The notes below the pieces were generated by a model, which was not told the origin of the DNA, did no database searches, and saw only the letters and a list, made by a program, of their open reading frames with translations. Positions 1 to 64,000 of a stretch of DNA of 64,000 bases are shown piece after piece. Where the stretch lies: assembly GCF_003544855.1 (NCBI RefSeq), contig NZ_CP032101.1:2790001-2854000 (forward strand). The letters are read 5' to 3'. A program made the translations under genes and the position numbers. How positions within the stretch are numbered: the stretch's first letter is position 1; every line of letters starts with the position of its first letter. The DNA comes from Malaciobacter marinus. GTDB lineage: Bacteria; Campylobacterota; Campylobacteria; Campylobacterales; Arcobacteraceae.

Positions 1-2
1 CA

Positions 3-1532
3 GAGTTATTAAAATATTACTCTGAAAAACCAGAATTAATGAACAAATTCTTTGAGATAAAATCAAAATTAGAAGAATCAAATGAAGGTAAACTATTTGT
101 TGCTAAATATTATGATAAAAAAAGATTTGACCAAAAAGCAAATGCTATATATAATGAATTAGCAAAAGATGGAAACAAAGAAGCAATTTTAGAACTTGCT
201 ACTAAAAAACCATCAAAATATAACTTCAATCCAGAAGAGTACAAACTAACTCTTAAATGGCAAGATTATATTTTAAAAAGTGATGATATTGAACTAAAAA
301 AAGAGTTAGAGAAAAAATTAACTTCTTCATATAGCTATAGAAATTACTTCAATGAAACAAAAGAGAAATTAAAAGATCTTCCAACAAATGAAAAAACAGA
401 TATCTTAGAACTTAGAAAATCAGCTTTATATAATAAATATAGAAAACCTGAGATTGCGCTTGAATATTACAAAAAGGGTGTAGCAGCAGGTGATGTAAAA
501 AGTGCAAAAAATCTTGCTAGATTTTATCTTAGTTCAAAACAACAAAAATATAATGAAGCTATTAAAGTGTATGAAGATCTTCATAAAAGAGGTGACCTAG
601 AAGCTACAAGACTGCTTGCAGAATTATATATAAAACCTCCGTATTACCTTAAAGATTTCAAAAAAGAGCCTGAAAAAGGTCTTGCAATTTATGAAGATTT
701 AGCTTCAAAAGGAAATATAGACTCAATTAATAGACTTGTAAATCTTTACCTTTGTGGAAGTTGTAAAGATAGTGACTCTATTGTCAACTATAAAAAAGGC
801 TTTAAATACTCTAAACTACTTTTAGAAAAAAGAGGTTCAGCTAGAGATTATGCAAATATTGCTTGGTCATATCACTATGGAAAAGGTGTTGATATAGATT
901 TATTAAAAGCTAAAGAGTATTATGAAAAAGCTGCAAAAAAAGGTTATACATCAGCGTACTATAATCTTGCTTGGTTATATTACAAAAATGATGACTATAA
1001 AGGGCAAATAATTGAACTTAATTATGAAAAAGCAAAAGAGTATTTAGAGCTAGGAGCAAAAGAAAGAAATAGCGCTTCTATAAATCTTCTTGGAGTTTTT
1101 TATAAAAAGGGATATGCAGTAAAAAAAGATATGGAAAAAGCAGTAGCTCTTTTCAAAATAATTTATAGATATGACAAATATGCTTCTTTTCATTTAGGTG
1201 AATATTACAATGATAAAAAAGATTATAAAGAAGCAGTAAAATATTATAAAATTTCTGATGAAAGAGGATATGCTAGTGCTAGTATTGAACTTGGGATTAT
1301 TTATGAAAAAGGTTTATTAGGTAAAAAAGATGTGAAAACTGCTTTAAAATACTATGAAAAAGCTTTTAGAAATAGTGATGATAAAACTCAAAAAGGTATT
1401 GCTGCATACAATATAGGTATTATTTATCAATATGGTAAAGGTGAAATAGAAAAAGATTTGAAAAAAGCAAAAGCTTACTTAAAAGTTTCAAATTATAAAA
1501 AGGCTAAAACTCAACTAAAATTAATCAAGTAA
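3..1532 (+). CDS. Sel1-like repeat protein (5' end outside window)
   Basis: The reading frame is open to the left edge of the window: the codons before the first ATG at 39 read ELLKYYSEKPEL without a stop, so the true start probably lies upstream. The visible part (at least 497 residues) is built of Sel1/TPR-type helical repeats of about 36 residues, for example AKEYYEKAAKKGYTSAYYNL and KAVKYYKISDERGYASASIE. It is very rich in Lys and Tyr and has no catalytic motif. Sel1 repeats are protein-interaction scaffolds; in Proteobacteria such proteins are often periplasmic (AlgK-like), but the N-terminus that would show a signal peptide is missing. The specific role is unknown. It ends in a bidirectional hairpin shared with the convergent permease gene. 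Confidence 0.75.
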   Translation, partial: ELLKYYSEKPELMNKFFEIKSKLEESNEGKLFVAKYYDKKRFDQKANAIYNELAKDGNKEAILELATKKPSKYNFNPEEYKLTLKWQDYILKSDDIELKKELEKKLTSSYSYRNYFNETKEKLKDLPTNEKTDILELRKSALYNKYRKPEIALEYYKKGVAAGDVKSAKNLARFYLSSKQQKYNEAIKVYEDLHKRGDLEATRLLAELYIKPPYYLKDFKKEPEKGLAIYEDLASKGNIDSINRLVNLYLCGSCKDSDSIVNYKKGFKYSKLLLEKRGSARDYANIAWSYHYGKGVDIDLLKAKEYYEKAAKKGYTSAYYNLAWLYYKNDDYKGQIIELNYEKAKEYLELGAKERNSASINLLGVFYKKGYAVKKDMEKAVALFKIIYRYDKYASFHLGEYYNDKKDYKEAVKYYKISDERGYASASIELGIIYEKGLLGKKDVKTALKYYEKAFRNSDDKTQKGIAAYNIGIIYQYGKGEIEKDLKKAKAYLKVSNYKKAKTQLKLIK

Positions 1533-1553
1533 GTAAGAACTTCTTACTTACTT
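1527..1553. terminator. Bidirectional hairpin between convergent genes
   Basis: Perfect 13-bp inverted repeat (1527-1539 and 1541-1553, arm AAGTAAGTAAGAA) centred on one base. It overlaps the stop region of the Sel1 gene and the 3' end of the AEC gene on the other strand. Each side is followed by a T/A-rich run, so it can serve both directions. Confidence 0.7.
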
Positions 1554-2479
1554 TAAAAATAGTCTTGAAATAGCATCAAGATTGTTGAAATTGTAAAAAT
1601 GGAAACTAATGTTTGTGTTGTAATAATTGCAGACATTAGTTTCAAATCTCCCCCTAATTCCCTTGCAAGAATATAAGCACTAGAAGCTGTTGGCATCGAA
1701 CCAAATAAAACTAAAATAGTTAAAGCTTGACCTGTAATACCAAAATTTGTTCCAATAAAAAATATAACTACAGGGAAAATTGCTAGTTTTAAAAATAAAG
1801 AACTAAATAGTTCTAATTTTACCTCTTTTATATGCTTTATATGAAGTCCAACTCCAACAGATAAAAGCCCTAATGGTAAGGCTGCTGAACTTAATATACC
1901 AAGAGTATTTTCAATAGGAGTAAATAAACTTATGCCAAAATAGTTTAATAATCCACCAATAACACACCCTAAAATCAAAGGATTCTTTAAAATTGATTTA
2001 GTAAAGGATTTTATATTTATCTTATTATTTGAAGCATATATTGAAAAGATTGCTATGCAAAGTATATTTATAGCAGGTATCATAAAAGTCATAAGAAGAG
2101 CTGCTAAGACTAAACCACTATCACCAAAAAGTGCATCTGTTAAAGCTAAAAAAACATAACTATTAAATCTTATTGCACCTTGATATACAGAAGTAAAAGC
2201 CTTACCTTCAAAAAGAAAAACATATTTTGAAAGAAACATTAAAAAGATACTTAAAACAACAAGTGTTACCAAGCCTGTTGAGACAAAAGATACTCCATTA
2301 ATATCATCTAAAGAGGCAGTTGATAGTTTGTATATTAATAAAGCAGGGAAAAGAGCATAATAAGTAAATTTATCTGCATACTGCCAAAACTCTAAACTTG
2401 GAAACTCTATTTTTTTGAAAGTATATCCAAGTAGTATAAGAAAAAATATAGGCAAAAGTGCCACTACAATAGTTTGCAT
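1553..2479 (-). CDS. AEC family permease (auxin efflux carrier/malate permease type)
   Basis: 308 residues, the normal length for the AEC (membrane transport protein, PF03547) family. About ten hydrophobic segments, starting MQTIVVALLPIFFLILLGY, with the family's central break around residues 160-200 and a conserved small-residue stretch GSMPTASSAYILARELGGD near residue 260. The substrate cannot be read from sequence; family members export or import organic acids and other small anions. Stands alone on the minus strand, convergent with the Sel1 gene. Confidence 0.85.
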   Translation of the reverse strand: MQTIVVALLPIFFLILLGYTFKKIEFPSLEFWQYADKFTYYALFPALLIYKLSTASLDDINGVSFVSTGLVTLVVLSIFLMFLSKYVFLFEGKAFTSVYQGAIRFNSYVFLALTDALFGDSGLVLAALLMTFMIPAINILCIAIFSIYASNNKINIKSFTKSILKNPLILGCVIGGLLNYFGISLFTPIENTLGILSSAALPLGLLSVGVGLHIKHIKEVKLELFSSLFLKLAIFPVVIFFIGTNFGITGQALTILVLFGSMPTASSAYILARELGGDLKLMSAIITTQTLVSIFTISTILMLFQDYF

Positions 2480-2595
2480 AAACTCTCCTACAGCAATTAA
2501 TTGTAAAATAAAAGTTGATTATACAACCTTTATTTATATTTTTAATTAAGCTATATTCTTATAAATAAAATTTAATTTTTCATAAGATTAAAAAA

Positions 2596-4425
2596 TTAAA
2601 TCTCTTCTAATTTTACATCATATTCATGAATTATGGCATCAAGGTTTAATTGAGTTTCTTCAAGCTTTTCAAACTTCTCTTCAACTTCTTTTTCATAATT
2701 TAGAATTATTTGAGATAGTTCAATTATCTTACTATTATCTCCTGCATTTGAAGCTTGAATAAGTTCTGCTTGTTCTTTTTGTATCAAATCTTCTAACTGT
2801 ATGATTCTTTGCTCATATTTATCAACTTCTTTTTTCAAAGGGTTTGTTTGTTTATTTCTTTCTTGAATAAGTGCAGCTCTTATTTTTTTATTCTCTTTTT
2901 TATTTACCTTGGGAGCTTTTTTTACTTTTTCTTCAACTTCTTCGTCTTCCCAACCAATTTTTTCTAAAAACTCATCATATGTTCCATCAAAATAAATAGC
3001 TTCATCTTTTGCAAACACAATCAATCTATCACACACTTGACGCAATAGTTCTTCACTATGAGTAACAATAATACAAGAACCCTCAAAATTTTTAATAGCT
3101 TTTGTCAAAGAGTCTATTGATTGCATATCTAAGTGGTTTGTAGGCTCATCTAAAAATAGAAGATTTACATCTCTTGCTAAAATTTGAGCCAACATAACTC
3201 TACTTTTTTCTCCACCTGAAAGTAATGATATTTTTTTCTTTACATCATCTCCACTAAACATCATAGAACCACAAATACTTCTAACAGTAGATTCTGGTAA
3301 CTTTGAATTACCAAGATACACCTCATCCATAATTGTATTTTTTGGATTTAAATGTGAGATATTTGTTTGACCAAAGTGAGCAAATGAAGTAGAAGTATGA
3401 TAAGTTACCGTTCCATCTATTTGTTTTAGCTCTTGTGCAATAGTATTTAATAAAGTTGATTTACCCTTACCATTTTTACCTATAATTCCCAAGGTTTCTG
3501 ACTTATTTAAAGAAAAAGAGATATTTTTAAATAAAATATTATCTTTTGTATATCCAAAGCTTAAATCTTTTACATCTAATAATACTTTTGCAGGTGTATT
3601 TTTAAAATTGAAATCAAAATCAATAGTTGCTTCATGCACTATATCCTCCATCTCATCCATCTTTTCTAATAGTTTTACTTTAGATTGTGCTTGGGCTGCT
3701 GTTGAAGCTCTTGCTTTGTTTTTGGCAATAAACTCCTCTAGCTCTTTTCTTTTTTTATCTTGTGCAATCTTTTGCTTTTCATGGTGTTCATCATTTGCTT
3801 CAATTTGTTCATAAAACTTATGAGTATTACCCTCTAAAATAAATAGACTTTTTCTAATAATTCCCATAGTATGAGTAGTAATAGCATCCATGAAATCCCT
3901 ATCATGGGTAATAAGAATAACTTCACCATCAAAATTTTTTAAGAAGTTTTTCAACCATCTTAAAGATAAAATATCCAAGTAGTTAGTAGGCTCATCTAAA
4001 AGTAAAAGATTTGGTTCAGTAATCAATAGCTTTGCTAAATTAATTCTTATTTGATAACCACCTGAAAAAGATAAAGGATCTTTTTCTAAATCCTCTTTTG
4101 AAAAACCCAAACCAAAAAGTATCTTTTCAACTTTGTAAATACTATATTTATCCTCTTCACTTAAAGCAAGTGCAGTCTCATCTCTTAAACTCTTTTTGGT
4201 AAACTCAAGATGTTGTTTCAAAGCACCAATCTTATAGCCTTTAGGAATTAATATCTCCCCCGCATCACAAGACTCTTCTTGCAAAATAAGTTTAAATAAA
4301 GTAGATTTACCAGAACCATTTCTACCTACTAAACCTACCCTATTTCCTGAGTTTAATCTAAAACTCAAATCAGAAAAAAGCTCTTTTGTTCCAAATTTTT
4401 TTGTTATATTTGATAGTTGTATCAT
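2596..4425 (-). CDS. ABC-F family ATPase (Uup/YheS-like)
   Basis: 609 residues with two ABC ATPase domains and no membrane segments, which defines ABC-F proteins that act on the ribosome. Domain 1: Walker A GRNGSGKST (about residues 35-43), signature LSFSGGYQ, Walker B LLLLDEPTNYLD. Domain 2: Walker A GKNGKGKST, signature LSGGEKSRV, Walker B LLFLDEPTNHLD. The charged linker around residues 200-260 is the P-site tRNA interaction motif region. A C-terminal Lys/Glu-rich coiled coil (about 520-600) resembles that of Uup/YheS. The exact subtype was not settled. Monocistronic. Confidence 0.9.
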   Translation of the reverse strand: MIQLSNITKKFGTKELFSDLSFRLNSGNRVGLVGRNGSGKSTLFKLILQEESCDAGEILIPKGYKIGALKQHLEFTKKSLRDETALALSEEDKYSIYKVEKILFGLGFSKEDLEKDPLSFSGGYQIRINLAKLLITEPNLLLLDEPTNYLDILSLRWLKNFLKNFDGEVILITHDRDFMDAITTHTMGIIRKSLFILEGNTHKFYEQIEANDEHHEKQKIAQDKKRKELEEFIAKNKARASTAAQAQSKVKLLEKMDEMEDIVHEATIDFDFNFKNTPAKVLLDVKDLSFGYTKDNILFKNISFSLNKSETLGIIGKNGKGKSTLLNTIAQELKQIDGTVTYHTSTSFAHFGQTNISHLNPKNTIMDEVYLGNSKLPESTVRSICGSMMFSGDDVKKKISLLSGGEKSRVMLAQILARDVNLLFLDEPTNHLDMQSIDSLTKAIKNFEGSCIIVTHSEELLRQVCDRLIVFAKDEAIYFDGTYDEFLEKIGWEDEEVEEKVKKAPKVNKKENKKIRAALIQERNKQTNPLKKEVDKYEQRIIQLEDLIQKEQAELIQASNAGDNSKIIELSQIILNYEKEVEEKFEKLEETQLNLDAIIHEYDVKLEEI

Positions 4426-4513
4426 TTAAATATTCTTTTTCATATTATTGTATTTATTGTTTTTATCAATAGAAATCATATTCTATCTAAATGGTGCTTT
4501 TACGACTTTGATT

Positions 4514-5203
4514 TTAATAAACTGCTTTTAATCTTGAAAGAATTGAATCTAAGATAGCTTTATCAATTACTATATCCAATCTTGAAGCTAACAAACTTTG
4601 TAATTCAATCGCTTTTTCTATATATTCTATTTGCTCTTTTATAGTAAATCTTTTCCAATTATTATTTGATTTTTTACCATTGTGATATTTTAGAATAAGT
4701 TGAAAGTTATCAGGATGATGTTCTCCTGCATCTTGCTTATTTAAAAGTGCTTTTGCATGGTCAAGTTCAAAATCAAGTTTAAAAAATGTTTTAAAAGCCT
4801 TTTGGATATTTCTAAACTCATCAAGGCGATATAACTCTTTTAAAGCCATTTTATCTTCAGAATATTTTTCTATCTCTTTTCTATTTAAAGGCTCTAAATC
4901 TTCTTCAATATCCTGAGTAGTATTCTCATCTAATTCCTCTTTTGAAATATATTTTACTCTACGAGGTCGTTCTGTATCATCTATTTTAATGTACTCGGCA
5001 TATTTACCTCTAGTGATTTCAGAACTTATTTGACGAGTAACTTGCTGTAGTGCACTTGTAGGTACTTTATGATTAATAACATTCTTTTCAGCTTTTTTTA
5101 GAATTTCTGGATATTTTTTAACAACTTCTTCTGCCCACTCTGAAACAGTTACATAATCATCAAAACTTTTTAATGATTCTAAATACTTTTCATTAATTTT
5201 CAT
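4514..5203 (-). CDS. Orphan HNH-like nuclease domain protein
   Basis: 229 residues. The C-terminal third carries an HNH-like signature: D148-H149, then H162/H163 and N166 (HHPDNFQLILKYHN), then H174-N175 with K177/K178 and W183. In HNH enzymes this DH...N...HN..K layout forms the beta-beta-alpha metal site. The N-terminal about 110 residues are charged and helical-looking, without a recognised domain. No methyltransferase or specificity subunit lies next to it, so a restriction-modification role is not supported here. It sits just downstream of nfo on the same strand (28 bp), which may hint at DNA repair, but that is only context. Function unknown. Confidence 0.55.
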   Translation of the reverse strand: MKINEKYLESLKSFDDYVTVSEWAEEVVKKYPEILKKAEKNVINHKVPTSALQQVTRQISSEITRGKYAEYIKIDDTERPRRVKYISKEELDENTTQDIEEDLEPLNRKEIEKYSEDKMALKELYRLDEFRNIQKAFKTFFKLDFELDHAKALLNKQDAGEHHPDNFQLILKYHNGKKSNNNWKRFTIKEQIEYIEKAIELQSLLASRLDIVIDKAILDSILSRLKAVY

Positions 5204-5231
5204 AGAGTTCCTATTAATTTATTCTAAATCT

Positions 5232-6077
5232 TTACTTCTCAACCAAATCATAAAGTGATTGTATCTCTTCTTTCCAAATTGTTTCATCAATTGTTTCAAG
5301 AACTAAAGGGATATCATCCATTCTTTCATCATTCATAATAAACTTAAAGGCATCCCAACCTATTTGTCCCATTCCAAGGCTATGGTGTCTATCCACTCTA
5401 CTTCCAAGTTCTGGTTTTGAATCATTTATATGCATTCCCATAAGATATTTTGAGCCTACTATTTCATCAAACTCTTTCCATGTTTTATCATAAGCTTCTT
5501 TAGTTCTTATATCATATCCAGCTGTAAACATATGACATGTATCAATACATACACCAATTCTACTTTTATCTTCAATTTTATCAATTAAGTATGCCAAATG
5601 TTCAAATTTATACCCTAAGTTACTTCCTTGACCTGCTGTATTTTCAATAACAAGTTTTACATCATTTGTCTCATCTATTGCTTGATTTAAAGATAGTGCA
5701 ATTCTATCTAAACACTCATCTTCACTTATTTTTCTTAAGTGACTTCCTGGATGAAAGTTTAATCTATCAAGTTTTAATATTTCACATCTTTGTATTTCAT
5801 GCAAAAAACCATCAAGTGATTTTTGTCTTTTTTCTTCTTCTGGATGTCCAAGATTGATTAAATAACTATCATGAGGTAAGATATGTTTTGTTTGAACACC
5901 ACTTTTTTCTAACTCTTCAAACCACTTATCTAAAGTTTTTGTATCAAAATCTTTTGCTCTCCATTGTCTTTGGTTTTTTACAAATAAAGCAAAAGCTTTA
6001 CATCCTAACTCTTTTGCATTTATTGGTGCATTATAAACTCCACCACTTGCACTTACATGAGCTCCAACATATTTCAT
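5232..6077 (-). CDS. nfo: Endonuclease IV (AP endonuclease)
   Basis: 281 residues, the usual length, starting [15 protein letters not shown] longer frame opens at 6155 but this ATG has an AGGAAA site just upstream and matches the family N-terminus, so 6077 is taken as the start. Class II AP endonuclease with the tri-zinc TIM-barrel: [52 protein letters not shown] and LETI motifs are all present. Cleaves 5' to abasic sites in base-excision repair. Confidence 0.95.
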
Positions 6078-6223
6078 TATATTTCCTATTTTTAAAAATA
6101 TAATACAAAAATGCTTCTTTAAAGAAAATATAGTTTTAAAACTATAAAATTTCACAAACTATATGAAAGTTTAAATTATTTGAAGTATTTAAACTATATC
6201 TTACTTGACAACTCCTTTTTATG

Positions 6224-6300
6224 TAAAACATGTTTTAATCAAAGCAATTAATTAATATATTTTAACTCTTAATTACTATTTGTTTTAAAATTAAGAGTTA
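6224..6300. promoter_or_regulatory. Palindrome and inverted repeat upstream of the NDH-2 gene
   Basis: The 250-bp region between nfo and the oxidoreductase holds a TTGACA at 6205-6210, a 14-bp perfect palindrome TAAAACATGTTTTA at 6224-6237, and a 12-bp inverted repeat (TAACTCTTAATT at 6263-6274, AATTAAGAGTTA at 6289-6300, 14-nt loop) about 28 bp before the ATG. These suggest an operator and a structured leader; no regulator is identified. A clear -10 at the right spacing from the TTGACA is not evident. Confidence 0.35.
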
Positions 6301-6327
6301 TATAAAAAAGATAAAAGGGCAACATTA

Positions 6328-7533
6328 ATGAAAAAAATAGTAATCATTGGTGGTGGATATGCAGGAATTTATGCATTAAGAGAATTGGTTAAAAATAAAA
6401 ATATCAAAATAACACTTATTGATAAACATACATATCACAATTTACAACCAGAAGTTTATGATCTAATCGCAAATAAATCAAATTTTGCAGATGTTACGAT
6501 TGATTTAACTACCTTATGTATGGGATTTGATCACAACCACCTAGAATTTAAGAATTTAAAAGTAAGAAAAATAGATAAAAAAGATAAAAAAATCTACACT
6601 GAAGAAAAAGAGATTGTTGAGTTTGATTATCTAATATTAGCAGCTGGAACAAGGACTTTTTTCCCTCCACAAGTATCTGGATTAAATCACGCTGATGATA
6701 TAAAAAAACTTCACAGAGCAATTGTTTTTAAACAAAGTTTTGAGAAACAACTATTTGAAAAAATTAAGAATGAAGCAAAACAGTGTGCAGACACGCGTAT
6801 TCTTGTAGTTGGCGCTGGTTTATCAGGGGTTGAAATTGCAGCAGAGATGGCATACTTTTCAAATAAATTTTTTAAAAGAGGAAATTTCTCTTGTGAGAAT
6901 CTAAAGATATCTTTAGTAAGTAGTTCAGCTAGTATATTACCAGGACTTAGCCAACAACTTATAAATATTTCACAAGAAAGATTAAAATCTTTAGGAATAA
7001 ATATAATAACTAATACAAAACTTGAAAAAGTAGAAGATGGTTACTGTTTTTTATCAAATGGTACAAGAATAAATCACTCTTTTGTTATTTTTACTGGTGG
7101 GGTAGAAGCTTCTCCTCTTACTTCTGAGTTAGATATAAAAACAAACCAAAAAGGGCAAGTTATTGTAAATGAACATATGCAAGTACTTGAGCACGAAAAT
7201 ATCTATGCAATAGGAGATATTGCAGAAATTAGAAATAATGATGATGAAATAATGCCTCCAAATGTTACTATTGCTAGAATTAGTGGTTCATTAGCAGGAA
7301 AAAATGTTTTAAAATCACTTGAAAATAAACCTCTAGTTAAAACTAATCCTAAACTTGATGGAATACTTATTGCACTTGGTGGTGAATATGCAGCAGGAAA
7401 TCTTTTTGGACTTATTCATGTAAAGGGTAAACTTGCATATTACATTAAAAAATTTGTTTTCCATTCATATAGAAGACCTTTACTTAAACTTATTAATATA
7501 GGCTATAGCAGATTTAGAAAGTTTCAGCATTAA
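6328..7533 (+). CDS. NAD(P)/FAD-dependent oxidoreductase, type II NADH dehydrogenase-like
   Basis: 401 residues. N-terminal FAD Rossmann motif GGGYAGIYA (about residues 8-16), a second nucleotide motif VVGAGLSGVEIAAEMA (about 160) for NAD(P)H, and the ATG-like LAAGTRTFFP and IYAIGDIAE motifs of the pyridine nucleotide-disulfide family. The length and the C-terminal amphipathic, basic tail (YIKKFVFHSYRRPLLKLIN) fit a membrane-attached NDH-2 that passes electrons from NADH to quinone without pumping. Sulfide:quinone reductase is less likely because the expected Cys pair is not apparent. Preceded by a palindromic control region and followed by a hairpin. Confidence 0.8.
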   Translation: MKKIVIIGGGYAGIYALRELVKNKNIKITLIDKHTYHNLQPEVYDLIANKSNFADVTIDLTTLCMGFDHNHLEFKNLKVRKIDKKDKKIYTEEKEIVEFDYLILAAGTRTFFPPQVSGLNHADDIKKLHRAIVFKQSFEKQLFEKIKNEAKQCADTRILVVGAGLSGVEIAAEMAYFSNKFFKRGNFSCENLKISLVSSSASILPGLSQQLINISQERLKSLGINIITNTKLEKVEDGYCFLSNGTRINHSFVIFTGGVEASPLTSELDIKTNQKGQVIVNEHMQVLEHENIYAIGDIAEIRNNDDEIMPPNVTIARISGSLAGKNVLKSLENKPLVKTNPKLDGILIALGGEYAAGNLFGLIHVKGKLAYYIKKFVFHSYRRPLLKLINIGYSRFRKFQH

Positions 7534-7557
7534 ATAGCCTAACTGGGCTATTTTATA
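7532..7557 (+). terminator. Terminator after the NDH-2 gene
   Basis: 8-bp stem AAATAGCC (7532-7539) / GGCTATTT (7546-7553) with a 6-nt loop, overlapping the stop codon and followed by a short T-rich tail. Confidence 0.6.
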
Positions 7558-7621
7558 ATAAAATAATACCTTAAGTAACAAATGTATACAATACTAGTAA
7601 ATAAAATAATTTTGGGCACTA

Positions 7622-9580
7622 ATGGAAAAAGCAATAACATATAAGAATCTTATCACAAAAATTATTCTTCTTACACTCGTGATTACACTTTCAGTAGCTT
7701 TTATTTATGGAGAGTATTTAAAAAGAGATGCTATTGAAAAACTAACTAAGATTGATGCTAAAAAAACCAGCAAACTAGTATTTCAATCTCTATATTCAGC
7801 GATGGAAAAAGGCTGGACAAAAGAAGACTTAAAAAATATTATTGATAGAATAAATACAATTGATGATGAGATGATTGTAAATGTTTATAGAAGCCCAATT
7901 GTTGCAGAAGTTTATGGAGATATAAAATCAGATGCAAAAGCAAGAAAAGCAAATCCTTTTGTAAAACAAGCTTTGAAAAGTGAAGAAGTTTTAAACATCA
8001 TAGATGATAGTATGATTCAATTCTTTTATCCAATTATCGCAGAACAACAATGTCTTAAGTGCCATACAAATGCCAAAGAAGATGATGTTCTTGGAGTTAT
8101 AGATATCTCTTACCCAATAAATGATTTAAAAATATCACTATCTACAATGATAAACTTTTTTGCTTTGTTTATTGTTATGTTTTCTCTTATTGTGTTTTTA
8201 TCTTTATACTTTGAATTTGACAAATACTTAGTAAAACCTATAAAAATATTTGTAGATAAAATAAATGATATTTCTGAAAATAAAGATATAAAACAAAGAG
8301 TAAAAATAGATAATAAAATCAAAGAAATAACTTCTATGCAAAAAGTATTTAACAATATGCTAGACTCTTTAGAATATCAATTTTACAATGATGAATTAAC
8401 TGACCTTCCAAATAGAAAAAAACTTCTTGAAATAGTAAATGGAGATAAATATGCTTCGTTAATGCTTATAAATATAGATAAATTTCAAGAAATAAATGAT
8501 TTATATGGTGATGAAGTTGGGAATGAACTATTAGTTTATATTTCAAATATATTAGAAGAAAACTCACCAAAATCTTCAACATTATTTAAACTTCACGCTG
8601 ATGAATATGCACTATATTATGAACAAGATCTATCTTTAGAAGAGTTAAAAAGTTTAGCCTTATATCTAATAGAAAGCATAGAAAAAAATGCATTTGTAGT
8701 AAAAGAAGACAATGAAGCCCATGTAAATGTATCTATTGGTATTGCCTTAGGCAATGAAGCTTTACTTACAAATGCAGATATAGCATTAAAAATTGCAAAG
8801 AGAAAAAGACAAAAATTTATCCTTTATGATTCTTCTATGAAAATAGAGCATGAATATGAACAAAATCTTAAATGGGGTAAAAAAATTAAAGATGCAATAA
8901 AAGAAGATAGATTTATTCCATTGTTCCAACCAATTGTTGATACAAAAACTCAAGAAGTAGTAAAATATGAATCATTAATAAGAATGGTTGATAAAAACGG
9001 TGAACTTATATCGCCTATTCATTTTTTAAATTTAGCTAAGAAAAATAAACTTTATCCTCAGCTAACAATGATAATGATTAAAAAAACATTTGAAGTATTA
9101 AGTAAAATAGACAAAAAAATATCTATAAATTTAAATGTTGATGATATTTTAAATAAAGAAGTTTATGACTACATAATCAAACACTTAAAAGTTTCGAATT
9201 CTGGACAAAGAGTTGTATTTGAACTTATTGAATCAGAAGGAATTGAAAACTTTGATGAAGTACTTAATTTTATTGAAGATGTTAAGCACTATGGTTGCCA
9301 AATCTCTATTGATGATTTTGGTACAGGATACTCAAACTTTGAATATTTAATGAAATTAAAAGTTGATTATATAAAAATAGATGCCTCAATGATAAGAGAT
9401 ATTGACACAAATAGAAATTCTCAAATGGTAACTGAAACAATTATAGATTTTGCTAATAAAATGGGAATAGAAACAATAGCAGAATTTATTCACTCAAAAA
9501 ATGTATATGAAAAAGTAAAAGAGATAGGAATACATTACTCTCAAGGATACTACTTTGGTGAACCTACTAGTTTAGACTAG
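7622..9580 (+). CDS. Membrane c-di-GMP phosphodiesterase with CxxCH sensor, degenerate GGDEF and EAL domains
   Basis: 652 residues. TM1 at about 11-30, a periplasmic DUF3365/Tll0287-like domain with C144-x-x-C147-H148 (a heme c attachment motif), TM2 at about 178-200, HAMP, then GGDEF and EAL domains. The GGDEF active site is degenerate (LHADEYALY in place of RxGGDEF), so it is unlikely to make c-di-GMP. The EAL domain keeps YESLIR, the ELIESEG glutamate, the DDFGTGYS metal motif, the KID lysine, the TIAEF glutamate and QGYYFG, so phosphodiesterase activity is expected. It would lower c-di-GMP in response to a redox or ligand signal at the heme. Monocistronic; no strong ribosome-binding site before the ATG. 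Confidence 0.8.
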   Translation: MEKAITYKNLITKIILLTLVITLSVAFIYGEYLKRDAIEKLTKIDAKKTSKLVFQSLYSAMEKGWTKEDLKNIIDRINTIDDEMIVNVYRSPIVAEVYGDIKSDAKARKANPFVKQALKSEEVLNIIDDSMIQFFYPIIAEQQCLKCHTNAKEDDVLGVIDISYPINDLKISLSTMINFFALFIVMFSLIVFLSLYFEFDKYLVKPIKIFVDKINDISENKDIKQRVKIDNKIKEITSMQKVFNNMLDSLEYQFYNDELTDLPNRKKLLEIVNGDKYASLMLINIDKFQEINDLYGDEVGNELLVYISNILEENSPKSSTLFKLHADEYALYYEQDLSLEELKSLALYLIESIEKNAFVVKEDNEAHVNVSIGIALGNEALLTNADIALKIAKRKRQKFILYDSSMKIEHEYEQNLKWGKKIKDAIKEDRFIPLFQPIVDTKTQEVVKYESLIRMVDKNGELISPIHFLNLAKKNKLYPQLTMIMIKKTFEVLSKIDKKISINLNVDDILNKEVYDYIIKHLKVSNSGQRVVFELIESEGIENFDEVLNFIEDVKHYGCQISIDDFGTGYSNFEYLMKLKVDYIKIDASMIRDIDTNRNSQMVTETIIDFANKMGIETIAEFIHSKNVYEKVKEIGIHYSQGYYFGEPTSLD

Positions 9581-9585
9581 TAGCT

Positions 9586-9605
9586 AACTAATTCTTTCCA
9601 ACTTT
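9586..9605. repeat. Left copy of a 20-bp direct repeat flanking the accessory patch
   Basis: AACTAATTCTTTCCAACTTT, matched at 11181-11200 with one mismatch (19/20). It lies just after the EAL gene; the pair brackets the 9774-11122 gene pair. Confidence 0.45.
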
Positions 9606-9773
9606 ATTAATAATTTTATAACTTATTATTAGATAATATTTTCTATTACTTTTAAAAGATACTTTAAGCTCAAAGACAATATCACTATTAGTGAATTAAA
9701 AATAAGTATACCTTTAAAATTAGACTTACATATAACAATGTAATTAATTATATAAGTAACTTAGGATTTAAAG

Positions 9774-10742
9774 ATGACAAGTAAAAAATTAGATGATAAA
9801 ATAAAACTGACAGCAAGAACAGTAAATGTACAAATAGGACAAGAAGTAAAAGTAATCCTAAAACTTTATGATGAAAATAAAAAAATATTAAAACAAAAAG
9901 AGTATAAAGAAAAAGTACAAGAAAATACAAACGTAGAAAAAAGATTTACAATCTTAAGCTTATCAAATGAGTTAAATATAGACTCCTCAAAAGTTAAATA
10001 TGTTTCAGGATGGATTGATGCAGATGATGATGGAGAGATAACAAGAGAGTATGAAAAAGAAGTTTGGATAGAAGTAATTGAAGGTGAAGAAAAAATTACT
10101 ATTATAGTTGAACTTCCCCATTCAAAAGAAACAGGATGGGGAGCAAAAGGTTTAGCTGGACATACAGCAATGGCAATTGGAAATCGTTTTTTTGATTATG
10201 GGCCTGATTATAGTAACAACAAAATATTTAATGAAGAAATATATCAAGCAGATTTAAATCAAGATGGTGATATGGAAGATAATGTAAAAATTGATGATAT
10301 ACCAAATGCTGGATTCTATTTTGCTCCAGGTCGTCCTTGGTGGGCTGAAATGATTTCAAAAGAACCCAAAAATGTAACTTTATCTCAAGTATTAAGTTTT
10401 ATATCCTCAAATTGGAGGAATAATAATGTGTATGGAACAGTATATAAAATAGAGTTTTATATAAAAAAATCTCAATCAAATAGAATACTTGAATGGTGGA
10501 AAGATAGATATAAACATTTAAAAATATATAGTATTAAACCTTGGACAGGAGAACAATGTACAACAACAGTTAAAAAAGCTTTAGCTTACGGGGGTATTAA
10601 TAATATTGATTGGGATACTTTAACTCCTGATGGAATTCTTGAAGATTTACAAACAGAGATAAAAAGTACATCATTCCAACATAAAAATGAAAAAGCTATA
10701 ATAACACTTATTAAAAAGGAGGCAGAAGATTGGAATCCATAA
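9774..10742 (+). CDS. Putative secreted effector: EF-hand-like loops and possible permuted papain-like (NlpC/P60-LRAT type) domain
   Basis: 322 residues, no signal peptide, no confident family. Residues 1-110 look beta-rich and contain D82-x-D84-x-D86-G. Residues 115-300 hold GHTAMAIG with H130, FFDYGPDY, an EF-hand-like loop D160-x-N162-x-D164-G-D166, and GEQCTTTVKKALAYGG with C262. A His in an HxxxxIG strand before a Cys at a helix start is the order seen in circularly permuted NlpC/P60/LRAT-like amidases and acyltransferases. The next gene, a lipoprotein, overlaps by 13 bp and has its Shine-Dalgarno inside this gene, so the two are translationally coupled. Lack of a leader plus a coupled lipoprotein suggests a toxin/immunity pair delivered by another machine such as T6SS; no such machine is in the window. 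Confidence 0.45.
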   Translation: MTSKKLDDKIKLTARTVNVQIGQEVKVILKLYDENKKILKQKEYKEKVQENTNVEKRFTILSLSNELNIDSSKVKYVSGWIDADDDGEITREYEKEVWIEVIEGEEKITIIVELPHSKETGWGAKGLAGHTAMAIGNRFFDYGPDYSNNKIFNEEIYQADLNQDGDMEDNVKIDDIPNAGFYFAPGRPWWAEMISKEPKNVTLSQVLSFISSNWRNNNVYGTVYKIEFYIKKSQSNRILEWWKDRYKHLKIYSIKPWTGEQCTTTVKKALAYGGINNIDWDTLTPDGILEDLQTEIKSTSFQHKNEKAIITLIKKEAEDWNP

Positions 10743-11122
10743 AATTAAAAAGCTATTTAGCTATAATATTAATAGTTTTACTACTATCATCTTGTACTAA
10801 AGGGGAAGATAAAATGAAAATAATCGCATATGGGACACCAGAATTTGAAGAATTTGTTAAAAAAGCTCCGATTAATTTAGAAAAAGCTTGGGACTTACAA
10901 TTGAAATATTATGAAGAAAATGAAGAAAAAGTTATTGGTTCTCCTCTATTTTTTATTATAAATGATAAATATATTTTTACTCCATATTATAATCCAAAGA
11001 TTCCAGAAGTAAAACTTTCAGGAGTAAGTATTGATTCTCAAACAGGTGAAGCTACTTATGTAAATATGAAAGATAAACTCAAACCAAAATCTCAGTTTGG
11101 TTGGAGGAAATCTAAAAATTAA
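10730..11122 (+). CDS. Small lipoprotein, candidate immunity protein of the upstream gene
   Basis: 130 residues. TTG start at 10730 chosen because AAGGAGG (10716-10722) sits 7 bases upstream; this site lies within the end of the preceding gene. Signal peptide with lipobox LLLSSC gives a lipid-anchored protein after about residue 21. The mature part is small and acidic-basic mixed, with no recognised domain. A periplasm-facing lipoprotein coupled to a possible cell-wall or membrane hydrolase is a common immunity arrangement, but this is inference. Ends close to a convergent lipoprotein gene. Confidence 0.6.
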   Translation: MESIKLKSYLAIILIVLLLSSCTKGEDKMKIIAYGTPEFEEFVKKAPINLEKAWDLQLKYYEENEEKVIGSPLFFIINDKYIFTPYYNPKIPEVKLSGVSIDSQTGEATYVNMKDKLKPKSQFGWRKSKN

Positions 11123-11150
11123 AAAGTTTAATAAAAGAAGAAGTTAGTGA

Positions 11151-11179
11151 AAACAAAGTGAGAATCATCACTATTGTTT
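11151..11179. terminator. Hairpin between convergent lipoprotein genes
   Basis: AAACAAAGTGA (11151-11161) pairs with TCACTATTGTTT (11168-11179) with one bulged base and a 6-nt loop. It lies in the 60-bp gap between the candidate immunity gene and the convergent gene ending at 11183. No long T run. Confidence 0.4.
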
Positions 11180-11180
11180 A

Positions 11181-11200
11181 AACTAATTCTTTCTAACTTT
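11181..11200. repeat. Right copy of the 20-bp direct repeat
   Basis: AACTAATTCTTTCTAACTTT, 19/20 identical to 9586-9605. This copy forms the last codons (KVRKN, stop) of the minus-strand lipoprotein gene, so the repeat lies at a gene 3' end, a common place for integration or recombination footprints. Confidence 0.45.
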
Positions 11201-11563
11201 TATCAAAATACTATTTTGTCTATCTCTAAAGATGATATTTTTATCATCTTTTTCAAAAAGTTTTTTGATAAAATCTTTTTTATAAGTACTACTTAAATAT
11301 TGTTTATTAAAACTTTTATAATCTAAGCAACTAAAAGTATCACTACATATTTGATTTTTATACATTTTTAGATTTAATATACTCTTACCAGCAGTAAAAA
11401 TTTGAACTTGTGTAAAATCTTGATATTTATTTATAAATCCAGTATCATAAAATCTCATAGTTGGAGTTTTTATAAGAATTGTAGCACTGCTACTTTTAAC
11501 TGGTTGTTTTACTGCACATGCACTAAAAAGTAAAGTAATGATTAAAAAAATATACTTATTTAT
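11183..11563 (-). CDS. Small lipoprotein with apparent AUA start codon
   Basis: The first ATG (11458) would give 91 residues without a leader. Reading upstream in frame gives 35 more codons, INKYIFLIITLLFSACAVKQ..., a complete lipoprotein signal with lipobox LFSAC. There is no ATG, GTG or TTG in this extension, but an ATA codon at 11563-11561 lies 6 bases after AAAGGA, a good ribosome-binding site. So either translation starts at AUA, or a former ATG was mutated and the gene is crippled. The product (126 residues) has a Cys pair (CSDTFSC) and no recognised domain. Its 3' end coincides with the right direct repeat. Confidence 0.5.
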   Translation of the reverse strand: MNKYIFLIITLLFSACAVKQPVKSSSATILIKTPTMRFYDTGFINKYQDFTQVQIFTAGKSILNLKMYKNQICSDTFSCLDYKSFNKQYLSSTYKKDFIKKLFEKDDKNIIFRDRQNSILIKVRKN

Positions 11564-11627
11564 AGCTTTTCCTTTTGTTTTGGATTATTTTACTATAATT
11601 GCGAAAAAATAAGATTAAAGGTTTGTT

Positions 11628-12701
11628 TTGTTAGTTCATATTTGTTGTTCAGTAGATAGTCACTACTTTTTAGAAAAGATTCAAGAAGAGTACCCAAATG
11701 AAGAGTTAATTGGATATTTTTATGACCCAAATATTCATCCATATGGTGAGTATAGATTAAGATATTTAGATGTAGAGTATTCATGTAAAAAATTAGGTAT
11801 TAAACTTCTTGAGGGTCCATATAATTTAGAACAATGGTTAAAAAAAGTAAAAGGTATGGAACATCTTCCTGAAAAAGGTGATAGATGCACAGTTTGTTAT
11901 GATGATAGATTAGAAAATAGTGTAAAAAAAGCTATAGAGTTAGGTCATGATAAATTTACAACAACACTATTAATATCTCCTAAAAAATCACAAGAAAAAC
12001 TTGAAAAAATAGGTGCAAAGCTACAAGATGAGACAGGATTAGAGTTTATATTCAAAGATTATAGAGCAGGAAATGGTACCCAAGTTCAAGGACAAGTAGT
12101 AAAACAACACTCACTTTATAGACAAAATTATTGTGGTTGTTTATTTGGATTAACTCCACAAAGAGAAGCACAGAAAAAAGTGATGGATGAGATGTTTAAT
12201 CCTATCTCAAATCAAATACTTCCAGAATCAATTGAGCAAAGACTTGAACTTTATAAAAAAAGAAATGAACTTGAAGAAAAAAATCAAGAATATAAGATAA
12301 TAAAACAAAGATTTTTAAATTATCGTTTATTTAATGGAAAAGTTGATATAAATAAAAAGACTGTTCCATCTTATTTTTTATGCTATTCAACTATAAATAG
12401 AACAAAAACAAATGGAAGAGTTGAGTATTGTAAAGATGGTATTCATTATTTAAATAGAGAAGAAATTAAAGTCATAACACTAGATACATTTAATACCTTA
12501 ACAAAAAGTTCATACAAAAATGTAAAAGAGTTAATCTACAATCCTTTAAACTTTCAAGAAGAATTAGAAGTTAGGAATAAGATATTAAATAATGCATATG
12601 ATTTAAGTGCAGTTATTGTACTTGATGAGATAATTGAAGGTAAATTTGAAATAGAACTAAACACACAAACTTATGATGATGTAAAGGAAGAGATTATATG
12701 A
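11628..12701 (+). CDS. queH: Epoxyqueuosine reductase QueH
   Basis: 357 residues. DUF208/QueH family: MLVHICCSVDS with the N-terminal CC pair, GDRCTVCYDDR, TTTLLISPKKSQ, and QNYCGCLF supply the cysteines for the 4Fe-4S cluster and a second metal. QueH performs the last step of queuosine synthesis in tRNA, replacing QueG. The core ends near residue 190; a C-terminal extension of about 160 residues is of unknown role. TTG start chosen: AAAGG (11617-11621) is 6 bases upstream and the product begins at the family's N-terminus. Its stop overlaps the lpxB start by 4 bp (ATGA). Confidence 0.88.
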   Translation: MLVHICCSVDSHYFLEKIQEEYPNEELIGYFYDPNIHPYGEYRLRYLDVEYSCKKLGIKLLEGPYNLEQWLKKVKGMEHLPEKGDRCTVCYDDRLENSVKKAIELGHDKFTTTLLISPKKSQEKLEKIGAKLQDETGLEFIFKDYRAGNGTQVQGQVVKQHSLYRQNYCGCLFGLTPQREAQKKVMDEMFNPISNQILPESIEQRLELYKKRNELEEKNQEYKIIKQRFLNYRLFNGKVDINKKTVPSYFLCYSTINRTKTNGRVEYCKDGIHYLNREEIKVITLDTFNTLTKSSYKNVKELIYNPLNFQEELEVRNKILNNAYDLSAVIVLDEIIEGKFEIELNTQTYDDVKEEII

Positions 12702-13741
12702 AAATTTTAGTAAGTGCATTAGAGACTTCATCAAATATTCACTTAAAAGAGTTAAAGAAACATCTTAATGAAGATATTGAACTTGTTGGTGTATTTGATA
12801 AAGAGTTAGGAAATCCTATTTATGATCTAACTGCCCTTGCAATTATGGGATTTATAGATGCATTAAAAAAATTAAAATTTTTTTTTAAATTAAGAGATGA
12901 GTTAGTAGAACTTGCAAAAGATTGCGATAAAGTTTTACTTATGGATAGCTCAGGGTTTAACCTTCCTTTAGCAAAAAAATTAAAACAAACTTATCCAAAT
13001 AAAGAGATTATTTACTATATATTACCTCAAGCTTGGGCATGGAAGAAAAAAAGAGTTGAAAAACTTCAACAATACTGCACAAAACTTTGTTCAATTATTC
13101 CTTTTGAGCAAGAATTATACTCAAATAAAAAGATGATAAGTTATGTTGGACATCCACTTTTAGATGAGATAACACAATTTAAACACTCATATGAAAAAAC
13201 AGATAAAATTGTTTTTATGCCAGGTAGTAGAAAAACAGAAATAATAAATCACATGTCAGTATTTAGGCAAATTGCAAGATCCATTCCAAATAAACAACAC
13301 ATATTAATTATTCCTTCAAAATTTGATGATGCATACATCAAAAAAACTTATGGAGATATAAGTGATTTTGTTGTTTCAAATGATGCTCATCAAAGTTTAA
13401 TAGATGCAGAGTTTGGTTTTATTTGTTCAGGAACAGCAACACTTGAAGCAAGTTTAATTGGAACTCCTTTTGTCATGTCCTATGTAGCTAAAAAATTTGA
13501 CTATTTTTTAGGAAGAATGTTTGTAAAACTTCCATATATTGGTTTAGCAAATATCTTTTTTGACAAAATGGGGAAAAATGCAATTCATAAAGAATTTTTT
13601 CAAGAAGAAGTTACTAGTAAAAATCTTTTAGATGAATACACAAATATGAACAAAAATAGATTTTTAGATAATTCAAAAGTGTTAAGAGAATATTTAAAAA
13701 ATGGTAGTTCAAAAAATGTTGCTCAAATAATACAAAACTAA
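12698..13741 (+). CDS. lpxB: Lipid-A-disaccharide synthase
   Basis: 347 residues, GT19 family. Condenses UDP-2,3-diacylglucosamine with lipid X in lipid A synthesis at the inner membrane. Motifs: an N-terminal SALETSSNIHL in place of the usual GExSGD-type motif, YYILPQAWAWKKKR, VGHPLLDE, VFMPGSRKTEI, and CSGTATLEASLIGTPFVMSY. Overlaps queH and is followed by fabZ and lpxA, which supply related steps of lipid A synthesis. Slightly shorter than the E. coli enzyme, as usual for Campylobacterota. Confidence 0.93.
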   Translation: MKILVSALETSSNIHLKELKKHLNEDIELVGVFDKELGNPIYDLTALAIMGFIDALKKLKFFFKLRDELVELAKDCDKVLLMDSSGFNLPLAKKLKQTYPNKEIIYYILPQAWAWKKKRVEKLQQYCTKLCSIIPFEQELYSNKKMISYVGHPLLDEITQFKHSYEKTDKIVFMPGSRKTEIINHMSVFRQIARSIPNKQHILIIPSKFDDAYIKKTYGDISDFVVSNDAHQSLIDAEFGFICSGTATLEASLIGTPFVMSYVAKKFDYFLGRMFVKLPYIGLANIFFDKMGKNAIHKEFFQEEVTSKNLLDEYTNMNKNRFLDNSKVLREYLKNGSSKNVAQIIQN

Positions 13742-13798
13742 TTTTTTTTTAGCTAAAATATGTGACTATTTTAAACACACAATATTAGGATAATAAGA

Positions 13799-14242
13799 AT
13801 GTTAGATGTTATGGAAATTCAAGAGATATTACCTCATAGGTATCCCTTTTTATTAGTTGATAGAATCACTGATATGGAAAAAAGAAAAAGTATCACTGGA
13901 TATAAAAATATATCAATTAGTGAACCTGCTTTTATGGGACACTTTCCAGGTCATCCAATTTACCCTGGAGTATTAATTCTTGAAGGTATGGCACAAGCTG
14001 GTGGAGTTTTAGCATTAAAAAGCAATGACCTTTCAGCAGAAGAACTTAAAAATAAAGTTATTTACTTTATGAGTATAGATAAAGCAAAATTTAGAACTCC
14101 TGTTAAACCAGGAGACAAACTAGAATATAAAATTGAAATTTTAAAATTAAGAGGTACATTAATTGTACTTGATGGAAAAGCTTATGTTGATGATAAGCTA
14201 GTTGCTGAGGCTGAGTTAAAAGCTATGGTTGTAGATAAATAA
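13799..14242 (+). CDS. fabZ: 3-hydroxyacyl-[acyl carrier protein] dehydratase FabZ
   Basis: 147 residues, single hotdog fold. Contains [33 protein letters not shown] with the catalytic His and Glu, and the C-terminal [10 protein letters not shown] segment. Dehydrates (R)-3-hydroxyacyl-ACP in fatty acid elongation, opposing lpxA for the same 3-hydroxyacyl-ACP pool; the two genes are adjacent (13 bp). A short intergenic space with AAGGATAATAAG-like site precedes the ATG. Confidence 0.96.
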
Positions 14243-14255
14243 ATTTAGGTTTGAT

Positions 14256-15038
14256 ATGAACAACATTCATAAGACAGTTATAATTGAAGATGGAGCACAA
14301 ATAGGAGATAATATAACTATTGGTGCTTATACAATTATAGGAAAAGATACAAAAATTGGCGATGGTACAAAAATTGGTTCACATTCACTAATTGAGGGCA
14401 AAACTACAATAGGTAAAAATAATGAAATTTTTTCTCATGTAACATTAGGTTCTATTCCTCAAGATTTAAAATTCAATGGTGAGGATGTAGAGTTAATTAT
14501 TGGAGACAATAATAAAATTAGAGAATATACATTATTTAATCCTGGAACAATTGGTGGTGGTAGTAAAACAGTTATTGGTAATAACAATCTATTTATGGGA
14601 TACACACATGTTGCCCATGATTGTATCATAGGTAATGATTGTATTTTTGCAAATGTAGCAACATTAGCTGGTCATGTAGAGTGTGGTGATTCAGTTGTTG
14701 TTGGTGGTTTAACTCCTGTCCATCAATTTTGTAAACTAGGAAGCTATTCTATGGTTGGTGGAGGGTCTGTAGTAACACAAGACATTCCTCCATATTGTTT
14801 AGCTGAGGGTAATCGTGCTGTATTAAGAGGTTTAAATCTAACTGGTTTAAGAAGAAGACTTGATAATAGAGAAGATATAGATGAAATAAAAAAAGCTTAC
14901 AAAGCAATATTTCAATCAAAAGAGTCTATTTCAGATGTTGCAAAAAGATTACTTGAAGAGAGTAATAACAAATATGTAAAAGAGTTAGCTCAATTTGTTG
15001 TTGATACAAAAAGAGGAATACCTTTTAATAGAAAATAG
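14256..15038 (+). CDS. lpxA: UDP-N-acetylglucosamine acyltransferase LpxA
   Basis: 260 residues, close to E. coli LpxA (262). N-terminal left-handed beta-helix of hexapeptide repeats (IGDNITIGAYTIIGKDTKIG), catalytic histidine in MGYTHVAHDCIIGNDC, GGLTPVHQFC, and a helical C-terminal domain. First committed step of lipid A synthesis. Part of the lpxB-fabZ-lpxA-clpX run with short gaps. Confidence 0.96.
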   Translation: MNNIHKTVIIEDGAQIGDNITIGAYTIIGKDTKIGDGTKIGSHSLIEGKTTIGKNNEIFSHVTLGSIPQDLKFNGEDVELIIGDNNKIREYTLFNPGTIGGGSKTVIGNNNLFMGYTHVAHDCIIGNDCIFANVATLAGHVECGDSVVVGGLTPVHQFCKLGSYSMVGGGSVVTQDIPPYCLAEGNRAVLRGLNLTGLRRRLDNREDIDEIKKAYKAIFQSKESISDVAKRLLEESNNKYVKELAQFVVDTKRGIPFNRK

Positions 15039-15055
15039 TGGAGAGTTGATAAAAT

Positions 15056-16282
15056 ATGAGTAAAATAAAGTGTGACTTTTGTGGAGTAACGGAATCAAAA
15101 GATAATCCAATAATTGCAGGTGAAAATGGATATATTTGTAAGGGTTGTGTAACTGCTGCACATGATATCCTAAATGGAAATGAACCACAAGATAATAATC
15201 TATCTGAAGAAGAACTAGAAGAAGCAAAAGAAGAAGTAAAGCTTAGAACTCCTGCTGAGTTAAAAGAGATTTTAGATGACTATGTAGTTGGACAAAATAG
15301 AGCTAAAAAAGTCTTATCTGTTGCAGTATATAATCATTATAAAAGAATTTTTAGAAAAGACTTAGATGATGAAGATGATACAGAAATTAATAAATCAAAT
15401 GTTTTATTAATTGGTCCAACAGGAAGTGGGAAAACACTACTTGCACAAACAATAGCAAAACATCTTGATGTTCCTTTAGCAATAGCAGATGCTACATCTT
15501 TAACAGAAGCTGGTTATGTAGGTGATGATGTTGAAAATGTAATTACTAGACTTTTACAAGCTGCAAATGGTGATGTAAAGAAAGCTGAAAAAGGTATTAT
15601 CTTTATTGATGAAGTTGATAAAGTTGCAAGAATGAGTGAAAATAGATCTATTACAAGAGATGTATCTGGTGAGGGTGTACAACAAGCACTTCTTAAAATT
15701 GTTGAGGGTTCTTCAATAAATGTTCCTCCAAAAGGTGGAAGAAAACATCCTGGACAAGATGCAATTCAAGTAGATACAACAAATATTTTATTTATCTGCG
15801 GGGGCGCTTTTGATGGGCTTGAAGAGATTATTAAGAAAAAACAAGGTGCAAATGTACTTGGATTTAATCAAGAAAAGAAAAGTACTAAAGATAAACAAGA
15901 TATAATATCTGATGTAGAAGCACATGACTTAGTTAAATATGGATTAATCCCTGAACTTATTGGACGACTTCATATGATTGCAACTTTAAATGAAATAAGT
16001 GAAGATGATATGGTTCATATCTTAACTGAACCAAAAAATGCCTTAGTAAAACAATATATCAAACTATTTAAAATGGATGAAGTTGAGCTGTGCTTTGAAG
16101 AAGATGCATTAAAAGAAGTAGCGAAAAAAGCAATTGAGAGAAAAACAGGGGCTAGAGGTCTTAGATCAATTCTTGAAGATATTATGTTAGATATTATGTA
16201 TGATTTACCTTTATACAAAGATAAAAAAATTACAATTACTAAAGATGTAGTATTAAAAGAAAAAGAAGTAGAAGTAGCATAA
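15056..16282 (+). CDS. clpX: ATP-dependent Clp protease ATP-binding subunit ClpX
   Basis: 408 residues. N-terminal C4 zinc-binding dimerisation domain (CDFCG...CKGC), AAA+ domain with Walker A GPTGSGKT, Walker [10 protein letters not shown], the GYVGDDVE pore-1 loop, sensor and [13 protein letters not shown] sensor-2 motif. Unfolds substrates for ClpP. Follows lpxA by 17 bp and precedes mreB by 9 bp, an arrangement typical of this phylum. Confidence 0.97.
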
Positions 16283-16291
16283 AGGATAACA

Positions 16292-17320
16292 ATGTTAAAT
16301 AAATTAATAGGTCTATTTTCAAATGATATGGCTATAGATTTAGGAACTGCAAATACTGTTGTTTCTATTAGAGGGAAAGGTATTATTATAAATGAACCTT
16401 CTGTTGTTGCTGTTCAGCATGATAGATATGGAAAAGATAAAATATTAGCTGTTGGTCAAGAAGCCAAACAGATGATTGGTAAAACCCCATTAAATATCCA
16501 AGCTGTAAGGCCTATGAAAGATGGGGTAATAGCTGATTTTGAGATGACTGAAAGAATGATTAGATACTTCATTGAAAAAGCTCACTCAAGAAAATCATTT
16601 ATTAGACCTAGAATTATTATTTGTATCCCATTTGGAATTACTCAAGTTGAGAAAAAAGCTGTAAAAGAGTCTGCAATTAGTGCAGGAGCTAGAGAAGTAT
16701 TCTTAGTTGAAGAACCAATGGCAGCTGCAATTGGAGCAGGAATTCCAGTATCTGACCCATCTGGATATGTTGTAGTTGATATTGGTGGAGGTACAACTGA
16801 AATTGGTGTAACTTCACTTGGTGGTTTAGTTCTTTGCAAATCAATCAAAGTTGCAGGAGATAGATTTGATAAAGCAATTATGGATTATGTAAGACAAAAC
16901 TATAATCTTTATATTGGTGAAAGAACAGCTGAGAGTATCAAAATAGAAATTGGTACTGCAATAAAACTTGAAAAAGAGTTAAAAATCAAAGTAAAAGGTA
17001 GAGATAACTCTGGATTACTTTCTACAATTGAATTAGGAAGTGAAGGTGTTAGAACTGCAATTAAAGAGCCACTAAAAGAGATTGTTTCAGCAGTGAAAAG
17101 TGTACTAGAGGACATGCCACCTGATTTAGCAAGTGATATTGTTGACAATGGAGTTATCCTAACTGGTGGTGGAGCACTAATAAAAGGTCTAGATACATAT
17201 TTAGCAGATATTATTAAGCTTCCAGTTAAAGTTGCCGATGAGCCACTTCTAGCAGTAGCTTATGGGACAAGTAATGTACTTAATCAATCGGAGCTATTAA
17301 AACTGATAACTAATGAATAA
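16292..17320 (+). CDS. mreB: Rod shape-determining protein MreB
   Basis: 342 residues, actin-like ATPase. Phosphate-1 DLGTANTVV, connect-1 and phosphate-2 VVVDIGGGTTEIGV, adenosine motif ILTGGGALIKGL. Forms membrane-associated filaments guiding lateral wall synthesis. Overlaps mreC by 8 bp, so the two are translated together. Confidence 0.97.
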   Translation: MLNKLIGLFSNDMAIDLGTANTVVSIRGKGIIINEPSVVAVQHDRYGKDKILAVGQEAKQMIGKTPLNIQAVRPMKDGVIADFEMTERMIRYFIEKAHSRKSFIRPRIIICIPFGITQVEKKAVKESAISAGAREVFLVEEPMAAAIGAGIPVSDPSGYVVVDIGGGTTEIGVTSLGGLVLCKSIKVAGDRFDKAIMDYVRQNYNLYIGERTAESIKIEIGTAIKLEKELKIKVKGRDNSGLLSTIELGSEGVRTAIKEPLKEIVSAVKSVLEDMPPDLASDIVDNGVILTGGGALIKGLDTYLADIIKLPVKVADEPLLAVAYGTSNVLNQSELLKLITNE

Positions 17321-18140
17321 ATTAATCTTCTTTATTCTTTTTCTAGCCATAAGTTTGTTATACATCTTAGATGTAAACAAGCTTTTAGGTGAAAAATTTA
17401 CTTTATTTAATAATATAAAAGAGTTTTATATTCATAAAGTAGTAAAAATAACTAACTTCACAGAAAAATACTTTTATCAAGCAAGTACAATTGAAGAACT
17501 AAAACAAGAGAATGAAAAACTAAAAGAGTTTAGACTTCTTTATGAAAGTAAAAATCAAAAACTAACTGATTTAGTAAATAGTATAAAGAAATTAAAACCA
17601 ATAGATGAAAAGCTTATTCAAACAAGAGTTTTATCATATGTTGAGTTTGATGATTTTACAAAAGTTTGGTTAGATAAAGAAAAATTAAATGATCAAATCT
17701 CAGGTTTAGTAATTGATGATTATGCAGCTGGAATAGTAGTTAAAAAAAATGATAAAGCACTTGCATTACTAAATGGAAATGAAAAATCAAATTATGCTGT
17801 ATACATAGGTAAAAATAAAGCCCCTGGAATTACACATAGTATCAAAAAAAGTAAATATATTGTTGCAAAGTATATTCCTATTTGGATTGATATAAATGTA
17901 GGAGATGAAGTAACAACATCAGGAATGGATAATATTTTTTTCAAAGGCTTAAAAGTTGGAAAAGTTGTATCTATAAATAAAATGCCTGATATGCAAGAAG
18001 CCGTTATTGAACCTTATGCAAAAGTCTTAAAAAGAAGATTTTTTTATATTTATACTTCTAAACTTCTACAAAAAGAACAAAAAAATGAAAATGAGACTAT
18101 AAATCTTAAAAAAGAACAAAAAAAGATTAAGAAACAATAG
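17313..18140 (+). CDS. mreC: Rod shape-determining protein MreC
   Basis: 275 residues. One N-terminal membrane anchor (about residues 3-20), a coiled coil (about 55-95: EELKQENEKLKEF), then the periplasmic beta domain with GLVIDDYAAGIVV and GDEVTTSGMDNIFFKGLKVG. Lys/Glu-rich C-terminal tail. Partner of MreB in the elongasome. Its stop overlaps the convergent GMC oxidoreductase gene by 14 bp, so no separate terminator exists between them. No mreD is seen here. Confidence 0.92.
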   Translation: MNKLIFFILFLAISLLYILDVNKLLGEKFTLFNNIKEFYIHKVVKITNFTEKYFYQASTIEELKQENEKLKEFRLLYESKNQKLTDLVNSIKKLKPIDEKLIQTRVLSYVEFDDFTKVWLDKEKLNDQISGLVIDDYAAGIVVKKNDKALALLNGNEKSNYAVYIGKNKAPGITHSIKKSKYIVAKYIPIWIDINVGDEVTTSGMDNIFFKGLKVGKVVSINKMPDMQEAVIEPYAKVLKRRFFYIYTSKLLQKEQKNENETINLKKEQKKIKKQ

Positions 18141-19773
18141 CTTTTATATAATCAGCTATCCTAAAAGAGTTAGCATAAATAGTCCAAGTATGAGGTACAC
18201 TTCCTCCTGTTGGCATAAAACTTCCATCACTTACAAATAAGTTTTTTAAATCATGACTTTGACAATATTTATTTAAAACCGAACTTTTTTTATTATTTCC
18301 AAATCTACAACCACCTGCTTGAAGATTTTGAGAGGCTAAAGCACTCATATTGACTTTAATATTTTTTCCACCCATCTTTACTAATACTTTTTTTGCTTTT
18401 AAAGCTAAAAAATTTGCAGCTTCTAAATCTTGTTTATGTGCACCAATTCTAATATTTGCAACGGGTATTCCATACTTATCTTTATATTTTTCATCAACAC
18501 TTACAAAACAGTTATCATTTGGTGTCCAGTCTGTAAAAATTTCAAAGTTTAAAACTCTTTTTTGAGTAAAATTCTTATAAATATTCTCTTGTAAAGCTTC
18601 ACCAAATAAAAAATTATCTTCACCATCTTTTTTATAAAGGTTTGCTTTTCTTATAGGATTTGCATGGTCAAATAAAAAATCAATAGTTCCACCTTTAAAT
18701 TTTGAAGTATAATACCAATCTTTTAATGCCCTATTTACAAATAAACCTTGAGTAAAAAGCTCTTCATGATTTAACTTCTCATTCTCACTAAACTCTGCAC
18801 TTCCTATTCCTCCACCTGTAAAAATCATATTTTTGCCAACTTGTTTTGAACTATTTGCAAGACCATCAGGATAAAAACTATTTTTTGAATTTAGTAAAAG
18901 TCTTGAAGTTTCTACAGCTTGGGCAGCCAAAACAAATATTTTTGCTTGAATTGTTTGTGTTTTTTTATTTTTTGTATAATAGTAAGCTTTTGTAACTTTT
19001 GATTTATTACTATTTAGTTTATAAACAAAGGCATTTGCTTTTATAGTTAAATTATTTGTTTTCAAAGCATCAACTAAAAGTGAAGCCCTTGCACTTGATT
19101 TTGCACCACTACTACAGCCATAGCTTCCACAAAAATTTGAGTAATAACAAGATTTTCTATGATTTTTATCTTCACTTATAATTGCTCTTGGAACCTTGTA
19201 AGGGGTATAACCTAACTCTTCACAAGCATTATCAAAAAGTTTTGTGATAGGATGTTCTTGTAAAGGTTTAAAAGCATAGTTTTGTTTACTTCTTGGTTCT
19301 TGATGTTTATAGTTTGTAACTTCTCCTGAAACACCTACAACTTCCTCAACTTTTGTGTAATACTTTTCTAAATCATCATATGATATTGGCCAATCTACTA
19401 TATTTGAATTTTTAATTTTTCCATAAACACTTTTTAACTTAAAATCTTTTGGTTTTAATCTATGAAAGTAGCCACTCATTAGATTTGAAGAACCGCCAAG
19501 TAAACTTCCATTCCACCAATTCCAAGCTGTTTCATAAGTGGGGAATTTGACCCATTTTTTATTTACAAACTCTTCTATTGTATGGTATTGCTCTTTTAAA
19601 TTTGGAGTTAATACACTTTTTCGAACAAAAGCTAATTCATCTTTTGAGAAATCATTTTCAGTATAAATAGAACCTTTTTCTAAAATTACAACTTTTTTAC
19701 CTGCTTTGCTAAGTTCATAAGCAATAGGTGCTGCTCCTGCACCACTTCCTATAATACAAATATCATAAACCAT
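18127..19773 (-). CDS. GMC family FAD-dependent oxidoreductase
   Basis: 548 residues from the ATG at 19773 (VYDICIIGSGAGAAPIAYEL); a frame-extending ATG at 19785 has no ribosome-binding site. N-terminal FAD motif GSGAGA and the glucose-methanol-choline C-terminal signature with catalytic His in GSVPHTWTIYANSFRIADY. Also a Cys-rich stretch CYYSNFCGSYGCSSGA near 220, common in gluconate/sorbitol-type dehydrogenases. Overlaps the upstream gluconate-2-dehydrogenase-subunit-3-like gene by 11 bp, so it is probably the large subunit of a membrane or periplasmic dehydrogenase exported with it; it has no Tat signal of its own. The substrate is unknown and no cytochrome subunit gene is adjacent. Confidence 0.8.
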   Translation of the reverse strand: MVYDICIIGSGAGAAPIAYELSKAGKKVVILEKGSIYTENDFSKDELAFVRKSVLTPNLKEQYHTIEEFVNKKWVKFPTYETAWNWWNGSLLGGSSNLMSGYFHRLKPKDFKLKSVYGKIKNSNIVDWPISYDDLEKYYTKVEEVVGVSGEVTNYKHQEPRSKQNYAFKPLQEHPITKLFDNACEELGYTPYKVPRAIISEDKNHRKSCYYSNFCGSYGCSSGAKSSARASLLVDALKTNNLTIKANAFVYKLNSNKSKVTKAYYYTKNKKTQTIQAKIFVLAAQAVETSRLLLNSKNSFYPDGLANSSKQVGKNMIFTGGGIGSAEFSENEKLNHEELFTQGLFVNRALKDWYYTSKFKGGTIDFLFDHANPIRKANLYKKDGEDNFLFGEALQENIYKNFTQKRVLNFEIFTDWTPNDNCFVSVDEKYKDKYGIPVANIRIGAHKQDLEAANFLALKAKKVLVKMGGKNIKVNMSALASQNLQAGGCRFGNNKKSSVLNKYCQSHDLKNLFVSDGSFMPTGGSVPHTWTIYANSFRIADYIKAIVS

Positions 19774-20263
19774 CAGTTTTTCCATATTTAACTTTAGGTC
19801 TTGGCTCTCCTGCTTGAAATTTCAAAGATTCATATGCTATTTGATTTTTATTTCCACCATATATAGGATCACTAAGCATTGCTTCTATACCATAATATAT
19901 TAAATAAGATAACCAGTTTTGACCATATGAGTTTTGTGAAACTTGCTTAATAATTCTATTTTTTTCTTCAAGTGAAGCTTTTAAAAATTTAGGAAAAGAT
20001 GAGTTAAAATCTTTTGCACCTTGTAGTAAATAGTTTAAATCATCTTTATCAAAAGTTTTATGATTTATATTTTTCAATAAATAATCAACTGCGCCAAATT
20101 CACTTGCACTTGGCATATGTTTAGTTTTTGGAAAAACTATTTCCAAAACCTCTTCAATCACTGACCATAAAAGAGAATTTTTAGCATCAAATAGCCCTTT
20201 TGCATTTAGCAAAGCTGTTGCACTAAAAAGTGAACTATTTACTAAAAATACTCTTCTGTGCAT
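19763..20263 (-). CDS. Gluconate 2-dehydrogenase subunit 3 family protein with Tat-like leader
   Basis: 166 residues, N-terminus MHRRVFLVNSSLFSATALL, a twin-arginine type leader. The rest fits the PF13618 family (FPKTKHMPSASEFGAVDYL, YGQNWLSYLIYYGIEAML, GGNKNQIAYESLKFQ). In known systems this subunit carries the GMC flavoprotein across the membrane by the Tat route. The start ATG overlaps the ribE stop (TAATG) and the gene overlaps the GMC gene, so all three are co-transcribed. Confidence 0.78.
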   Translation of the reverse strand: MHRRVFLVNSSLFSATALLNAKGLFDAKNSLLWSVIEEVLEIVFPKTKHMPSASEFGAVDYLLKNINHKTFDKDDLNYLLQGAKDFNSSFPKFLKASLEEKNRIIKQVSQNSYGQNWLSYLIYYGIEAMLSDPIYGGNKNQIAYESLKFQAGEPRPKVKYGKTDGL

Positions 20264-20874
20264 TAATAACTAGCCATAATACTATCAACATCATCCCAAG
20301 ATAATTTCTTTTCATTACTTTTGAACATATTGAAAATATATCTTGCAAACATATCTGTTTCTAAATTTACTTTTGTTCCAACTTTATAAGTTTTAAACAA
20401 AGTATTTTCTATAGTGTGTGGAATAATAGTAAGCCTAAAACTTTTATCATAGACATCATTTACAGTAAGAGAAACTCCATCAATAGAAATACTTCCTTTT
20501 GGAATTATATATTTAGAATAATCTTTTGGCAAACTTATAATAAAATCTGTTGATGTTCCATTTTTCTTTATTGAACTAACAGTTCCCAAGCAATCAATAT
20601 GCCCTTGAACAATATGTCCCTCAAATCTATCACCCATCATCATTGCAGGCTCAATATGAACCTTTCCTCTATAGTTTTCCATTGCTAAGATTCTTTGTGA
20701 TTCTAAAGATAATTCAACAGTAAAAGTGCCAGTTGCAACTCTTACAACCGTTAAACAAGCACCATTTACAGCAATTGAATCACCTATTTTTGGTTTATAC
20801 TCTGCTTTTAATGTCAAAAAACCATTTTTTAAGCTTAAAACATCAGCCATTTCTCTAATTAATCCTGTAAACAC
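20263..20874 (-). CDS. ribE: Riboflavin synthase alpha subunit
   Basis: 203 residues from a GTG start at 20874 (VFTGLIREMADV), preceded by AAGGAA at 4-5 bases; the longer frame from 20952 adds a tail not found in the family. Two lumazine-binding repeats: FTGLI...GDSIAVNGACLTV...MGDRFEGHIVQGHID and FIISLPKDYSKYIIPKGSISIDGVSLTVN. Dismutates two 6,7-dimethyl-8-ribityllumazines to riboflavin. Divergent from the chemoreceptor gene and its operator region. Confidence 0.93.
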   Translation of the reverse strand: MFTGLIREMADVLSLKNGFLTLKAEYKPKIGDSIAVNGACLTVVRVATGTFTVELSLESQRILAMENYRGKVHIEPAMMMGDRFEGHIVQGHIDCLGTVSSIKKNGTSTDFIISLPKDYSKYIIPKGSISIDGVSLTVNDVYDKSFRLTIIPHTIENTLFKTYKVGTKVNLETDMFARYIFNMFKSNEKKLSWDDVDSIMASY

Positions 20875-21000
20875 TATATTCCTTTTTATTTTATAAATAA
20901 TTGTATACCTTGTGATTATAAGATTATTCTTTTTAAATAGTCTTAAAATCAAAAATATAAGTATATTTAAAAAATTATACTAATTTTGTAATTTTATATC

Positions 21001-21053
21001 TTGACAAAAAATCATGATAGTTGTATTATACTACTTCAATAAAAAATCATGAT
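21001..21053 (+). promoter_or_regulatory. Promoter 1 of the AATCATGATT regulon (chemoreceptor)
   Basis: -35 TTGACA 21001-21006, 17-bp spacer, -10 TATTAT 21024-21029. The palindrome core ATCATGAT is in the spacer at 21011-21018 and again at 21046-21053 (35 bp apart). A protein bound there would cover the promoter, as expected for repression. Same layout as at 25770, 34557, 36389, 37217 and 38895. Confidence 0.75.
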
Positions 21054-21075
21054 AATTTTACAAATGGAGCATATT

Positions 21076-23448
21076 ATGTTAAAAAAAATGAGCTTTTCAA
21101 AAAAACTCTTATTTAGTGTTTTAAGTGTTGTTTTTCTATCTTATCTACTTACGACTTTAGTAATAACAACGAAATCGTTTGATAGTGCAGAAAATATTTC
21201 TGAAGAATTATTAATAAATCAAGCAAATGTTGATTTACAAAAAGTAAAACAAGTTCCCGAGAAAGCTGTAGTTGCAGCTTATAGTTTAGCTGCATCTATT
21301 GAAGCCGTTATTCAAACTGGTGTATACTCAGAAGATTCAATTGCAAAAATGGTGTATAACACTTTAGAAAAAAATCCTTATGCTATTGGTGCATGGATTG
21401 GACCTGAACCTGGTAAGATTTTTTCACTTGACTTTACAAGAATATCTGAAAAAAAATATTACAACACAGATGGTAAGTATTGCCCGTTTTTTACTAAATC
21501 TAATAATGGACATATTAAAGTAACTCCAGGTACAGTTGGTCCCAAAGAGAAGAAACCTTGGATTTTTGGACCATATAAAAGTGGTAAAGAGTATATTACT
21601 GAACCTTATATGTACAATGTAGATGGACAAACTCTACTTATGACTACAATTTCAGTACCTATTTATAATAATAAGGAATTTATTGGAGCTGTAGGAATTG
21701 ATATATCTTTAGAGAAAATTGCAGAAGATATTTCTAAAATAAAACTTTATGATACTGGGTATGCTATTTTACTATCTGAAAAAGGTAATATACTAGGACA
21801 CCCTAATAAAGAATTTCTTATGAAAAATATTAAAAAAATATCTTCAAACAAACAAGAGAAATCTCTTCCAGAGAAAATTTCAAATAATGAGTCTTATACA
21901 TTTGATAAAAAAAATGATGCTAATTTAATTTCTCATTTTTATTTAGAACCATTTGAAATCTCAAACACAGGTGTAAATTGGGCTTTATTAATAAATGCTC
22001 CTAAAAATGAGTATCTTCAAGAAGCAACCAATATCAGAATGATATCAATTTTTGGAAGTATCCTTGGCTTTTTAGTAGTATCATTAATAATTATCTATAA
22101 TACAAGAATATTAAATAAAAATCTAAATACGATTACATTAGGATTATCAAATTTCTTTAATTATTTAAATAAACAAACAAGTAATGTAAAAAGAATAGAT
22201 TTAAAAACTCAAGATGAATTTGGAAAAATGGCAAAAGATATTAATAATAATATTGATAAAATTGAAACTAGCCTAATTAAAGACCAAAAGGCAGTTGAAG
22301 ATGTTATTAAAGTCGTTTCAAATATTAATGATGGTGACCTTACAAAAAGAATTGATGCAACTGCTTCAACTCCTGAACTAATTAAACTAACTCAAAATTT
22401 CAATGATATGCTAAATACATTAGAAAAAAAAGTGGGAAAAAATATAAATACTATTCTAGAAGTATTAAATAAGTTTTCAGAATATGATTTTACAAAAGCT
22501 ATTCCAAATGCAAATGCACAAATTGAACAAAGTATCAATAACTTAGGTAAGGAAGTTTCAAACTTATTACAACAATCTTTAGAAGTTGGTTTAACCTTAG
22601 GAAATGCTTCTGATGAATTAAATAATAATGTAAACTTTTTAAATAAAGCATCAAATGAAACTGCCACAAGTTTGGAAGAAACAGCTGCCAGTTTAGAAGA
22701 AATCACGAGTGCTATTGTACACAATAATGAAAATGTTTCTAAAATGAGTATAGCAGCTAATAAACTTGTGGTTTCTGCTAAAGAAGGACAAGATAATGCA
22801 AAAAATACTACTGATTCTATGGATGAGATTACGGCACAAGTATCTTTAATTAATGAATCAATTTCAGTAATTGATCAAATTGCTTTTCAAACAAATATCT
22901 TAAGTTTAAATGCAGCAGTAGAGGCTGCAACTGCAGGAGAAGCAGGAAAAGGTTTCGCAGTTGTTGCACAAGAAGTTAGAAATTTAGCCAATAGAAGTGC
23001 TGATGCAGCAAATGAAATAAAGACTATTGTAGAAAATGCAACTACAAAAGCAAATCATGGTAAAGATATTAGTACTCAAATGATAAAAGGTTATGAAGAA
23101 CTATTAGTAAATATCAATGATGCAACAAATAGAATAAAAGAGATTACAAATGCAAGTAAAGAACAAGAAAGTGGAATAACTCAAATTAATGATGCTATTA
23201 CTCATTTAGATAAACAAACACAAGAGAATGCAAATATTGCAAGTCAAACACAAAATATAGCGAGCCAAACTCATATTATTGCTCGACAAATTATTAAAGA
23301 TACTAACTCAAAAGAGTTTATTGGGAAAACTGAAGTTAAAGCACAAAAAATTAAAAGTAATACTATTCAAAACACCCAAGATATAGAAAAATTACATAAG
23401 AAACATGATAAAAAAATAGAAAAATCTAATGAATGGGAAAGCTTTTAA
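21076..23448 (+). CDS. Methyl-accepting chemotaxis protein with double-Cache sensor (carnitine-regulon member)
   Basis: 790 residues from the ATG at 21076, which has GGAG 6 bases upstream; the frame also opens at 21049, but that ATG lies inside the operator. TM1 about residues 10-30, dCache-type periplasmic domain ([31 protein letters not shown]), TM2 at about 330, HAMP region, methylation helices and the conserved hairpin tip [20 protein letters not shown]. Ends EWESF, resembling the NWETF-type CheR/CheB tether. The shared operator with caiT suggests it senses carnitine or a related quaternary amine; ligand is inferred only. A palindromic terminator covers its stop codon. Confidence 0.88.
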
Positions 23449-23457
23449 AAGCTTTCC
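23436..23457 (+). terminator. Terminator of the first chemoreceptor gene
   Basis: 22-bp perfect palindrome: GGAAAGCTTTT (23436-23446) and AAAAGCTTTCC (23447-23457), spanning the stop codon, followed by TTC and an A/T-rich region. Confidence 0.55.
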
Positions 23458-23674
23458 TTCTACAAATTTAAAAAATTAGCTTTTTTTTATTAAAAATATT
23501 TTGAATAATTTCATTTTTTTGGTATTATACAAAAAATATTTGGAAGCTTATTTTTATTACAATTAACAACTATTCAAAAATGCTTCAAAACCTAGAAAAC
23601 TTTACGAAAACAGATAATTTAGACTCAATAATACTGTTTTTCAATAAACTTAACAGAAATTTTACGGAGACAAA

Positions 23675-25549
23675 ATGAACTATGACATTATCGTCGTTGG
23701 AGGCGGACACGCTGGAATAGAAGCTTCACTAGCTAGTGCAAGAATGGGTAAAAAAACTCTTTTAATCACTATGCTAGTTGAACAAATCGGAGCAGCTTCA
23801 TGTAATCCAGCAATTGGAGGACTTGCCAAAGGGCATTTAGTAAGAGAACTAGATGCAATTGGTGGAGAGATGGGACTTTGTACAGATGCAACTGGAATTC
23901 AATTTAGAGTTTTAAATGCTTCAAAAGGTGCAGCAGTACAAGGAAGTCGTGCACAAATTGACATGGATAAATATAGATATTACATGAGAGAAGTATGCCA
24001 CAAAACTGATAATTTAGAAATTTATCAAGACGAAGTAACTTCACTTATATTAGATAAAAATAATGATGTTATTGGAGTAAAAACAAAATTAACAGAAGAA
24101 TTCTTAGCAAAAAAAGTTATTCTTACAACTGGTACTTTTATGAAAGGTCTTATTCATATAGGACAAAACCAGTATGAAGCAGGAAGAGCTTGGGAACTTC
24201 CATCAACAACACTATCTACGCAATTAAAAGAGATGGGATTAAATGTAGGAAGACTAAAAACAGGAACACCTTCAAGAATTGATTCAAATTCTATTGATTT
24301 TTCTGTTATGGAAAAGCATGGAGGTGATGAGAAACCTACACCTTTCTCATTTAGAACAGATAAAAGTAAATTTAATCCTACTCAATATCCATGCTATATT
24401 ACATACACAAATATGGGAACTCACTCAACAATTAGTTCAAACTTTGATAGAGCTCCTTTATTTACAGGACAAATCAAAGGTAATGGACCAAGATATTGCC
24501 CAAGTATTGAAGATAAAGTAAATAGATTTAGTGAAAGAGACAGACATCAACTATTTTTAGAACCTCAAACTGCGATGTGTACAGAATATTATATCAATGG
24601 ACTTAGTACTTCTTTACCTATTGATGTTCAAAAACAAATGGTACATTCAATCAAAGGTTTAGAAAACGCAAAAATTATAAGATATGGATATGCAATTGAG
24701 TATGATTATGTTGATCCAACAGAATTAAAACATACATTAGAAACAAAAAAAGTAAATAATTTATATCTTGCTGGACAAATCAATGCAACAACTGGATATG
24801 AAGAAGCTGCTTCTCAAGGACTAATGGCAAGTATAAATGCATGTTTATCAATTGATAATAAAGAACCTTTAATACTAAGACGAGATGAAGCGTATATTGG
24901 AGTTTTAATCGATGATTTAGTAACTAAAGGAACAAATGAACCTTATAGAATGTTTACAAGTAGAGCAGAATATAGATTACTTTTAAGAGAAGAAACAGCT
25001 GATTTAAGGCTAAGTAAATATGGATATGAACTTGGACTTATTGATGATAAAACTATGTCAAAAATAGAGAATAAAAGAGAAGTAATAAATAATGCAATCT
25101 CTTTTATGGAAAATGAATGGTTTACTTCAAAAAAAGAGAATCTTGAACTTTTATCAAAATTAGGTGAAGATAAAATTAAAGACCGAGCTTTATTGATTGA
25201 TATTGTAGGAAGAAATACAGTAACATCTGAAAAATTTGACGAATTAGTGCCATCACTTAAAGATGTTGAACCATACTTAAAAGAACAAATCATTATTGAA
25301 GCAAAATATTACAGATATGTAAAAAAACAAGAAAAACAGATAGAAAAAATGCAAAAAATGCTTAAATTAAAAATTCCCGAAGATTTTAACTACAATGAAA
25401 TTCCTGGATTATCAAATGAAGTAATAGAAAAACTTCAAAAAGCAAAACCACCTACACTATTCAATGCAAGTGAAATCTCAGGAGTAACACCTGCTGCAAT
25501 TGATGTTTTACATATGTATATGAATGTAAAAAACAAATTCTCAGAATAA
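23675..25549 (+). CDS. mnmG: tRNA uridine-5-carboxymethylaminomethyl modification enzyme MnmG (GidA)
   Basis: 624 residues, usual length. FAD motif GGGHAGIEA at residues 8-16, [34 protein letters not shown], and [16 protein letters not shown] motifs; C-terminal helical domain that binds MnmE and tRNA. With MnmE it modifies the wobble uridine of several tRNAs. ACGGAGAC site before the ATG. Followed by a hairpin terminator. Confidence 0.96.
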
Positions 25550-25556
25550 TAATAGT

Positions 25557-25600
25557 TATGTATGTAGCATTTGCTTCATACATATCTTATATCTTTTTTT
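25557..25600 (+). terminator. Terminator after mnmG
   Basis: TATGTATGTAGCA (25557-25569) pairs with TGCTTCATACATA (25572-25584) with one mismatch, then TCTTATATC and a run of seven T. The rest of the 391-bp gap to caiT is A/T-rich with no open frame worth calling, then the promoter and leader described next. Confidence 0.65.
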
Positions 25601-25769
25601 ATTAATATTCAAAACTTTATACCACATAGAATTAATTTTATTTTTTTATTAATTTTAAATATTTCTATCTATTCAAAAGAAAATTTATCGCTTAACAATA
25701 CTTTTACAAATTAATACATCTTAATAGTTATTTATTTAATTTTTTTTATTAATTTTTATATTTAAGTTC

Positions 25770-25818
25770 TTGACAATAAATCATGATTAGTGTATCATTT
25801 TCATTAACAAATCATGAT
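25770..25818 (+). promoter_or_regulatory. Promoter 2 of the AATCATGATT regulon (caiTABC)
   Basis: -35 TTGACA 25770-25775, 17-bp spacer, -10 TATCAT 25793-25798. ATCATGAT at 25780-25787 in the spacer and at 25811-25818 near the transcription start (31 bp apart). Confidence 0.78.
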
Positions 25819-25827
25819 TATTTAAAC

Positions 25828-25852
25828 ATCACGATATTTCTAATATCGTGAT
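25828..25852 (+). promoter_or_regulatory. Inverted repeat in the caiT leader
   Basis: ATCACGATAT (25828-25837) and ATATCGTGAT (25843-25852) with a 5-nt loop, about 90 bases before the caiT start. Ten perfect base pairs with no T run, so more likely an RNA stability or regulatory hairpin, or a second operator, than a terminator. Confidence 0.45.
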
Positions 25853-25940
25853 TAAATTTATGGTTTTAATTCTTTTTTTCTTTCAAATATATTTTATTAA
25901 TTATTTGCAAGAAAAATTTATTTTAAACGGAGGTTTAAAA

Positions 25941-27449
25941 ATGGAGACAAAAAAAGTAGGTATTGAGCCTAAGATTTTTTTTCCCTCATTAATTGTAGTT
26001 GTTATTCTTGGTTATTTAGTAGTTCAAGACTTAGATGCTTCAAATGCAATGATTAGTAAAGTTTTTAGTTACATTACTAATAGCTGGGGTTGGGCTTTTG
26101 AATGGTATATGGTTGTATTTGGAATTATTTGGGCTTGGTTAGTTTTTGGTCCAATGAAAAACAATACTTTAGGTGATGAGAAACCTGAATTTAGTACATT
26201 CAGTTGGATTTTCTTAATGTTTGCTTCTTGTACTTCAGCAGCAGTACTTTACTGGGGAACAATTGAAGCTTACTATTATATAGCTTACCCTCCTTTTGCA
26301 AATGAGGCATTTTCTCCTGCTGCAAAAGAGTTTGGATTGGCATATAGTTTATTCCATTGGGGTCCATTACCTTGGGCTGGTTATGCTGTATTGACTGTTG
26401 CTTTTGGTTACTTTATTTGGGTAAAAAAAATCAATGTAATGAGACCAAGTGGTTGTATTGAAGCAACTGTTGGGAAAAAACTTGCAAATGGCTGGTTAGG
26501 AACAATTATTGATAATTTTTATATTGTCGCTCTTATTCTAGCAATGGGTACAAGTTTAGGTTTAGCAACTCCACTTGTAACTGAGTGTATGGAATGGTTA
26601 TTTGGGATTGAAAGAACTTTACAACTTGATACAATGATTATCTCAGCATGGGTAGTTTTTAATGCAATTTGTGTTGCTTTTGGTTTAAATAAAGGTATTA
26701 AAGCTGCAAGTGATATAAGAAGTTATTTAACAATTATTATGCTTGGTTGGGTACTTATTGTAGGGGCTTCTACATTTACAGTTAATTATTTTACAGATTC
26801 TGTTGGTGTTATGTTAGATAGTTTAAGCAGAATGCTTTTTTATACTGATCCTATTAGAGAAGGTGGATTTCCTCAAGGTTGGACAGTATTTTATTGGGCA
26901 TGGTGGGTAACTTTTGGAATCCAAATGTGCATCTTCCTTGCAAGAATTTCAAGAGGTAGAACAGTTAGAGAAATTTGTTTAAATATGGTTGCTGGACTTA
27001 CTCTTACTACATGGGCAATGTGGACAATTTTAGGAAGTAATACAGTTAATGTAATGATTAAAGGTTTAGCAAATTTACCTGAAATTGCTAAAACTGAAGG
27101 TATTCCAAGAGCTATTATTGAAACATGGGCTTCGCTTCCATTTGCAACAATCACTATTTGGGGATTTTTTATTCTTTGCTTTATTGCAACAGTTACATTA
27201 ATTAATGCTTGTTCATATACTCTTGCAATGTCTACTTGTAAAGAAGCCTCAGGTTATAGTGAACCTCCGTTATGGGTAAGAATTGGTTGGTCATTAATCG
27301 TTGGAATTATTGGTGTTACACTTTTAGCACTTGGAGGATTAAAACCACTTCAAACTGCAATTATTGCTGGTGGTTGTCCACTATTCTTTGTAAATATCTT
27401 GATTTTAGTCTCTTTCTTTAAAGATTCCAAGAAAAATAAATGGTATTAA
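25941..27449 (+). CDS. caiT: L-carnitine/gamma-butyrobetaine antiporter CaiT
   Basis: 502 residues from the ATG at 25941 (GGAGG 7 bases upstream); the frame extends to a GTG at 25848 inside the leader hairpin, which is rejected. BCCT family, 12 TM. It reads colinear with E. coli CaiT (as recalled) from GIEPKIFFP to the C-terminus. Key residues are kept: Y112, W140 and W145 of the substrate aromatic box, and R260 in ASDIRSYL, matching the Arg262 that makes E. coli CaiT sodium-independent. It should exchange external carnitine for internal gamma-butyrobetaine. First gene of caiTABC-hydratase, under promoter 2. Confidence 0.95.
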
Positions 27450-27482
27450 AATAAAAAATAAATTTTAAAAAGGAACATAAAT

Positions 27483-28619
27483 ATGATTAGTTTTAAATTA
27501 ACTGATGAACAAGAACTTTTTGTTGATGGTGTAAAAGAATTAATGGAAAGAGAAAATTGGGAAGCTTATTTTGCCCAATGTGATGAGAAGCATGAATATC
27601 CAATTAAATGGGTAAAAGAGTTAGCCGAACTTGGTATTGATACTATGCTTTTACCAGAAGAGCATGGAGGAATGGGTGAATCTATGGTTACACTTGCTGC
27701 TATTTGGGAAGAGTTAGGAAGACATGGTGCACCTACTTATATCTTATATCAGTTGCCAGGATTTAGTACTATTTTAAGACATGGTACGCAAGAACAAATT
27801 GATAAAATCTTTGAATTTAGAGGAACGGGTGAACAAATGTTTAACTCTGCAATTACAGAACCAAGTGCAGGGTCAGATGTTGGAAGTTTACAAACAACTT
27901 ATAAAAGAGAGAATGGAAAGGTTTATTTAAACGGTCAAAAATGCTTTATTACAAGTAGTTTACATACTCCATATTTAATTGTTATGGCAAAAGATGCAAA
28001 TAGTGAAAAACCTATTTTCTCTGAATGGTTTATTGATATGAAAAAAGCAGGCATTAAATTAACTCCTTTAGAAAAACTAGGTCTTAGAATGGATAGTTGT
28101 TGTGAAGTTGTTTTTAATAATGTTGAATTAGAAGAAAAAGATATGTTTGGAGCTGAGGGTGAAGGTTTCAATAGAGTTAAAGCTGAATTTGATGATGAGA
28201 GATTTTTAGTTGCTTGCACAAACTATGGTGTTGCATTATGTGCATTTGAAGATGCTGCAAAATATGCAAACCAAAGAGTTCAATTTGGAGAAGCAATTGG
28301 TAGAACTCAATTAATCCAAGAAAAATTTGCAAATATGGCAATTAAACTTAACTCAATGAAAAATATGATTTTTGAAACTGCATGGAAAACTGATGAAGGA
28401 ATAGCAACTTCAGGTGATTCTGCAATGTGCAAATACTATTGTGCGAATGCAGCATTTGAAGTTATTGATACATCAATGCAAGTTCTTGGTGGTATTGGAG
28501 TAACAGGTCATAGAGTTGGAAGATTTTGGAGAGACTTAAGAATTGATAGACTTTCTGGTGGTTCTGATGAAATGCAAATCTTAACATTAGGACGACAAGT
28601 TCTAAAAAAATATAGATAA
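27483..28619 (+). CDS. caiA: Crotonobetainyl-CoA reductase CaiA
   Basis: 378 residues (E. coli CaiA 380). Acyl-CoA dehydrogenase fold: [37 protein letters not shown] for FAD and substrate contacts, [21 protein letters not shown], and C-terminal [15 protein letters not shown]. In enterobacteria it reduces crotonobetainyl-CoA to gamma-butyrobetainyl-CoA using electrons from the FixABCX flavoproteins. 33 bp after caiT with AAAGGAACAT site. Confidence 0.95.
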
Positions 28620-28631
28620 GCAAGGAAAATT

Positions 28632-29846
28632 ATGTCAAATAAAATACAAACACCTAAATTTGGTCCACTTTCTGGAATGAAAGTGGTTTTTTCTGCAATT
28701 GAGATTGCAGGTCCCTTTTCAGCACAAATGTTTGCTGAGTGGGGAGCAGAAGTGATTTGGATTGAACATTCTGCGTATCCTGATACGATTAGAGTGCAAG
28801 AAAATTATCCTGAGTTATCAAGAAGAAATCTTCATGCATTATCTTTGAATGTATTTTCAGAAGAAGGAAGAGAAGTATTTTTAAAACTAATAGAAGATGC
28901 TGATGTATTTATTGAAGCTAGTAAAGGTCCTGCTTTTGCTAAAAGAGGTATTACAGATGAACTTTTATGGGAAAAAAATAAAAAATTAGTAATTGGGCAC
29001 TTATCTGGTTTTGGTCAATACGGTACAGAAGAGTACACACATTTAGCAGCATATAATACAATTGCTCAAGCTTTTAGTGGTTATTTAATGCAAAATGGAG
29101 ATGTTGATCAGCCAATGCCAGCATTTCCATATACAGCTGATTATATGGCAGGATTTGCTGTAACTAGTTCTGTTTTAGCTGCAGTTTATAATGCAGAAAA
29201 AACAGGTATTGGTGAAAGTATTGATGTTGCTATGTATGAAGTAATGTTAAGAGTTGGTCAATATTACATGATGGACTACTTAAACGGTGGTGAAATGTGT
29301 CCTAGAATGATTAAAGGGAAAGACCCTCTATACGCTGGTTGTGGATTATATAAATGTAATGACGGATATATCGTATTTGAAGTAGTTGGAGGAAATCAAG
29401 TTAAAGAGATTTTTAATCTACTTGGTATTTCAGAATACATTGGTACAGAAGAAATTCCAGAAGGTACTCAACTTATTTCAAGAAAGATGTCAGCATCACA
29501 ACTTTTTGAAGATAAATTAGATGAGTACTTTGAAGCACTAACAATTGAAGAAGCATTAGCCTTACTTGCAAAATATAAAATTGCTGGAGCAAAAGTTCTT
29601 GATGCTCATGAACTTCAATCAAATCCACAATATATTGCAAGAGATTCATTTACTCAATGGGAATCAATGGAAGGTAAAAAAGTAACAGGTCCTAATGTAA
29701 TGCCTAAGTTTAAAAATAACCCAGGGAAAATCTGGAGAGCAAAACCATCTTACGGAATGGATACTAAAGGTATTTTAAATGAGCTTGGTTACTCAGAAGA
29801 TAGCATTAATGAATTAGCAAAGAATAAAATTATTAATATAGGATAA
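28632..29846 (+). CDS. caiB: L-carnitine CoA-transferase CaiB
   Basis: 404 residues (E. coli 405), class III CoA-transferase. Conserved from [20 protein letters not shown]; catalytic aspartate D170 in FPYTADY matches E. coli Asp169. Moves CoA from gamma-butyrobetainyl-CoA or crotonobetainyl-CoA to carnitine, so activation costs no ATP in the steady cycle. 12 bp after caiA. Confidence 0.95.
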
Positions 29847-29867
29847 ATTTAGTAAAGAGGTATTTCA

Positions 29868-31433
29868 ATGGATATTATTGAACAAAAAAGTGTAGGACAA
29901 TTATGGGATCATTTAGCAAAGCAATATGGTTTAAAAACTGCTTTAATTTTTGAGGATATAAACGCAAATACATATAAATATTCATACTTAAAAATGAATG
30001 AGAACATAAACAAAACAGCAAATCTATTCCTTAGCTTAGGAGTAAGAAAAGGAGATAGAGTTGCATTACATATTAATAATTGTCCAGAACTTTTGTTCAG
30101 TTGGTTTGCCCTTTGTAAAATAGGAGCCATTATGGTTCCTATTAATGCACACTATTTATATAATGAGACATCATACATAATAAATAAATGTAAACCAAAA
30201 ATTGTTGTTACAGAAGAAATATTTTTAGATGTTTACAAACGAATAATTAAAGATTCAAAATGTACTATAGAAAATATTTTAATTGCAAGAGTAGAAGATA
30301 AGAGTTTTGATAATTTCATCAATTTTAACAATTCGTATAAAAAACAAAGTACTTCCCTACTTAATAAAGTTGAAATTAATAATCAAGATACAACAGAAAT
30401 TTTATTTACTTCTGGAACGACATCATTACCAAAAGGTGTAGTAATTAGCCACTACAATCTATTATTTGCTGGACATTATACATCATGGCAATGTCAACTA
30501 TCAGAAAATGATATTTATATGACAGTTATGCCTGCATGGCATATTGACTTCCAATGTACTGCTGCTATGCCAACATTTAGCTCAGGTGCAACACTTGTAT
30601 TGTTAGAAAAATATAGTGCAAGAAAATTTTGGAATCAAGTATGTAGTTATAAAGCTACAATCACTGAATGTATTCCAAAAATTATTTGTACTTTACTTCT
30701 TCAGCCTAAAAAAGCATGGGAAAGAAACCATTGCTTAAGAGAAGTATTTTATTATTTAACATTACCTACAAAAGACAAAGATGCATTCATCGATAGATTT
30801 AACGTAAAACTATTAACATCATATGGAATGACTGAAACAATAGTTGGTCTTATTGGAGATCGTCCCCACGATAAAAGAAAATGGCCATCAATTGGAAAAG
30901 TAGGTTTTTCATATGAAGTGAAAATTATAAATGAAAACAATGAAGAAGTAACTCCTAATACTATTGGCGAAATTTATATAAAAGGTATACCAGGAAAGAC
31001 TATTTTTAATGGATACTATCAAGATGAAAATGAAACAAAAAAAGTTTTAAATAACAATGGATGGTTTCATACTGGTGATACAGGATATGTCGATGAAGAA
31101 GGTTATTTTTATTTTGTAGATAGAAAGTCAAACCTTATAAAAAGCGCTGGAGAGAATGTTTCGGCTAGTGAAATCGAAACCCTTTTATCTTCCCATCCTA
31201 AAATACTCGAAAGTGCAGTAATTGGAGTCACTGATAAAATATGCTGTGAATTAATCAAAGCATTTGTTGTGTTAAAAAATAGTGAAGTTTTAACAGAAAA
31301 TGAAATTATAGATTATTGTCAAAAATATCTAGCAGATTTTAAGATCCCTAGTAAAGTTGAAATCTGCGATAGTCTTCCTAAAACATGTTTAGGAAAACTA
31401 AAAAAAGATGTATTAAGACAATCTTGTTGTTAA
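29868..31433 (+). CDS. caiC: Carnitine/crotonobetaine-CoA ligase CaiC
   Basis: 521 residues, AMP-forming acyl-CoA synthetase. P-loop-like TEILFTSGTTSLPKGVV, LLTSYGMTETIVGLIGDRP, GWFHTGDTGYVDEEGY, and the C-terminal catalytic Lys in TCLGKLKKDVL. Colinear with enterobacterial CaiC as recalled. Supplies the first betainyl-CoA that primes the CaiB cycle. The hydratase gene follows after 13 bp; in E. coli this slot holds caiD. Confidence 0.93.
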   Translation: MDIIEQKSVGQLWDHLAKQYGLKTALIFEDINANTYKYSYLKMNENINKTANLFLSLGVRKGDRVALHINNCPELLFSWFALCKIGAIMVPINAHYLYNETSYIINKCKPKIVVTEEIFLDVYKRIIKDSKCTIENILIARVEDKSFDNFINFNNSYKKQSTSLLNKVEINNQDTTEILFTSGTTSLPKGVVISHYNLLFAGHYTSWQCQLSENDIYMTVMPAWHIDFQCTAAMPTFSSGATLVLLEKYSARKFWNQVCSYKATITECIPKIICTLLLQPKKAWERNHCLREVFYYLTLPTKDKDAFIDRFNVKLLTSYGMTETIVGLIGDRPHDKRKWPSIGKVGFSYEVKIINENNEEVTPNTIGEIYIKGIPGKTIFNGYYQDENETKKVLNNNGWFHTGDTGYVDEEGYFYFVDRKSNLIKSAGENVSASEIETLLSSHPKILESAVIGVTDKICCELIKAFVVLKNSEVLTENEIIDYCQKYLADFKIPSKVEICDSLPKTCLGKLKKDVLRQSCC

Positions 31434-32303
31434 AAGGAGAAAGAAGATGGCAATAAAAACAGAGATGGTAGGACAAACATTTGGTCCTTTCCAAAGAGAT
31501 TATGACTGGAAATCATTAAGTTTATTTGCACTTGGAAGTGGTGCAGCATTTGATGGTAAAACTGGATTAAAATATGTTTATGAAAAAAATATGAAAATGC
31601 TTCCTACTTTTGGTGCAATGCCTATTGTTGATGCTGAAGTTACTAAAACTATTGATTGGGGTTATGATTATTCTGGTTCTTTACACTGGAGTTTTGATGT
31701 TAAATTTCATAATCCTATGAAAAAGCTTGAAGGTAAATTAAGTACTAAAGTTTTATTAAAAGGTTTATATGACAGAGGTGAAGGTAGAGGTACTCTAGCT
31801 CAACATATTGGTGAAACTTATGATGATGATGGCACTTTACTTTTCACTTGTGAAAGTTGGGATTGTTGTATATTTGATGGTGGTTGGGATGGTCCTAAAG
31901 CTCCTAAAGATATTGTTGAAATCCCTGAGAGAAAACCTGATTTTGAAGTTACTGAAAAAATTGCTGAAAATAGAGCTTTAATTTATAGACTTTCTGGTGA
32001 TACTCATCCTCAACATGTTGATTGGGATTATGCCCAAGAAGTTGGTTATCCTAAACCTAATTGCCATGCTGTTAGTACTGCTGGTGTTGCTTGTAGACAT
32101 ATCATTGATACTATTTTAGATGGTGATAGTGATAGATTAACAAGATTCAAAACAAGAATTACTAAACCTCTTTTCCCTGGTTGTACTGTTAAAACTCAAA
32201 TCTGGAAATGGGATGATAACTCTATTAGATTTAGAGTTATTGATGCTAATGACCCAGACATGATCTATTTTAACTTCGCTCTTGCTGAGTGGAAATAATT
32301 TAA
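31431..32303. repeat. 873-bp perfect direct repeat, copy 1 (partner 38999-39871)
   Basis: Read base by base, this block is identical to 38999-39871 (offset 7568). It runs from 16 bases before the hydratase ATG, including its ribosome-binding site, to 5 bases after the stop. The flanks differ immediately outside. No terminal inverted repeats or transposase are present. Confidence 0.9.
31447..32298 (+). CDS. Hydratase-2/MaoC-type enoyl-CoA hydratase, copy 1 (candidate CaiD replacement)
   Basis: 283 residues with two hotdog domains, as in eukaryotic MFE-2 hydratase 2 and bacterial MaoC-like enzymes. The C-terminal domain carries the hydratase-2 motif YRLSGDTHPQHVDWDYA with catalytic D185 and H190; the usual Asn is His187. 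Followed by GYPKPNCHAVSTAGVACRHI. Unusually rich in Trp and Tyr near the active site (W138, W147, W193), which could bind a trimethylammonium group. Its position after caiC suggests it interconverts crotonobetainyl-CoA and carnitinyl-CoA in place of crotonase-fold CaiD. Ends the caiTABC unit; terminator follows. Confidence 0.8.
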   Translation: MAIKTEMVGQTFGPFQRDYDWKSLSLFALGSGAAFDGKTGLKYVYEKNMKMLPTFGAMPIVDAEVTKTIDWGYDYSGSLHWSFDVKFHNPMKKLEGKLSTKVLLKGLYDRGEGRGTLAQHIGETYDDDGTLLFTCESWDCCIFDGGWDGPKAPKDIVEIPERKPDFEVTEKIAENRALIYRLSGDTHPQHVDWDYAQEVGYPKPNCHAVSTAGVACRHIIDTILDGDSDRLTRFKTRITKPLFPGCTVKTQIWKWDDNSIRFRVIDANDPDMIYFNFALAEWK

Positions 32304-32336
32304 GGCTTAAGTAGAAACCTCTACTTTTAATTATAT

Positions 32337-32369
32337 ATAGAGTTGGTAAAAACCAACTCTATTTTTTTC
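32337..32369 (+). terminator. Terminator of the caiTABC-hydratase unit
   Basis: 11-bp stem ATAGAGTTGGT (32337-32347) / ACCAACTCTAT (32352-32362), loop AAAA, then a run of T (the stem end and following bases give seven T in a row). Confidence 0.85.
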
Positions 32370-32386
32370 ATAATAAAGGTAAAGTT

Positions 32387-32518
32387 ATGGGTGAAATAGT
32401 ATTTTCTTTATTCATTGGAGGCTGTTTAGTCTTTGTTGGTTCTTTATTAAACTATCATTTATTAAAAGAACAAAAAAACTTATCAACAACTATCAATAAA
32501 AAAAGACAGAAAATATGA
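32387..32518 (+). CDS. Small symporter accessory membrane protein (43 aa)
   Basis: 43 codons, starts MGEIVFSLFIGGCLVFVGSL, ends KKRQKI. AAAGG lies upstream of the ATG. One hydrophobic helix (about residues 4-24) then a basic cytoplasmic-type tail. Its stop overlaps the start of the following sodium/solute symporter (ATGA, 4 bp), so it is coupled to it. It is paralogous to the 39-codon gene at 34630 that precedes the second symporter. Very small subunits are known next to some SSS transporters; its exact function is not known. Confidence 0.7.
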   Translation: MGEIVFSLFIGGCLVFVGSLLNYHLLKEQKNLSTTINKKRQKI

Positions 32519-34125
32519 ACAGCTATATTATAGGTGTATTACTTAGTATGTTAGTCTATTTAGTAGTAGGAGTTTATGTTGGACGAAAAGTTAAAAACAT
32601 AAATGACTACTATGTTTCAGGAAGAAATGCCACTACAATATTTATTAGTGGTACTATGTTTGCTTCTATGCTTAGTACAAATGGATTTATGGGCGATACT
32701 GCCTATGCATACAATGGAAATATTACAACTTTAGTTTTATTAAATACTATTTGTGCTTGTGGATATATTATTGGAGGTTTGTATTTTGGACGATATATTA
32801 GAAGGTCAAAAGCTAATACTATGCCCACATATTTTTGGCAAAGATTTAATAGCATAAGAATTAGAAAGTTTGCAGGAATAATTACTGTAGTCTCACTAAG
32901 TGCATATTTATTAAGTGTTTTACAAGGTACAGCAATTTTAATGGTATGTATGACAGGTTTTAGTAAGGAAACTTGCTTGTTACTTGCTTGGTCATGTATT
33001 GTATTTTTTACTCTTTACTCTGGTTCAAAAGGTGTTTTAATTACAGATACAATAATGTGTATATTCTTTCTTATTGCAACTATTGTTGCTGGTCAATATA
33101 TATTTAATGCCTCTGGAGGAATATCGAATCTAATTACAAATTTGGTAAATAATCCAAATACTCCTGATGGTTTACTAAGTTTTCATGGAAATACTAATGG
33201 CAAAAGTATTTTTGATATACTATTTTATGGTTTTACTATGGGGATAATTTGGATGATTACTGTTGCAGTTAGTCCTTGGCAAGCAGGTAGAAATTTAATG
33301 GTTAAAAATGAACATATTATTTTTCGTGCTGGAACTATAGGTGTTTTATTAAGTGTATTTTTTTTACTTTATTTATATCTAATGGCAATTAGTGTTATTC
33401 AAATTAATCCAAATATGCAAGAACCTGAAAGAGTTATTATTTGGGCTGCATTTGAAGTAATGCCAGAATTGATTGGTGTTTTACTTCTAACAGGAATTAT
33501 GGCAGCAGGACTCTCATCTGCTTCAACATTTTTATCTGTTGTTAGCTTTTGTACTTCAAGTGATATTTTAGATGTGAAGTTCAAAAAAGATAGTTCAAAA
33601 ATTAATTTTACTAGACTTATTGTTTTTATAGTTAGCTTAATTGCTTTAGGCTTAGCATATCTTGACCTTTCTTCAATTAGAATAATTGCTTGGTTTGCAA
33701 GTACTATAATTGCTGCTTCATGGGGATATGTAGCATTTGCTAGTGTATGGAGTAAAAAACTTACAGAAAAAGGTGCTTACTACTCAATGGTTGGTGGATT
33801 TTTAATATTTTTCATCACAAAAATATTAAAAGAGATGTTTAATTTACCACTTGATAATATTTTTGACCCATTTTTCCTTGCTATTTTTGGTAGTGCTACG
33901 TTGGGAATACTTGGCTCATATAAAGAACGAAGAACAAAAACTGAAGTGGATTTTTTTAATAATCTACACAAAATACCTAGTTCTGAAAGTATAATAAATG
34001 AATATAAAAAAGATAGAATATTTGGGTGGACACTAATACTTGCAGGTTTTGTTATTAGTAGTTTTCTAATTAAATACTGGGCAATTCCATATAATGAAGC
34101 CCTTGGAACATCTATATTTAAATAA
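32515..34125 (+). CDS. Sodium/solute symporter (SSS family), copy 1
   Basis: 536 residues, about 13 TM segments, SSS family. Family stretches: VGRKVKNINDYYVSGRNA, FASMLSTNGFMGDTAYAY, GIMAAGLSSASTFLSVVSF (Na2-site serines). Close paralogue of the protein at 34757, with a 56-bp identical DNA block (33706-33761 and 35933-35988). Substrate not readable; context suggests a quaternary amine, precursor or product of the carnitine pathway. Followed after 9 bp by panD. The whole small gene-symporter-panD unit lies after the cai terminator and has no AATCATGATT promoter of its own. Confidence 0.85.
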   Translation: MNSYIIGVLLSMLVYLVVGVYVGRKVKNINDYYVSGRNATTIFISGTMFASMLSTNGFMGDTAYAYNGNITTLVLLNTICACGYIIGGLYFGRYIRRSKANTMPTYFWQRFNSIRIRKFAGIITVVSLSAYLLSVLQGTAILMVCMTGFSKETCLLLAWSCIVFFTLYSGSKGVLITDTIMCIFFLIATIVAGQYIFNASGGISNLITNLVNNPNTPDGLLSFHGNTNGKSIFDILFYGFTMGIIWMITVAVSPWQAGRNLMVKNEHIIFRAGTIGVLLSVFFLLYLYLMAISVIQINPNMQEPERVIIWAAFEVMPELIGVLLLTGIMAAGLSSASTFLSVVSFCTSSDILDVKFKKDSSKINFTRLIVFIVSLIALGLAYLDLSSIRIIAWFASTIIAASWGYVAFASVWSKKLTEKGAYYSMVGGFLIFFITKILKEMFNLPLDNIFDPFFLAIFGSATLGILGSYKERRTKTEVDFFNNLHKIPSSESIINEYKKDRIFGWTLILAGFVISSFLIKYWAIPYNEALGTSIFK

Positions 34126-34134
34126 AGGATAAAA

Positions 34135-34500
34135 ATGAATTTTTCTATGCTATATAGTAAAATACACAGAGCAACAGTAACTGATGCAAATTTGAATTAT
34201 GTAGGTTCAATTACAATTGATGAAGAGCTAATGAAAGCTGCAAAATTTAAGCTAGGACAAAAAGTTGATATTGTCAATATCAACAATGGAGAGAGATTTT
34301 CTACATACATAATTAAAGGTAAAGCAGGAAGTAAAGATATGTGCTTAAATGGAGCTGCTGCTAGAAAGGTAGAGATTGGCGATCAAATAATAGTTATTGC
34401 TTATGCCTCATATAGTGAAATTGAATTAGATACTTATAAACCAACTGTTGTATTAGTAAATGAAAATAATGATATTGCATCAATAGTAAATGAAATATAA
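34135..34500 (+). CDS. panD: Aspartate 1-decarboxylase PanD
   Basis: 121 residues, usual length. Self-cleavage site G24-S25 in NYVGSITID generates the pyruvoyl cofactor; [15 protein letters not shown] and [23 protein letters not shown] complete the fold. Makes beta-alanine for pantothenate and thus CoA. Its location between two symporters inside the carnitine region is unusual and could match raised CoA demand. No other pantothenate gene is near. Confidence 0.95.
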
Positions 34501-34530
34501 GTTCATTTACTTAAATTAATTTTAATATTT
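34485..34530 (+). terminator. Terminator after panD
   Basis: AGTAAATGAA (34485-34494) / TTCATTTACT (34502-34511), 7-nt loop, overlapping the panD stop and followed by a T-rich stretch. Confidence 0.6.
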
Positions 34531-34556
34531 TATTTTAGTATTTAAAGTTAAATTAA

Positions 34557-34585
34557 TTGACAAAAAATCATGATTTCTATATAAT
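34557..34585 (+). promoter_or_regulatory. Promoter 3 of the AATCATGATT regulon (second symporter unit)
   Basis: -35 TTGACA 34557-34562, 17-bp spacer, -10 TATAAT 34580-34585, both perfect consensus. ATCATGAT at 34567-34574 in the spacer. No second copy downstream. Confidence 0.78.
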
Positions 34586-34629
34586 CATCTCTAGAGCTTA
34601 AAGAAAAATAGTTAAGGATAGGGATAGAT

Positions 34630-34749
34630 ATGAATGAGATTTTATATTCAATTTTGATTGGAAGTTGCATAACATTATCAGGTTTAATTTTAACTCTAAA
34701 CCTTAATAAAGAACAAGAAAAAGTAACTTCTAAACAGAAAAAACTTTAG
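34630..34749 (+). CDS. Small symporter accessory membrane protein (39 aa)
   Basis: 39 codons, starts MNEILYSILIGSCITLSGLI, ends SKQKKL. One membrane helix then a charged tail with LNKEQEK, paralogous to the 43-residue protein at 32387 (shared E-I-x-x-S-x-x-I-G-x-C pattern and KEQ motif). AGGATAGGG precedes the ATG. 7 bp before the second symporter. Confidence 0.7.
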   Translation: MNEILYSILIGSCITLSGLILTLNLNKEQEKVTSKQKKL

Positions 34750-34756
34750 GCTCTTA

Positions 34757-36358
34757 ATGAATATTTATTTATGGGGAGTAATTACTAGTATACTGATATA
34801 TTTACTAGTAGGATTTTATGCTGGAAGAAAAGTAAAAAATGTTGAAGATTATTATGTTTCAGGAAGAAATGCAAGTACTTTTTTAATCACAGGAACAATG
34901 TTTGCCTCAATGCTTAGCATAAATGGCTTTATGGGTGATACAGCTTATGCATATAGTGGATATATTACTTCTATTGTTTTAATTAATACAATATGTGCAT
35001 CTGGCTATGTAATTGGTCCACTTCTTTTTGGTCGCTTCATTAGAAGAGCAAAAGTTAATACTATGCCTTCATACTTTTTTAAAAGATTTAATAGCTTAAG
35101 AATTAAGCGTTTTGCAGGAATTGTAACAGTTATATCATTAAGTGCATACTTTCTAAGTGTTATAAAAGGTACTTCAATCTTAATGCAATCACTTACAGGC
35201 TTTAATGAAACTAGTGCTCTTTTGATTTCTTGGGGATGTATTATGATTTTTACACTCTATTCTGGTTCAAAGGGTGTAATTTTAACTGATACAATAATGT
35301 GTATTTTCTTTTTATCTGTAACAATTGTTGCAGGAAGCTATGTATTTAACTCTACTGGAGGAATTGCAAACTTAGTTACAAACTTAGTAAATAATCCTTT
35401 AGCTCCTGATGGCATGTTAAGCTATAAAGGGATTGATAACAATTCACTATTTTATGCAGTTACTATGGGTATTATTTGGATGATTACAGTTAGTGTAAGT
35501 CCTTGGCAAGCAGGTAGAAACCTTATGGCAAAAAATGAACATGTAATCTTTAGATCTGGTGTTTTAACAGCATTGATAACAGTTTTGTTCCTTTTTTATT
35601 TATATTTAATTGCAATTAGTATTATCCAAATTAATCCAAATATGCAAAAACCTGAAGAAGTAATTATATGGGCTGCATATAAAGCAATGCCTGAGATTGT
35701 AGGAATGCTTCTTCTTACAGGTATAATGGCAGCTGGACTCTCTTCTGCTTCTACATTCTTATCAGTTGTTAGTTTTAGTATTTCAAGTGACATTCTTGAT
35801 ATAAAATTCAAAAATGAAAAAAAACAATTAAATTTTACAAGAATAGTTCTCTTTATTTTTAGTATTATTATACTAATTATTGCACATTATAATATTCTTT
35901 CAATTAGAGTTTTAGCATGGTTTGCAAGTACAATAATTGCTGCTTCATGGGGATATGTAGCATTTGCTAGTGTATGGAGTAAAAAACTCACTGAAAGAGG
36001 TGCTTATTATGCAATGATTAGTGGTTTTTTAACATTTATTATTGCAAGATTTTTAAAAGAATATTTTGATATTCCTTTGGAGAATTTTTTACATCCATTT
36101 TTTATTGCAACATTTGTAAGTATTTTATCTGGTATTTTAGGTTCTCAAAATCAAATGAAAACAAAAGAAGAAATAAAATTTCAAATATTTCTTCACATTT
36201 TACCTAAAAAAGAAAGCAATATATTAGACTATAAAAAAGATAAGATATTTGCATGGATAATAATTATTAGTGGAATTATTATCTCTATTTTACTTATAAA
36301 TTATTGGGCTTTTGCTTATGAAGACGCAATAAATCTTAAACTATCAATGAAAAGTTAA
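34757..36358 (+). CDS. Sodium/solute symporter (SSS family), copy 2
   Basis: 533 residues, about 13 TM; clear paralogue of the protein at 32515 across its length (VGFYAGRKVKNVEDYYVSGR, GIMAAGLSSASTFLSVVSF). Weak ribosome-binding site of its own, so translation probably depends on the small gene ending 7 bp upstream. Directly under an AATCATGATT promoter, which ties it to the carnitine regulon. Substrate unknown. Confidence 0.85.
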   Translation: MNIYLWGVITSILIYLLVGFYAGRKVKNVEDYYVSGRNASTFLITGTMFASMLSINGFMGDTAYAYSGYITSIVLINTICASGYVIGPLLFGRFIRRAKVNTMPSYFFKRFNSLRIKRFAGIVTVISLSAYFLSVIKGTSILMQSLTGFNETSALLISWGCIMIFTLYSGSKGVILTDTIMCIFFLSVTIVAGSYVFNSTGGIANLVTNLVNNPLAPDGMLSYKGIDNNSLFYAVTMGIIWMITVSVSPWQAGRNLMAKNEHVIFRSGVLTALITVLFLFYLYLIAISIIQINPNMQKPEEVIIWAAYKAMPEIVGMLLLTGIMAAGLSSASTFLSVVSFSISSDILDIKFKNEKKQLNFTRIVLFIFSIIILIIAHYNILSIRVLAWFASTIIAASWGYVAFASVWSKKLTERGAYYAMISGFLTFIIARFLKEYFDIPLENFLHPFFIATFVSILSGILGSQNQMKTKEEIKFQIFLHILPKKESNILDYKKDKIFAWIIIISGIIISILLINYWAFAYEDAINLKLSMKS

Positions 36359-36388
36359 TCACTTTTATTCAGCAATATAAAATATGAA

Positions 36389-36417
36389 TTGATTTATAAT
36401 CATGATTATATTTTATA
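36389..36417 (+). promoter_or_regulatory. Promoter/operator 4 of the AATCATGATT regulon (TetR gene)
   Basis: -35-like TTGATT 36389-36394 and the palindrome core ATCATGAT at 36399-36406, the same 10-base offset as in the other five sites. The -10 is less clear (TTTATA at 36412 or TATATA at 36414). A weaker promoter with one operator fits autoregulation. Confidence 0.65.
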
Positions 36418-36466
36418 TAAGTAAAAAAAATTATCATTAATTAAATTTTAAAGGAGATTGAAAACT

Positions 36467-37177
36467 TTGGAACAAAAAGAAAAAAGAGTAAAAATTAAGC
36501 AAGAAAGAATAATGAAATATTTCATAGAATCAGCAGAAGAGATAATCCAAAAAGAAGGAATTGAATCTGTTACAATTAGAAAAACTGCTGACTTAGCGGG
36601 GTATACAAGTGCTACCTTATATAACTATTTTGATAATCTAACACACCTTATTTTTTTAGCAACTATGAACCATCTTGAAAATTATAACAAACATCTATAT
36701 AAAAGTGTAGCTAATTGTAAAAATTCTATTGAAGTATATATGTCAGTATGTTTATGCTTTAGTGAACATGCATATAGTGAACCTGACATATTTGAATTAC
36801 TATTCTTTTCCCAAGATAGAGAAAAATTTGAAGAGTACACTAATCAATATTATGAATTATATCCAAGTAAAGAGAAAGAGACTCCACAATTTTTAAATAC
36901 AATGTATCATTTAAATAATATCTATTCAAGAAGTTTTACAATGCTTGACAACTGTATTAAAGATGGATATTTAAATGAAGAAAATGCAAATGATTTTAAT
37001 GATATTTGTTTAAGATTTACAAAAACCATAATAGAAGATGTAAAAAAAGACAATATGACAAAAGCTGAAGCAATTCAAATAACAATGAAGTATTATTATC
37101 AACTTTTTGGCTTCTACTTAAAACCAAAATATAAGCATATATTAGAAGATTATTATAAGAAATTAATGAAAAAGTAA
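36467..37177 (+). CDS. TetR-family transcriptional regulator of the carnitine region
   Basis: 236 residues. Two TTG codons are possible; the one at 36467 (LEQKEKRVKIKQ) is chosen since AAGGAG at 36451-36456 is 10 bases away, whereas the TTG at 36458 is only 1 base from it. HTH at about residues 25-50 (SVTIRKTADLAGYTSATLYNYF). The C-terminal ligand domain is not specific. It sits in the middle of the regulon and has an operator in its own promoter, so it is the best candidate for the AATCATGATT-binding repressor. E. coli uses the unrelated activator CaiF instead. Inducer unknown, perhaps carnitine or a CoA ester. Confidence 0.82.
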   Translation: MEQKEKRVKIKQERIMKYFIESAEEIIQKEGIESVTIRKTADLAGYTSATLYNYFDNLTHLIFLATMNHLENYNKHLYKSVANCKNSIEVYMSVCLCFSEHAYSEPDIFELLFFSQDREKFEEYTNQYYELYPSKEKETPQFLNTMYHLNNIYSRSFTMLDNCIKDGYLNEENANDFNDICLRFTKTIIEDVKKDNMTKAEAIQITMKYYYQLFGFYLKPKYKHILEDYYKKLMKK

Positions 37178-37216
37178 AATAGTCATTTAATTTAAACTAA
37201 CTAATCTAATTCTTTG

Positions 37217-37269
37217 TTGACAAGTAATCATGATAATTATATAATACATACAAAAAATAAAATCATGAT
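37217..37269 (+). promoter_or_regulatory. Promoter 5 of the AATCATGATT regulon (esterase-ribA)
   Basis: -35 TTGACA 37217-37222, 17-bp spacer, -10 TATAAT 37240-37245. ATCATGAT at 37227-37234 and 37262-37269 (35 bp apart). The second copy ends 14 bases before the esterase ATG. Confidence 0.78.
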
Positions 37270-37283
37270 TATAGGTTAGAATA

Positions 37284-38237
37284 ATGAATAAAATCAACAT
37301 TAACAATTACATTACAAAACAGATGAAAGAAGTTCTTGACTATCAAGAAGAGTTTGCTAAAAATAATCCCTCTATTTCAAATAGTATTGAAGAAGGAAGA
37401 GAAAACTATATAAAAGAAAGAGCATACTGGAATGAAAACAATCTTGAGTTAAAAGAAGAAAAAAGAGTTATTCAAGGAGAATATGGAGATATAACTTTAC
37501 ATATTTATTATCCAAATAACAATAATAATCTAAACTGTACTTTATTTATACATGGTGGTGGCTTTATAGTTGGTAGCCCTAAAACACATGAAAGAATGAT
37601 AAAATATTTTTCTAAACATAGTAAAAGCATAGTTGTAGCAATTGACTATAAACTATCTCCTGAGTATAAATATCCAATAGCAATACAAGAGTGTGCATTT
37701 ATTGCAAACTATTTACATAAAAATGCACAAGAATTTAATATAAATAAAAATAGTATATCACTTATGGGTGATTCTGCTGGTGCTAATATTGCTTTTAATA
37801 CAAATCTTTATTTAAGAGATGAATATAAAGATAATTCATATATAAAAACAATGATTTTATATTATGGAATTTATGGGCTTAACGACTCTACCTCAAGAAG
37901 ACTATTAGGAAATAAACATGACTCTTTAACAAAAGAGGATATTGAATTTTATGAAGCTTGTTACTTTAAAGATGATGAAATACAGAAAAAATATTATGAT
38001 TGTTTAAATGCTGATTTATCTTATTCGATTCCACCAACTTACATGTGTGTGGGAAACCTTGACCCTTTATTAGATGATAGTATAACATTGAAAGAGATCT
38101 TAGAGTTAAATGGAACTACTTGTGAACTTCAAATATTTAAAGGAGTTATGCATGCTTTTTTACACTATACAAAAATTATGCCAGAAGCAAATAAAGCTTT
38201 AAAAAATAGTGCAAATTTTTTTAAAAATAATCAATAA
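37284..38237 (+). CDS. Alpha/beta hydrolase, HSL-type carboxylesterase
   Basis: 317 residues. Oxyanion motif HGGGF (90-94), nucleophile S164 in GDSAGAN, acid in VGNLDPLLDD and catalytic His in GVMHAFLHY: a full triad of the hormone-sensitive-lipase family. Cytoplasmic (no leader). Its place under the carnitine-type promoter suggests an esterase that frees carnitine from acylcarnitines, but this is inference from context. Overlaps the frame upstream of ribA and is co-transcribed with it. Confidence 0.85.
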   Translation: MNKININNYITKQMKEVLDYQEEFAKNNPSISNSIEEGRENYIKERAYWNENNLELKEEKRVIQGEYGDITLHIYYPNNNNNLNCTLFIHGGGFIVGSPKTHERMIKYFSKHSKSIVVAIDYKLSPEYKYPIAIQECAFIANYLHKNAQEFNINKNSISLMGDSAGANIAFNTNLYLRDEYKDNSYIKTMILYYGIYGLNDSTSRRLLGNKHDSLTKEDIEFYEACYFKDDEIQKKYYDCLNADLSYSIPPTYMCVGNLDPLLDDSITLKEILELNGTTCELQIFKGVMHAFLHYTKIMPEANKALKNSANFFKNNQ

Positions 38238-38247
38238 AGGACTCAAG

Positions 38248-38811
38248 ATGAATATTAAAATATCAAATATAGCAAAACTTCCTTCAAAATATGGAGACTT
38301 CAAGATTCAATCTTTTAAAGATAAAGATAAAGAGCATTTAGTAATATTTAAAGAACCCATTTTGGATAATACTTTACTTCGTATTCATAGTGAATGCCTA
38401 ACTGGAGATGCTCTTGGTTCCTTAAAATGTGATTGCCAAGCACAGCTTCATCATGCATTACAATTAATTTCAAAAGAAAATGGAATGGTAATATATTTAA
38501 GACAAGAAGGCAGAGGCATAGGTTTATTTAATAAAGTTAATGCTTATGAACTTCAAGATAGAGGATTTAATACAATTGAAGCTAATCATCAATTAGGATT
38601 TGAAACTGATTTAAGAGACTATAAAATTGTTGAATATATATTAAACTACTATAAAATAAAAAAAATTAATTTGATAACTAACAATCCAAATAAAATAAAT
38701 TCTTTAAAAAATTTTGAAATTTTACAAAGAATTCCTTCAATTACACCTACAAATAAACACAATCAAAACTATTTAGAAATAAAAAAAGAATCTTTAGGGC
38801 ATTTTTTATAA
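38248..38811 (+). CDS. ribA: GTP cyclohydrolase II RibA
   Basis: 187 residues from the ATG at 38248 (AAAGGA upstream); the frame extends to 38209 inside the esterase gene, which is rejected. Zinc site C-x10-C-x-C in ECLTGDALGSLKCDCQAQ, RQEGRGIGLFNK, and NHQLGFETDLRDY. First step of riboflavin synthesis. Stand-alone RibA rather than a RibBA fusion. Placed with the esterase under promoter 5; extra flavin would serve CaiA and FixABC. A separate housekeeping copy elsewhere cannot be judged. Confidence 0.92.
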   Translation: MNIKISNIAKLPSKYGDFKIQSFKDKDKEHLVIFKEPILDNTLLRIHSECLTGDALGSLKCDCQAQLHHALQLISKENGMVIYLRQEGRGIGLFNKVNAYELQDRGFNTIEANHQLGFETDLRDYKIVEYILNYYKIKKINLITNNPNKINSLKNFEILQRIPSITPTNKHNQNYLEIKKESLGHFL

Positions 38812-38829
38812 TTATAAAAATGCTCTAAA
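38793..38829 (+). terminator. Terminator after ribA
   Basis: TTTAGGGCATTTTT... (from 38793) pairs with ...AAAAATGCTCTAAA (to 38829), one G-T pair, overlapping the ribA stop. Confidence 0.6.
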
Positions 38830-38894
38830 ATGACTATTTCCTTGCTATTCTTAAAAAAACTTTATTTTAAAAATTAATTTTTTTATAAAAGTTC

Positions 38895-38946
38895 TTGACA
38901 ATAAATCATGATTATTGTATTATTTTGATTATAAAAAAATCATGAT
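38895..38946 (+). promoter_or_regulatory. Promoter 6 of the AATCATGATT regulon (hydratase-fixABCX)
   Basis: -35 TTGACA 38895-38900, 17-bp spacer, -10 TATTAT 38918-38923. ATCATGAT at 38905-38912 and 38939-38946 (34 bp apart). Confidence 0.78.
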
Positions 38947-38998
38947 TATAATTATTGATTATATTTTATATGAAATTATAAGATTGACTTTTAAATAA

Positions 38999-39871
38999 TA
39001 AAAGGAGAAAGAAGATGGCAATAAAAACAGAGATGGTAGGACAAACATTTGGTCCTTTCCAAAGAGATTATGACTGGAAATCATTAAGTTTATTTGCACT
39101 TGGAAGTGGTGCAGCATTTGATGGTAAAACTGGATTAAAATATGTTTATGAAAAAAATATGAAAATGCTTCCTACTTTTGGTGCAATGCCTATTGTTGAT
39201 GCTGAAGTTACTAAAACTATTGATTGGGGTTATGATTATTCTGGTTCTTTACACTGGAGTTTTGATGTTAAATTTCATAATCCTATGAAAAAGCTTGAAG
39301 GTAAATTAAGTACTAAAGTTTTATTAAAAGGTTTATATGACAGAGGTGAAGGTAGAGGTACTCTAGCTCAACATATTGGTGAAACTTATGATGATGATGG
39401 CACTTTACTTTTCACTTGTGAAAGTTGGGATTGTTGTATATTTGATGGTGGTTGGGATGGTCCTAAAGCTCCTAAAGATATTGTTGAAATCCCTGAGAGA
39501 AAACCTGATTTTGAAGTTACTGAAAAAATTGCTGAAAATAGAGCTTTAATTTATAGACTTTCTGGTGATACTCATCCTCAACATGTTGATTGGGATTATG
39601 CCCAAGAAGTTGGTTATCCTAAACCTAATTGCCATGCTGTTAGTACTGCTGGTGTTGCTTGTAGACATATCATTGATACTATTTTAGATGGTGATAGTGA
39701 TAGATTAACAAGATTCAAAACAAGAATTACTAAACCTCTTTTCCCTGGTTGTACTGTTAAAACTCAAATCTGGAAATGGGATGATAACTCTATTAGATTT
39801 AGAGTTATTGATGCTAATGACCCAGACATGATCTATTTTAACTTCGCTCTTGCTGAGTGGAAATAATTTAA
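38999..39871. repeat. 873-bp perfect direct repeat, copy 2 (partner 31431-32303)
   Basis: Identical to copy 1 at every base I compared, covering ribosome-binding site, hydratase gene and the five bases after its stop. Being a long direct repeat, it could by recombination delete or amplify the 7.6 kb between the copies. Confidence 0.9.
39015..39866 (+). CDS. Hydratase-2/MaoC-type enoyl-CoA hydratase, copy 2
   Basis: Same 283-residue protein as at 31447, without a single difference, including the D185/H190 hydratase-2 motif. Here it is the first gene of the fix operon, 22 bp before fixA, under its own regulon promoter. Two copies in two operons may raise dosage of the step that feeds crotonobetainyl-CoA to CaiA. 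A different acyl-CoA substrate cannot be excluded. Confidence 0.8.
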   Translation: MAIKTEMVGQTFGPFQRDYDWKSLSLFALGSGAAFDGKTGLKYVYEKNMKMLPTFGAMPIVDAEVTKTIDWGYDYSGSLHWSFDVKFHNPMKKLEGKLSTKVLLKGLYDRGEGRGTLAQHIGETYDDDGTLLFTCESWDCCIFDGGWDGPKAPKDIVEIPERKPDFEVTEKIAENRALIYRLSGDTHPQHVDWDYAQEVGYPKPNCHAVSTAGVACRHIIDTILDGDSDRLTRFKTRITKPLFPGCTVKTQIWKWDDNSIRFRVIDANDPDMIYFNFALAEWK

Positions 39872-39888
39872 AAAATAAAGGAGAATAA

Positions 39889-40647
39889 ATGAAAATTTTA
39901 GTTGGTTGCAAATTAGTACCAGAAGATCAAGATATTGTGGTTCAAAATGATGGAACTTTAGATACGAGCAAAGCTGCTCCAAAAATTAGTCAGTTTGATT
40001 TAAATGCTATTCAAACAGCAGTAGATATAAAAAAAGAGAATGCTAATGCAACAATTACTGCATTAAGTGTTGGTGGTAAAAAACTTGAAAATGTAAAAGT
40101 TAGAAAAGATATGCTTTCTAGAGGTTTAGATGAACTTGTAGTGGTTACTAATGAAAAATACGAAAATATATTACCACATCAAACATCAAAAATCTTAAGT
40201 GAAGTAGCAAAAGAACAAGGTTTTGATTTAATAATATGTGGAGATGGTTCAGGTGATTTATATGCACAACAAACAGGTATAAAACTTGGTGCATTATTAG
40301 ATGTTCCTACTGTAAATGGAATTAGTGAAATTGTTTCAATTGATGAAAATAAAATAATTGCAAAAAGAGCTTTAGAAAATGAAGTAGAAGTACTAGAAGT
40401 TCCTCTTCCAGCAGTTATTTGTGTATCTGCTGATATTAATGAACCTTCAATTCCTGGAATGAAAGCTATCTTAGCAGCAGGGAAAAAACCTGTAAATGTT
40501 AAAGAAGTTGTAGTTGAAGATTCAGCTTTAGTTGATTTAGTTGAGATTAAAGCTCCTAAGAAAAAAGAAAGAGCACATATTATTATTGAAGGTGATAGTG
40601 AAGATCAAATCGCTGAATTTGTAAACAATTTAAGAAAAATTATTTAA
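39889..40647 (+). CDS. fixA: Electron transfer flavoprotein beta-type subunit FixA
   Basis: 252 residues. ETF-beta fold; starts MKILVGCKLVPEDQDI, contains AITALSVGGK-like and CGDGSGDLYAQQTGIKLG, VNGISEIV, IPGMKAIL, matching the carnitine-linked FixA of enterobacteria. Forms a heterodimer with FixB. AAAGGAG before the ATG. In E. coli fixABCX is divergent from caiTABCDE; here it is 7 kb downstream on the same strand. Confidence 0.95.
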   Translation: MKILVGCKLVPEDQDIVVQNDGTLDTSKAAPKISQFDLNAIQTAVDIKKENANATITALSVGGKKLENVKVRKDMLSRGLDELVVVTNEKYENILPHQTSKILSEVAKEQGFDLIICGDGSGDLYAQQTGIKLGALLDVPTVNGISEIVSIDENKIIAKRALENEVEVLEVPLPAVICVSADINEPSIPGMKAILAAGKKPVNVKEVVVEDSALVDLVEIKAPKKKERAHIIIEGDSEDQIAEFVNNLRKII

Positions 40648-40661
40648 GTAAAGGAATTTTT

Positions 40662-41600
40662 ATGAGCAAGTTATCTAATGTATGGGTTTTTAGTGATACT
40701 TATTCAAGATTAGCAGAAGTTATATCTGGTGGATTAGAATTAGGTGAAAATGTAAAAGCGATTGTTCTTACTGAGGATGAGAGTAAAGAAGCATTTGCTT
40801 ATGGAGCAAATGAAGTATTTTTAATTGAGAATAGTGACTCAAAGAATATTGTTGAGAACTACTCAAAATCAATTGCTAAAGTAATTATGAATGAAGGAAA
40901 ATCTTTAATTTTAATGCCAGGAACAAAAAGATGCAAATCATTGGCATCTTTATTAAGTATTGAATTAGAAGCAGGTCTAGTAACTGAAGTATCTGAGATT
41001 AATATTGAGAATAATAACATAAATTGTAGACATATGGTTTATGGTGGTTTAGCAAATGGCTTAGAAACTATTACAAGTGAAGCTTCTATTGCAGTAATCG
41101 CTAGTGGTACTTTTGAAAATATACAAAAAGATGAAAGTAAAACAGGAGAAGCTCAAAAAGTTGATTTTGTAGAGAATAAAAACTCAATAAAATGCATTGA
41201 AAAAACTTCAAAAGAAGGAAGTAGTGTTGATTTAAATAAAGCGAAAAGCATAGTTGCTATTGGTAGAGGTATTTCAAAACAAGAAGATATTTCATTAGCA
41301 GAAGAGTTATGTAAAGTTATGGATGCAGAACTTGGTTGTTCAAGACCTATTGCTGAGGGTGAAAAATGGATGGAACATGAAAGATATATTGGTATCTCAA
41401 GTGTTATGGCAAAACCCGAAATTTATGTAGCAATTGGTATTTCTGGACAAATTCAACATATGGTTGGTGCAAAAGATTCACAAACTATCATTGCTATTAA
41501 CAAAGATAAAAATGCTCCTATTTTTGATTATGCAGACTATGGAATAGTTGGAGATTTATATACTGTTTTACCTGCAGTAACAAAAGCACTTAAAGGGTAA
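40662..41600 (+). CDS. fixB: Electron transfer flavoprotein alpha-type subunit FixB
   Basis: 312 residues (E. coli 313). ETF-alpha: C-terminal FAD domain with SIVAIGRGIS, AELGCSRPIAEGEKW, YVAIGISGQIQHMVGAKDSQTIIAINKD. Works with FixA to pass electrons toward CaiA and may bifurcate electrons from NADH between quinone and a low-potential acceptor. 14 bp after fixA. Confidence 0.95.
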   Translation: MSKLSNVWVFSDTYSRLAEVISGGLELGENVKAIVLTEDESKEAFAYGANEVFLIENSDSKNIVENYSKSIAKVIMNEGKSLILMPGTKRCKSLASLLSIELEAGLVTEVSEINIENNNINCRHMVYGGLANGLETITSEASIAVIASGTFENIQKDESKTGEAQKVDFVENKNSIKCIEKTSKEGSSVDLNKAKSIVAIGRGISKQEDISLAEELCKVMDAELGCSRPIAEGEKWMEHERYIGISSVMAKPEIYVAIGISGQIQHMVGAKDSQTIIAINKDKNAPIFDYADYGIVGDLYTVLPAVTKALKG

Positions 41601-41624
41601 TAAAAAAAATATTTGAGGTGATTT

Positions 41625-42911
41625 ATGTCTGAAGATAAATTTGACGCGATAATTGTAGGAGGAGGATTAGCAGGTTGTATCACAGCATACATGCTTGCTA
41701 ATGCTGGATTAGAGACTCTTTTAATTGAAAAAGGGAACTTCTCTGGTTCTAAAAATATGACAGGAGGAAGATTATATGCTCATAGTATTGAGAAAATCTT
41801 CCCTGATTTTGCTAATGAAGCACCAATTGAGAGATCTATTGTTCATGAAAAAATATCTTTTATGAATGATGATAGTTGTGTAACTATGGATTACTCTACT
41901 AAAGAAGCTTCTAATAATGAAGATAAATCTTATACTGTTTTAAGAGCAAAATTTGATGAATGGTTAGCACAAAAAGCCGAAGAAGCAGGTGTTGGAATAA
42001 TCCCAGGGATTAGAGTAGATGACCTAATTGTAAGAGATAATAAAGTTTGTGGTGTAATCGCAGGTGGCGAAGAAATGGAAGCTGATGTAGTTATTCTTGC
42101 AGATGGAGTTAACTCTATTTTAGGAGAAAAGATAGGTATGGTTTCTAAAGTAACACCTCATCACTGTGCAGTAGGTGCGAAAGAAGTAATCAAACTATCA
42201 AAACAACAAATCAATGATAGATTTGCTTGTACAGATAAAGAGGGAACTGCTTGGCTTTTTGCAGGAATGCCATCTGATGGATATATGGGTGGAGGATTTA
42301 TTTACACAAATGAAGAAAGTATCTCTTTAGGTGTTGTATTTGGACTTCATAATATTGAAAAAGCGAGCAAAAGTATCCCTCAAATGTTAGAAGACTTTAA
42401 AAACCATCCAACTATTAAACCTTTAGTTGAAGGTGGAGAAATATTAGAGTACTCAGCTCATGTAGTTCCAGAAGGTGGATTACATATGCTTCCAGAAATG
42501 GTAAGAGATGGAGTAGTAATTGTTGGTGATGCAGCAGGACTTTGTTTGAATGTAGGATATACAGTAAGAGGGATGGATTTAGCTATTGCTTCGGGAGAAG
42601 CAGCGGCAAATGCAATTATTGAAGCTAATAAAAAAAGTGACTTTTCTAAAAACACTTTAAATAAATATGTACAAAATTTAGAAGATAGCTTCGTTATGAA
42701 AGATTTAAAACTTTATAAAGAGCTTCCTCAATTTTTAGATAATGAAAGAATGTTTAATGATTATCCTGACATGGTATCAGGAATTATGAAAGATATGTTC
42801 ACAATTAATGGTCCTAGTGTACCTATGAGAAAAATGATTATGCCTCATCTTAAAAAAGTAGGTTTTATGAACTTACTTAAAGATGGATTTAAAGGAGTAA
42901 AATCAATATGA
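41625..42911 (+). CDS. fixC: Flavoprotein-ubiquinone oxidoreductase-like FixC
   Basis: 428 residues, same as E. coli FixC. FAD motif GGGLAGCITAYMLANAG, GSKNMTGGRLYAHS, GDAAGLCLNVGYTVRGMDLAI. Resembles ETF:quinone oxidoreductase but its 4Fe-4S partner is the separate FixX. Overlaps fixX by 4 bp. Confidence 0.95.
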   Translation: MSEDKFDAIIVGGGLAGCITAYMLANAGLETLLIEKGNFSGSKNMTGGRLYAHSIEKIFPDFANEAPIERSIVHEKISFMNDDSCVTMDYSTKEASNNEDKSYTVLRAKFDEWLAQKAEEAGVGIIPGIRVDDLIVRDNKVCGVIAGGEEMEADVVILADGVNSILGEKIGMVSKVTPHHCAVGAKEVIKLSKQQINDRFACTDKEGTAWLFAGMPSDGYMGGGFIYTNEESISLGVVFGLHNIEKASKSIPQMLEDFKNHPTIKPLVEGGEILEYSAHVVPEGGLHMLPEMVRDGVVIVGDAAGLCLNVGYTVRGMDLAIASGEAAANAIIEANKKSDFSKNTLNKYVQNLEDSFVMKDLKLYKELPQFLDNERMFNDYPDMVSGIMKDMFTINGPSVPMRKMIMPHLKKVGFMNLLKDGFKGVKSI

Positions 42912-43195
42912 AAAAGTTAGTAAATGTAGATGTAAAACTAGGTGTAAATAAGTTTTTTGTTGATGAAGGTGAAGCACATATTGAATTAATTGATAATCCA
43001 GATGAGAAAGAGTTTAAAAAACTAGAACTTGCTTGTCCTGCTGGATTATACAAAAAAGATGAAAGTGGAAATATACATTTTGATTACGCTGGATGCTTAG
43101 AGTGTGGAACTTGTAGAATCCTTTGTAAAGATACAATCCTAAAAAAATGGGAATACCCTAATGGAACTTTTGGAGTTGAATATAGACTTGGTTAA
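42908..43195 (+). CDS. fixX: Ferredoxin-like protein FixX
   Basis: 95 residues, same as E. coli FixX. Cysteines in LACPAGLY and CLECGTCRILC provide the 4Fe-4S ligands. Partner of FixC. Last gene of the hydratase-fixABCX operon; a 12-bp hairpin follows. Confidence 0.95.
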   Translation: MKKLVNVDVKLGVNKFFVDEGEAHIELIDNPDEKEFKKLELACPAGLYKKDESGNIHFDYAGCLECGTCRILCKDTILKKWEYPNGTFGVEYRLG

Positions 43196-43200
43196 CCCTA

Positions 43201-43231
43201 AAACAGTAACACCTAAATAGTGTTACTGTTT
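43201..43231 (+). terminator. Hairpin after fixX
   Basis: AAACAGTAACAC (43201-43212) / GTGTTACTGTTT (43220-43231), 7-nt loop, then TATTATGG. Strong stem with only a short T tail. Confidence 0.65.
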
Positions 43232-43341
43232 ATTATGGTTCTTCCAAGGGTTATAATTTATTATATATAGCCTTTGAAAAAGCTATAAAGCTTTAATAGT
43301 CCATACACATAATTTGGATTATTCTTTAAAAGGAGAACAAA

Positions 43342-44496
43342 ATGAAAAAAGTAAAACTTAGTTTAGCAACAATCCTACTTGTTGGAAGCTGTAGTGCAGT
43401 TAATGCTGATAGTTTAATTGAGGCATTTAAAAATGGAACAACATCAGGTGACATCTCTTTAGCTTATGAGGTAAGAAATCAAGATAAAGAGACATCAACT
43501 TACTACTCAGACACAGAATATGCTGTTAGTTCAATTGGATTATACTATAAAACTGCTTCATACAAAAATTTTAGTTTAAATATAGGTATGAGAGCATTTA
43601 CTAGTATTTTTGAAGATGATAAAAATTTTGATACTGGACATGGTAAAGGTGATTCAACTGAAAGATTCTACGATTATGATGGACATTCACTTTTAACTGA
43701 TACTTATTTAGCTTATGATATTGATAAAGTTAGTGTTAAAATTGGTAGACAGAAACTTTATGAAATGGGATTAACTCACTTATTTGATGGTATTACAGTA
43801 AGAACAACTCCACTTGAGAATATGAATTTTGATTTAATTTATGTAGAGGGTAGAGGAAGAGCTGATATTAAAAATATTAGACCTGTAGAAGATATTAATG
43901 AAAATAAAGGTCTTTATAAAGTTGCCCTTGCATATAAATTCAATGAAAATTTCAAAGCAAAAGCATACTATTTCGATGCACCAGATGCTTACGATATGAC
44001 AGGAGGAAAAATTAACTTTGATACTAAAATAGGAGAAGTTAAAACAGGTCTTCAAGTTCAATATATAGAGGCTTCTAAAGATGACTTACCAAATGAAGAC
44101 GAAGAGCTTAGTGAGATTAAAGCATATGCGACTTATGAGGGCTATACTACTACTTTAGGTTATTATGAGACAGGTAAAGATAGTGATCTTTATGGAGCTA
44201 TTGCTAAAACTGGAGAAACTATTGTTCCTTTTGAAGAAGGTGATCCTTCTTATGATGCAGATGCAAAAACTACATATTTACAAGTAAGTAAAAGTTTTGG
44301 TAAAACTAATATTACTGCTTTATACGGTTTAATGGAACATGGGAAATATGACTCAGATGAACTTGATATTTGGCTAGGTTATAATTTCAATGAAAACATT
44401 GCATTTACTCTAGGATATACTAGAATGAATATGGATGAAGATTCAAGTTACACTGATTTAGATCAACTTAACGCAACAATTTCATATAAATTTTAA
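43342..44496 (+). CDS. Outer membrane porin (Campylobacterota Opr-type)
   Basis: 384 residues. Sec signal MKKVKLSLATILLVGSCSAVNA then a mature beta-barrel with alternating aromatic strands and an aromatic C-terminal end (LNATISYKF), the BAM signal. Resembles the OprD-like porins common in this phylum (SLIEAFKNGTTSGDISLAYE at the mature start). Position right after the fix operon suggests it could admit carnitine or betaines, but its promoter lacks the AATCATGATT site, so membership of the regulon is unproven. AAAAGGAGAAC precedes the ATG. Confidence 0.85.
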   Translation: MKKVKLSLATILLVGSCSAVNADSLIEAFKNGTTSGDISLAYEVRNQDKETSTYYSDTEYAVSSIGLYYKTASYKNFSLNIGMRAFTSIFEDDKNFDTGHGKGDSTERFYDYDGHSLLTDTYLAYDIDKVSVKIGRQKLYEMGLTHLFDGITVRTTPLENMNFDLIYVEGRGRADIKNIRPVEDINENKGLYKVALAYKFNENFKAKAYYFDAPDAYDMTGGKINFDTKIGEVKTGLQVQYIEASKDDLPNEDEELSEIKAYATYEGYTTTLGYYETGKDSDLYGAIAKTGETIVPFEEGDPSYDADAKTTYLQVSKSFGKTNITALYGLMEHGKYDSDELDIWLGYNFNENIAFTLGYTRMNMDEDSSYTDLDQLNATISYKF

Positions 44497-44503
44497 TCTT
44501 ACA

Positions 44504-44543
44504 TCATTTGGATTATTAATTACTAATTAATAATCCTAAATGA
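44504..44543 (+). terminator. Long hairpin after the porin gene
   Basis: TCATTTGGATTATTAATTA (44504-44522) pairs with the 20 bases at 44524-44543 with one bulged base. Very stable for such an A/T-rich region. The next 150 bp up to rlmF show no gene. Confidence 0.6.
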
Positions 44544-44702
44544 TAAGAACATTATAAATTGGATGAAACTATAAAAGTATAAGATGTAAACTTTTAGCCA
44601 TCTCACATTAAAAAAAGTCTTATATAAAAGTATAAAATATAAAATTTTATTCTAAGAAGAAACAAGTACAATACAAAAAAATAAAATTATAAGATAAATA
44701 AA

Positions 44703-45653
44703 ATGGCATATAAAGAGCATAAAAAAAGTTTACATCCAAGAAATCTTCACAATAATAGATATGATTTTCCACAACTATTAAAAAGTTTACCAACACTTAA
44801 AAACTATGTATTTAAAAATAAATATGATGAATTATCAATTGATTTTTCAAATGCAAAAGCTGTTTTAACTTTAAATAAAGCACTGCTTTCACATTTTTAT
44901 AATATAAAAGAGTGGTCAATACCAGATGGTTACTTATGTCCTCCAATTCCAGGACGAGCTGATTATCTTCACTATATTGCTGATGTTTTAGCAAAATCTA
45001 ATAATAGTAAAATACCAAAAGGTTCTAATATTAAAGGTCTTGATATTGGTATTGGTGCTAATTGTATTTATCCAATAATTGGTAATAGTGTTTATGGTTG
45101 GTCTTTTGTTGGTAGCGATATTGAAAAAGAGTCTATAAAATCATCTCAAAAAATCATAGAGTCAAATAATTCTTTAAAAGGCAATGTTCAGTGTAGGATA
45201 CAAACAAGCCATGATAGTATATTTACAGGCATTATTAAAGAAAATGATAGATTCGATTTTACTTTATGTAATCCTCCTTTTCATAAATCAAAAGCCCAAG
45301 CGCAAGAGGGAAGCAAAAGAAAAGTCCAAAACCTTACAAAACAAGTAGTAAAAAAAGCTTCTTTAAATTTTGGTGGAAAAAGTAATGAACTTTGGTGTAA
45401 AGGTGGAGAAGTAGCCTTTATAAAAACTATGATAAAACAAAGTAAGCTCTATTCTAAGAACTGTTTTTGGTTTAGTACAATCGTATCAAAAAAAGATAAT
45501 TTAAAATTTATCTATGATACATTGGATTATATAAAACCAATAGAGTATGAAACTATAAAGATGGAACAAGGACAAAAAATAAGTAGAATTGTCATTTGGA
45601 CTTTTCTTACAAAAGAGGAACAAAAACAGTGGACCTCAAAATGGCAAGATTAA
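44703..45653 (+). CDS. rlmF: 23S rRNA (adenine(1618)-N(6))-methyltransferase RlmF
   Basis: 316 residues. Starts with the conserved KKSLHPRNLHNNRYDFPQL, contains SAM-binding LDIGIGANCIYPIIG and the N6-adenine methyltransferase motif CNPPFHKS. Methylates A1618 of 23S rRNA. Monocistronic between the porin and the second chemoreceptor. Confidence 0.95.
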   Translation: MAYKEHKKSLHPRNLHNNRYDFPQLLKSLPTLKNYVFKNKYDELSIDFSNAKAVLTLNKALLSHFYNIKEWSIPDGYLCPPIPGRADYLHYIADVLAKSNNSKIPKGSNIKGLDIGIGANCIYPIIGNSVYGWSFVGSDIEKESIKSSQKIIESNNSLKGNVQCRIQTSHDSIFTGIIKENDRFDFTLCNPPFHKSKAQAQEGSKRKVQNLTKQVVKKASLNFGGKSNELWCKGGEVAFIKTMIKQSKLYSKNCFWFSTIVSKKDNLKFIYDTLDYIKPIEYETIKMEQGQKISRIVIWTFLTKEEQKQWTSKWQD

Positions 45654-45757
45654 AATACAGATAATATTTCACCTTACTTTTTTAAATTCAATTATTGGAT
45701 TTTCTTTCTAAAAATGATACAATTCTTGTAAATATTGAAACAAAAGAGGGAGAATTT

Positions 45758-48133
45758 ATGTTTTCAAATTGGACGTTTGCGAAAAAACTTTTACTTAGTG
45801 TATTATCAGTTGTACTACTATCTTCTGTCATTAGTATTTTTTTAATCTCATCGAATACATATAGCTCATCAGAAAAATCTTCTAAAAAATACATAGACAC
45901 TCTTGCGAATAAATATGCCTTTGAGTCAAAGCAGGATTTAGAAAAAGCATTAACATCAGTTAGTTCATTAGCTAGTGTTATAAAACAAATGTATGAAAAC
46001 AATAGTTATTCAAAAGAGCTAATTACTAGTATTACAAAAGATATGTTAGTAAATGCTGATTTTGCCCTTGCAATGGCAGTTGATTTAGATTCTAATATAC
46101 TTTTTGAAAATGACTTATCATCAGCTAGTACAAATGGTCATGATAAAGAAGGTAGATTTGCTCCTTATTTATACAAATCAAACTCTAAAATCATACTAGA
46201 GGGACTTACTACTGTATCTGAGGGTAGAGAGTGGGTAGATGTTCCAAGACAAACACAAAAAGTTTATGTAACAGAACCATATAATTATGAAGTTGATGGG
46301 AAAAATATATTAATGGTTACTGTTTCAGCTCCAATTATTACATCAAAAAATAAATTCTTAGGAGCTACAACAATTGATATTTCTTTAGATAGTTTAGTTA
46401 AGAAAATTGGAAAAATTAAGATTTTTGAGACTGGATATGGATTTTTATTATCTGATAAAGGAACAATTGTAGGCCATCCAGATAAAACTGTATTAACAAA
46501 AAATATATCTGACAACAAAGATTATAAACAAGCAGAAGATATAATAAAATCGATAAATGAGAATAAAGCTTTTAATTATGAAAGAAAAACACCTACAACA
46601 AACACTTACTCTTACTACCATATAGAACCTTTTGAATTAGGGAAAAGTGATGTAAAATGGGCACTTGGTCTTACAATGCCAAAAGATGAATATTTAAAAG
46701 ATGCAAATGATATGCAACTGTTTTCTATAATAATTGGTATTGTTAGTTTTATAGTTGTTGCTTTTGTTATATTAATTGGAACAAGAACACTAAGTAAAAA
46801 TCTTACTACAATTACTAATGGATTAGAATCATTTTTTAAATACTTAAATAAAGAGAATAAAGAGCATACAAAAATAGAAATTAACTCAAATGATGAATTT
46901 GGCAAAATGTCAAAAATGATAAATGACAATATAAATCAAACACAAGAATTAATTGAACAAGATAATAAATTAATTCAAAATGTTAAAGAAGTGGTTACAC
47001 AAGTAAAAAATGGACATTTAAAACATAGAATTAATACCTCAACACAAAATCAAAGTTTAGAAGAATTAAAAGTAATATTTAATGAAATGATAGAAGCTAT
47101 TTCTACTAATATATCTGATGATTTAAACAAAATAGAAGAAGCACTAAGCAAATATCAAAAACTTGACTTTACATATAGAATTAAAGATGCAAGTGGAAAA
47201 ACGGTAGATGGTTTTAATGCACTTGCAAATATAATAAATGAAATGTTAATAGAGAATAAAACAAATGGTTTAACTTTACAAGATAGTGCTAATATTTTAT
47301 TATCAAATGTTGGTACTTTAAGTCAATCTTCAAACGAAGCGGCTGCTAGTATTGAAGAAACAGCTGCGGCTATTGAAGAAATAACAGCAAATATTAAACA
47401 TAATAATGAAAATGTATTGAAAATGGCTCAAAATGCAAATACTTTAAAAAATTCAGCAACTGAGGGTGAAACTTTAGCTTCACAAACAACTATTGCAATG
47501 GATGAAATAAATACACAAGTAACATCAATAAATGATGCGATAACAGTAATTGATCAAATCGCTTTCCAAACAAATATATTATCACTAAATGCAGCAGTTG
47601 AAGCTGCAACTGCTGGTGAATTAGGGAAAGGCTTTGCTGTTGTTGCAGGTGAAGTAAGAAACCTTGCTAGTAGAAGTGCGCAAGCTGCTAAAGAGATTAA
47701 ATCCATAGTTGAAAATGCTACTGTAAAAGCAAATAATGGTAAAGATATTTCAGATAAAATGATTCATGGATACAAAAATTTAAATGAAAATGTAGCAAAA
47801 ACCTTAGAATTAATCGATGATATCTCAAATGCAAGTAAAGAACAAAGTACAGGAATAACTCAAATTAATGATGCTGTAAATATGCTAGATAGACAAACAC
47901 AACAAAATGCATCAATTGCCAATGATACAAAAGATATTGCTAATCAAACACAAATAATTGCAAATGAGATTGTTGAAGAAACAAATAAAAAAGAGTTTTT
48001 AGGAAAAGAAAGTACAAAAGCAAAAAAAATAGAAAACTCTATAATAGATACAAAAAGTAAAAAAGATAATAATCCTTTAAAAAAACAAAAAATAATCAAC
48101 TCAAATAAAAATGAAGATTGGGAAAGTTTTTAG
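45758..48133 (+). CDS. Methyl-accepting chemotaxis protein with double-Cache sensor, second copy
   Basis: 791 residues from the ATG at 45758 ([18 protein letters not shown]), with GAGGGAG upstream; the frame extends back to 45695 without a better start. Same architecture as the receptor at 21076: TM1, dCache ([34 protein letters not shown]), TM2, HAMP region, and tip [20 protein letters not shown]. Ends DWESF, a CheR/CheB-type tether. Its promoter lacks the carnitine operator, so it probably reports a different ligand. A weak 6-bp hairpin follows the stop. Confidence 0.88.
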
Positions 48134-48285
48134 ACTTTCTTTCTTCATATTTTTTCTTAAAAAAACAAATTAATCCAATATAAGCATTTATTATAAGTTA
48201 AGCTTATGTTTACTTATGTTTATTATAAGGTTGTTTTATATACAATATTTGTAACAATACTGTTACTATATTAAAGGAAAAGATT

Positions 48286-49671
48286 ATGAGTCAAGAAAAA
48301 AATGAATACTTAAAAAAGACTCCTTATAGAATTAAAAGATATTATGCATATGTTTTAGCAACAATTGTTGCTTTAGTTGTACCTTTTATAAAAATTGATG
48401 GTAATCACATTTTTTTATTATCATTTGACAAAAAACAATTGCATTTATTAGGTGTAGCATTTGATATGCAAGAGCTTTACTTAATGCCATTTTTATTAAT
48501 GCTACTATTTTTAGGAATTTTTGCTGCTACTTCAATTGGGGGAAGAGCATGGTGTGGGTGGGCCTGTCCACAAACAATTTTTAGGGTTATTTACAGAGAT
48601 TTAATTGAAACAAAACTTTTAGGTCTTAGAAGAATAAAAAATAAACAAAAAGAACCAAATTGGAGAAAAGCTGAAAATGCTTCAAAAAGATTACTTGCCA
48701 TATTAATATGGTCTGTTTTAGCTTTAGTTGCAGCTGCTGATTTTTTATGGTATTTTGTTCCTCCTGAAGATTTTTTTGCATACTTACAAAACCCTATGGA
48801 TCATATGTTTTTAATTGGTTTTGTTTTAGCAATTGCTGCTTTTTTAATCTATGATGTTATCTTCTTAAAAGAAGATTTCTGTGTTTATGTGTGTCCTTAC
48901 TCAAGAGTTCAATCTGTACTATATGATAACAATACATACCAAGCAATTTACTCTACTAATAGAGGTGGTAATATTTACAATGATAAAAATGATAAAGTTA
49001 TTTTCAAACAAAAAGATTTACCAGATGAAAAAAATGAGTGTACCACATGTGAAGCGTGTGTAACTGTTTGTCCTACACATATTGATATTAGAAAAGGTTT
49101 ACAACTTGAATGTATTAACTGTTTAGAATGTGTTGATGCATGTACAACTGTTATGGGTAAACTTGGGAAGCCTTCACTTGTTCAATGGTCAAGTACAAAT
49201 GAGATTAAGCATAATAATGAAACAAAGATTGTTAGAAAATCAACTATTATGTACACAGTTGCTTTATTAGTTGTAGTTGCTTTATTATTTATAATGGGTG
49301 GAAAAAAAGAGCATATGCTTTTAAATATTAATAAAACTACTGAATTATATAAAATAAAAGAAGATAATGAAGTTGCAAATAACTTCTTATTTTTATTCCA
49401 AAATACTGATTCAAAAAGACATACATATGATTTAGAAGTAGTAGGAAATGATGACATTGTAATTGAAAGATTTAAACCTTTTTCTCTTGCACCAAATAAA
49501 TTAAGAAAAAAAGTTGTTGTATTAAGTACTAAAAAAAGATTAGTTACTGATAACTCAAAAGATACTCCAATTACTATTACAATAAGAGCATTTGCAAAAG
49601 ATGACCCTAAAAAAATCAGCGTTATTAGAGAAGCTGTATTTATTTATCCAAGAGCAGACAAATTTAAATAA
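48286..49671 (+). CDS. ccoG: Cytochrome c oxidase accessory protein CcoG (RdxA/FixG)
   Basis: 461 residues. Several TM segments, the WCGWACPQTIFR motif, CVYVCPYSRVQSVLYD, two ferredoxin-type 4Fe-4S sets (CTTCEACVTVCP and CINCLECVDAC), and a C-terminal immunoglobulin-like domain (about 345-460). In other bacteria it reduces copper for assembly of cbb3 oxidase. No ccoNOPQ genes are in the window. Confidence 0.93.
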   Translation: MSQEKNEYLKKTPYRIKRYYAYVLATIVALVVPFIKIDGNHIFLLSFDKKQLHLLGVAFDMQELYLMPFLLMLLFLGIFAATSIGGRAWCGWACPQTIFRVIYRDLIETKLLGLRRIKNKQKEPNWRKAENASKRLLAILIWSVLALVAAADFLWYFVPPEDFFAYLQNPMDHMFLIGFVLAIAAFLIYDVIFLKEDFCVYVCPYSRVQSVLYDNNTYQAIYSTNRGGNIYNDKNDKVIFKQKDLPDEKNECTTCEACVTVCPTHIDIRKGLQLECINCLECVDACTTVMGKLGKPSLVQWSSTNEIKHNNETKIVRKSTIMYTVALLVVVALLFIMGGKKEHMLLNINKTTELYKIKEDNEVANNFLFLFQNTDSKRHTYDLEVVGNDDIVIERFKPFSLAPNKLRKKVVVLSTKKRLVTDNSKDTPITITIRAFAKDDPKKISVIREAVFIYPRADKFK

Positions 49672-49704
49672 TTAAGTAAAAGAGAAAAACTCTCTTTTGC
49701 TTAA
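49672..49704 (+). terminator. Terminator after ccoG
   Basis: 14-bp stem: TTAAGTAAAAGAGA (49672-49685) / TCTCTTTTGCTTAA (49691-49704), one T-G pair, 5-nt loop. A TATAAT-like -10 for pyrG follows near 49732. Confidence 0.65.
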
Positions 49705-49771
49705 CTTCTTCTTAATTCAGATTACGATATAATCGCGAAATTATTATTATCAATTTTTTATGGAGTTATTA

Positions 49772-51391
49772 ATGACAAAATTCATTTTTGTAACGGGTGG
49801 AGTTCTAAGTTCTTTAGGTAAAGGGATCACTTCAGCTTCAATTGCAACAATATTAAAACAATCTGGACTTAAAGTAAGTATGCTTAAAATTGACCCTTAC
49901 TTAAATGTTGATCCAGGGACTATGAGTCCATTAGAACATGGAGAAGTTTTTGTTACTGCAGATGGTGCAGAAACTGACCTTGATCTTGGACATTACGAAA
50001 GATTTATAGATGCTACTTTAAGTGCAAAAAACAATTTTACAACTGGACAAGTATATCAATCAGTTATAAAAAGAGAAAGAGAAGGTGGATATTTAGGTAA
50101 AACTATTCAAGTAATTCCTCATGTAGTTGATGAGATTAAAAATAGAATTCTAAATGCAGGTGAAGGGCATGACTTTTTAATTGTTGAGCTTGGTGGAACA
50201 GTAGGAGATATTGAGGGCTTACCATTTATGGAAGCAATAAGAGAATTAAGACATGACTTACCAAAAACAAATACTATGAATATGCATGTTACTCTAATCC
50301 CATATATAGCAGCAGCTGGTGAACTAAAAACAAAACCTTCACAACACTCTGTTCAAGAATTAAGAAGAATTGGTATAACTCCTCATGTTTTAGTATGTAG
50401 AACAGAACAAGATCTTCCTAAAGATTTAAAAAGAAAACTTGCAATGTCATGTGATGTTGAATATGATGCAGTAATAGAGTGTGGTGATGCAGCCTCAATT
50501 TATCAAGTTCCTTTAAATTTTATAAAAGAAGGAATACTAAATCCTTTATCTAATCATTTTAATATAAAATTAAAACCAAATATGGATAAATGGAGTACAT
50601 TAGTAAAACATATTATTCTTCCTCAACATGAAGTTTCAATAGCATTTGTAGGTAAATATTTAGATTTAAAAGAGTCTTACAAGTCTTTAATCGAAGCACT
50701 AGTTCATGCTGGAGCACATTTAAATACTAGAATAAATATTAATTGGTGTGATAGTGAAAGAATTGAAGATGTAGGAGCATATGAAGTTATACAAAATTCT
50801 GATGCGATTTTAGTTGCTGGTGGTTTTGGACACAGAGGGGTAAAAGGAAAACTTGAAGCAATAAAATATGCAAGAGAAAATAAAGTTCCTTACTTAGGTA
50901 TTTGCTTAGGTATGCAATTAGCTATTGTTGAGTATTGCAGAAATGTATTAGAAATAGAAGATGCAAACTCAATTGAGTTTGATGCAGATTCTAAAAATCC
51001 AGTAATATACTTAATTGATGAATTCATTGATCAAAGTGGTGAAAAGCAGTTAAGAACTCATGAATCACCAATGGGTGGAACAATGAGACTTGGAGAGTAT
51101 CCATTTGAACCAAAAGAGGGAACAAAGCTTAAAAAAGCTTATGGAAATGAAGATATTTATTATGAAAGACATAGACATAGATATGAAGCAAATCCAAAAT
51201 ATAAAGAAGCTTTAGAAAATGCAGGAATGATTATATCTGGTGAATCAAATGGTCTTATTGAAGCAGTTGAAATAAAAGATCATCCATGGTTTGTTGGAGT
51301 ACAATTTCATCCAGAGTTTACTTCACATTTAGAAACACCTAATCCAATTATATTAGAGTTTGTAAAACAAGCAACAAAAAATATTAACTAA
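49772..51391 (+). CDS. pyrG: CTP synthase
   Basis: 539 residues from the ATG at 49772 ([22 protein letters not shown] 6 bases upstream); an in-frame ATG at 49760 is rejected. N-terminal amidoligase domain with the [14 protein letters not shown]-loop, [16 protein letters not shown], and C-terminal class I glutaminase with nucleophile Cys in GICLGMQ and FHPEF. Converts UTP to CTP. Stop overlaps the recJ start (TAATG). Confidence 0.97.
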
Positions 51392-52962
51392 TGCAAAAAG
51401 TAACAAAACAGATACTTTTTGAACTTCTATTAGCTAGACATAAGGATAATCCTTATGCAAAGCTAAGTGACATACCTAATCCTTTTTTATTAAAAGATAT
51501 CAAAATAGCAGTAAAAAGAATTAAAACTGCAATTTTAAATAATGAAACTATTACAATTGTAGGTGATTATGACGTTGATGGCGTTGTATCTACTGCAATA
51601 ATGATTGATTTTTTTAATAAAGTAGGATATAAAGTTAATCACATAATTCCAAATAGATTTGAACATGGATATGGTTTATCTCCTAAGATTGTTAAATTAA
51701 TTGATAGTGGTTTAGTTATCACTGTTGATAATGGAATTAGTGCTGTACAAGCCTCAAAAGAGCTTATGCAAAAAGGGATTGATTTAATTATTACAGATCA
51801 TCACACTGTAGGAGACACTCTTCCAACTGCCCTTGCAATTGTAAATCCAAAACAAGATGATTGTACCTTTCCTTTTAAAGAGATTTGTGGAGCACAAGTT
51901 GCGTGGTATTTATGTGCTGCAATAAAAAGTGAATTAAACTTACAAATAAATATGGCAGATTTTTTAGATTTATTGTGTATTGCTGTAATTGCAGATATTA
52001 TGCCTATGACTAGTCTAAATTATACAATAGTAAGGCATGGACTTAAAAGACTTAAGCAATCAAATAGAGCCTCACTAAAAAAACTTGATGAAGTATTAGC
52101 TAAAAAGTTTTATGTTTCTGATGATATAGGTTTTATGATTGCTCCTAAAATTAATAGTGCAGGAAGAATGGATGATGCTTCGATTGCACTATCTTTTTTA
52201 TTATCAAAAAATGAGTACGAAGCAAATGACTCTTTAAGTTTACTTGATGAATTAAATAATTATAGAAAAAGCTTGCAAGAAGAGATATCAAATAAAGCTA
52301 CACAAGCAATAAACCATGAACACAATGTAATTGTTGTATGGGGTGAAAATTGGCATGAGGGTGTTATAGGAATAGTTGCTTCAAAACTTTCAAATACTTT
52401 TAAAAAACCAGCTTTTGTATTTTCTGTTAAAAATGGTATTGCAAAAGGAAGTGCAAGAGCAAATGCTAAGATAAATCTACATACTCTAATTACTCAATGT
52501 TCATCACTTTTAAAAGGTTTTGGTGGTCATAAAAATGCTGCTGGATTATCTTTAGAAGAAAAGAATTTACAAACTTTTCAAGAAAAAATAAACTCACTTG
52601 TAATTGATATTGAACAAGAAGATTTACATATAGAGTATGAGTGTTTAGGAGAACTTGATGTATCAAGTGTTGATTTAGAGTTCTTATCAATTATTGAAAA
52701 ATTTGAACCATATGGATTAGAAAATAAAAAACCTATTTTTCAAATAAGCAATGCAAAGGTTTTAAAATCTGAATTTATAGGAAAAGATAAAAATCATTTA
52801 AAGCTTTTACTTAGTAGCAATGGGAATATTTTTGAAGCTTTAAAATTTCACTATAATAAACCAATAAACAAAGAGTTTATTGATATTATAGTTTCTATTA
52901 ATAAAAACGAATTTAGGGGTGAGGTAAATGCACAGTTTTTAATAGAGGATATAGTTTTATAA
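51391..52962 (+). CDS. recJ: Single-stranded-DNA-specific exonuclease RecJ
   Basis: 523 residues, DHH phosphoesterase. Motifs VGDYDVDGVVST, ITDHHTVGD, VNPKQDDCTFPFK, and DHHA1 GFGGHKNAAGLS. Trims 5' ends in recombination and mismatch repair. One-base overlap with pyrG; convergent overlap of 6 bp with the lipoprotein gene after it. Confidence 0.93.
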   Translation: MQKVTKQILFELLLARHKDNPYAKLSDIPNPFLLKDIKIAVKRIKTAILNNETITIVGDYDVDGVVSTAIMIDFFNKVGYKVNHIIPNRFEHGYGLSPKIVKLIDSGLVITVDNGISAVQASKELMQKGIDLIITDHHTVGDTLPTALAIVNPKQDDCTFPFKEICGAQVAWYLCAAIKSELNLQINMADFLDLLCIAVIADIMPMTSLNYTIVRHGLKRLKQSNRASLKKLDEVLAKKFYVSDDIGFMIAPKINSAGRMDDASIALSFLLSKNEYEANDSLSLLDELNNYRKSLQEEISNKATQAINHEHNVIVVWGENWHEGVIGIVASKLSNTFKKPAFVFSVKNGIAKGSARANAKINLHTLITQCSSLLKGFGGHKNAAGLSLEEKNLQTFQEKINSLVIDIEQEDLHIEYECLGELDVSSVDLEFLSIIEKFEPYGLENKKPIFQISNAKVLKSEFIGKDKNHLKLLLSSNGNIFEALKFHYNKPINKEFIDIIVSINKNEFRGEVNAQFLIEDIVL

Positions 52963-53532
52963 TACCATAGGTGCATAAACTTGAGTTATATCTGATTTTT
53001 TTTCTAATTGAATAATCTCTTCATCAATCATAATGCTTCCTTGAGAAGAACTTAGAATATTTCCTGTAGTTAAATCAATCATCTTTATAAATACAATTAA
53101 GTTCTTTGTAGTTAATGTATAAGTACCTACAAAAGCATATCTTGTATCTGTGATTTTTCTATTTATATCATTTACTTCTCTACTTAATAAGTTAAAACCA
53201 TTTGAGCCAATTGTAAAATGTTTTCGTAACTCAATCTCTTTTACAGTAATATCATTTGCAAGAAGTCTATCTTTAAGTGTTGAAGATAATAAAAATCCTA
53301 ATTTTGATCTATTTTCTAATCTATCTATATTTACAAAATCAGAAACTAAAACTGTATCTGTAAGATATAAATTTTCATTTAATTTTTTTACTGATTTTTC
53401 TACCAATGAGTTTACAAAAGAGTGAAAATTATTAGAACCATCAATATTTTTATAAACACATGATGTTAAAATTGTAGCTAAAAATAATAAAGCAAAAAAT
53501 TGCTTTATTATCTTAAAATAAGGGTGTTTCAT
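52957..53532 (-). CDS. FlgO-like lipoprotein (second of a pair)
   Basis: 191 residues. Lipoprotein signal with lipobox ILTSC (Cys about residue 25). Contains the FlgO-domain pattern TDTVLVSDFVNIDRLENRSKLGFLL...LKDRL and DTRYAFVGTYTLTTKNLIVFIKMIDLTTG. FlgO proteins are outer membrane lipoproteins tied to flagella in Vibrio and Campylobacter. It follows a related gene by 8 bp, and both differ enough to be old paralogues. No flagellar gene is adjacent. Confidence 0.75.
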   Translation of the reverse strand: MKHPYFKIIKQFFALLFLATILTSCVYKNIDGSNNFHSFVNSLVEKSVKKLNENLYLTDTVLVSDFVNIDRLENRSKLGFLLSSTLKDRLLANDITVKEIELRKHFTIGSNGFNLLSREVNDINRKITDTRYAFVGTYTLTTKNLIVFIKMIDLTTGNILSSSQGSIMIDEEIIQLEKKSDITQVYAPMVL

Positions 53533-53540
53533 CTAAATGC

Positions 53541-54209
53541 TTACTTTTTTTCTTTTATAATTTTAACTGTTCTTGGAGGTTTACAATCTTTGAAAATTAC
53601 ACAATCATTTCTTTTATTGTGTTGATAAATTGCTCTTGAACTTGAAATAATTCTTCCTGAAATATTATCTACAACTCTAGCATTTAAAACAATCTTTCCA
53701 AATTGTCTTGAGTATGTTCCAACAACAACATAAGTATTAGGAATTTTCTCTTTTAATTTACTAATATCTCTTGAAATAAAATATTCACCATCTTCATCAA
53801 TAGAAACATTTAATTGACCTCTAAATTCAATTACATTAAAACCTCTATTTGATAATTCATTTATTAAACTTTCGCTAATAACTCTACCAAACTCTGTAGT
53901 TTTTTTAAGATTATCAAGTCTAACAAATGAAGTAAAAAGTACAGGTTTATTTGTAGGTATTTTAGTATTTCTCATAATTTGAGTAGCCAAAGAATCAATT
54001 GTTCCCTCAAGTGTTCTTTGTGTAGTCACATGAAATTGTTTATCTTGTGCAACTTTTAAATACTCTTTTGTTACTTGAACTTTTCGATTTTCTATTTGTA
54101 AGTTTGAATCTTGTTTAGAATTAACAGAATTTTGCGTATATGCGCATCCTGTAGCTATTAAAATTATAGCTATTGCACCTAAAGTAGTCTTGATAAAAGA
54201 TTTAAGCAT
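53541..54209 (-). CDS. FlgO family outer membrane lipoprotein
   Basis: 222 residues. Lipobox IATGC (Cys about residue 22). FlgO domain: PVLFTSFVRLDNLKKTTEFG, ISESLINELSNRGFNVIEFR, and TYVVVGTYSRQFGKIVLNARVVD. First gene of the two-gene lipoprotein operon, divergent from the DJ-1 gene. The tail NDCVIFKDC holds a possible disulfide pair. Confidence 0.8.
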   Translation of the reverse strand: MLKSFIKTTLGAIAIILIATGCAYTQNSVNSKQDSNLQIENRKVQVTKEYLKVAQDKQFHVTTQRTLEGTIDSLATQIMRNTKIPTNKPVLFTSFVRLDNLKKTTEFGRVISESLINELSNRGFNVIEFRGQLNVSIDEDGEYFISRDISKLKEKIPNTYVVVGTYSRQFGKIVLNARVVDNISGRIISSSRAIYQHNKRNDCVIFKDCKPPRTVKIIKEKK

Positions 54210-54393
54210 GTATTCCCCTTTTTATAATTAGTTAAATTTTATTTAAATCAAACTTATAAACTCTTGAAAAGAGATGCTAGAAGACCCAAGAAATAGCCCT
54301 TTTGAAAACTTTTTAAGAAATTTTTCAAACTTTGAGAAAATATCAAGCTTTTTTTATTATAATTTATAAATATATATAAAAAAAGGAGACCAT

Positions 54394-54933
54394 ATGACAA
54401 GAGTTTTACTACCAATATCAAATGGGTTTGAAGAGATTGAAACTGTTTCAATAATTGATATATGCAGACGTGCAGAAATTGAAGTTACAATAGCTGCTGT
54501 TGAAGAGTTAGAAACAGTAGGTGCGCATAATATTACAATTACAGCAGATTGCAAACTTGAAGATGTAAACGGTGACTTTGATATGATTGTTTTATCAGGA
54601 GGATTACCAAATGCATTTACACTAGCAGAAGATAATTTTGTACAAAAAATTTTAAAAGAAATGAAGCAAGAAAATAAACTAATTGCTGCAATTTGTGCAG
54701 CACCTTATGCTTTACACAAAGCAGATGTACTAAATCAAAACTATACTTGTTATCCAAGTTTTGAAGAAAAAATAAGACTAGATGGTTACCATAAAGATGA
54801 TAATGTTGTAATTGATGATAATGTAATAACATCAAGAGGTCCAGCAACAGCAACACAATTTGCACTTGAAATTGTAAGAGCATTAAAAGGTGATGAAATT
54901 TATTCAAATGTTAAAAATGCAATATTAGCTTAG
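54394..54933 (+). CDS. DJ-1/PfpI family protein (YajL-like)
   Basis: 179 residues. Conserved acid GFEEIE near residues 11-16, nucleophile-elbow Cys in AAICAAPYAL, and C-terminal TSRGPATATQFALEIV, which is characteristic of the YajL/DJ-1 branch. Probably a stress-linked chaperone or glyoxalase/deglycase-type enzyme; activity in this family is debated. AAAAGGAG before the ATG; a 16-bp hairpin overlaps the 3' end. Confidence 0.88.
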   Translation: MTRVLLPISNGFEEIETVSIIDICRRAEIEVTIAAVEELETVGAHNITITADCKLEDVNGDFDMIVLSGGLPNAFTLAEDNFVQKILKEMKQENKLIAAICAAPYALHKADVLNQNYTCYPSFEEKIRLDGYHKDDNVVIDDNVITSRGPATATQFALEIVRALKGDEIYSNVKNAILA

Positions 54934-54949
54934 GCTAATATTGCATTTT
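54914..54949 (+). terminator. Terminator of the DJ-1 gene
   Basis: Perfect 16-bp stem: AAAATGCAATATTAGC (54914-54929) / GCTAATATTGCATTTT (54934-54949), loop TTAG. The stop codon is in the loop. Confidence 0.8.
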
Positions 54950-54992
54950 CATTTGTCGTTTAAATGTAACCATTATAATTTAAACTGTACAA

Positions 54993-55730
54993 ATGAAATA
55001 CAAAAGTATATTTATATCAGATATTCATCTTGGAACACGCTTTTCAAAAGCTAAAAATCTTCTTAGTTTTTTAAAACATAACAATTGTGAAAACCTCATC
55101 TTAGTAGGTGATATTATAGATGGTTGGGCAATAAAAAGAAAACTTATATGGCCCCAAACTCACTCAGATGTAATCCAGAAAATTCTAAAAAAAGCTAGGA
55201 AAGGTTGCAATGTTACATTTATTACAGGTAATCATGATGAGTTTTTAAGACCCTTTGTTCCTTTAATTTTAGGTAACTCTTTAAATATAACAAATGAATT
55301 AGAATACAATTCTATAAATGGTAAGAAATACTATATTACCCATGGAGATTTTTTTGATTCTATTACTATGACAAAAAAATGGATTGCAATATTAGGCGAT
55401 TATGGATATGATTTACTTCTATATTTAAACGCATTTTTAAATTTTTTTAGAAAAGAAGTTGGAGTTAAAAAATATTGGTCATTATCAAAATATGTAAAAG
55501 ATAGTGTAAAGTCTTCAGTCTCATTTATAAATGATTTTGAAATAGTTTTATCAAATCATGCAAAGAATAAAGGTTATGATGGTATTATTTGTGGACATAT
55601 TCATAAAGCAGAAATCAGGAAAATCGGTAGTATTGAATACTTAAATTGTGGTGACTGGGTAGAATCATGTACTGCAATAGCTGAGACTTATGAAGGTGAA
55701 TTTATTATTATTGATTGGTTAGATAAGTGA
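54993..55730 (+). CDS. Calcineurin-like metallophosphoesterase, LpxH-type UDP-2,3-diacylglucosamine hydrolase-like
   Basis: 245 residues. Metal motifs ISDIHLGTR, LVGDIIDGW, FITGNHDEF, ITHGDFFD and GHIHKAE in the order of LpxH/YbbF-type enzymes. LpxH would act between lpxA and lpxB in lipid A synthesis, but family members of this subgroup also include unrelated phosphatases. A TATAAT at 54974-54979 leaves only a short leader before the ATG and no clear Shine-Dalgarno. Overlaps the patatin gene (GTGA). Confidence 0.75.
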   Translation: MKYKSIFISDIHLGTRFSKAKNLLSFLKHNNCENLILVGDIIDGWAIKRKLIWPQTHSDVIQKILKKARKGCNVTFITGNHDEFLRPFVPLILGNSLNITNELEYNSINGKKYYITHGDFFDSITMTKKWIAILGDYGYDLLLYLNAFLNFFRKEVGVKKYWSLSKYVKDSVKSSVSFINDFEIVLSNHAKNKGYDGIICGHIHKAEIRKIGSIEYLNCGDWVESCTAIAETYEGEFIIIDWLDK

Positions 55731-56494
55731 AAACAAACTTAGCCCTAGCCTTAGGTGGAGGTGCTGCAAGAGGAGCATTTCACTTAGGTGCTTTACATTT
55801 TTTAGAAAAAAATAAAATAGATATAAAAGCTTATAGTGGTTCGTCTATTGGAAGTATTATTAGTGCATCTCATGCTAGTGGAATAAGTGCTAAGGAGCAA
55901 CTAAAAATTTTTGCTTCAAATGATTTAAAAAAAGCTATAAAATTTAATTATTTTAAAAATGGTCTTTTTAAAATTGATTATTCAAATAAAATTATAAATG
56001 AACTTTTTCCCATAAAAAAACTTGAAGAATTACCAAAACCTGTTTATGTTAATGCTTATGATATAAAAAAGAAAAAACTTCATTATTTTAGTAGTGGTGA
56101 TGTGGTTACTTTATGTATGGCTTCTAGTGCCTTAATCCCACTTTTTAAACCAATAAAATATAAAAATATGTATTTAATAGATGGAGGTTTATTTGATAAT
56201 GTCCCTATTAAACCTTTAGAAGATAAAGGATATGATATTTATGCAATTGATTTATTTCCTAAAAGAAAATCAAACAAAAAGAAAAAAACCTCACTTCTTA
56301 CATCTTTTAAAAGAAATTTCTTTAAAACTTTATATAAAAATCACTCTTACTCAATTTCCAATGCAAATTTTTATCTTGGAAGTACTCATATAAGGAGTTT
56401 TTCTCTATTTACTTTCAAAGAGCTTGATGATTGTTTTAATCTTGGTTTTAAAGAGGCTCAAAATCATTTTTTGGATATACTTAAAAAAACTTAA
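55727..56494 (+). CDS. Patatin-like phospholipase (RssA-like)
   Basis: 255 residues, GTG start overlapping the previous stop by 4 bp. Oxyanion loop GGGAARGAFHLG, nucleophile S40 in GSSIG, and the DGG aspartate (LIDGGLFDN): a complete Ser-Asp dyad. Cytoplasmic or membrane-associated lipid acyl hydrolase; substrate unknown. Coupling to an LpxH-like gene suggests membrane-lipid turnover. Confidence 0.88.
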   Translation: MKTNLALALGGGAARGAFHLGALHFLEKNKIDIKAYSGSSIGSIISASHASGISAKEQLKIFASNDLKKAIKFNYFKNGLFKIDYSNKIINELFPIKKLEELPKPVYVNAYDIKKKKLHYFSSGDVVTLCMASSALIPLFKPIKYKNMYLIDGGLFDNVPIKPLEDKGYDIYAIDLFPKRKSNKKKKTSLLTSFKRNFFKTLYKNHSYSISNANFYLGSTHIRSFSLFTFKELDDCFNLGFKEAQNHFLDILKKT

Positions 56495-56512
56495 TTAAAT
56501 AGAGATTTAAAC

Positions 56513-59500
56513 ATGTCCGATATACCAAAATTTACACATTTACATTTACACACAGAATATTCACTTTTAGATGGTGCTAATAAGATAAAACCTTTAGCAA
56601 AAAAAGTAAAAGAGATGGGTATGAAAAGTGTTGCCATGACTGATCATGGTAATATGTTTGGAGCTATTGATTTTTATAATGCCATGAGAGCTGAGGGAAT
56701 CAAACCTATCATAGGAATGGAAGCTTATATTCATAACAATGAAGAAGTAGATGATAAAACGACAAAACAAAGATTTCATCTATGTTTATATGCCAAAAAT
56801 GATGTGGGATATAAAAATCTTATGTACTTAAGTTCACAAGCTTATATGTATGGTTTTTATTATTATCCAAGGATTAATAAAAAACTTTTAAGAGAAAACT
56901 CTGAGGGAATTGTATGTTCTGCTGCTTGTTTACAAGGTGAAATCAATTGGCATCTAAATACAAATAACGAAAGAAATGTTAGAAATGGTGCAAAAGGTTA
57001 TGAAAGAGCAAAAGAGATTGCACTAGAATATCAAGAAATTTTTGGAGATGATTTTTATTTAGAAATTATGCGACATGGTATTCCTGATCAGCTTTTTGTT
57101 GACGATATGATTCTTAAAATAGCCCATGAAACAGGTATAAAACTTGTTGCAACAAATGATACACACTACTTAGAACAAAAAGATGCTGGTCCCCATGAAG
57201 CATTTATGTGTATTGCAATGAATAAACTTTATGATGATCCAAATAGACTTAGACACTCTGTTCATGAGTTTTATTTAAAATCACCAGAACAAATTGCAAA
57301 ACTTTATGCAGATATTCCAGAAGCTATTGAAGCAACACAAGAGATATCAGATAAATGTAATCTTGAGATAAAACTAGGAAACCCTACTCCTCCAAATTTT
57401 AAATTTACTAGACAAAAACTTGAAGAATCAAATTTACCAATTCCTTATCCAGAAGAAGAGTACTCTTTAGAAAATGATAAAGCACTATTTATTCATGAAT
57501 GTTGGAAAGGTTTAGAAGATAGACTAAAAATAGTAGATTCATCAAAACATCAAGAATACAAAGAGAGACTACAAGTAGAGATTGATATTATAAATAATAT
57601 GAAATTCCCTGGATATATGCTTATTGTTTGGGACTTTGTTATTGTTGCTAAACAAATGGGAATTCCAGTAGGTCCAGGAAGAGGTTCAGCAGCAGGAAGC
57701 TTGGTAGCATATAGTCTATATATTACAGATATTGATCCCATGCCTTATGGCTTACTTTTTGAGAGATTCCTTAATCCAGAAAGGGTATCAATGCCCGATA
57801 TTGATATGGACTTTTGTCAAACAAGAAGAGGTGAGATTATTGATTATGTAATTAAACAATATGGAAGAGCCAATGTTGCACAAATTATTACTTTTGGTAA
57901 ATTATTAGCAAAAGGTGTAATTAGAGATGTTGCTAGAGTTTTAGATATGCCTTATGCAAAAGCTGATGCCATGGCAAAACTAATCCCAGATGAATTAGGA
58001 ATAAATTTAAAAGACTCTTGGGACAAAGAGCCAAAAATAAAAGAACTATGCGATATAGATCCTCAAGCAAAAAGAGTTTGGGAGTTTGCATTAGCTTTAG
58101 AGGGATTAAATAGAAATGCAGGAACTCACGCAGCTGGTGTTGTAATATCAAATGAACCTTTATGGAAAAAAACACCTCTTTTTAAACCAAGTGGTCTTGA
58201 TACACTTGCTACTCAATATAATGGAAAATATGTTGAAGATGTTGACTTGATCAAATTTGACTTCTTGGGTCTTAAAACATTGACTGTAATTGAAGAAGCA
58301 AATAAGCTTATTGAAAAAAGACATGGAAAAAGAATTGACTTTATTAAAACAGATGTAAATGATAAAGGAGTTTATGATTTAATTCAAACAGGAAATACTA
58401 TAGGCTTATTTCAAATAGAATCAGATGGTATGCAAGATCTTTGTAAAAGATTAGCCCCATCAAATTTTGAAGATATTATTGCCGTTTTAGCACTTTATAG
58501 ACCAGGTCCAATGGAATCAGGAATGCTTGATGATTTTATTGATAGAAAACATGGAAGAGCTCAAATAAACTATTTTTATGATGAGTTTGATGCACCATTA
58601 AGACCTATTCTTGAAACAACATATGGGGTTATTGTTTACCAAGAGCAAGTTATGCAAATTGTTCAAACAATCGGTGGGTTCAGCCTTGGTGGTGCCGATT
58701 TAGTTAGACGGGCAATGGGTAAAAAAATTAAAGAAGAGATGGACAAACTTAAAGTACAGTTTGCACAAGGTGGAGTAGAAAAAGGCTATAACAAAGACCA
58801 TTGCGAAGAACTGTTTGATTTAATTGTTAAGTTTGCTGGATATGGATTTAATAAATCTCACTCAGCAGCATATGCACTAGTAACATTTTATACTTCATAC
58901 TTAAAGTGTTATTATCCAGCAGAGTTTATGGCTGCACTTCTTACACTTGAAAAAGACAATACTGATAAAGTTGTAAGATATGTAGATGAAGTAAAAAGGT
59001 TAGGATTAGATCTATTTCCACCTGATATTAATAAATCAGATTTAGTATTTTCTGCAAAGAAAATTGATGGTAAAGAAGTAGTTATGTTTGGAATGGGTGC
59101 TATTAAAGGTGCTGGAGATGTAGCCATAAAATCCATTTTAAAAGCAAGAAATGAAGGTGGTGAGTTTAAGGACTTAAGTGATTTTATTTCAAGAATTGAT
59201 GCAAGTAAAGTAAATAAAAGAGTTATAGAATCTCTAGTAAAAGCTGGTGCTTTAGACTCTTTTGAATATAGTAGAAAAGCCATGCTAGATCAAATTGAAC
59301 AAATAGTTGAAGGCGCTGGAAAAGCAATGCAAGCTAAAAAGATGGCAACAGGTTCACTTTTTGGTGATGATGAAGAACTAACAACTGTAACTGTTGAACT
59401 TGAGCATTTACCTGAATATGATTCAAAAGAGATTTTAGAATTTGAAAAAAATACTTTAGGTTTTTATGTATCAGGTCACCCTCTTGATGATTATAGAGAT

Positions 59501-60061
59501 CAACTTGATAAAATCACTTACACTTTAAGTTCAGAAATTGATGAAATAAATGATGGAAGTGAAGTTTTATTTGTAGGTAAAGTAGAAACAATCACTGAAA
59601 AGATATCAAAAAAAGGTAATAAATTTGCAATTTTAAATCTTATGGATTTACATGGAAATATTGAACTTATGATGTTTGAAGATAAGTTAAATGAGCTTAA
59701 AAATGATTTTAAATATGAAGATGAACCTTTAGCTTTTAAAGTAAAAATTTCCAAAGATGATCAATTTACAAGAATGAGTTTAAGAAAAATAGAGAACTTA
59801 AATGATGCAAAAAAAGATAAACAAAAAGTTAAAAAAGCCCAAAAGATAGAACCACCATTAACAATTGCTGTTCCTTACTCAAATAGTGAAGAGCTTATGT
59901 ATAAACTTTTTGATGTTATTGCTCATAATCAAGGTAAAAGAGATTTAAGAATAATAGTTAAATCAAAACTTGGAGATATTGAGTTAGAAAGTGGTTTTAA
60001 AGTTGCAAATAATGTAGAAAATTTAATTCAAAATATTGAGGGAGTTTATAAAATAGACTAA
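56513..60061 (+). CDS. dnaE: DNA polymerase III alpha subunit
   Basis: 1182 residues. PHP domain at the N-terminus (THLHLHTEYSLLDGA), polymerase catalytic aspartates in PDIDMDFCQTRR, GPGRGSAAGSLVAYSL, helix-hairpin-helix region near 830-850, OB fold (LFVGKVETI) near 1000, and a C-terminal domain without a clear beta-clamp end motif. Replicative polymerase. Stop overlaps the surE start (TAATG). Confidence 0.97.
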   Translation: MSDIPKFTHLHLHTEYSLLDGANKIKPLAKKVKEMGMKSVAMTDHGNMFGAIDFYNAMRAEGIKPIIGMEAYIHNNEEVDDKTTKQRFHLCLYAKNDVGYKNLMYLSSQAYMYGFYYYPRINKKLLRENSEGIVCSAACLQGEINWHLNTNNERNVRNGAKGYERAKEIALEYQEIFGDDFYLEIMRHGIPDQLFVDDMILKIAHETGIKLVATNDTHYLEQKDAGPHEAFMCIAMNKLYDDPNRLRHSVHEFYLKSPEQIAKLYADIPEAIEATQEISDKCNLEIKLGNPTPPNFKFTRQKLEESNLPIPYPEEEYSLENDKALFIHECWKGLEDRLKIVDSSKHQEYKERLQVEIDIINNMKFPGYMLIVWDFVIVAKQMGIPVGPGRGSAAGSLVAYSLYITDIDPMPYGLLFERFLNPERVSMPDIDMDFCQTRRGEIIDYVIKQYGRANVAQIITFGKLLAKGVIRDVARVLDMPYAKADAMAKLIPDELGINLKDSWDKEPKIKELCDIDPQAKRVWEFALALEGLNRNAGTHAAGVVISNEPLWKKTPLFKPSGLDTLATQYNGKYVEDVDLIKFDFLGLKTLTVIEEANKLIEKRHGKRIDFIKTDVNDKGVYDLIQTGNTIGLFQIESDGMQDLCKRLAPSNFEDIIAVLALYRPGPMESGMLDDFIDRKHGRAQINYFYDEFDAPLRPILETTYGVIVYQEQVMQIVQTIGGFSLGGADLVRRAMGKKIKEEMDKLKVQFAQGGVEKGYNKDHCEELFDLIVKFAGYGFNKSHSAAYALVTFYTSYLKCYYPAEFMAALLTLEKDNTDKVVRYVDEVKRLGLDLFPPDINKSDLVFSAKKIDGKEVVMFGMGAIKGAGDVAIKSILKARNEGGEFKDLSDFISRIDASKVNKRVIESLVKAGALDSFEYSRKAMLDQIEQIVEGAGKAMQAKKMATGSLFGDDEELTTVTVELEHLPEYDSKEILEFEKNTLGFYVSGHPLDDYRDQLDKITYTLSSEIDEINDGSEVLFVGKVETITEKISKKGNKFAILNLMDLHGNIELMMFEDKLNELKNDFKYEDEPLAFKVKISKDDQFTRMSLRKIENLNDAKKDKQKVKKAQKIEPPLTIAVPYSNSEELMYKLFDVIAHNQGKRDLRIIVKSKLGDIELESGFKVANNVENLIQNIEGVYKID

Positions 60062-60849
60062 TGAAACAAATATTATTAACAAATGATGATGGATTTGATG
60101 CAATAGGATTAAAAGCTTTAATAAAAGCCTTATCACCTATTGCAAAACTAACAGTTGTAGCTCCAGCTAAAAACAAATCAGCATGTGGTCACTCTTTAAC
60201 ATTAGATAAACCACTAAGAATGCAAAATGTAAAAGATGATTTTTATAAAATTGATGATGGAAGCCCAACTGATTGTATGTTTATATCAATTCATAATCTT
60301 TTTAAAGAAGGATACAAACCTGATTTAGTAATCAGTGGTATAAATATTGGTGCAAATATGGGAGAAGATATTACATATAGTGGTACAGCTGCTGCTGCAA
60401 TGGAAGCTGTTTTACATAAAGTTCCAGCTATTGCAATATCTCAAGTTTGTAAAGATAGATGCCATGACATAAAAAACGGTTGGGATTTTGCATTGGCAAA
60501 AGATACTATAGTTAAGCTTGCAAAAAAAATATTAAACTCAGAATTTCCACTTGAAGAAAGAAAATTTTTAAATGTAAATATTCCTCCTATTTCAATAGAA
60601 GAATGTAATGGAATAAAAATTACAAAAGCTGGATATAGAGAGTATGGAAATGATACATCAAGACATTTAAATCCAAGAGGAGAAGAGTATTATTGGATAG
60701 GTTTACATCCACTTATTTGGAAAAGTAGCGAAAATAAAGATTGTGATTTTGAAGCAGTAAGTGCAAACTACATATCAATTAGTCCAATAAAACTTGACAT
60801 GACATCATATGAAGATATAAATAACTTAAATAATTGGATAAATAGCTAA
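60061..60849 (+). CDS. surE: 5'/3'-nucleotidase SurE
   Basis: 262 residues. LLTNDDGFDAIGL metal site, APAKNKSACGHSLT, GSPTDCM, SGINIGANMGEDITYSGTAAAAMEA. Dephosphorylates nucleoside monophosphates. Co-transcribed with dnaE. Confidence 0.96.
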   Translation: MKQILLTNDDGFDAIGLKALIKALSPIAKLTVVAPAKNKSACGHSLTLDKPLRMQNVKDDFYKIDDGSPTDCMFISIHNLFKEGYKPDLVISGINIGANMGEDITYSGTAAAAMEAVLHKVPAIAISQVCKDRCHDIKNGWDFALAKDTIVKLAKKILNSEFPLEERKFLNVNIPPISIEECNGIKITKAGYREYGNDTSRHLNPRGEEYYWIGLHPLIWKSSENKDCDFEAVSANYISISPIKLDMTSYEDINNLNNWINS

Positions 60850-60894
60850 ATATAAAGTCTATTTATATATAATCATGAATTCAAAAGGAGTATT

Positions 60895-61158
60895 ATGAAT
60901 TTTACAAAATCAATTACAAACAATATTGACAAACTTGTTGGTACTTTAAAATCAGAAGATGAACTACAAGAAGTTTTAAAAAGAAAATTTACAAAAAAAG
61001 AGTTTAAAGTATTTGTAGCGATTGAATCAGGTCAAAGTATTGAAGATTTAAAGAGAAGCATGAAAGATGATGAAGAAAGAATTGAAGAGATATACAAAAC
61101 TGCTTGCAAAAAATTAAATCAAGAGTTATTCAAAAAAGAGTTAGTATCTATAAACTAG
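60895..61158 (+). CDS. Small conserved hypothetical protein
   Basis: 87 residues, all helical and highly charged, MNFTKSITNNIDKLVGTLKS at the start. AAAAGGAG before the ATG and good codon usage support it. The segment FTKKEFKVFVAIESGQSIED looks like the helix-turn-helix of sigma region 4 or LuxR-type domains, but the match is weak. Function unknown. Convergent with csd4; shares a hairpin. Confidence 0.6.
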   Translation: MNFTKSITNNIDKLVGTLKSEDELQEVLKRKFTKKEFKVFVAIESGQSIEDLKRSMKDDEERIEEIYKTACKKLNQELFKKELVSIN

Positions 61159-61165
61159 ATACTAA
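61141..61165. terminator. Bidirectional hairpin between convergent genes
   Basis: TTAGTATCTA (61141-61150) / TAGATACTAA (61156-61165) with 5-nt loop, covering the 3' ends of the small gene and csd4. No long T run. Confidence 0.5.
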
Positions 61166-62506
61166 CTAATAACCATTTTTAGCTAAAAATAGATTTTTAC
61201 TTCCAAAATTTACTAAAACCATACCAGCAAATTTATTTTTTTTATAGAATTCAACTCTATAAACTTTTCCTTTTTTATCAAGTGAAAATTTTTGCATTAT
61301 TTCATTTTTTGAAACAAGCAATTCAGACTCATTTTTCTTAGATTTATTTACATATCCAATTATATTTACTCTAATATCTTTTTGAGATTTTACTAAAAAG
61401 TCATTTTTTACATTTATAACTGACCCCATATTTATTAGTGATTCTTTTCCATCAATTAATATCTTTGCACTATTCATATCTTTTTCGATATCAAAATAAT
61501 CAGGTAATAATCTAGCAACTCTTCTATTTCCATAACGAATACTATATAAATTTTCTTTTTTTATTACAGTCATTAAAGGATTACTTACTTTAAAATTTTG
61601 TATTTCATCTTTACTTGTTGGGAAATATCCTACAAAATCTCTAATACCCTCTAAAGGTAGATTGATTTTATTATTATAAAAAGATATAGAAATATCATTA
61701 TCAATTACACTTTTTAATTCTAATGGTTTTAAGTTAAAAGATCTTTTATACTCTATTCCCATAATATCCATATATTTTTCTATTGCTAGAAGATGATAAT
61801 ATGTTCTTTCATGTAAGGGAAGTTTCTTACTAGCTTCATTTCCAAAAGCTGCTTTACCTTTGTTTATAGCAAAATATGTAAGAGTTTTTTCCATTTGTTT
61901 ATCACCAAGTCGTGTTTTGGTATTTTTTACATGATAAATATCTCGTTTTCTAATCAAATTACTATTTATATGATTACAAACTTTACTTGATATCTCTTCT
62001 AGATTGCCATAATTAGATATAGTTAATTTATTTTGGTCAATTATTGAGCTTTGTCCCCATTTATTTTGAGAATAGTTGCTATTTATACTCTTTTTTCTAT
62101 AAAATCCACTCCCATCATGAAGATTCAATATCAATTTGACTTTATTATCAGTAATATACTCTTTTATTCTTTTTACAGCACCAAAGTCTGGATCATTTTG
62201 TGATAGATTAGCAAACTTTCTATTCATATCTCCAAAAGGTCCTCTACTTCTTTTTATAATTGAATAAAAATTTAAATTAGGAACAATCCAAACAGAACCT
62301 TTTTTTATCTCATAATGAGTAGCGATTAAAGAAGCAGCCATAAAGCCACCTGGTTCATCCCCTTGTATTCCTCCAATAATAAGAAAAGTATTCTGATTTT
62401 CTTGACCTTTTTTTATCAAAGTAAAATCAAATTTTCCAGTATTTGCACTTATTAGTGATGTAAATACTAAAATTAAACTAAATAACCTTAATATGCCAAG
62501 GTTCAT
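61166..62506 (-). CDS. csd4: Peptidoglycan D,L-carboxypeptidase Csd4/Pgp1 (M99 family)
   Basis: 446 residues. Sec leader MNLGILRLFSLILVFTSLISA. Catalytic zinc ligands Q48 and E51 in GGIQGDEPGG and H130 in LILNLHDGSG; the unusual Gln ligand is a mark of Csd4. MNRKFA follows. The enzyme trims tripeptide to dipeptide stem peptides and sets helical cell shape in Helicobacter and Campylobacter. Overlaps the M15 gene by 29 bp. Confidence 0.92.
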   Translation of the reverse strand: MNLGILRLFSLILVFTSLISANTGKFDFTLIKKGQENQNTFLIIGGIQGDEPGGFMAASLIATHYEIKKGSVWIVPNLNFYSIIKRSRGPFGDMNRKFANLSQNDPDFGAVKRIKEYITDNKVKLILNLHDGSGFYRKKSINSNYSQNKWGQSSIIDQNKLTISNYGNLEEISSKVCNHINSNLIRKRDIYHVKNTKTRLGDKQMEKTLTYFAINKGKAAFGNEASKKLPLHERTYYHLLAIEKYMDIMGIEYKRSFNLKPLELKSVIDNDISISFYNNKINLPLEGIRDFVGYFPTSKDEIQNFKVSNPLMTVIKKENLYSIRYGNRRVARLLPDYFDIEKDMNSAKILIDGKESLINMGSVINVKNDFLVKSQKDIRVNIIGYVNKSKKNESELLVSKNEIMQKFSLDKKGKVYRVEFYKKNKFAGMVLVNFGSKNLFLAKNGY

Positions 62507-63278
62507 ATCTTACTCCATCCTTATTATTTATTGTATATCTCATCTCAATATATTTTAATTTTCTCATTTGAGAAAACTCTTTTGTTAAGGCAAATCTTGC
62601 AGTAAAATTATCATAACCTAAACCTTTTTTACCTACATCAAAATCTGCAATTGAATGATAAGTATATGCAGGAGGAGCTAATGACTTTGAAGCTTTAGTA
62701 ATATTGCCATCAGTTCTATCTATCTTATCAAGATACAATTTCATTTGCTTTACAATACTTCTTACACCAGAAGTTAATGTAAGTGTATCTCCAATATCTT
62801 TTTTCATCTCATTATATGTTTGTTCAGGCTTACCTTTAAATAAATAATGTCCTGTACCAGAAACTTTTATAACTTCTCTATTATTTATAGCTTTTGTAAT
62901 TTTTTCTGAAACTTTTTTCCCATAAAAGCCATAAGGAGTTGGATTAATATAAAAAATCTTTTCTAAAAAGTCCAACTCTTTTTGCGTAAAATTTTGAATA
63001 CTATTAGAATATTTTGCATATTTTAGCATCAAATCAAAACTTAATATATTAAAATTACCATATCCAACATATCTTTGTACTTGATAAAGTTTTTTTCTCA
63101 CTGATTCAAATTGTGCAAAGTCACTTTTTTCTATATATAAATCACTTTTTTTAATAACAGAATCTGCAAGAACTAAAGAATCAACTGCAAAATCTTTACT
63201 TGCACTTGATATTATAGGATAAGCAACTGAACTAAATGCAGCTACTTTACAAGAGTTTAAAAAGCTTCTTCTATTCAT
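62478..63278 (-). CDS. M15-family peptidase, VanY-like D-alanyl-D-alanine carboxypeptidase
   Basis: 266 residues. Begins MNRRSFLNSCKVAAFSS, a twin-arginine type leader. Metal motifs of M15B: LTSGVRS, YHSIADFDVG (His and Asp ligands) and EPWHIKVI (general base Glu, final His). Likely trims pentapeptides of peptidoglycan. Operon with csd4, so both act on stem peptides one after the other. A Tat route for a cell-wall enzyme is uncommon but possible. Confidence 0.8.
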   Translation of the reverse strand: MNRRSFLNSCKVAAFSSVAYPIISSASKDFAVDSLVLADSVIKKSDLYIEKSDFAQFESVRKKLYQVQRYVGYGNFNILSFDLMLKYAKYSNSIQNFTQKELDFLEKIFYINPTPYGFYGKKVSEKITKAINNREVIKVSGTGHYLFKGKPEQTYNEMKKDIGDTLTLTSGVRSIVKQMKLYLDKIDRTDGNITKASKSLAPPAYTYHSIADFDVGKKGLGYDNFTARFALTKEFSQMRKLKYIEMRYTINNKDGVRYEPWHIKVI

Positions 63279-63283
63279 AATAA

Positions 63284-63547
63284 TTACACTATCATTTTTA
63301 TATGTTTATGTTCACCTAAAAGTCTATAAAGTTCTTTTCTATCATCTTCATTGTGAACTAATAATTCAAGAGCATAGCTTTTATATTTACCCTTACTACT
63401 AACTTTTGATTGTTTTACACTATGTTCTCTATCTTGCAAAACATCTTTCATAATTTCTTTGATATCTTTATCATGATGGCATACTAACTTATATATCCAA
63501 TTACATGGATAATCAAGCTTTAATGTCTCTTTACTTAAATCAATCAA
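63284..63547 (-). CDS. DUF493 family protein (YbeD/HP0495-like)
   Basis: 87 residues. TTG start at 63547 with AGGAG 6 bases upstream. DUF493 fold: LDYPCNWIYKLVC and YKSYALELLVHNEDDRKELYRLLGEHKHIKMIV, an ACT-like alpha/beta domain. Molecular role not established. Sits between moaC and the M15 gene. Confidence 0.85.
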   Translation of the reverse strand: MIDLSKETLKLDYPCNWIYKLVCHHDKDIKEIMKDVLQDREHSVKQSKVSSKGKYKSYALELLVHNEDDRKELYRLLGEHKHIKMIV

Positions 63548-63559
63548 ATATAACTCCTA

Positions 63560-64000
63560 TTATAAATTATCTCTTTCAAAAACACCACTTTTCCCACCAC
63601 TTTTATGTTCAAGTTGTACGTTTGAAATAATCATTGATTTATCGATAGCTTTTACCATATCATAAATAGTTAATAAGCCTACACTAACACCTGTTAAAGC
63701 TTCCATTTCAACACCTGTTTGTCCTGTAAGCTTTGCTGTTACATATAATTTAAATCCTGGTAATGTTGGCATTTCTTCAATATCACAATTTATTCCACTT
63801 AAAAGTAAAGGATGACACATAGGAATTAAATCCGATGTCTTCTTTACTCCTTGAATAGCTGCAACTACAGCAGTTTGTAATACTGGACCTTTTTTTGTAC
63901 TATTTTGTATTATTGCATCAAAAGCTTCTTGGCTCATCGAAATTTGTCCAGAAGCAATAGCAACTCTTGTAGTATCATTTTTATTTGATACATCTACCAT
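63560..64000 (-). CDS. moaC: Cyclic pyranopterin monophosphate synthase MoaC (start outside window)
   Basis: 146 residues visible. Contains [38 protein letters not shown] and HKSGGKSG, the full C-terminal set of MoaC. The MVDVS at the window edge is an internal Met in the family (about residue 15), so the true N-terminus lies just beyond base 64000. Converts the GTP-derived intermediate to cPMP in molybdenum cofactor synthesis. Confidence 0.93.

Follow-up and report, generated by a model that had tools for sequence, protein, structure and literature searches.

A chemoreceptor gene of Malaciobacter marinus shares its promoter and operator with genes for carnitine reduction

Why would a chemoreceptor gene carry the promoter and operator of a carnitine transporter gene when a housekeeping gene separates the two? 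This arrangement occurs in a 64,000-nucleotide stretch of the Malaciobacter marinus genome (contig NZ_CP032101.1, positions 2,790,001 to 2,854,000; here called the window, in which position 1 is the first letter), with mnmG lying between the receptor gene MCP1 and caiT. We analyzed the operator across this genome and its relatives, the regulator that may read it, and the sensor domain of the receptor (Table 1).

Table 1. Features of the carnitine cluster and of the two receptor genes in the window
Feature	Position	Strand	Basis or remark
MCP1 promoter TTGACA-N17-TATTAT, spacer holding operator 1 ATCATGAT (21011-21018)	21001..21029	+	Pattern match
MCP1 operator 2 ATCATGAT, between -10 and start codon	21046..21053	+	Kept in M. 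halophilus and a Halarcobacter MAG
MCP1 chemoreceptor, 790 aa, dCache_1 + HAMP + MCPsignal	21076..23448	+	Pfam PF02743, PF22673, PF00672, PF00015
mnmG, housekeeping, between MCP1 and caiT	23675..25549	+	Sequence reading; 80-92% homologues in 15/15 genomes searched
caiT promoter, octamers at 25780 and 25811, variants ATCACGAT (25828) and ATCGTGAT (25845)	25770..25852	+	Pattern match
caiT, L-carnitine/gamma-butyrobetaine antiporter	25941..27449	+	NF002887, 833.8 bits (cut-off 541)
caiA, crotonobetainyl-CoA reductase	27483..28619	+	NF002885
caiB, carnitine CoA-transferase	28632..29846	+	NF002914
caiC, carnitine/crotonobetaine-CoA ligase	29868..31433	+	NF005947
MaoC/hydratase-2 family protein, copy 1	31447..32298	+	PF01575, PF22622
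Single operator, promoter of second SSS symporter (34757-36358)	34567..34574	+	Octamer; symporter PF00474
Single operator upstream of tetR	36399..36406	+	Octamer; also before M. halophilus tetR
TetR-family regulator, proposed regulon repressor	36458..37177	+	PF00440; in the same 4/104 genomes as caiT
Promoter with operator pair (37227, 37262), acyl hydrolase-ribA operon	37217..37269	+	Pair pattern
Alpha/beta hydrolase, acetyl-esterase-like	37284..38237	+	PF07859; regulon member
ribA, GTP cyclohydrolase II (flavin supply)	38209..38811	+	NF001591, TIGR00505
Promoter with operator pair (38905, 38939), MaoC-fixABC operon	38895..38946	+	Pair pattern
MaoC copy 2, fixA, fixB, fixC	39015..42911	+	fixA NF002888; MaoC by identity
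MCP2, similar dCache receptor without operator	45758..48133	+	Pfam domains; no upstream octamer

The operator and the genes that carry it

The dCache_1, HAMP and MCPsignal domains of MCP1 all score above their curated cut-offs, as in dCache_1 methyl-accepting chemotaxis proteins. Translation starts at the ATG at 21076, which follows a GGAG and is common to two orthologues; the 10 residues after this ATG are also kept in both. The listed open reading frame begins at 21049, an improbable start given that operator 2 runs across this position and that the GGAG ribosome site would then fall within the frame. A GMC oxidoreductase gene and that of a partner protein (18127-20263) adjoin MCP1 and ribE, and the slot lacks them in several relatives.

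As the initial annotation claimed, MCP1 has the promoter and operator of caiT despite the intervening mnmG. At both promoters, the octamer ATCATGAT and the element TTGACA-N17-TAT[T/C]AT stand in identical register (octamers at 21011 and 21046 for MCP1, and at 25780 and 25811 for caiT), and the two promoters, 4.8 kb apart, have 74% identity across a 66-nt stretch. The second MCP1 octamer lies 35 bp downstream of the first, and the spacing in operator pairs varies between 31 and 36 bp. The first octamers fall between -35 and -10 and the second ones downstream of -10, a geometry that would suit repression. The caiT leader (25780-25852) contains four octamers, the last three stepped by 17 bp; in another family, one genome (L103) has similar arrays of 17-bp period upstream of fixA. 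Such arrays suggest cooperative TetR binding.

Genome-wide, the pair pattern AATCATGAT-N18-32-AATCATGAT was found at only four promoters in 2.92 Mb, those of MCP1, caiT, the acyl hydrolase-ribA operon (37227/37262) and the MaoC hydratase-fixABC operon (38905/38939), and a reversed-pattern control gave no matches. The last two pairs had been overlooked in the initial annotation. The stricter pattern of promoter plus operator has five genomic sites, all within the cai cluster of the window, and 10 of the 30 octamer sites in the genome fall in this 18-kb cluster (binomial P = 2e-15), including single octamers before the second SSS symporter gene (34567) and tetR (36399). Across the 29 MCP loci, no promoter other than that of MCP1 bears an octamer site. 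A search upstream of MCP2 (45758) found no octamer, which bears out the earlier statement that the second receptor lacks the operator.

The CaiT, CaiA, CaiB and CaiC equivalogs, which together denote carnitine reduction, and FixA all score above their NCBIfam cut-offs. The fixB and fixC genes were named by sequence reading and by their conserved order beside fixA; FixABC transfers electrons to CaiA. The two MaoC genes (31447-32298 and 39015-39866) are identical at 852 of 852 bases and belong to separate operons of the same regulon, which suggests recent duplication or gene conversion, and their products likely replace CaiD. The hydrolase encoded at 37284-38237 is a possible O-acylcarnitine esterase. 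An unrelated GDSL hydrolase (L062, 14018-14896) is its counterpart in the same regulon of a Halarcobacter genome (G065), and the esterase role is possibly filled from two hydrolase families. The cluster also includes panD (34135-34500; aspartate decarboxylase, for a CoA precursor) and ribA (for a flavin precursor), and ribB-type genes have nearby octamers in G065 and in another cai genome, G067. The carnitine regulon may thus include cofactor supply. Two mutually similar tiny open reading frames (32388-32518 and 34631-34750) each directly precede an SSS symporter gene and may encode small subunits.

The protein that binds the octamers is very probably the TetR-family regulator at 36458. It scores 30.0 bits against PF00440 (cut-off 24), and its structural model (pLDDT 91) matches TetR folds. 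We rejected a BetI-like choline repressor (28.6 bits on TIGR03384, whose cut-off is 201.3): the regulator shares the TetR DNA-binding domain with the choline-sensing BetI, but its BetI and KstR profile matches are weak, and the BetI match is confined to the N-terminal half. Fold matches were led by DarR and acyl-CoA-type FadR and FasR at a TM score of about 0.5, which is too weak to read an inducer from the FadR/FasR matches. Control by CaiF was rejected as well, CaiF being absent: PF07180 had no match in the four cai genomes, and the Escherichia coli positive control was detected. The cai cluster of G067 has two TetR paralogues (L059, 7456-8166 and 9850-10587).

Conservation among relatives

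Among 104 family genomes, the four that encode TetR are precisely the four that encode CaiT, and the strict promoter-plus-operator pattern occurs in 3 of these 4 and in no other. We found an MCP1 orthologue (79 to 93% sensor identity; next best, 42%) only in the window genome, in G078, taken as Malaciobacter halophilus, and in G065, taken as Halarcobacter MAG Pyr_d60_bin5. This amounts to three of the four cai genomes versus none of the 100 others (Fisher P = 2e-5, calculated without tree correction and with only three MCP1-bearing genomes). A scan for receptor relatives in the named genomes returned two loci only.

The operator pair before the MCP1 orthologue is kept in both relatives. Between G065 and the window, 15 of the 16 octamer bases are conserved, versus 77% for the remaining promoter and leader, and the sole octamer change yields ATCGTGAT, a variant present at other regulon sites. 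In G065, MCP1 occupies the slot between ribE and mnmG on contig C2, with the cai genes elsewhere, on contig C4; the shared operator therefore cannot be put down to close linkage. The same slot holds no receptor in cai-less Malaciobacter (G079 to G082) and several other genomes, and in the cai-less G091 and G088 it holds same-family receptors without the operator. In G067, the fourth cai genome, the slot is also without a receptor, and a different dCache receptor (36% sensor identity) lies inside the cai cluster; its promoter has only one exact octamer, downstream of -10. The receptor tree leaves this protein unplaced, which makes independent recruitment likely but not forced. An MCP2 orthologue (78% identity) is present in the cai-less G082, so MCP2 is not tied to cai.

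Paired octamers were absent from 9 of 10 cai-less control genomes, and the tenth has a single match that resembles coding sequence. The octamer pair in the cai-less G091 was rejected as a promoter, since it reads as a His/Asp-rich coding repeat. In another family of the same order, five genomes have TetR beside cai or fix genes, and three of these have octamer arrays around their cai genes; the stretches from G227 and G266 stop short of the cluster front. Because the operator is unique to these promoters genome-wide, is conserved across genera, is kept before a receptor gene that one genome has unlinked from cai and is missing from cai-less genomes, the placement of MCP1 under shared control with caiT is strongly supported at the sequence level. 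The cell probably makes MCP1 only during carnitine use.

The sensor domain and competing explanations

The AlphaFold model of MCP1 residues 32 to 315 (pLDDT 91.8) matches the Methanosarcina mazei amine-type sensors, MkcA, TlpQ, PctD, McpX and PacA at Z scores of 26 to 29, versus about 20 for the amino acid receptors PctA to PctC. Foldseek agrees with this ranking, which also holds Campylobacter jejuni Tlp1 and Helicobacter pylori TlpA at a Z score of about 26. By sequence, the best PDB match is McpX (1.3e-21). In the pocket, the aromatic residues F138, W162 and Y180 correspond to W155, F188 and Y206 of the PctD motif (PMC10104139), D209 and M189 correspond to D235 and the hydrophobic M215, and Thr191 is a conservative change from S217. 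The charged pair R103-D133 above the PctD pocket is replaced by Glu86 and Phe116, and an equivalent of Y189 is absent from the alignment to PctD. In PctD, the R103A substitution lowers choline affinity 363-fold (PMC10104139). With this defining part of the dCache_1AM motif missing, we did not file MCP1 as a member of that group; it may still work like one.

The pocket residues did not provide proof of the ligand. Similar residues occur across the receptor family, including MCP2 and receptors of cai-less species, so the pocket aromatics do not single out carnitine, and by sequence MCP2 and the whole Arcobacteraceae receptor family also group with amine receptors. PacA binds L-carnitine with a KD of 20 uM, while for PctD calorimetry detected no carnitine binding and the response was weak (PMC9040839). 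Carnitine binding is thus within the reach of dCache sensors of this kind. The fold thus points to an amine-type sensor, and it is the regulon, not the pocket, that would direct attention to carnitine. The initial annotation had proposed a carnitine-regulon receptor for carnitine, betaine or choline. Its regulatory half has strong support from the unique operator, its conservation, the wiring in trans and the lack of the operator in cai-less genomes; its ligand half seems plausible from sequence and model, but the amine motif is incomplete and by sequence the second receptor groups likewise. We put a betaine of the carnitine pathway slightly ahead of even as the MCP1 ligand.

The chief competitor, which we regard as unlikely but worth weighing, keeps MCP1 in the carnitine regulon and has it sense a companion of carnitine use, such as an amino or organic acid or something released when acylcarnitine is hydrolyzed. 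The sensor resembles the amino acid dCache motif as well, through the conserved Trp162, Tyr178 and Asp209 and the Lys two positions ahead of Trp162; the strict amine motif is incomplete, and other Arcobacteraceae have receptors with this pocket but no cai genes. Gene context can also mislead on the ligand, as the case of NbaY shows: placed by context with nitrobenzoate, it was reported not to bind this compound (PMC6600141). Against a companion compound, both fold and sequence put the MCP1 sensor with the amine receptors, ahead of PctA to PctC, and membership in the regulon favors a substrate of the pathway.

Two other explanations concern the operator itself. MCP1 and the cai genes could be co-regulated by something other than carnitine if another regulator, for instance a redox or global one, read the octamers. 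The G065 tetR gene, with no exact octamer just upstream, would fit this idea, which we nevertheless consider improbable: operator pairs, TetR and CaiT have one phyletic pattern, both the window and M. halophilus have an octamer before tetR, and a global regulator would show sites elsewhere in the genome. Least probable by far is that the MCP1 operator is a functionless relic of a caiT promoter duplication, or mere chance. The proximity and likeness of the two promoters speak for a relic, but the identity is limited to 74% over the 66 nt, the operator persists in a second genus despite the separation of MCP1 from the cai genes there, and G067 has a second receptor with an operator; by chance, only about 1e-6 octamer pairs are expected in the 122 bp before MCP1.

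A regulon that may include its own sensor

We favor a model in which the TetR protein would bind the paired ATCATGAT sites overlapping the MCP1, caiT, hydrolase-ribA and hydratase-fixABC promoters and keep all of them off. Carnitine or a pathway intermediate (e.g., betainyl-CoA) would release the repressor, and both the machinery for reducing carnitine to gamma-butyrobetaine and the periplasmic sensor MCP1 would then be made. MCP1 would bind a quaternary-amine betaine (carnitine, crotonobetaine, gamma-butyrobetaine or a related compound) and bias swimming along its gradient, presumably toward the source. As a whole, from repressor to betaine-guided movement, this model seems to us reasonably probable.

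Receptors tied to catabolic genes and dCache receptors for quaternary amines are both known. McpX of Sinorhizobium meliloti, PctD of Pseudomonas aeruginosa and PacA of Pectobacterium atrosepticum resemble MCP1 in their dCache_1 sensor with a membrane-distal aromatic pocket and an Asp (PMC9040839, PMC10104139). MCP1 is about 21 to 24% identical to them and lacks their Arg-Asp pair above the pocket. We know of no carnitine-repressor control for these three. Like MCP1, NahY (on a naphthalene plasmid), PcaY and NbaY are receptors whose genes are tied to the pathway of their supposed substrate (PMC6600141). Their pathways concern aromatic carbon sources, whereas that of MCP1 concerns an electron acceptor. 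The wiring also differs from what is known of theirs, with an operator that is shared in trans and is kept when the genes are unlinked.

The enterobacterial cai/fix system, which is under the activator CaiF (PMC2131755), has the caiTABC and fix equivalogs in common with the window. It differs in that the window has no CaiF, a proposed TetR repressor and a MaoC hydratase instead of CaiD, and in that the regulon here spans several promoters and includes a chemoreceptor, ribA and an acyl hydrolase. What appears to be new is a TetR-type carnitine regulon with a chemoreceptor and with wiring that is kept when the genes are unlinked; the literature searched yielded neither this nor any case of a carnitine regulator controlling a chemoreceptor.

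The carnitine regulon described here departs from the CaiF paradigm. To our knowledge, most chemoreceptors have no known ligand, and an operator common in trans to a dedicated pathway provides a sharp, testable ligand prediction for 1 of 29 receptors. Tentatively, a TetR-controlled regulon for carnitine as an electron acceptor could have recruited chemoreceptors on two or more occasions, MCP1 in Malaciobacter and Halarcobacter and another dCache receptor in G067, for substrate-induced taxis to a terminal electron acceptor, with MCP1 possibly a dedicated sensor of carnitine, crotonobetaine or gamma-butyrobetaine whose pocket lies off the known amine motif. If this is true, these bacteria hold back induction of an electron-acceptor sensor until they have the means to use that acceptor.
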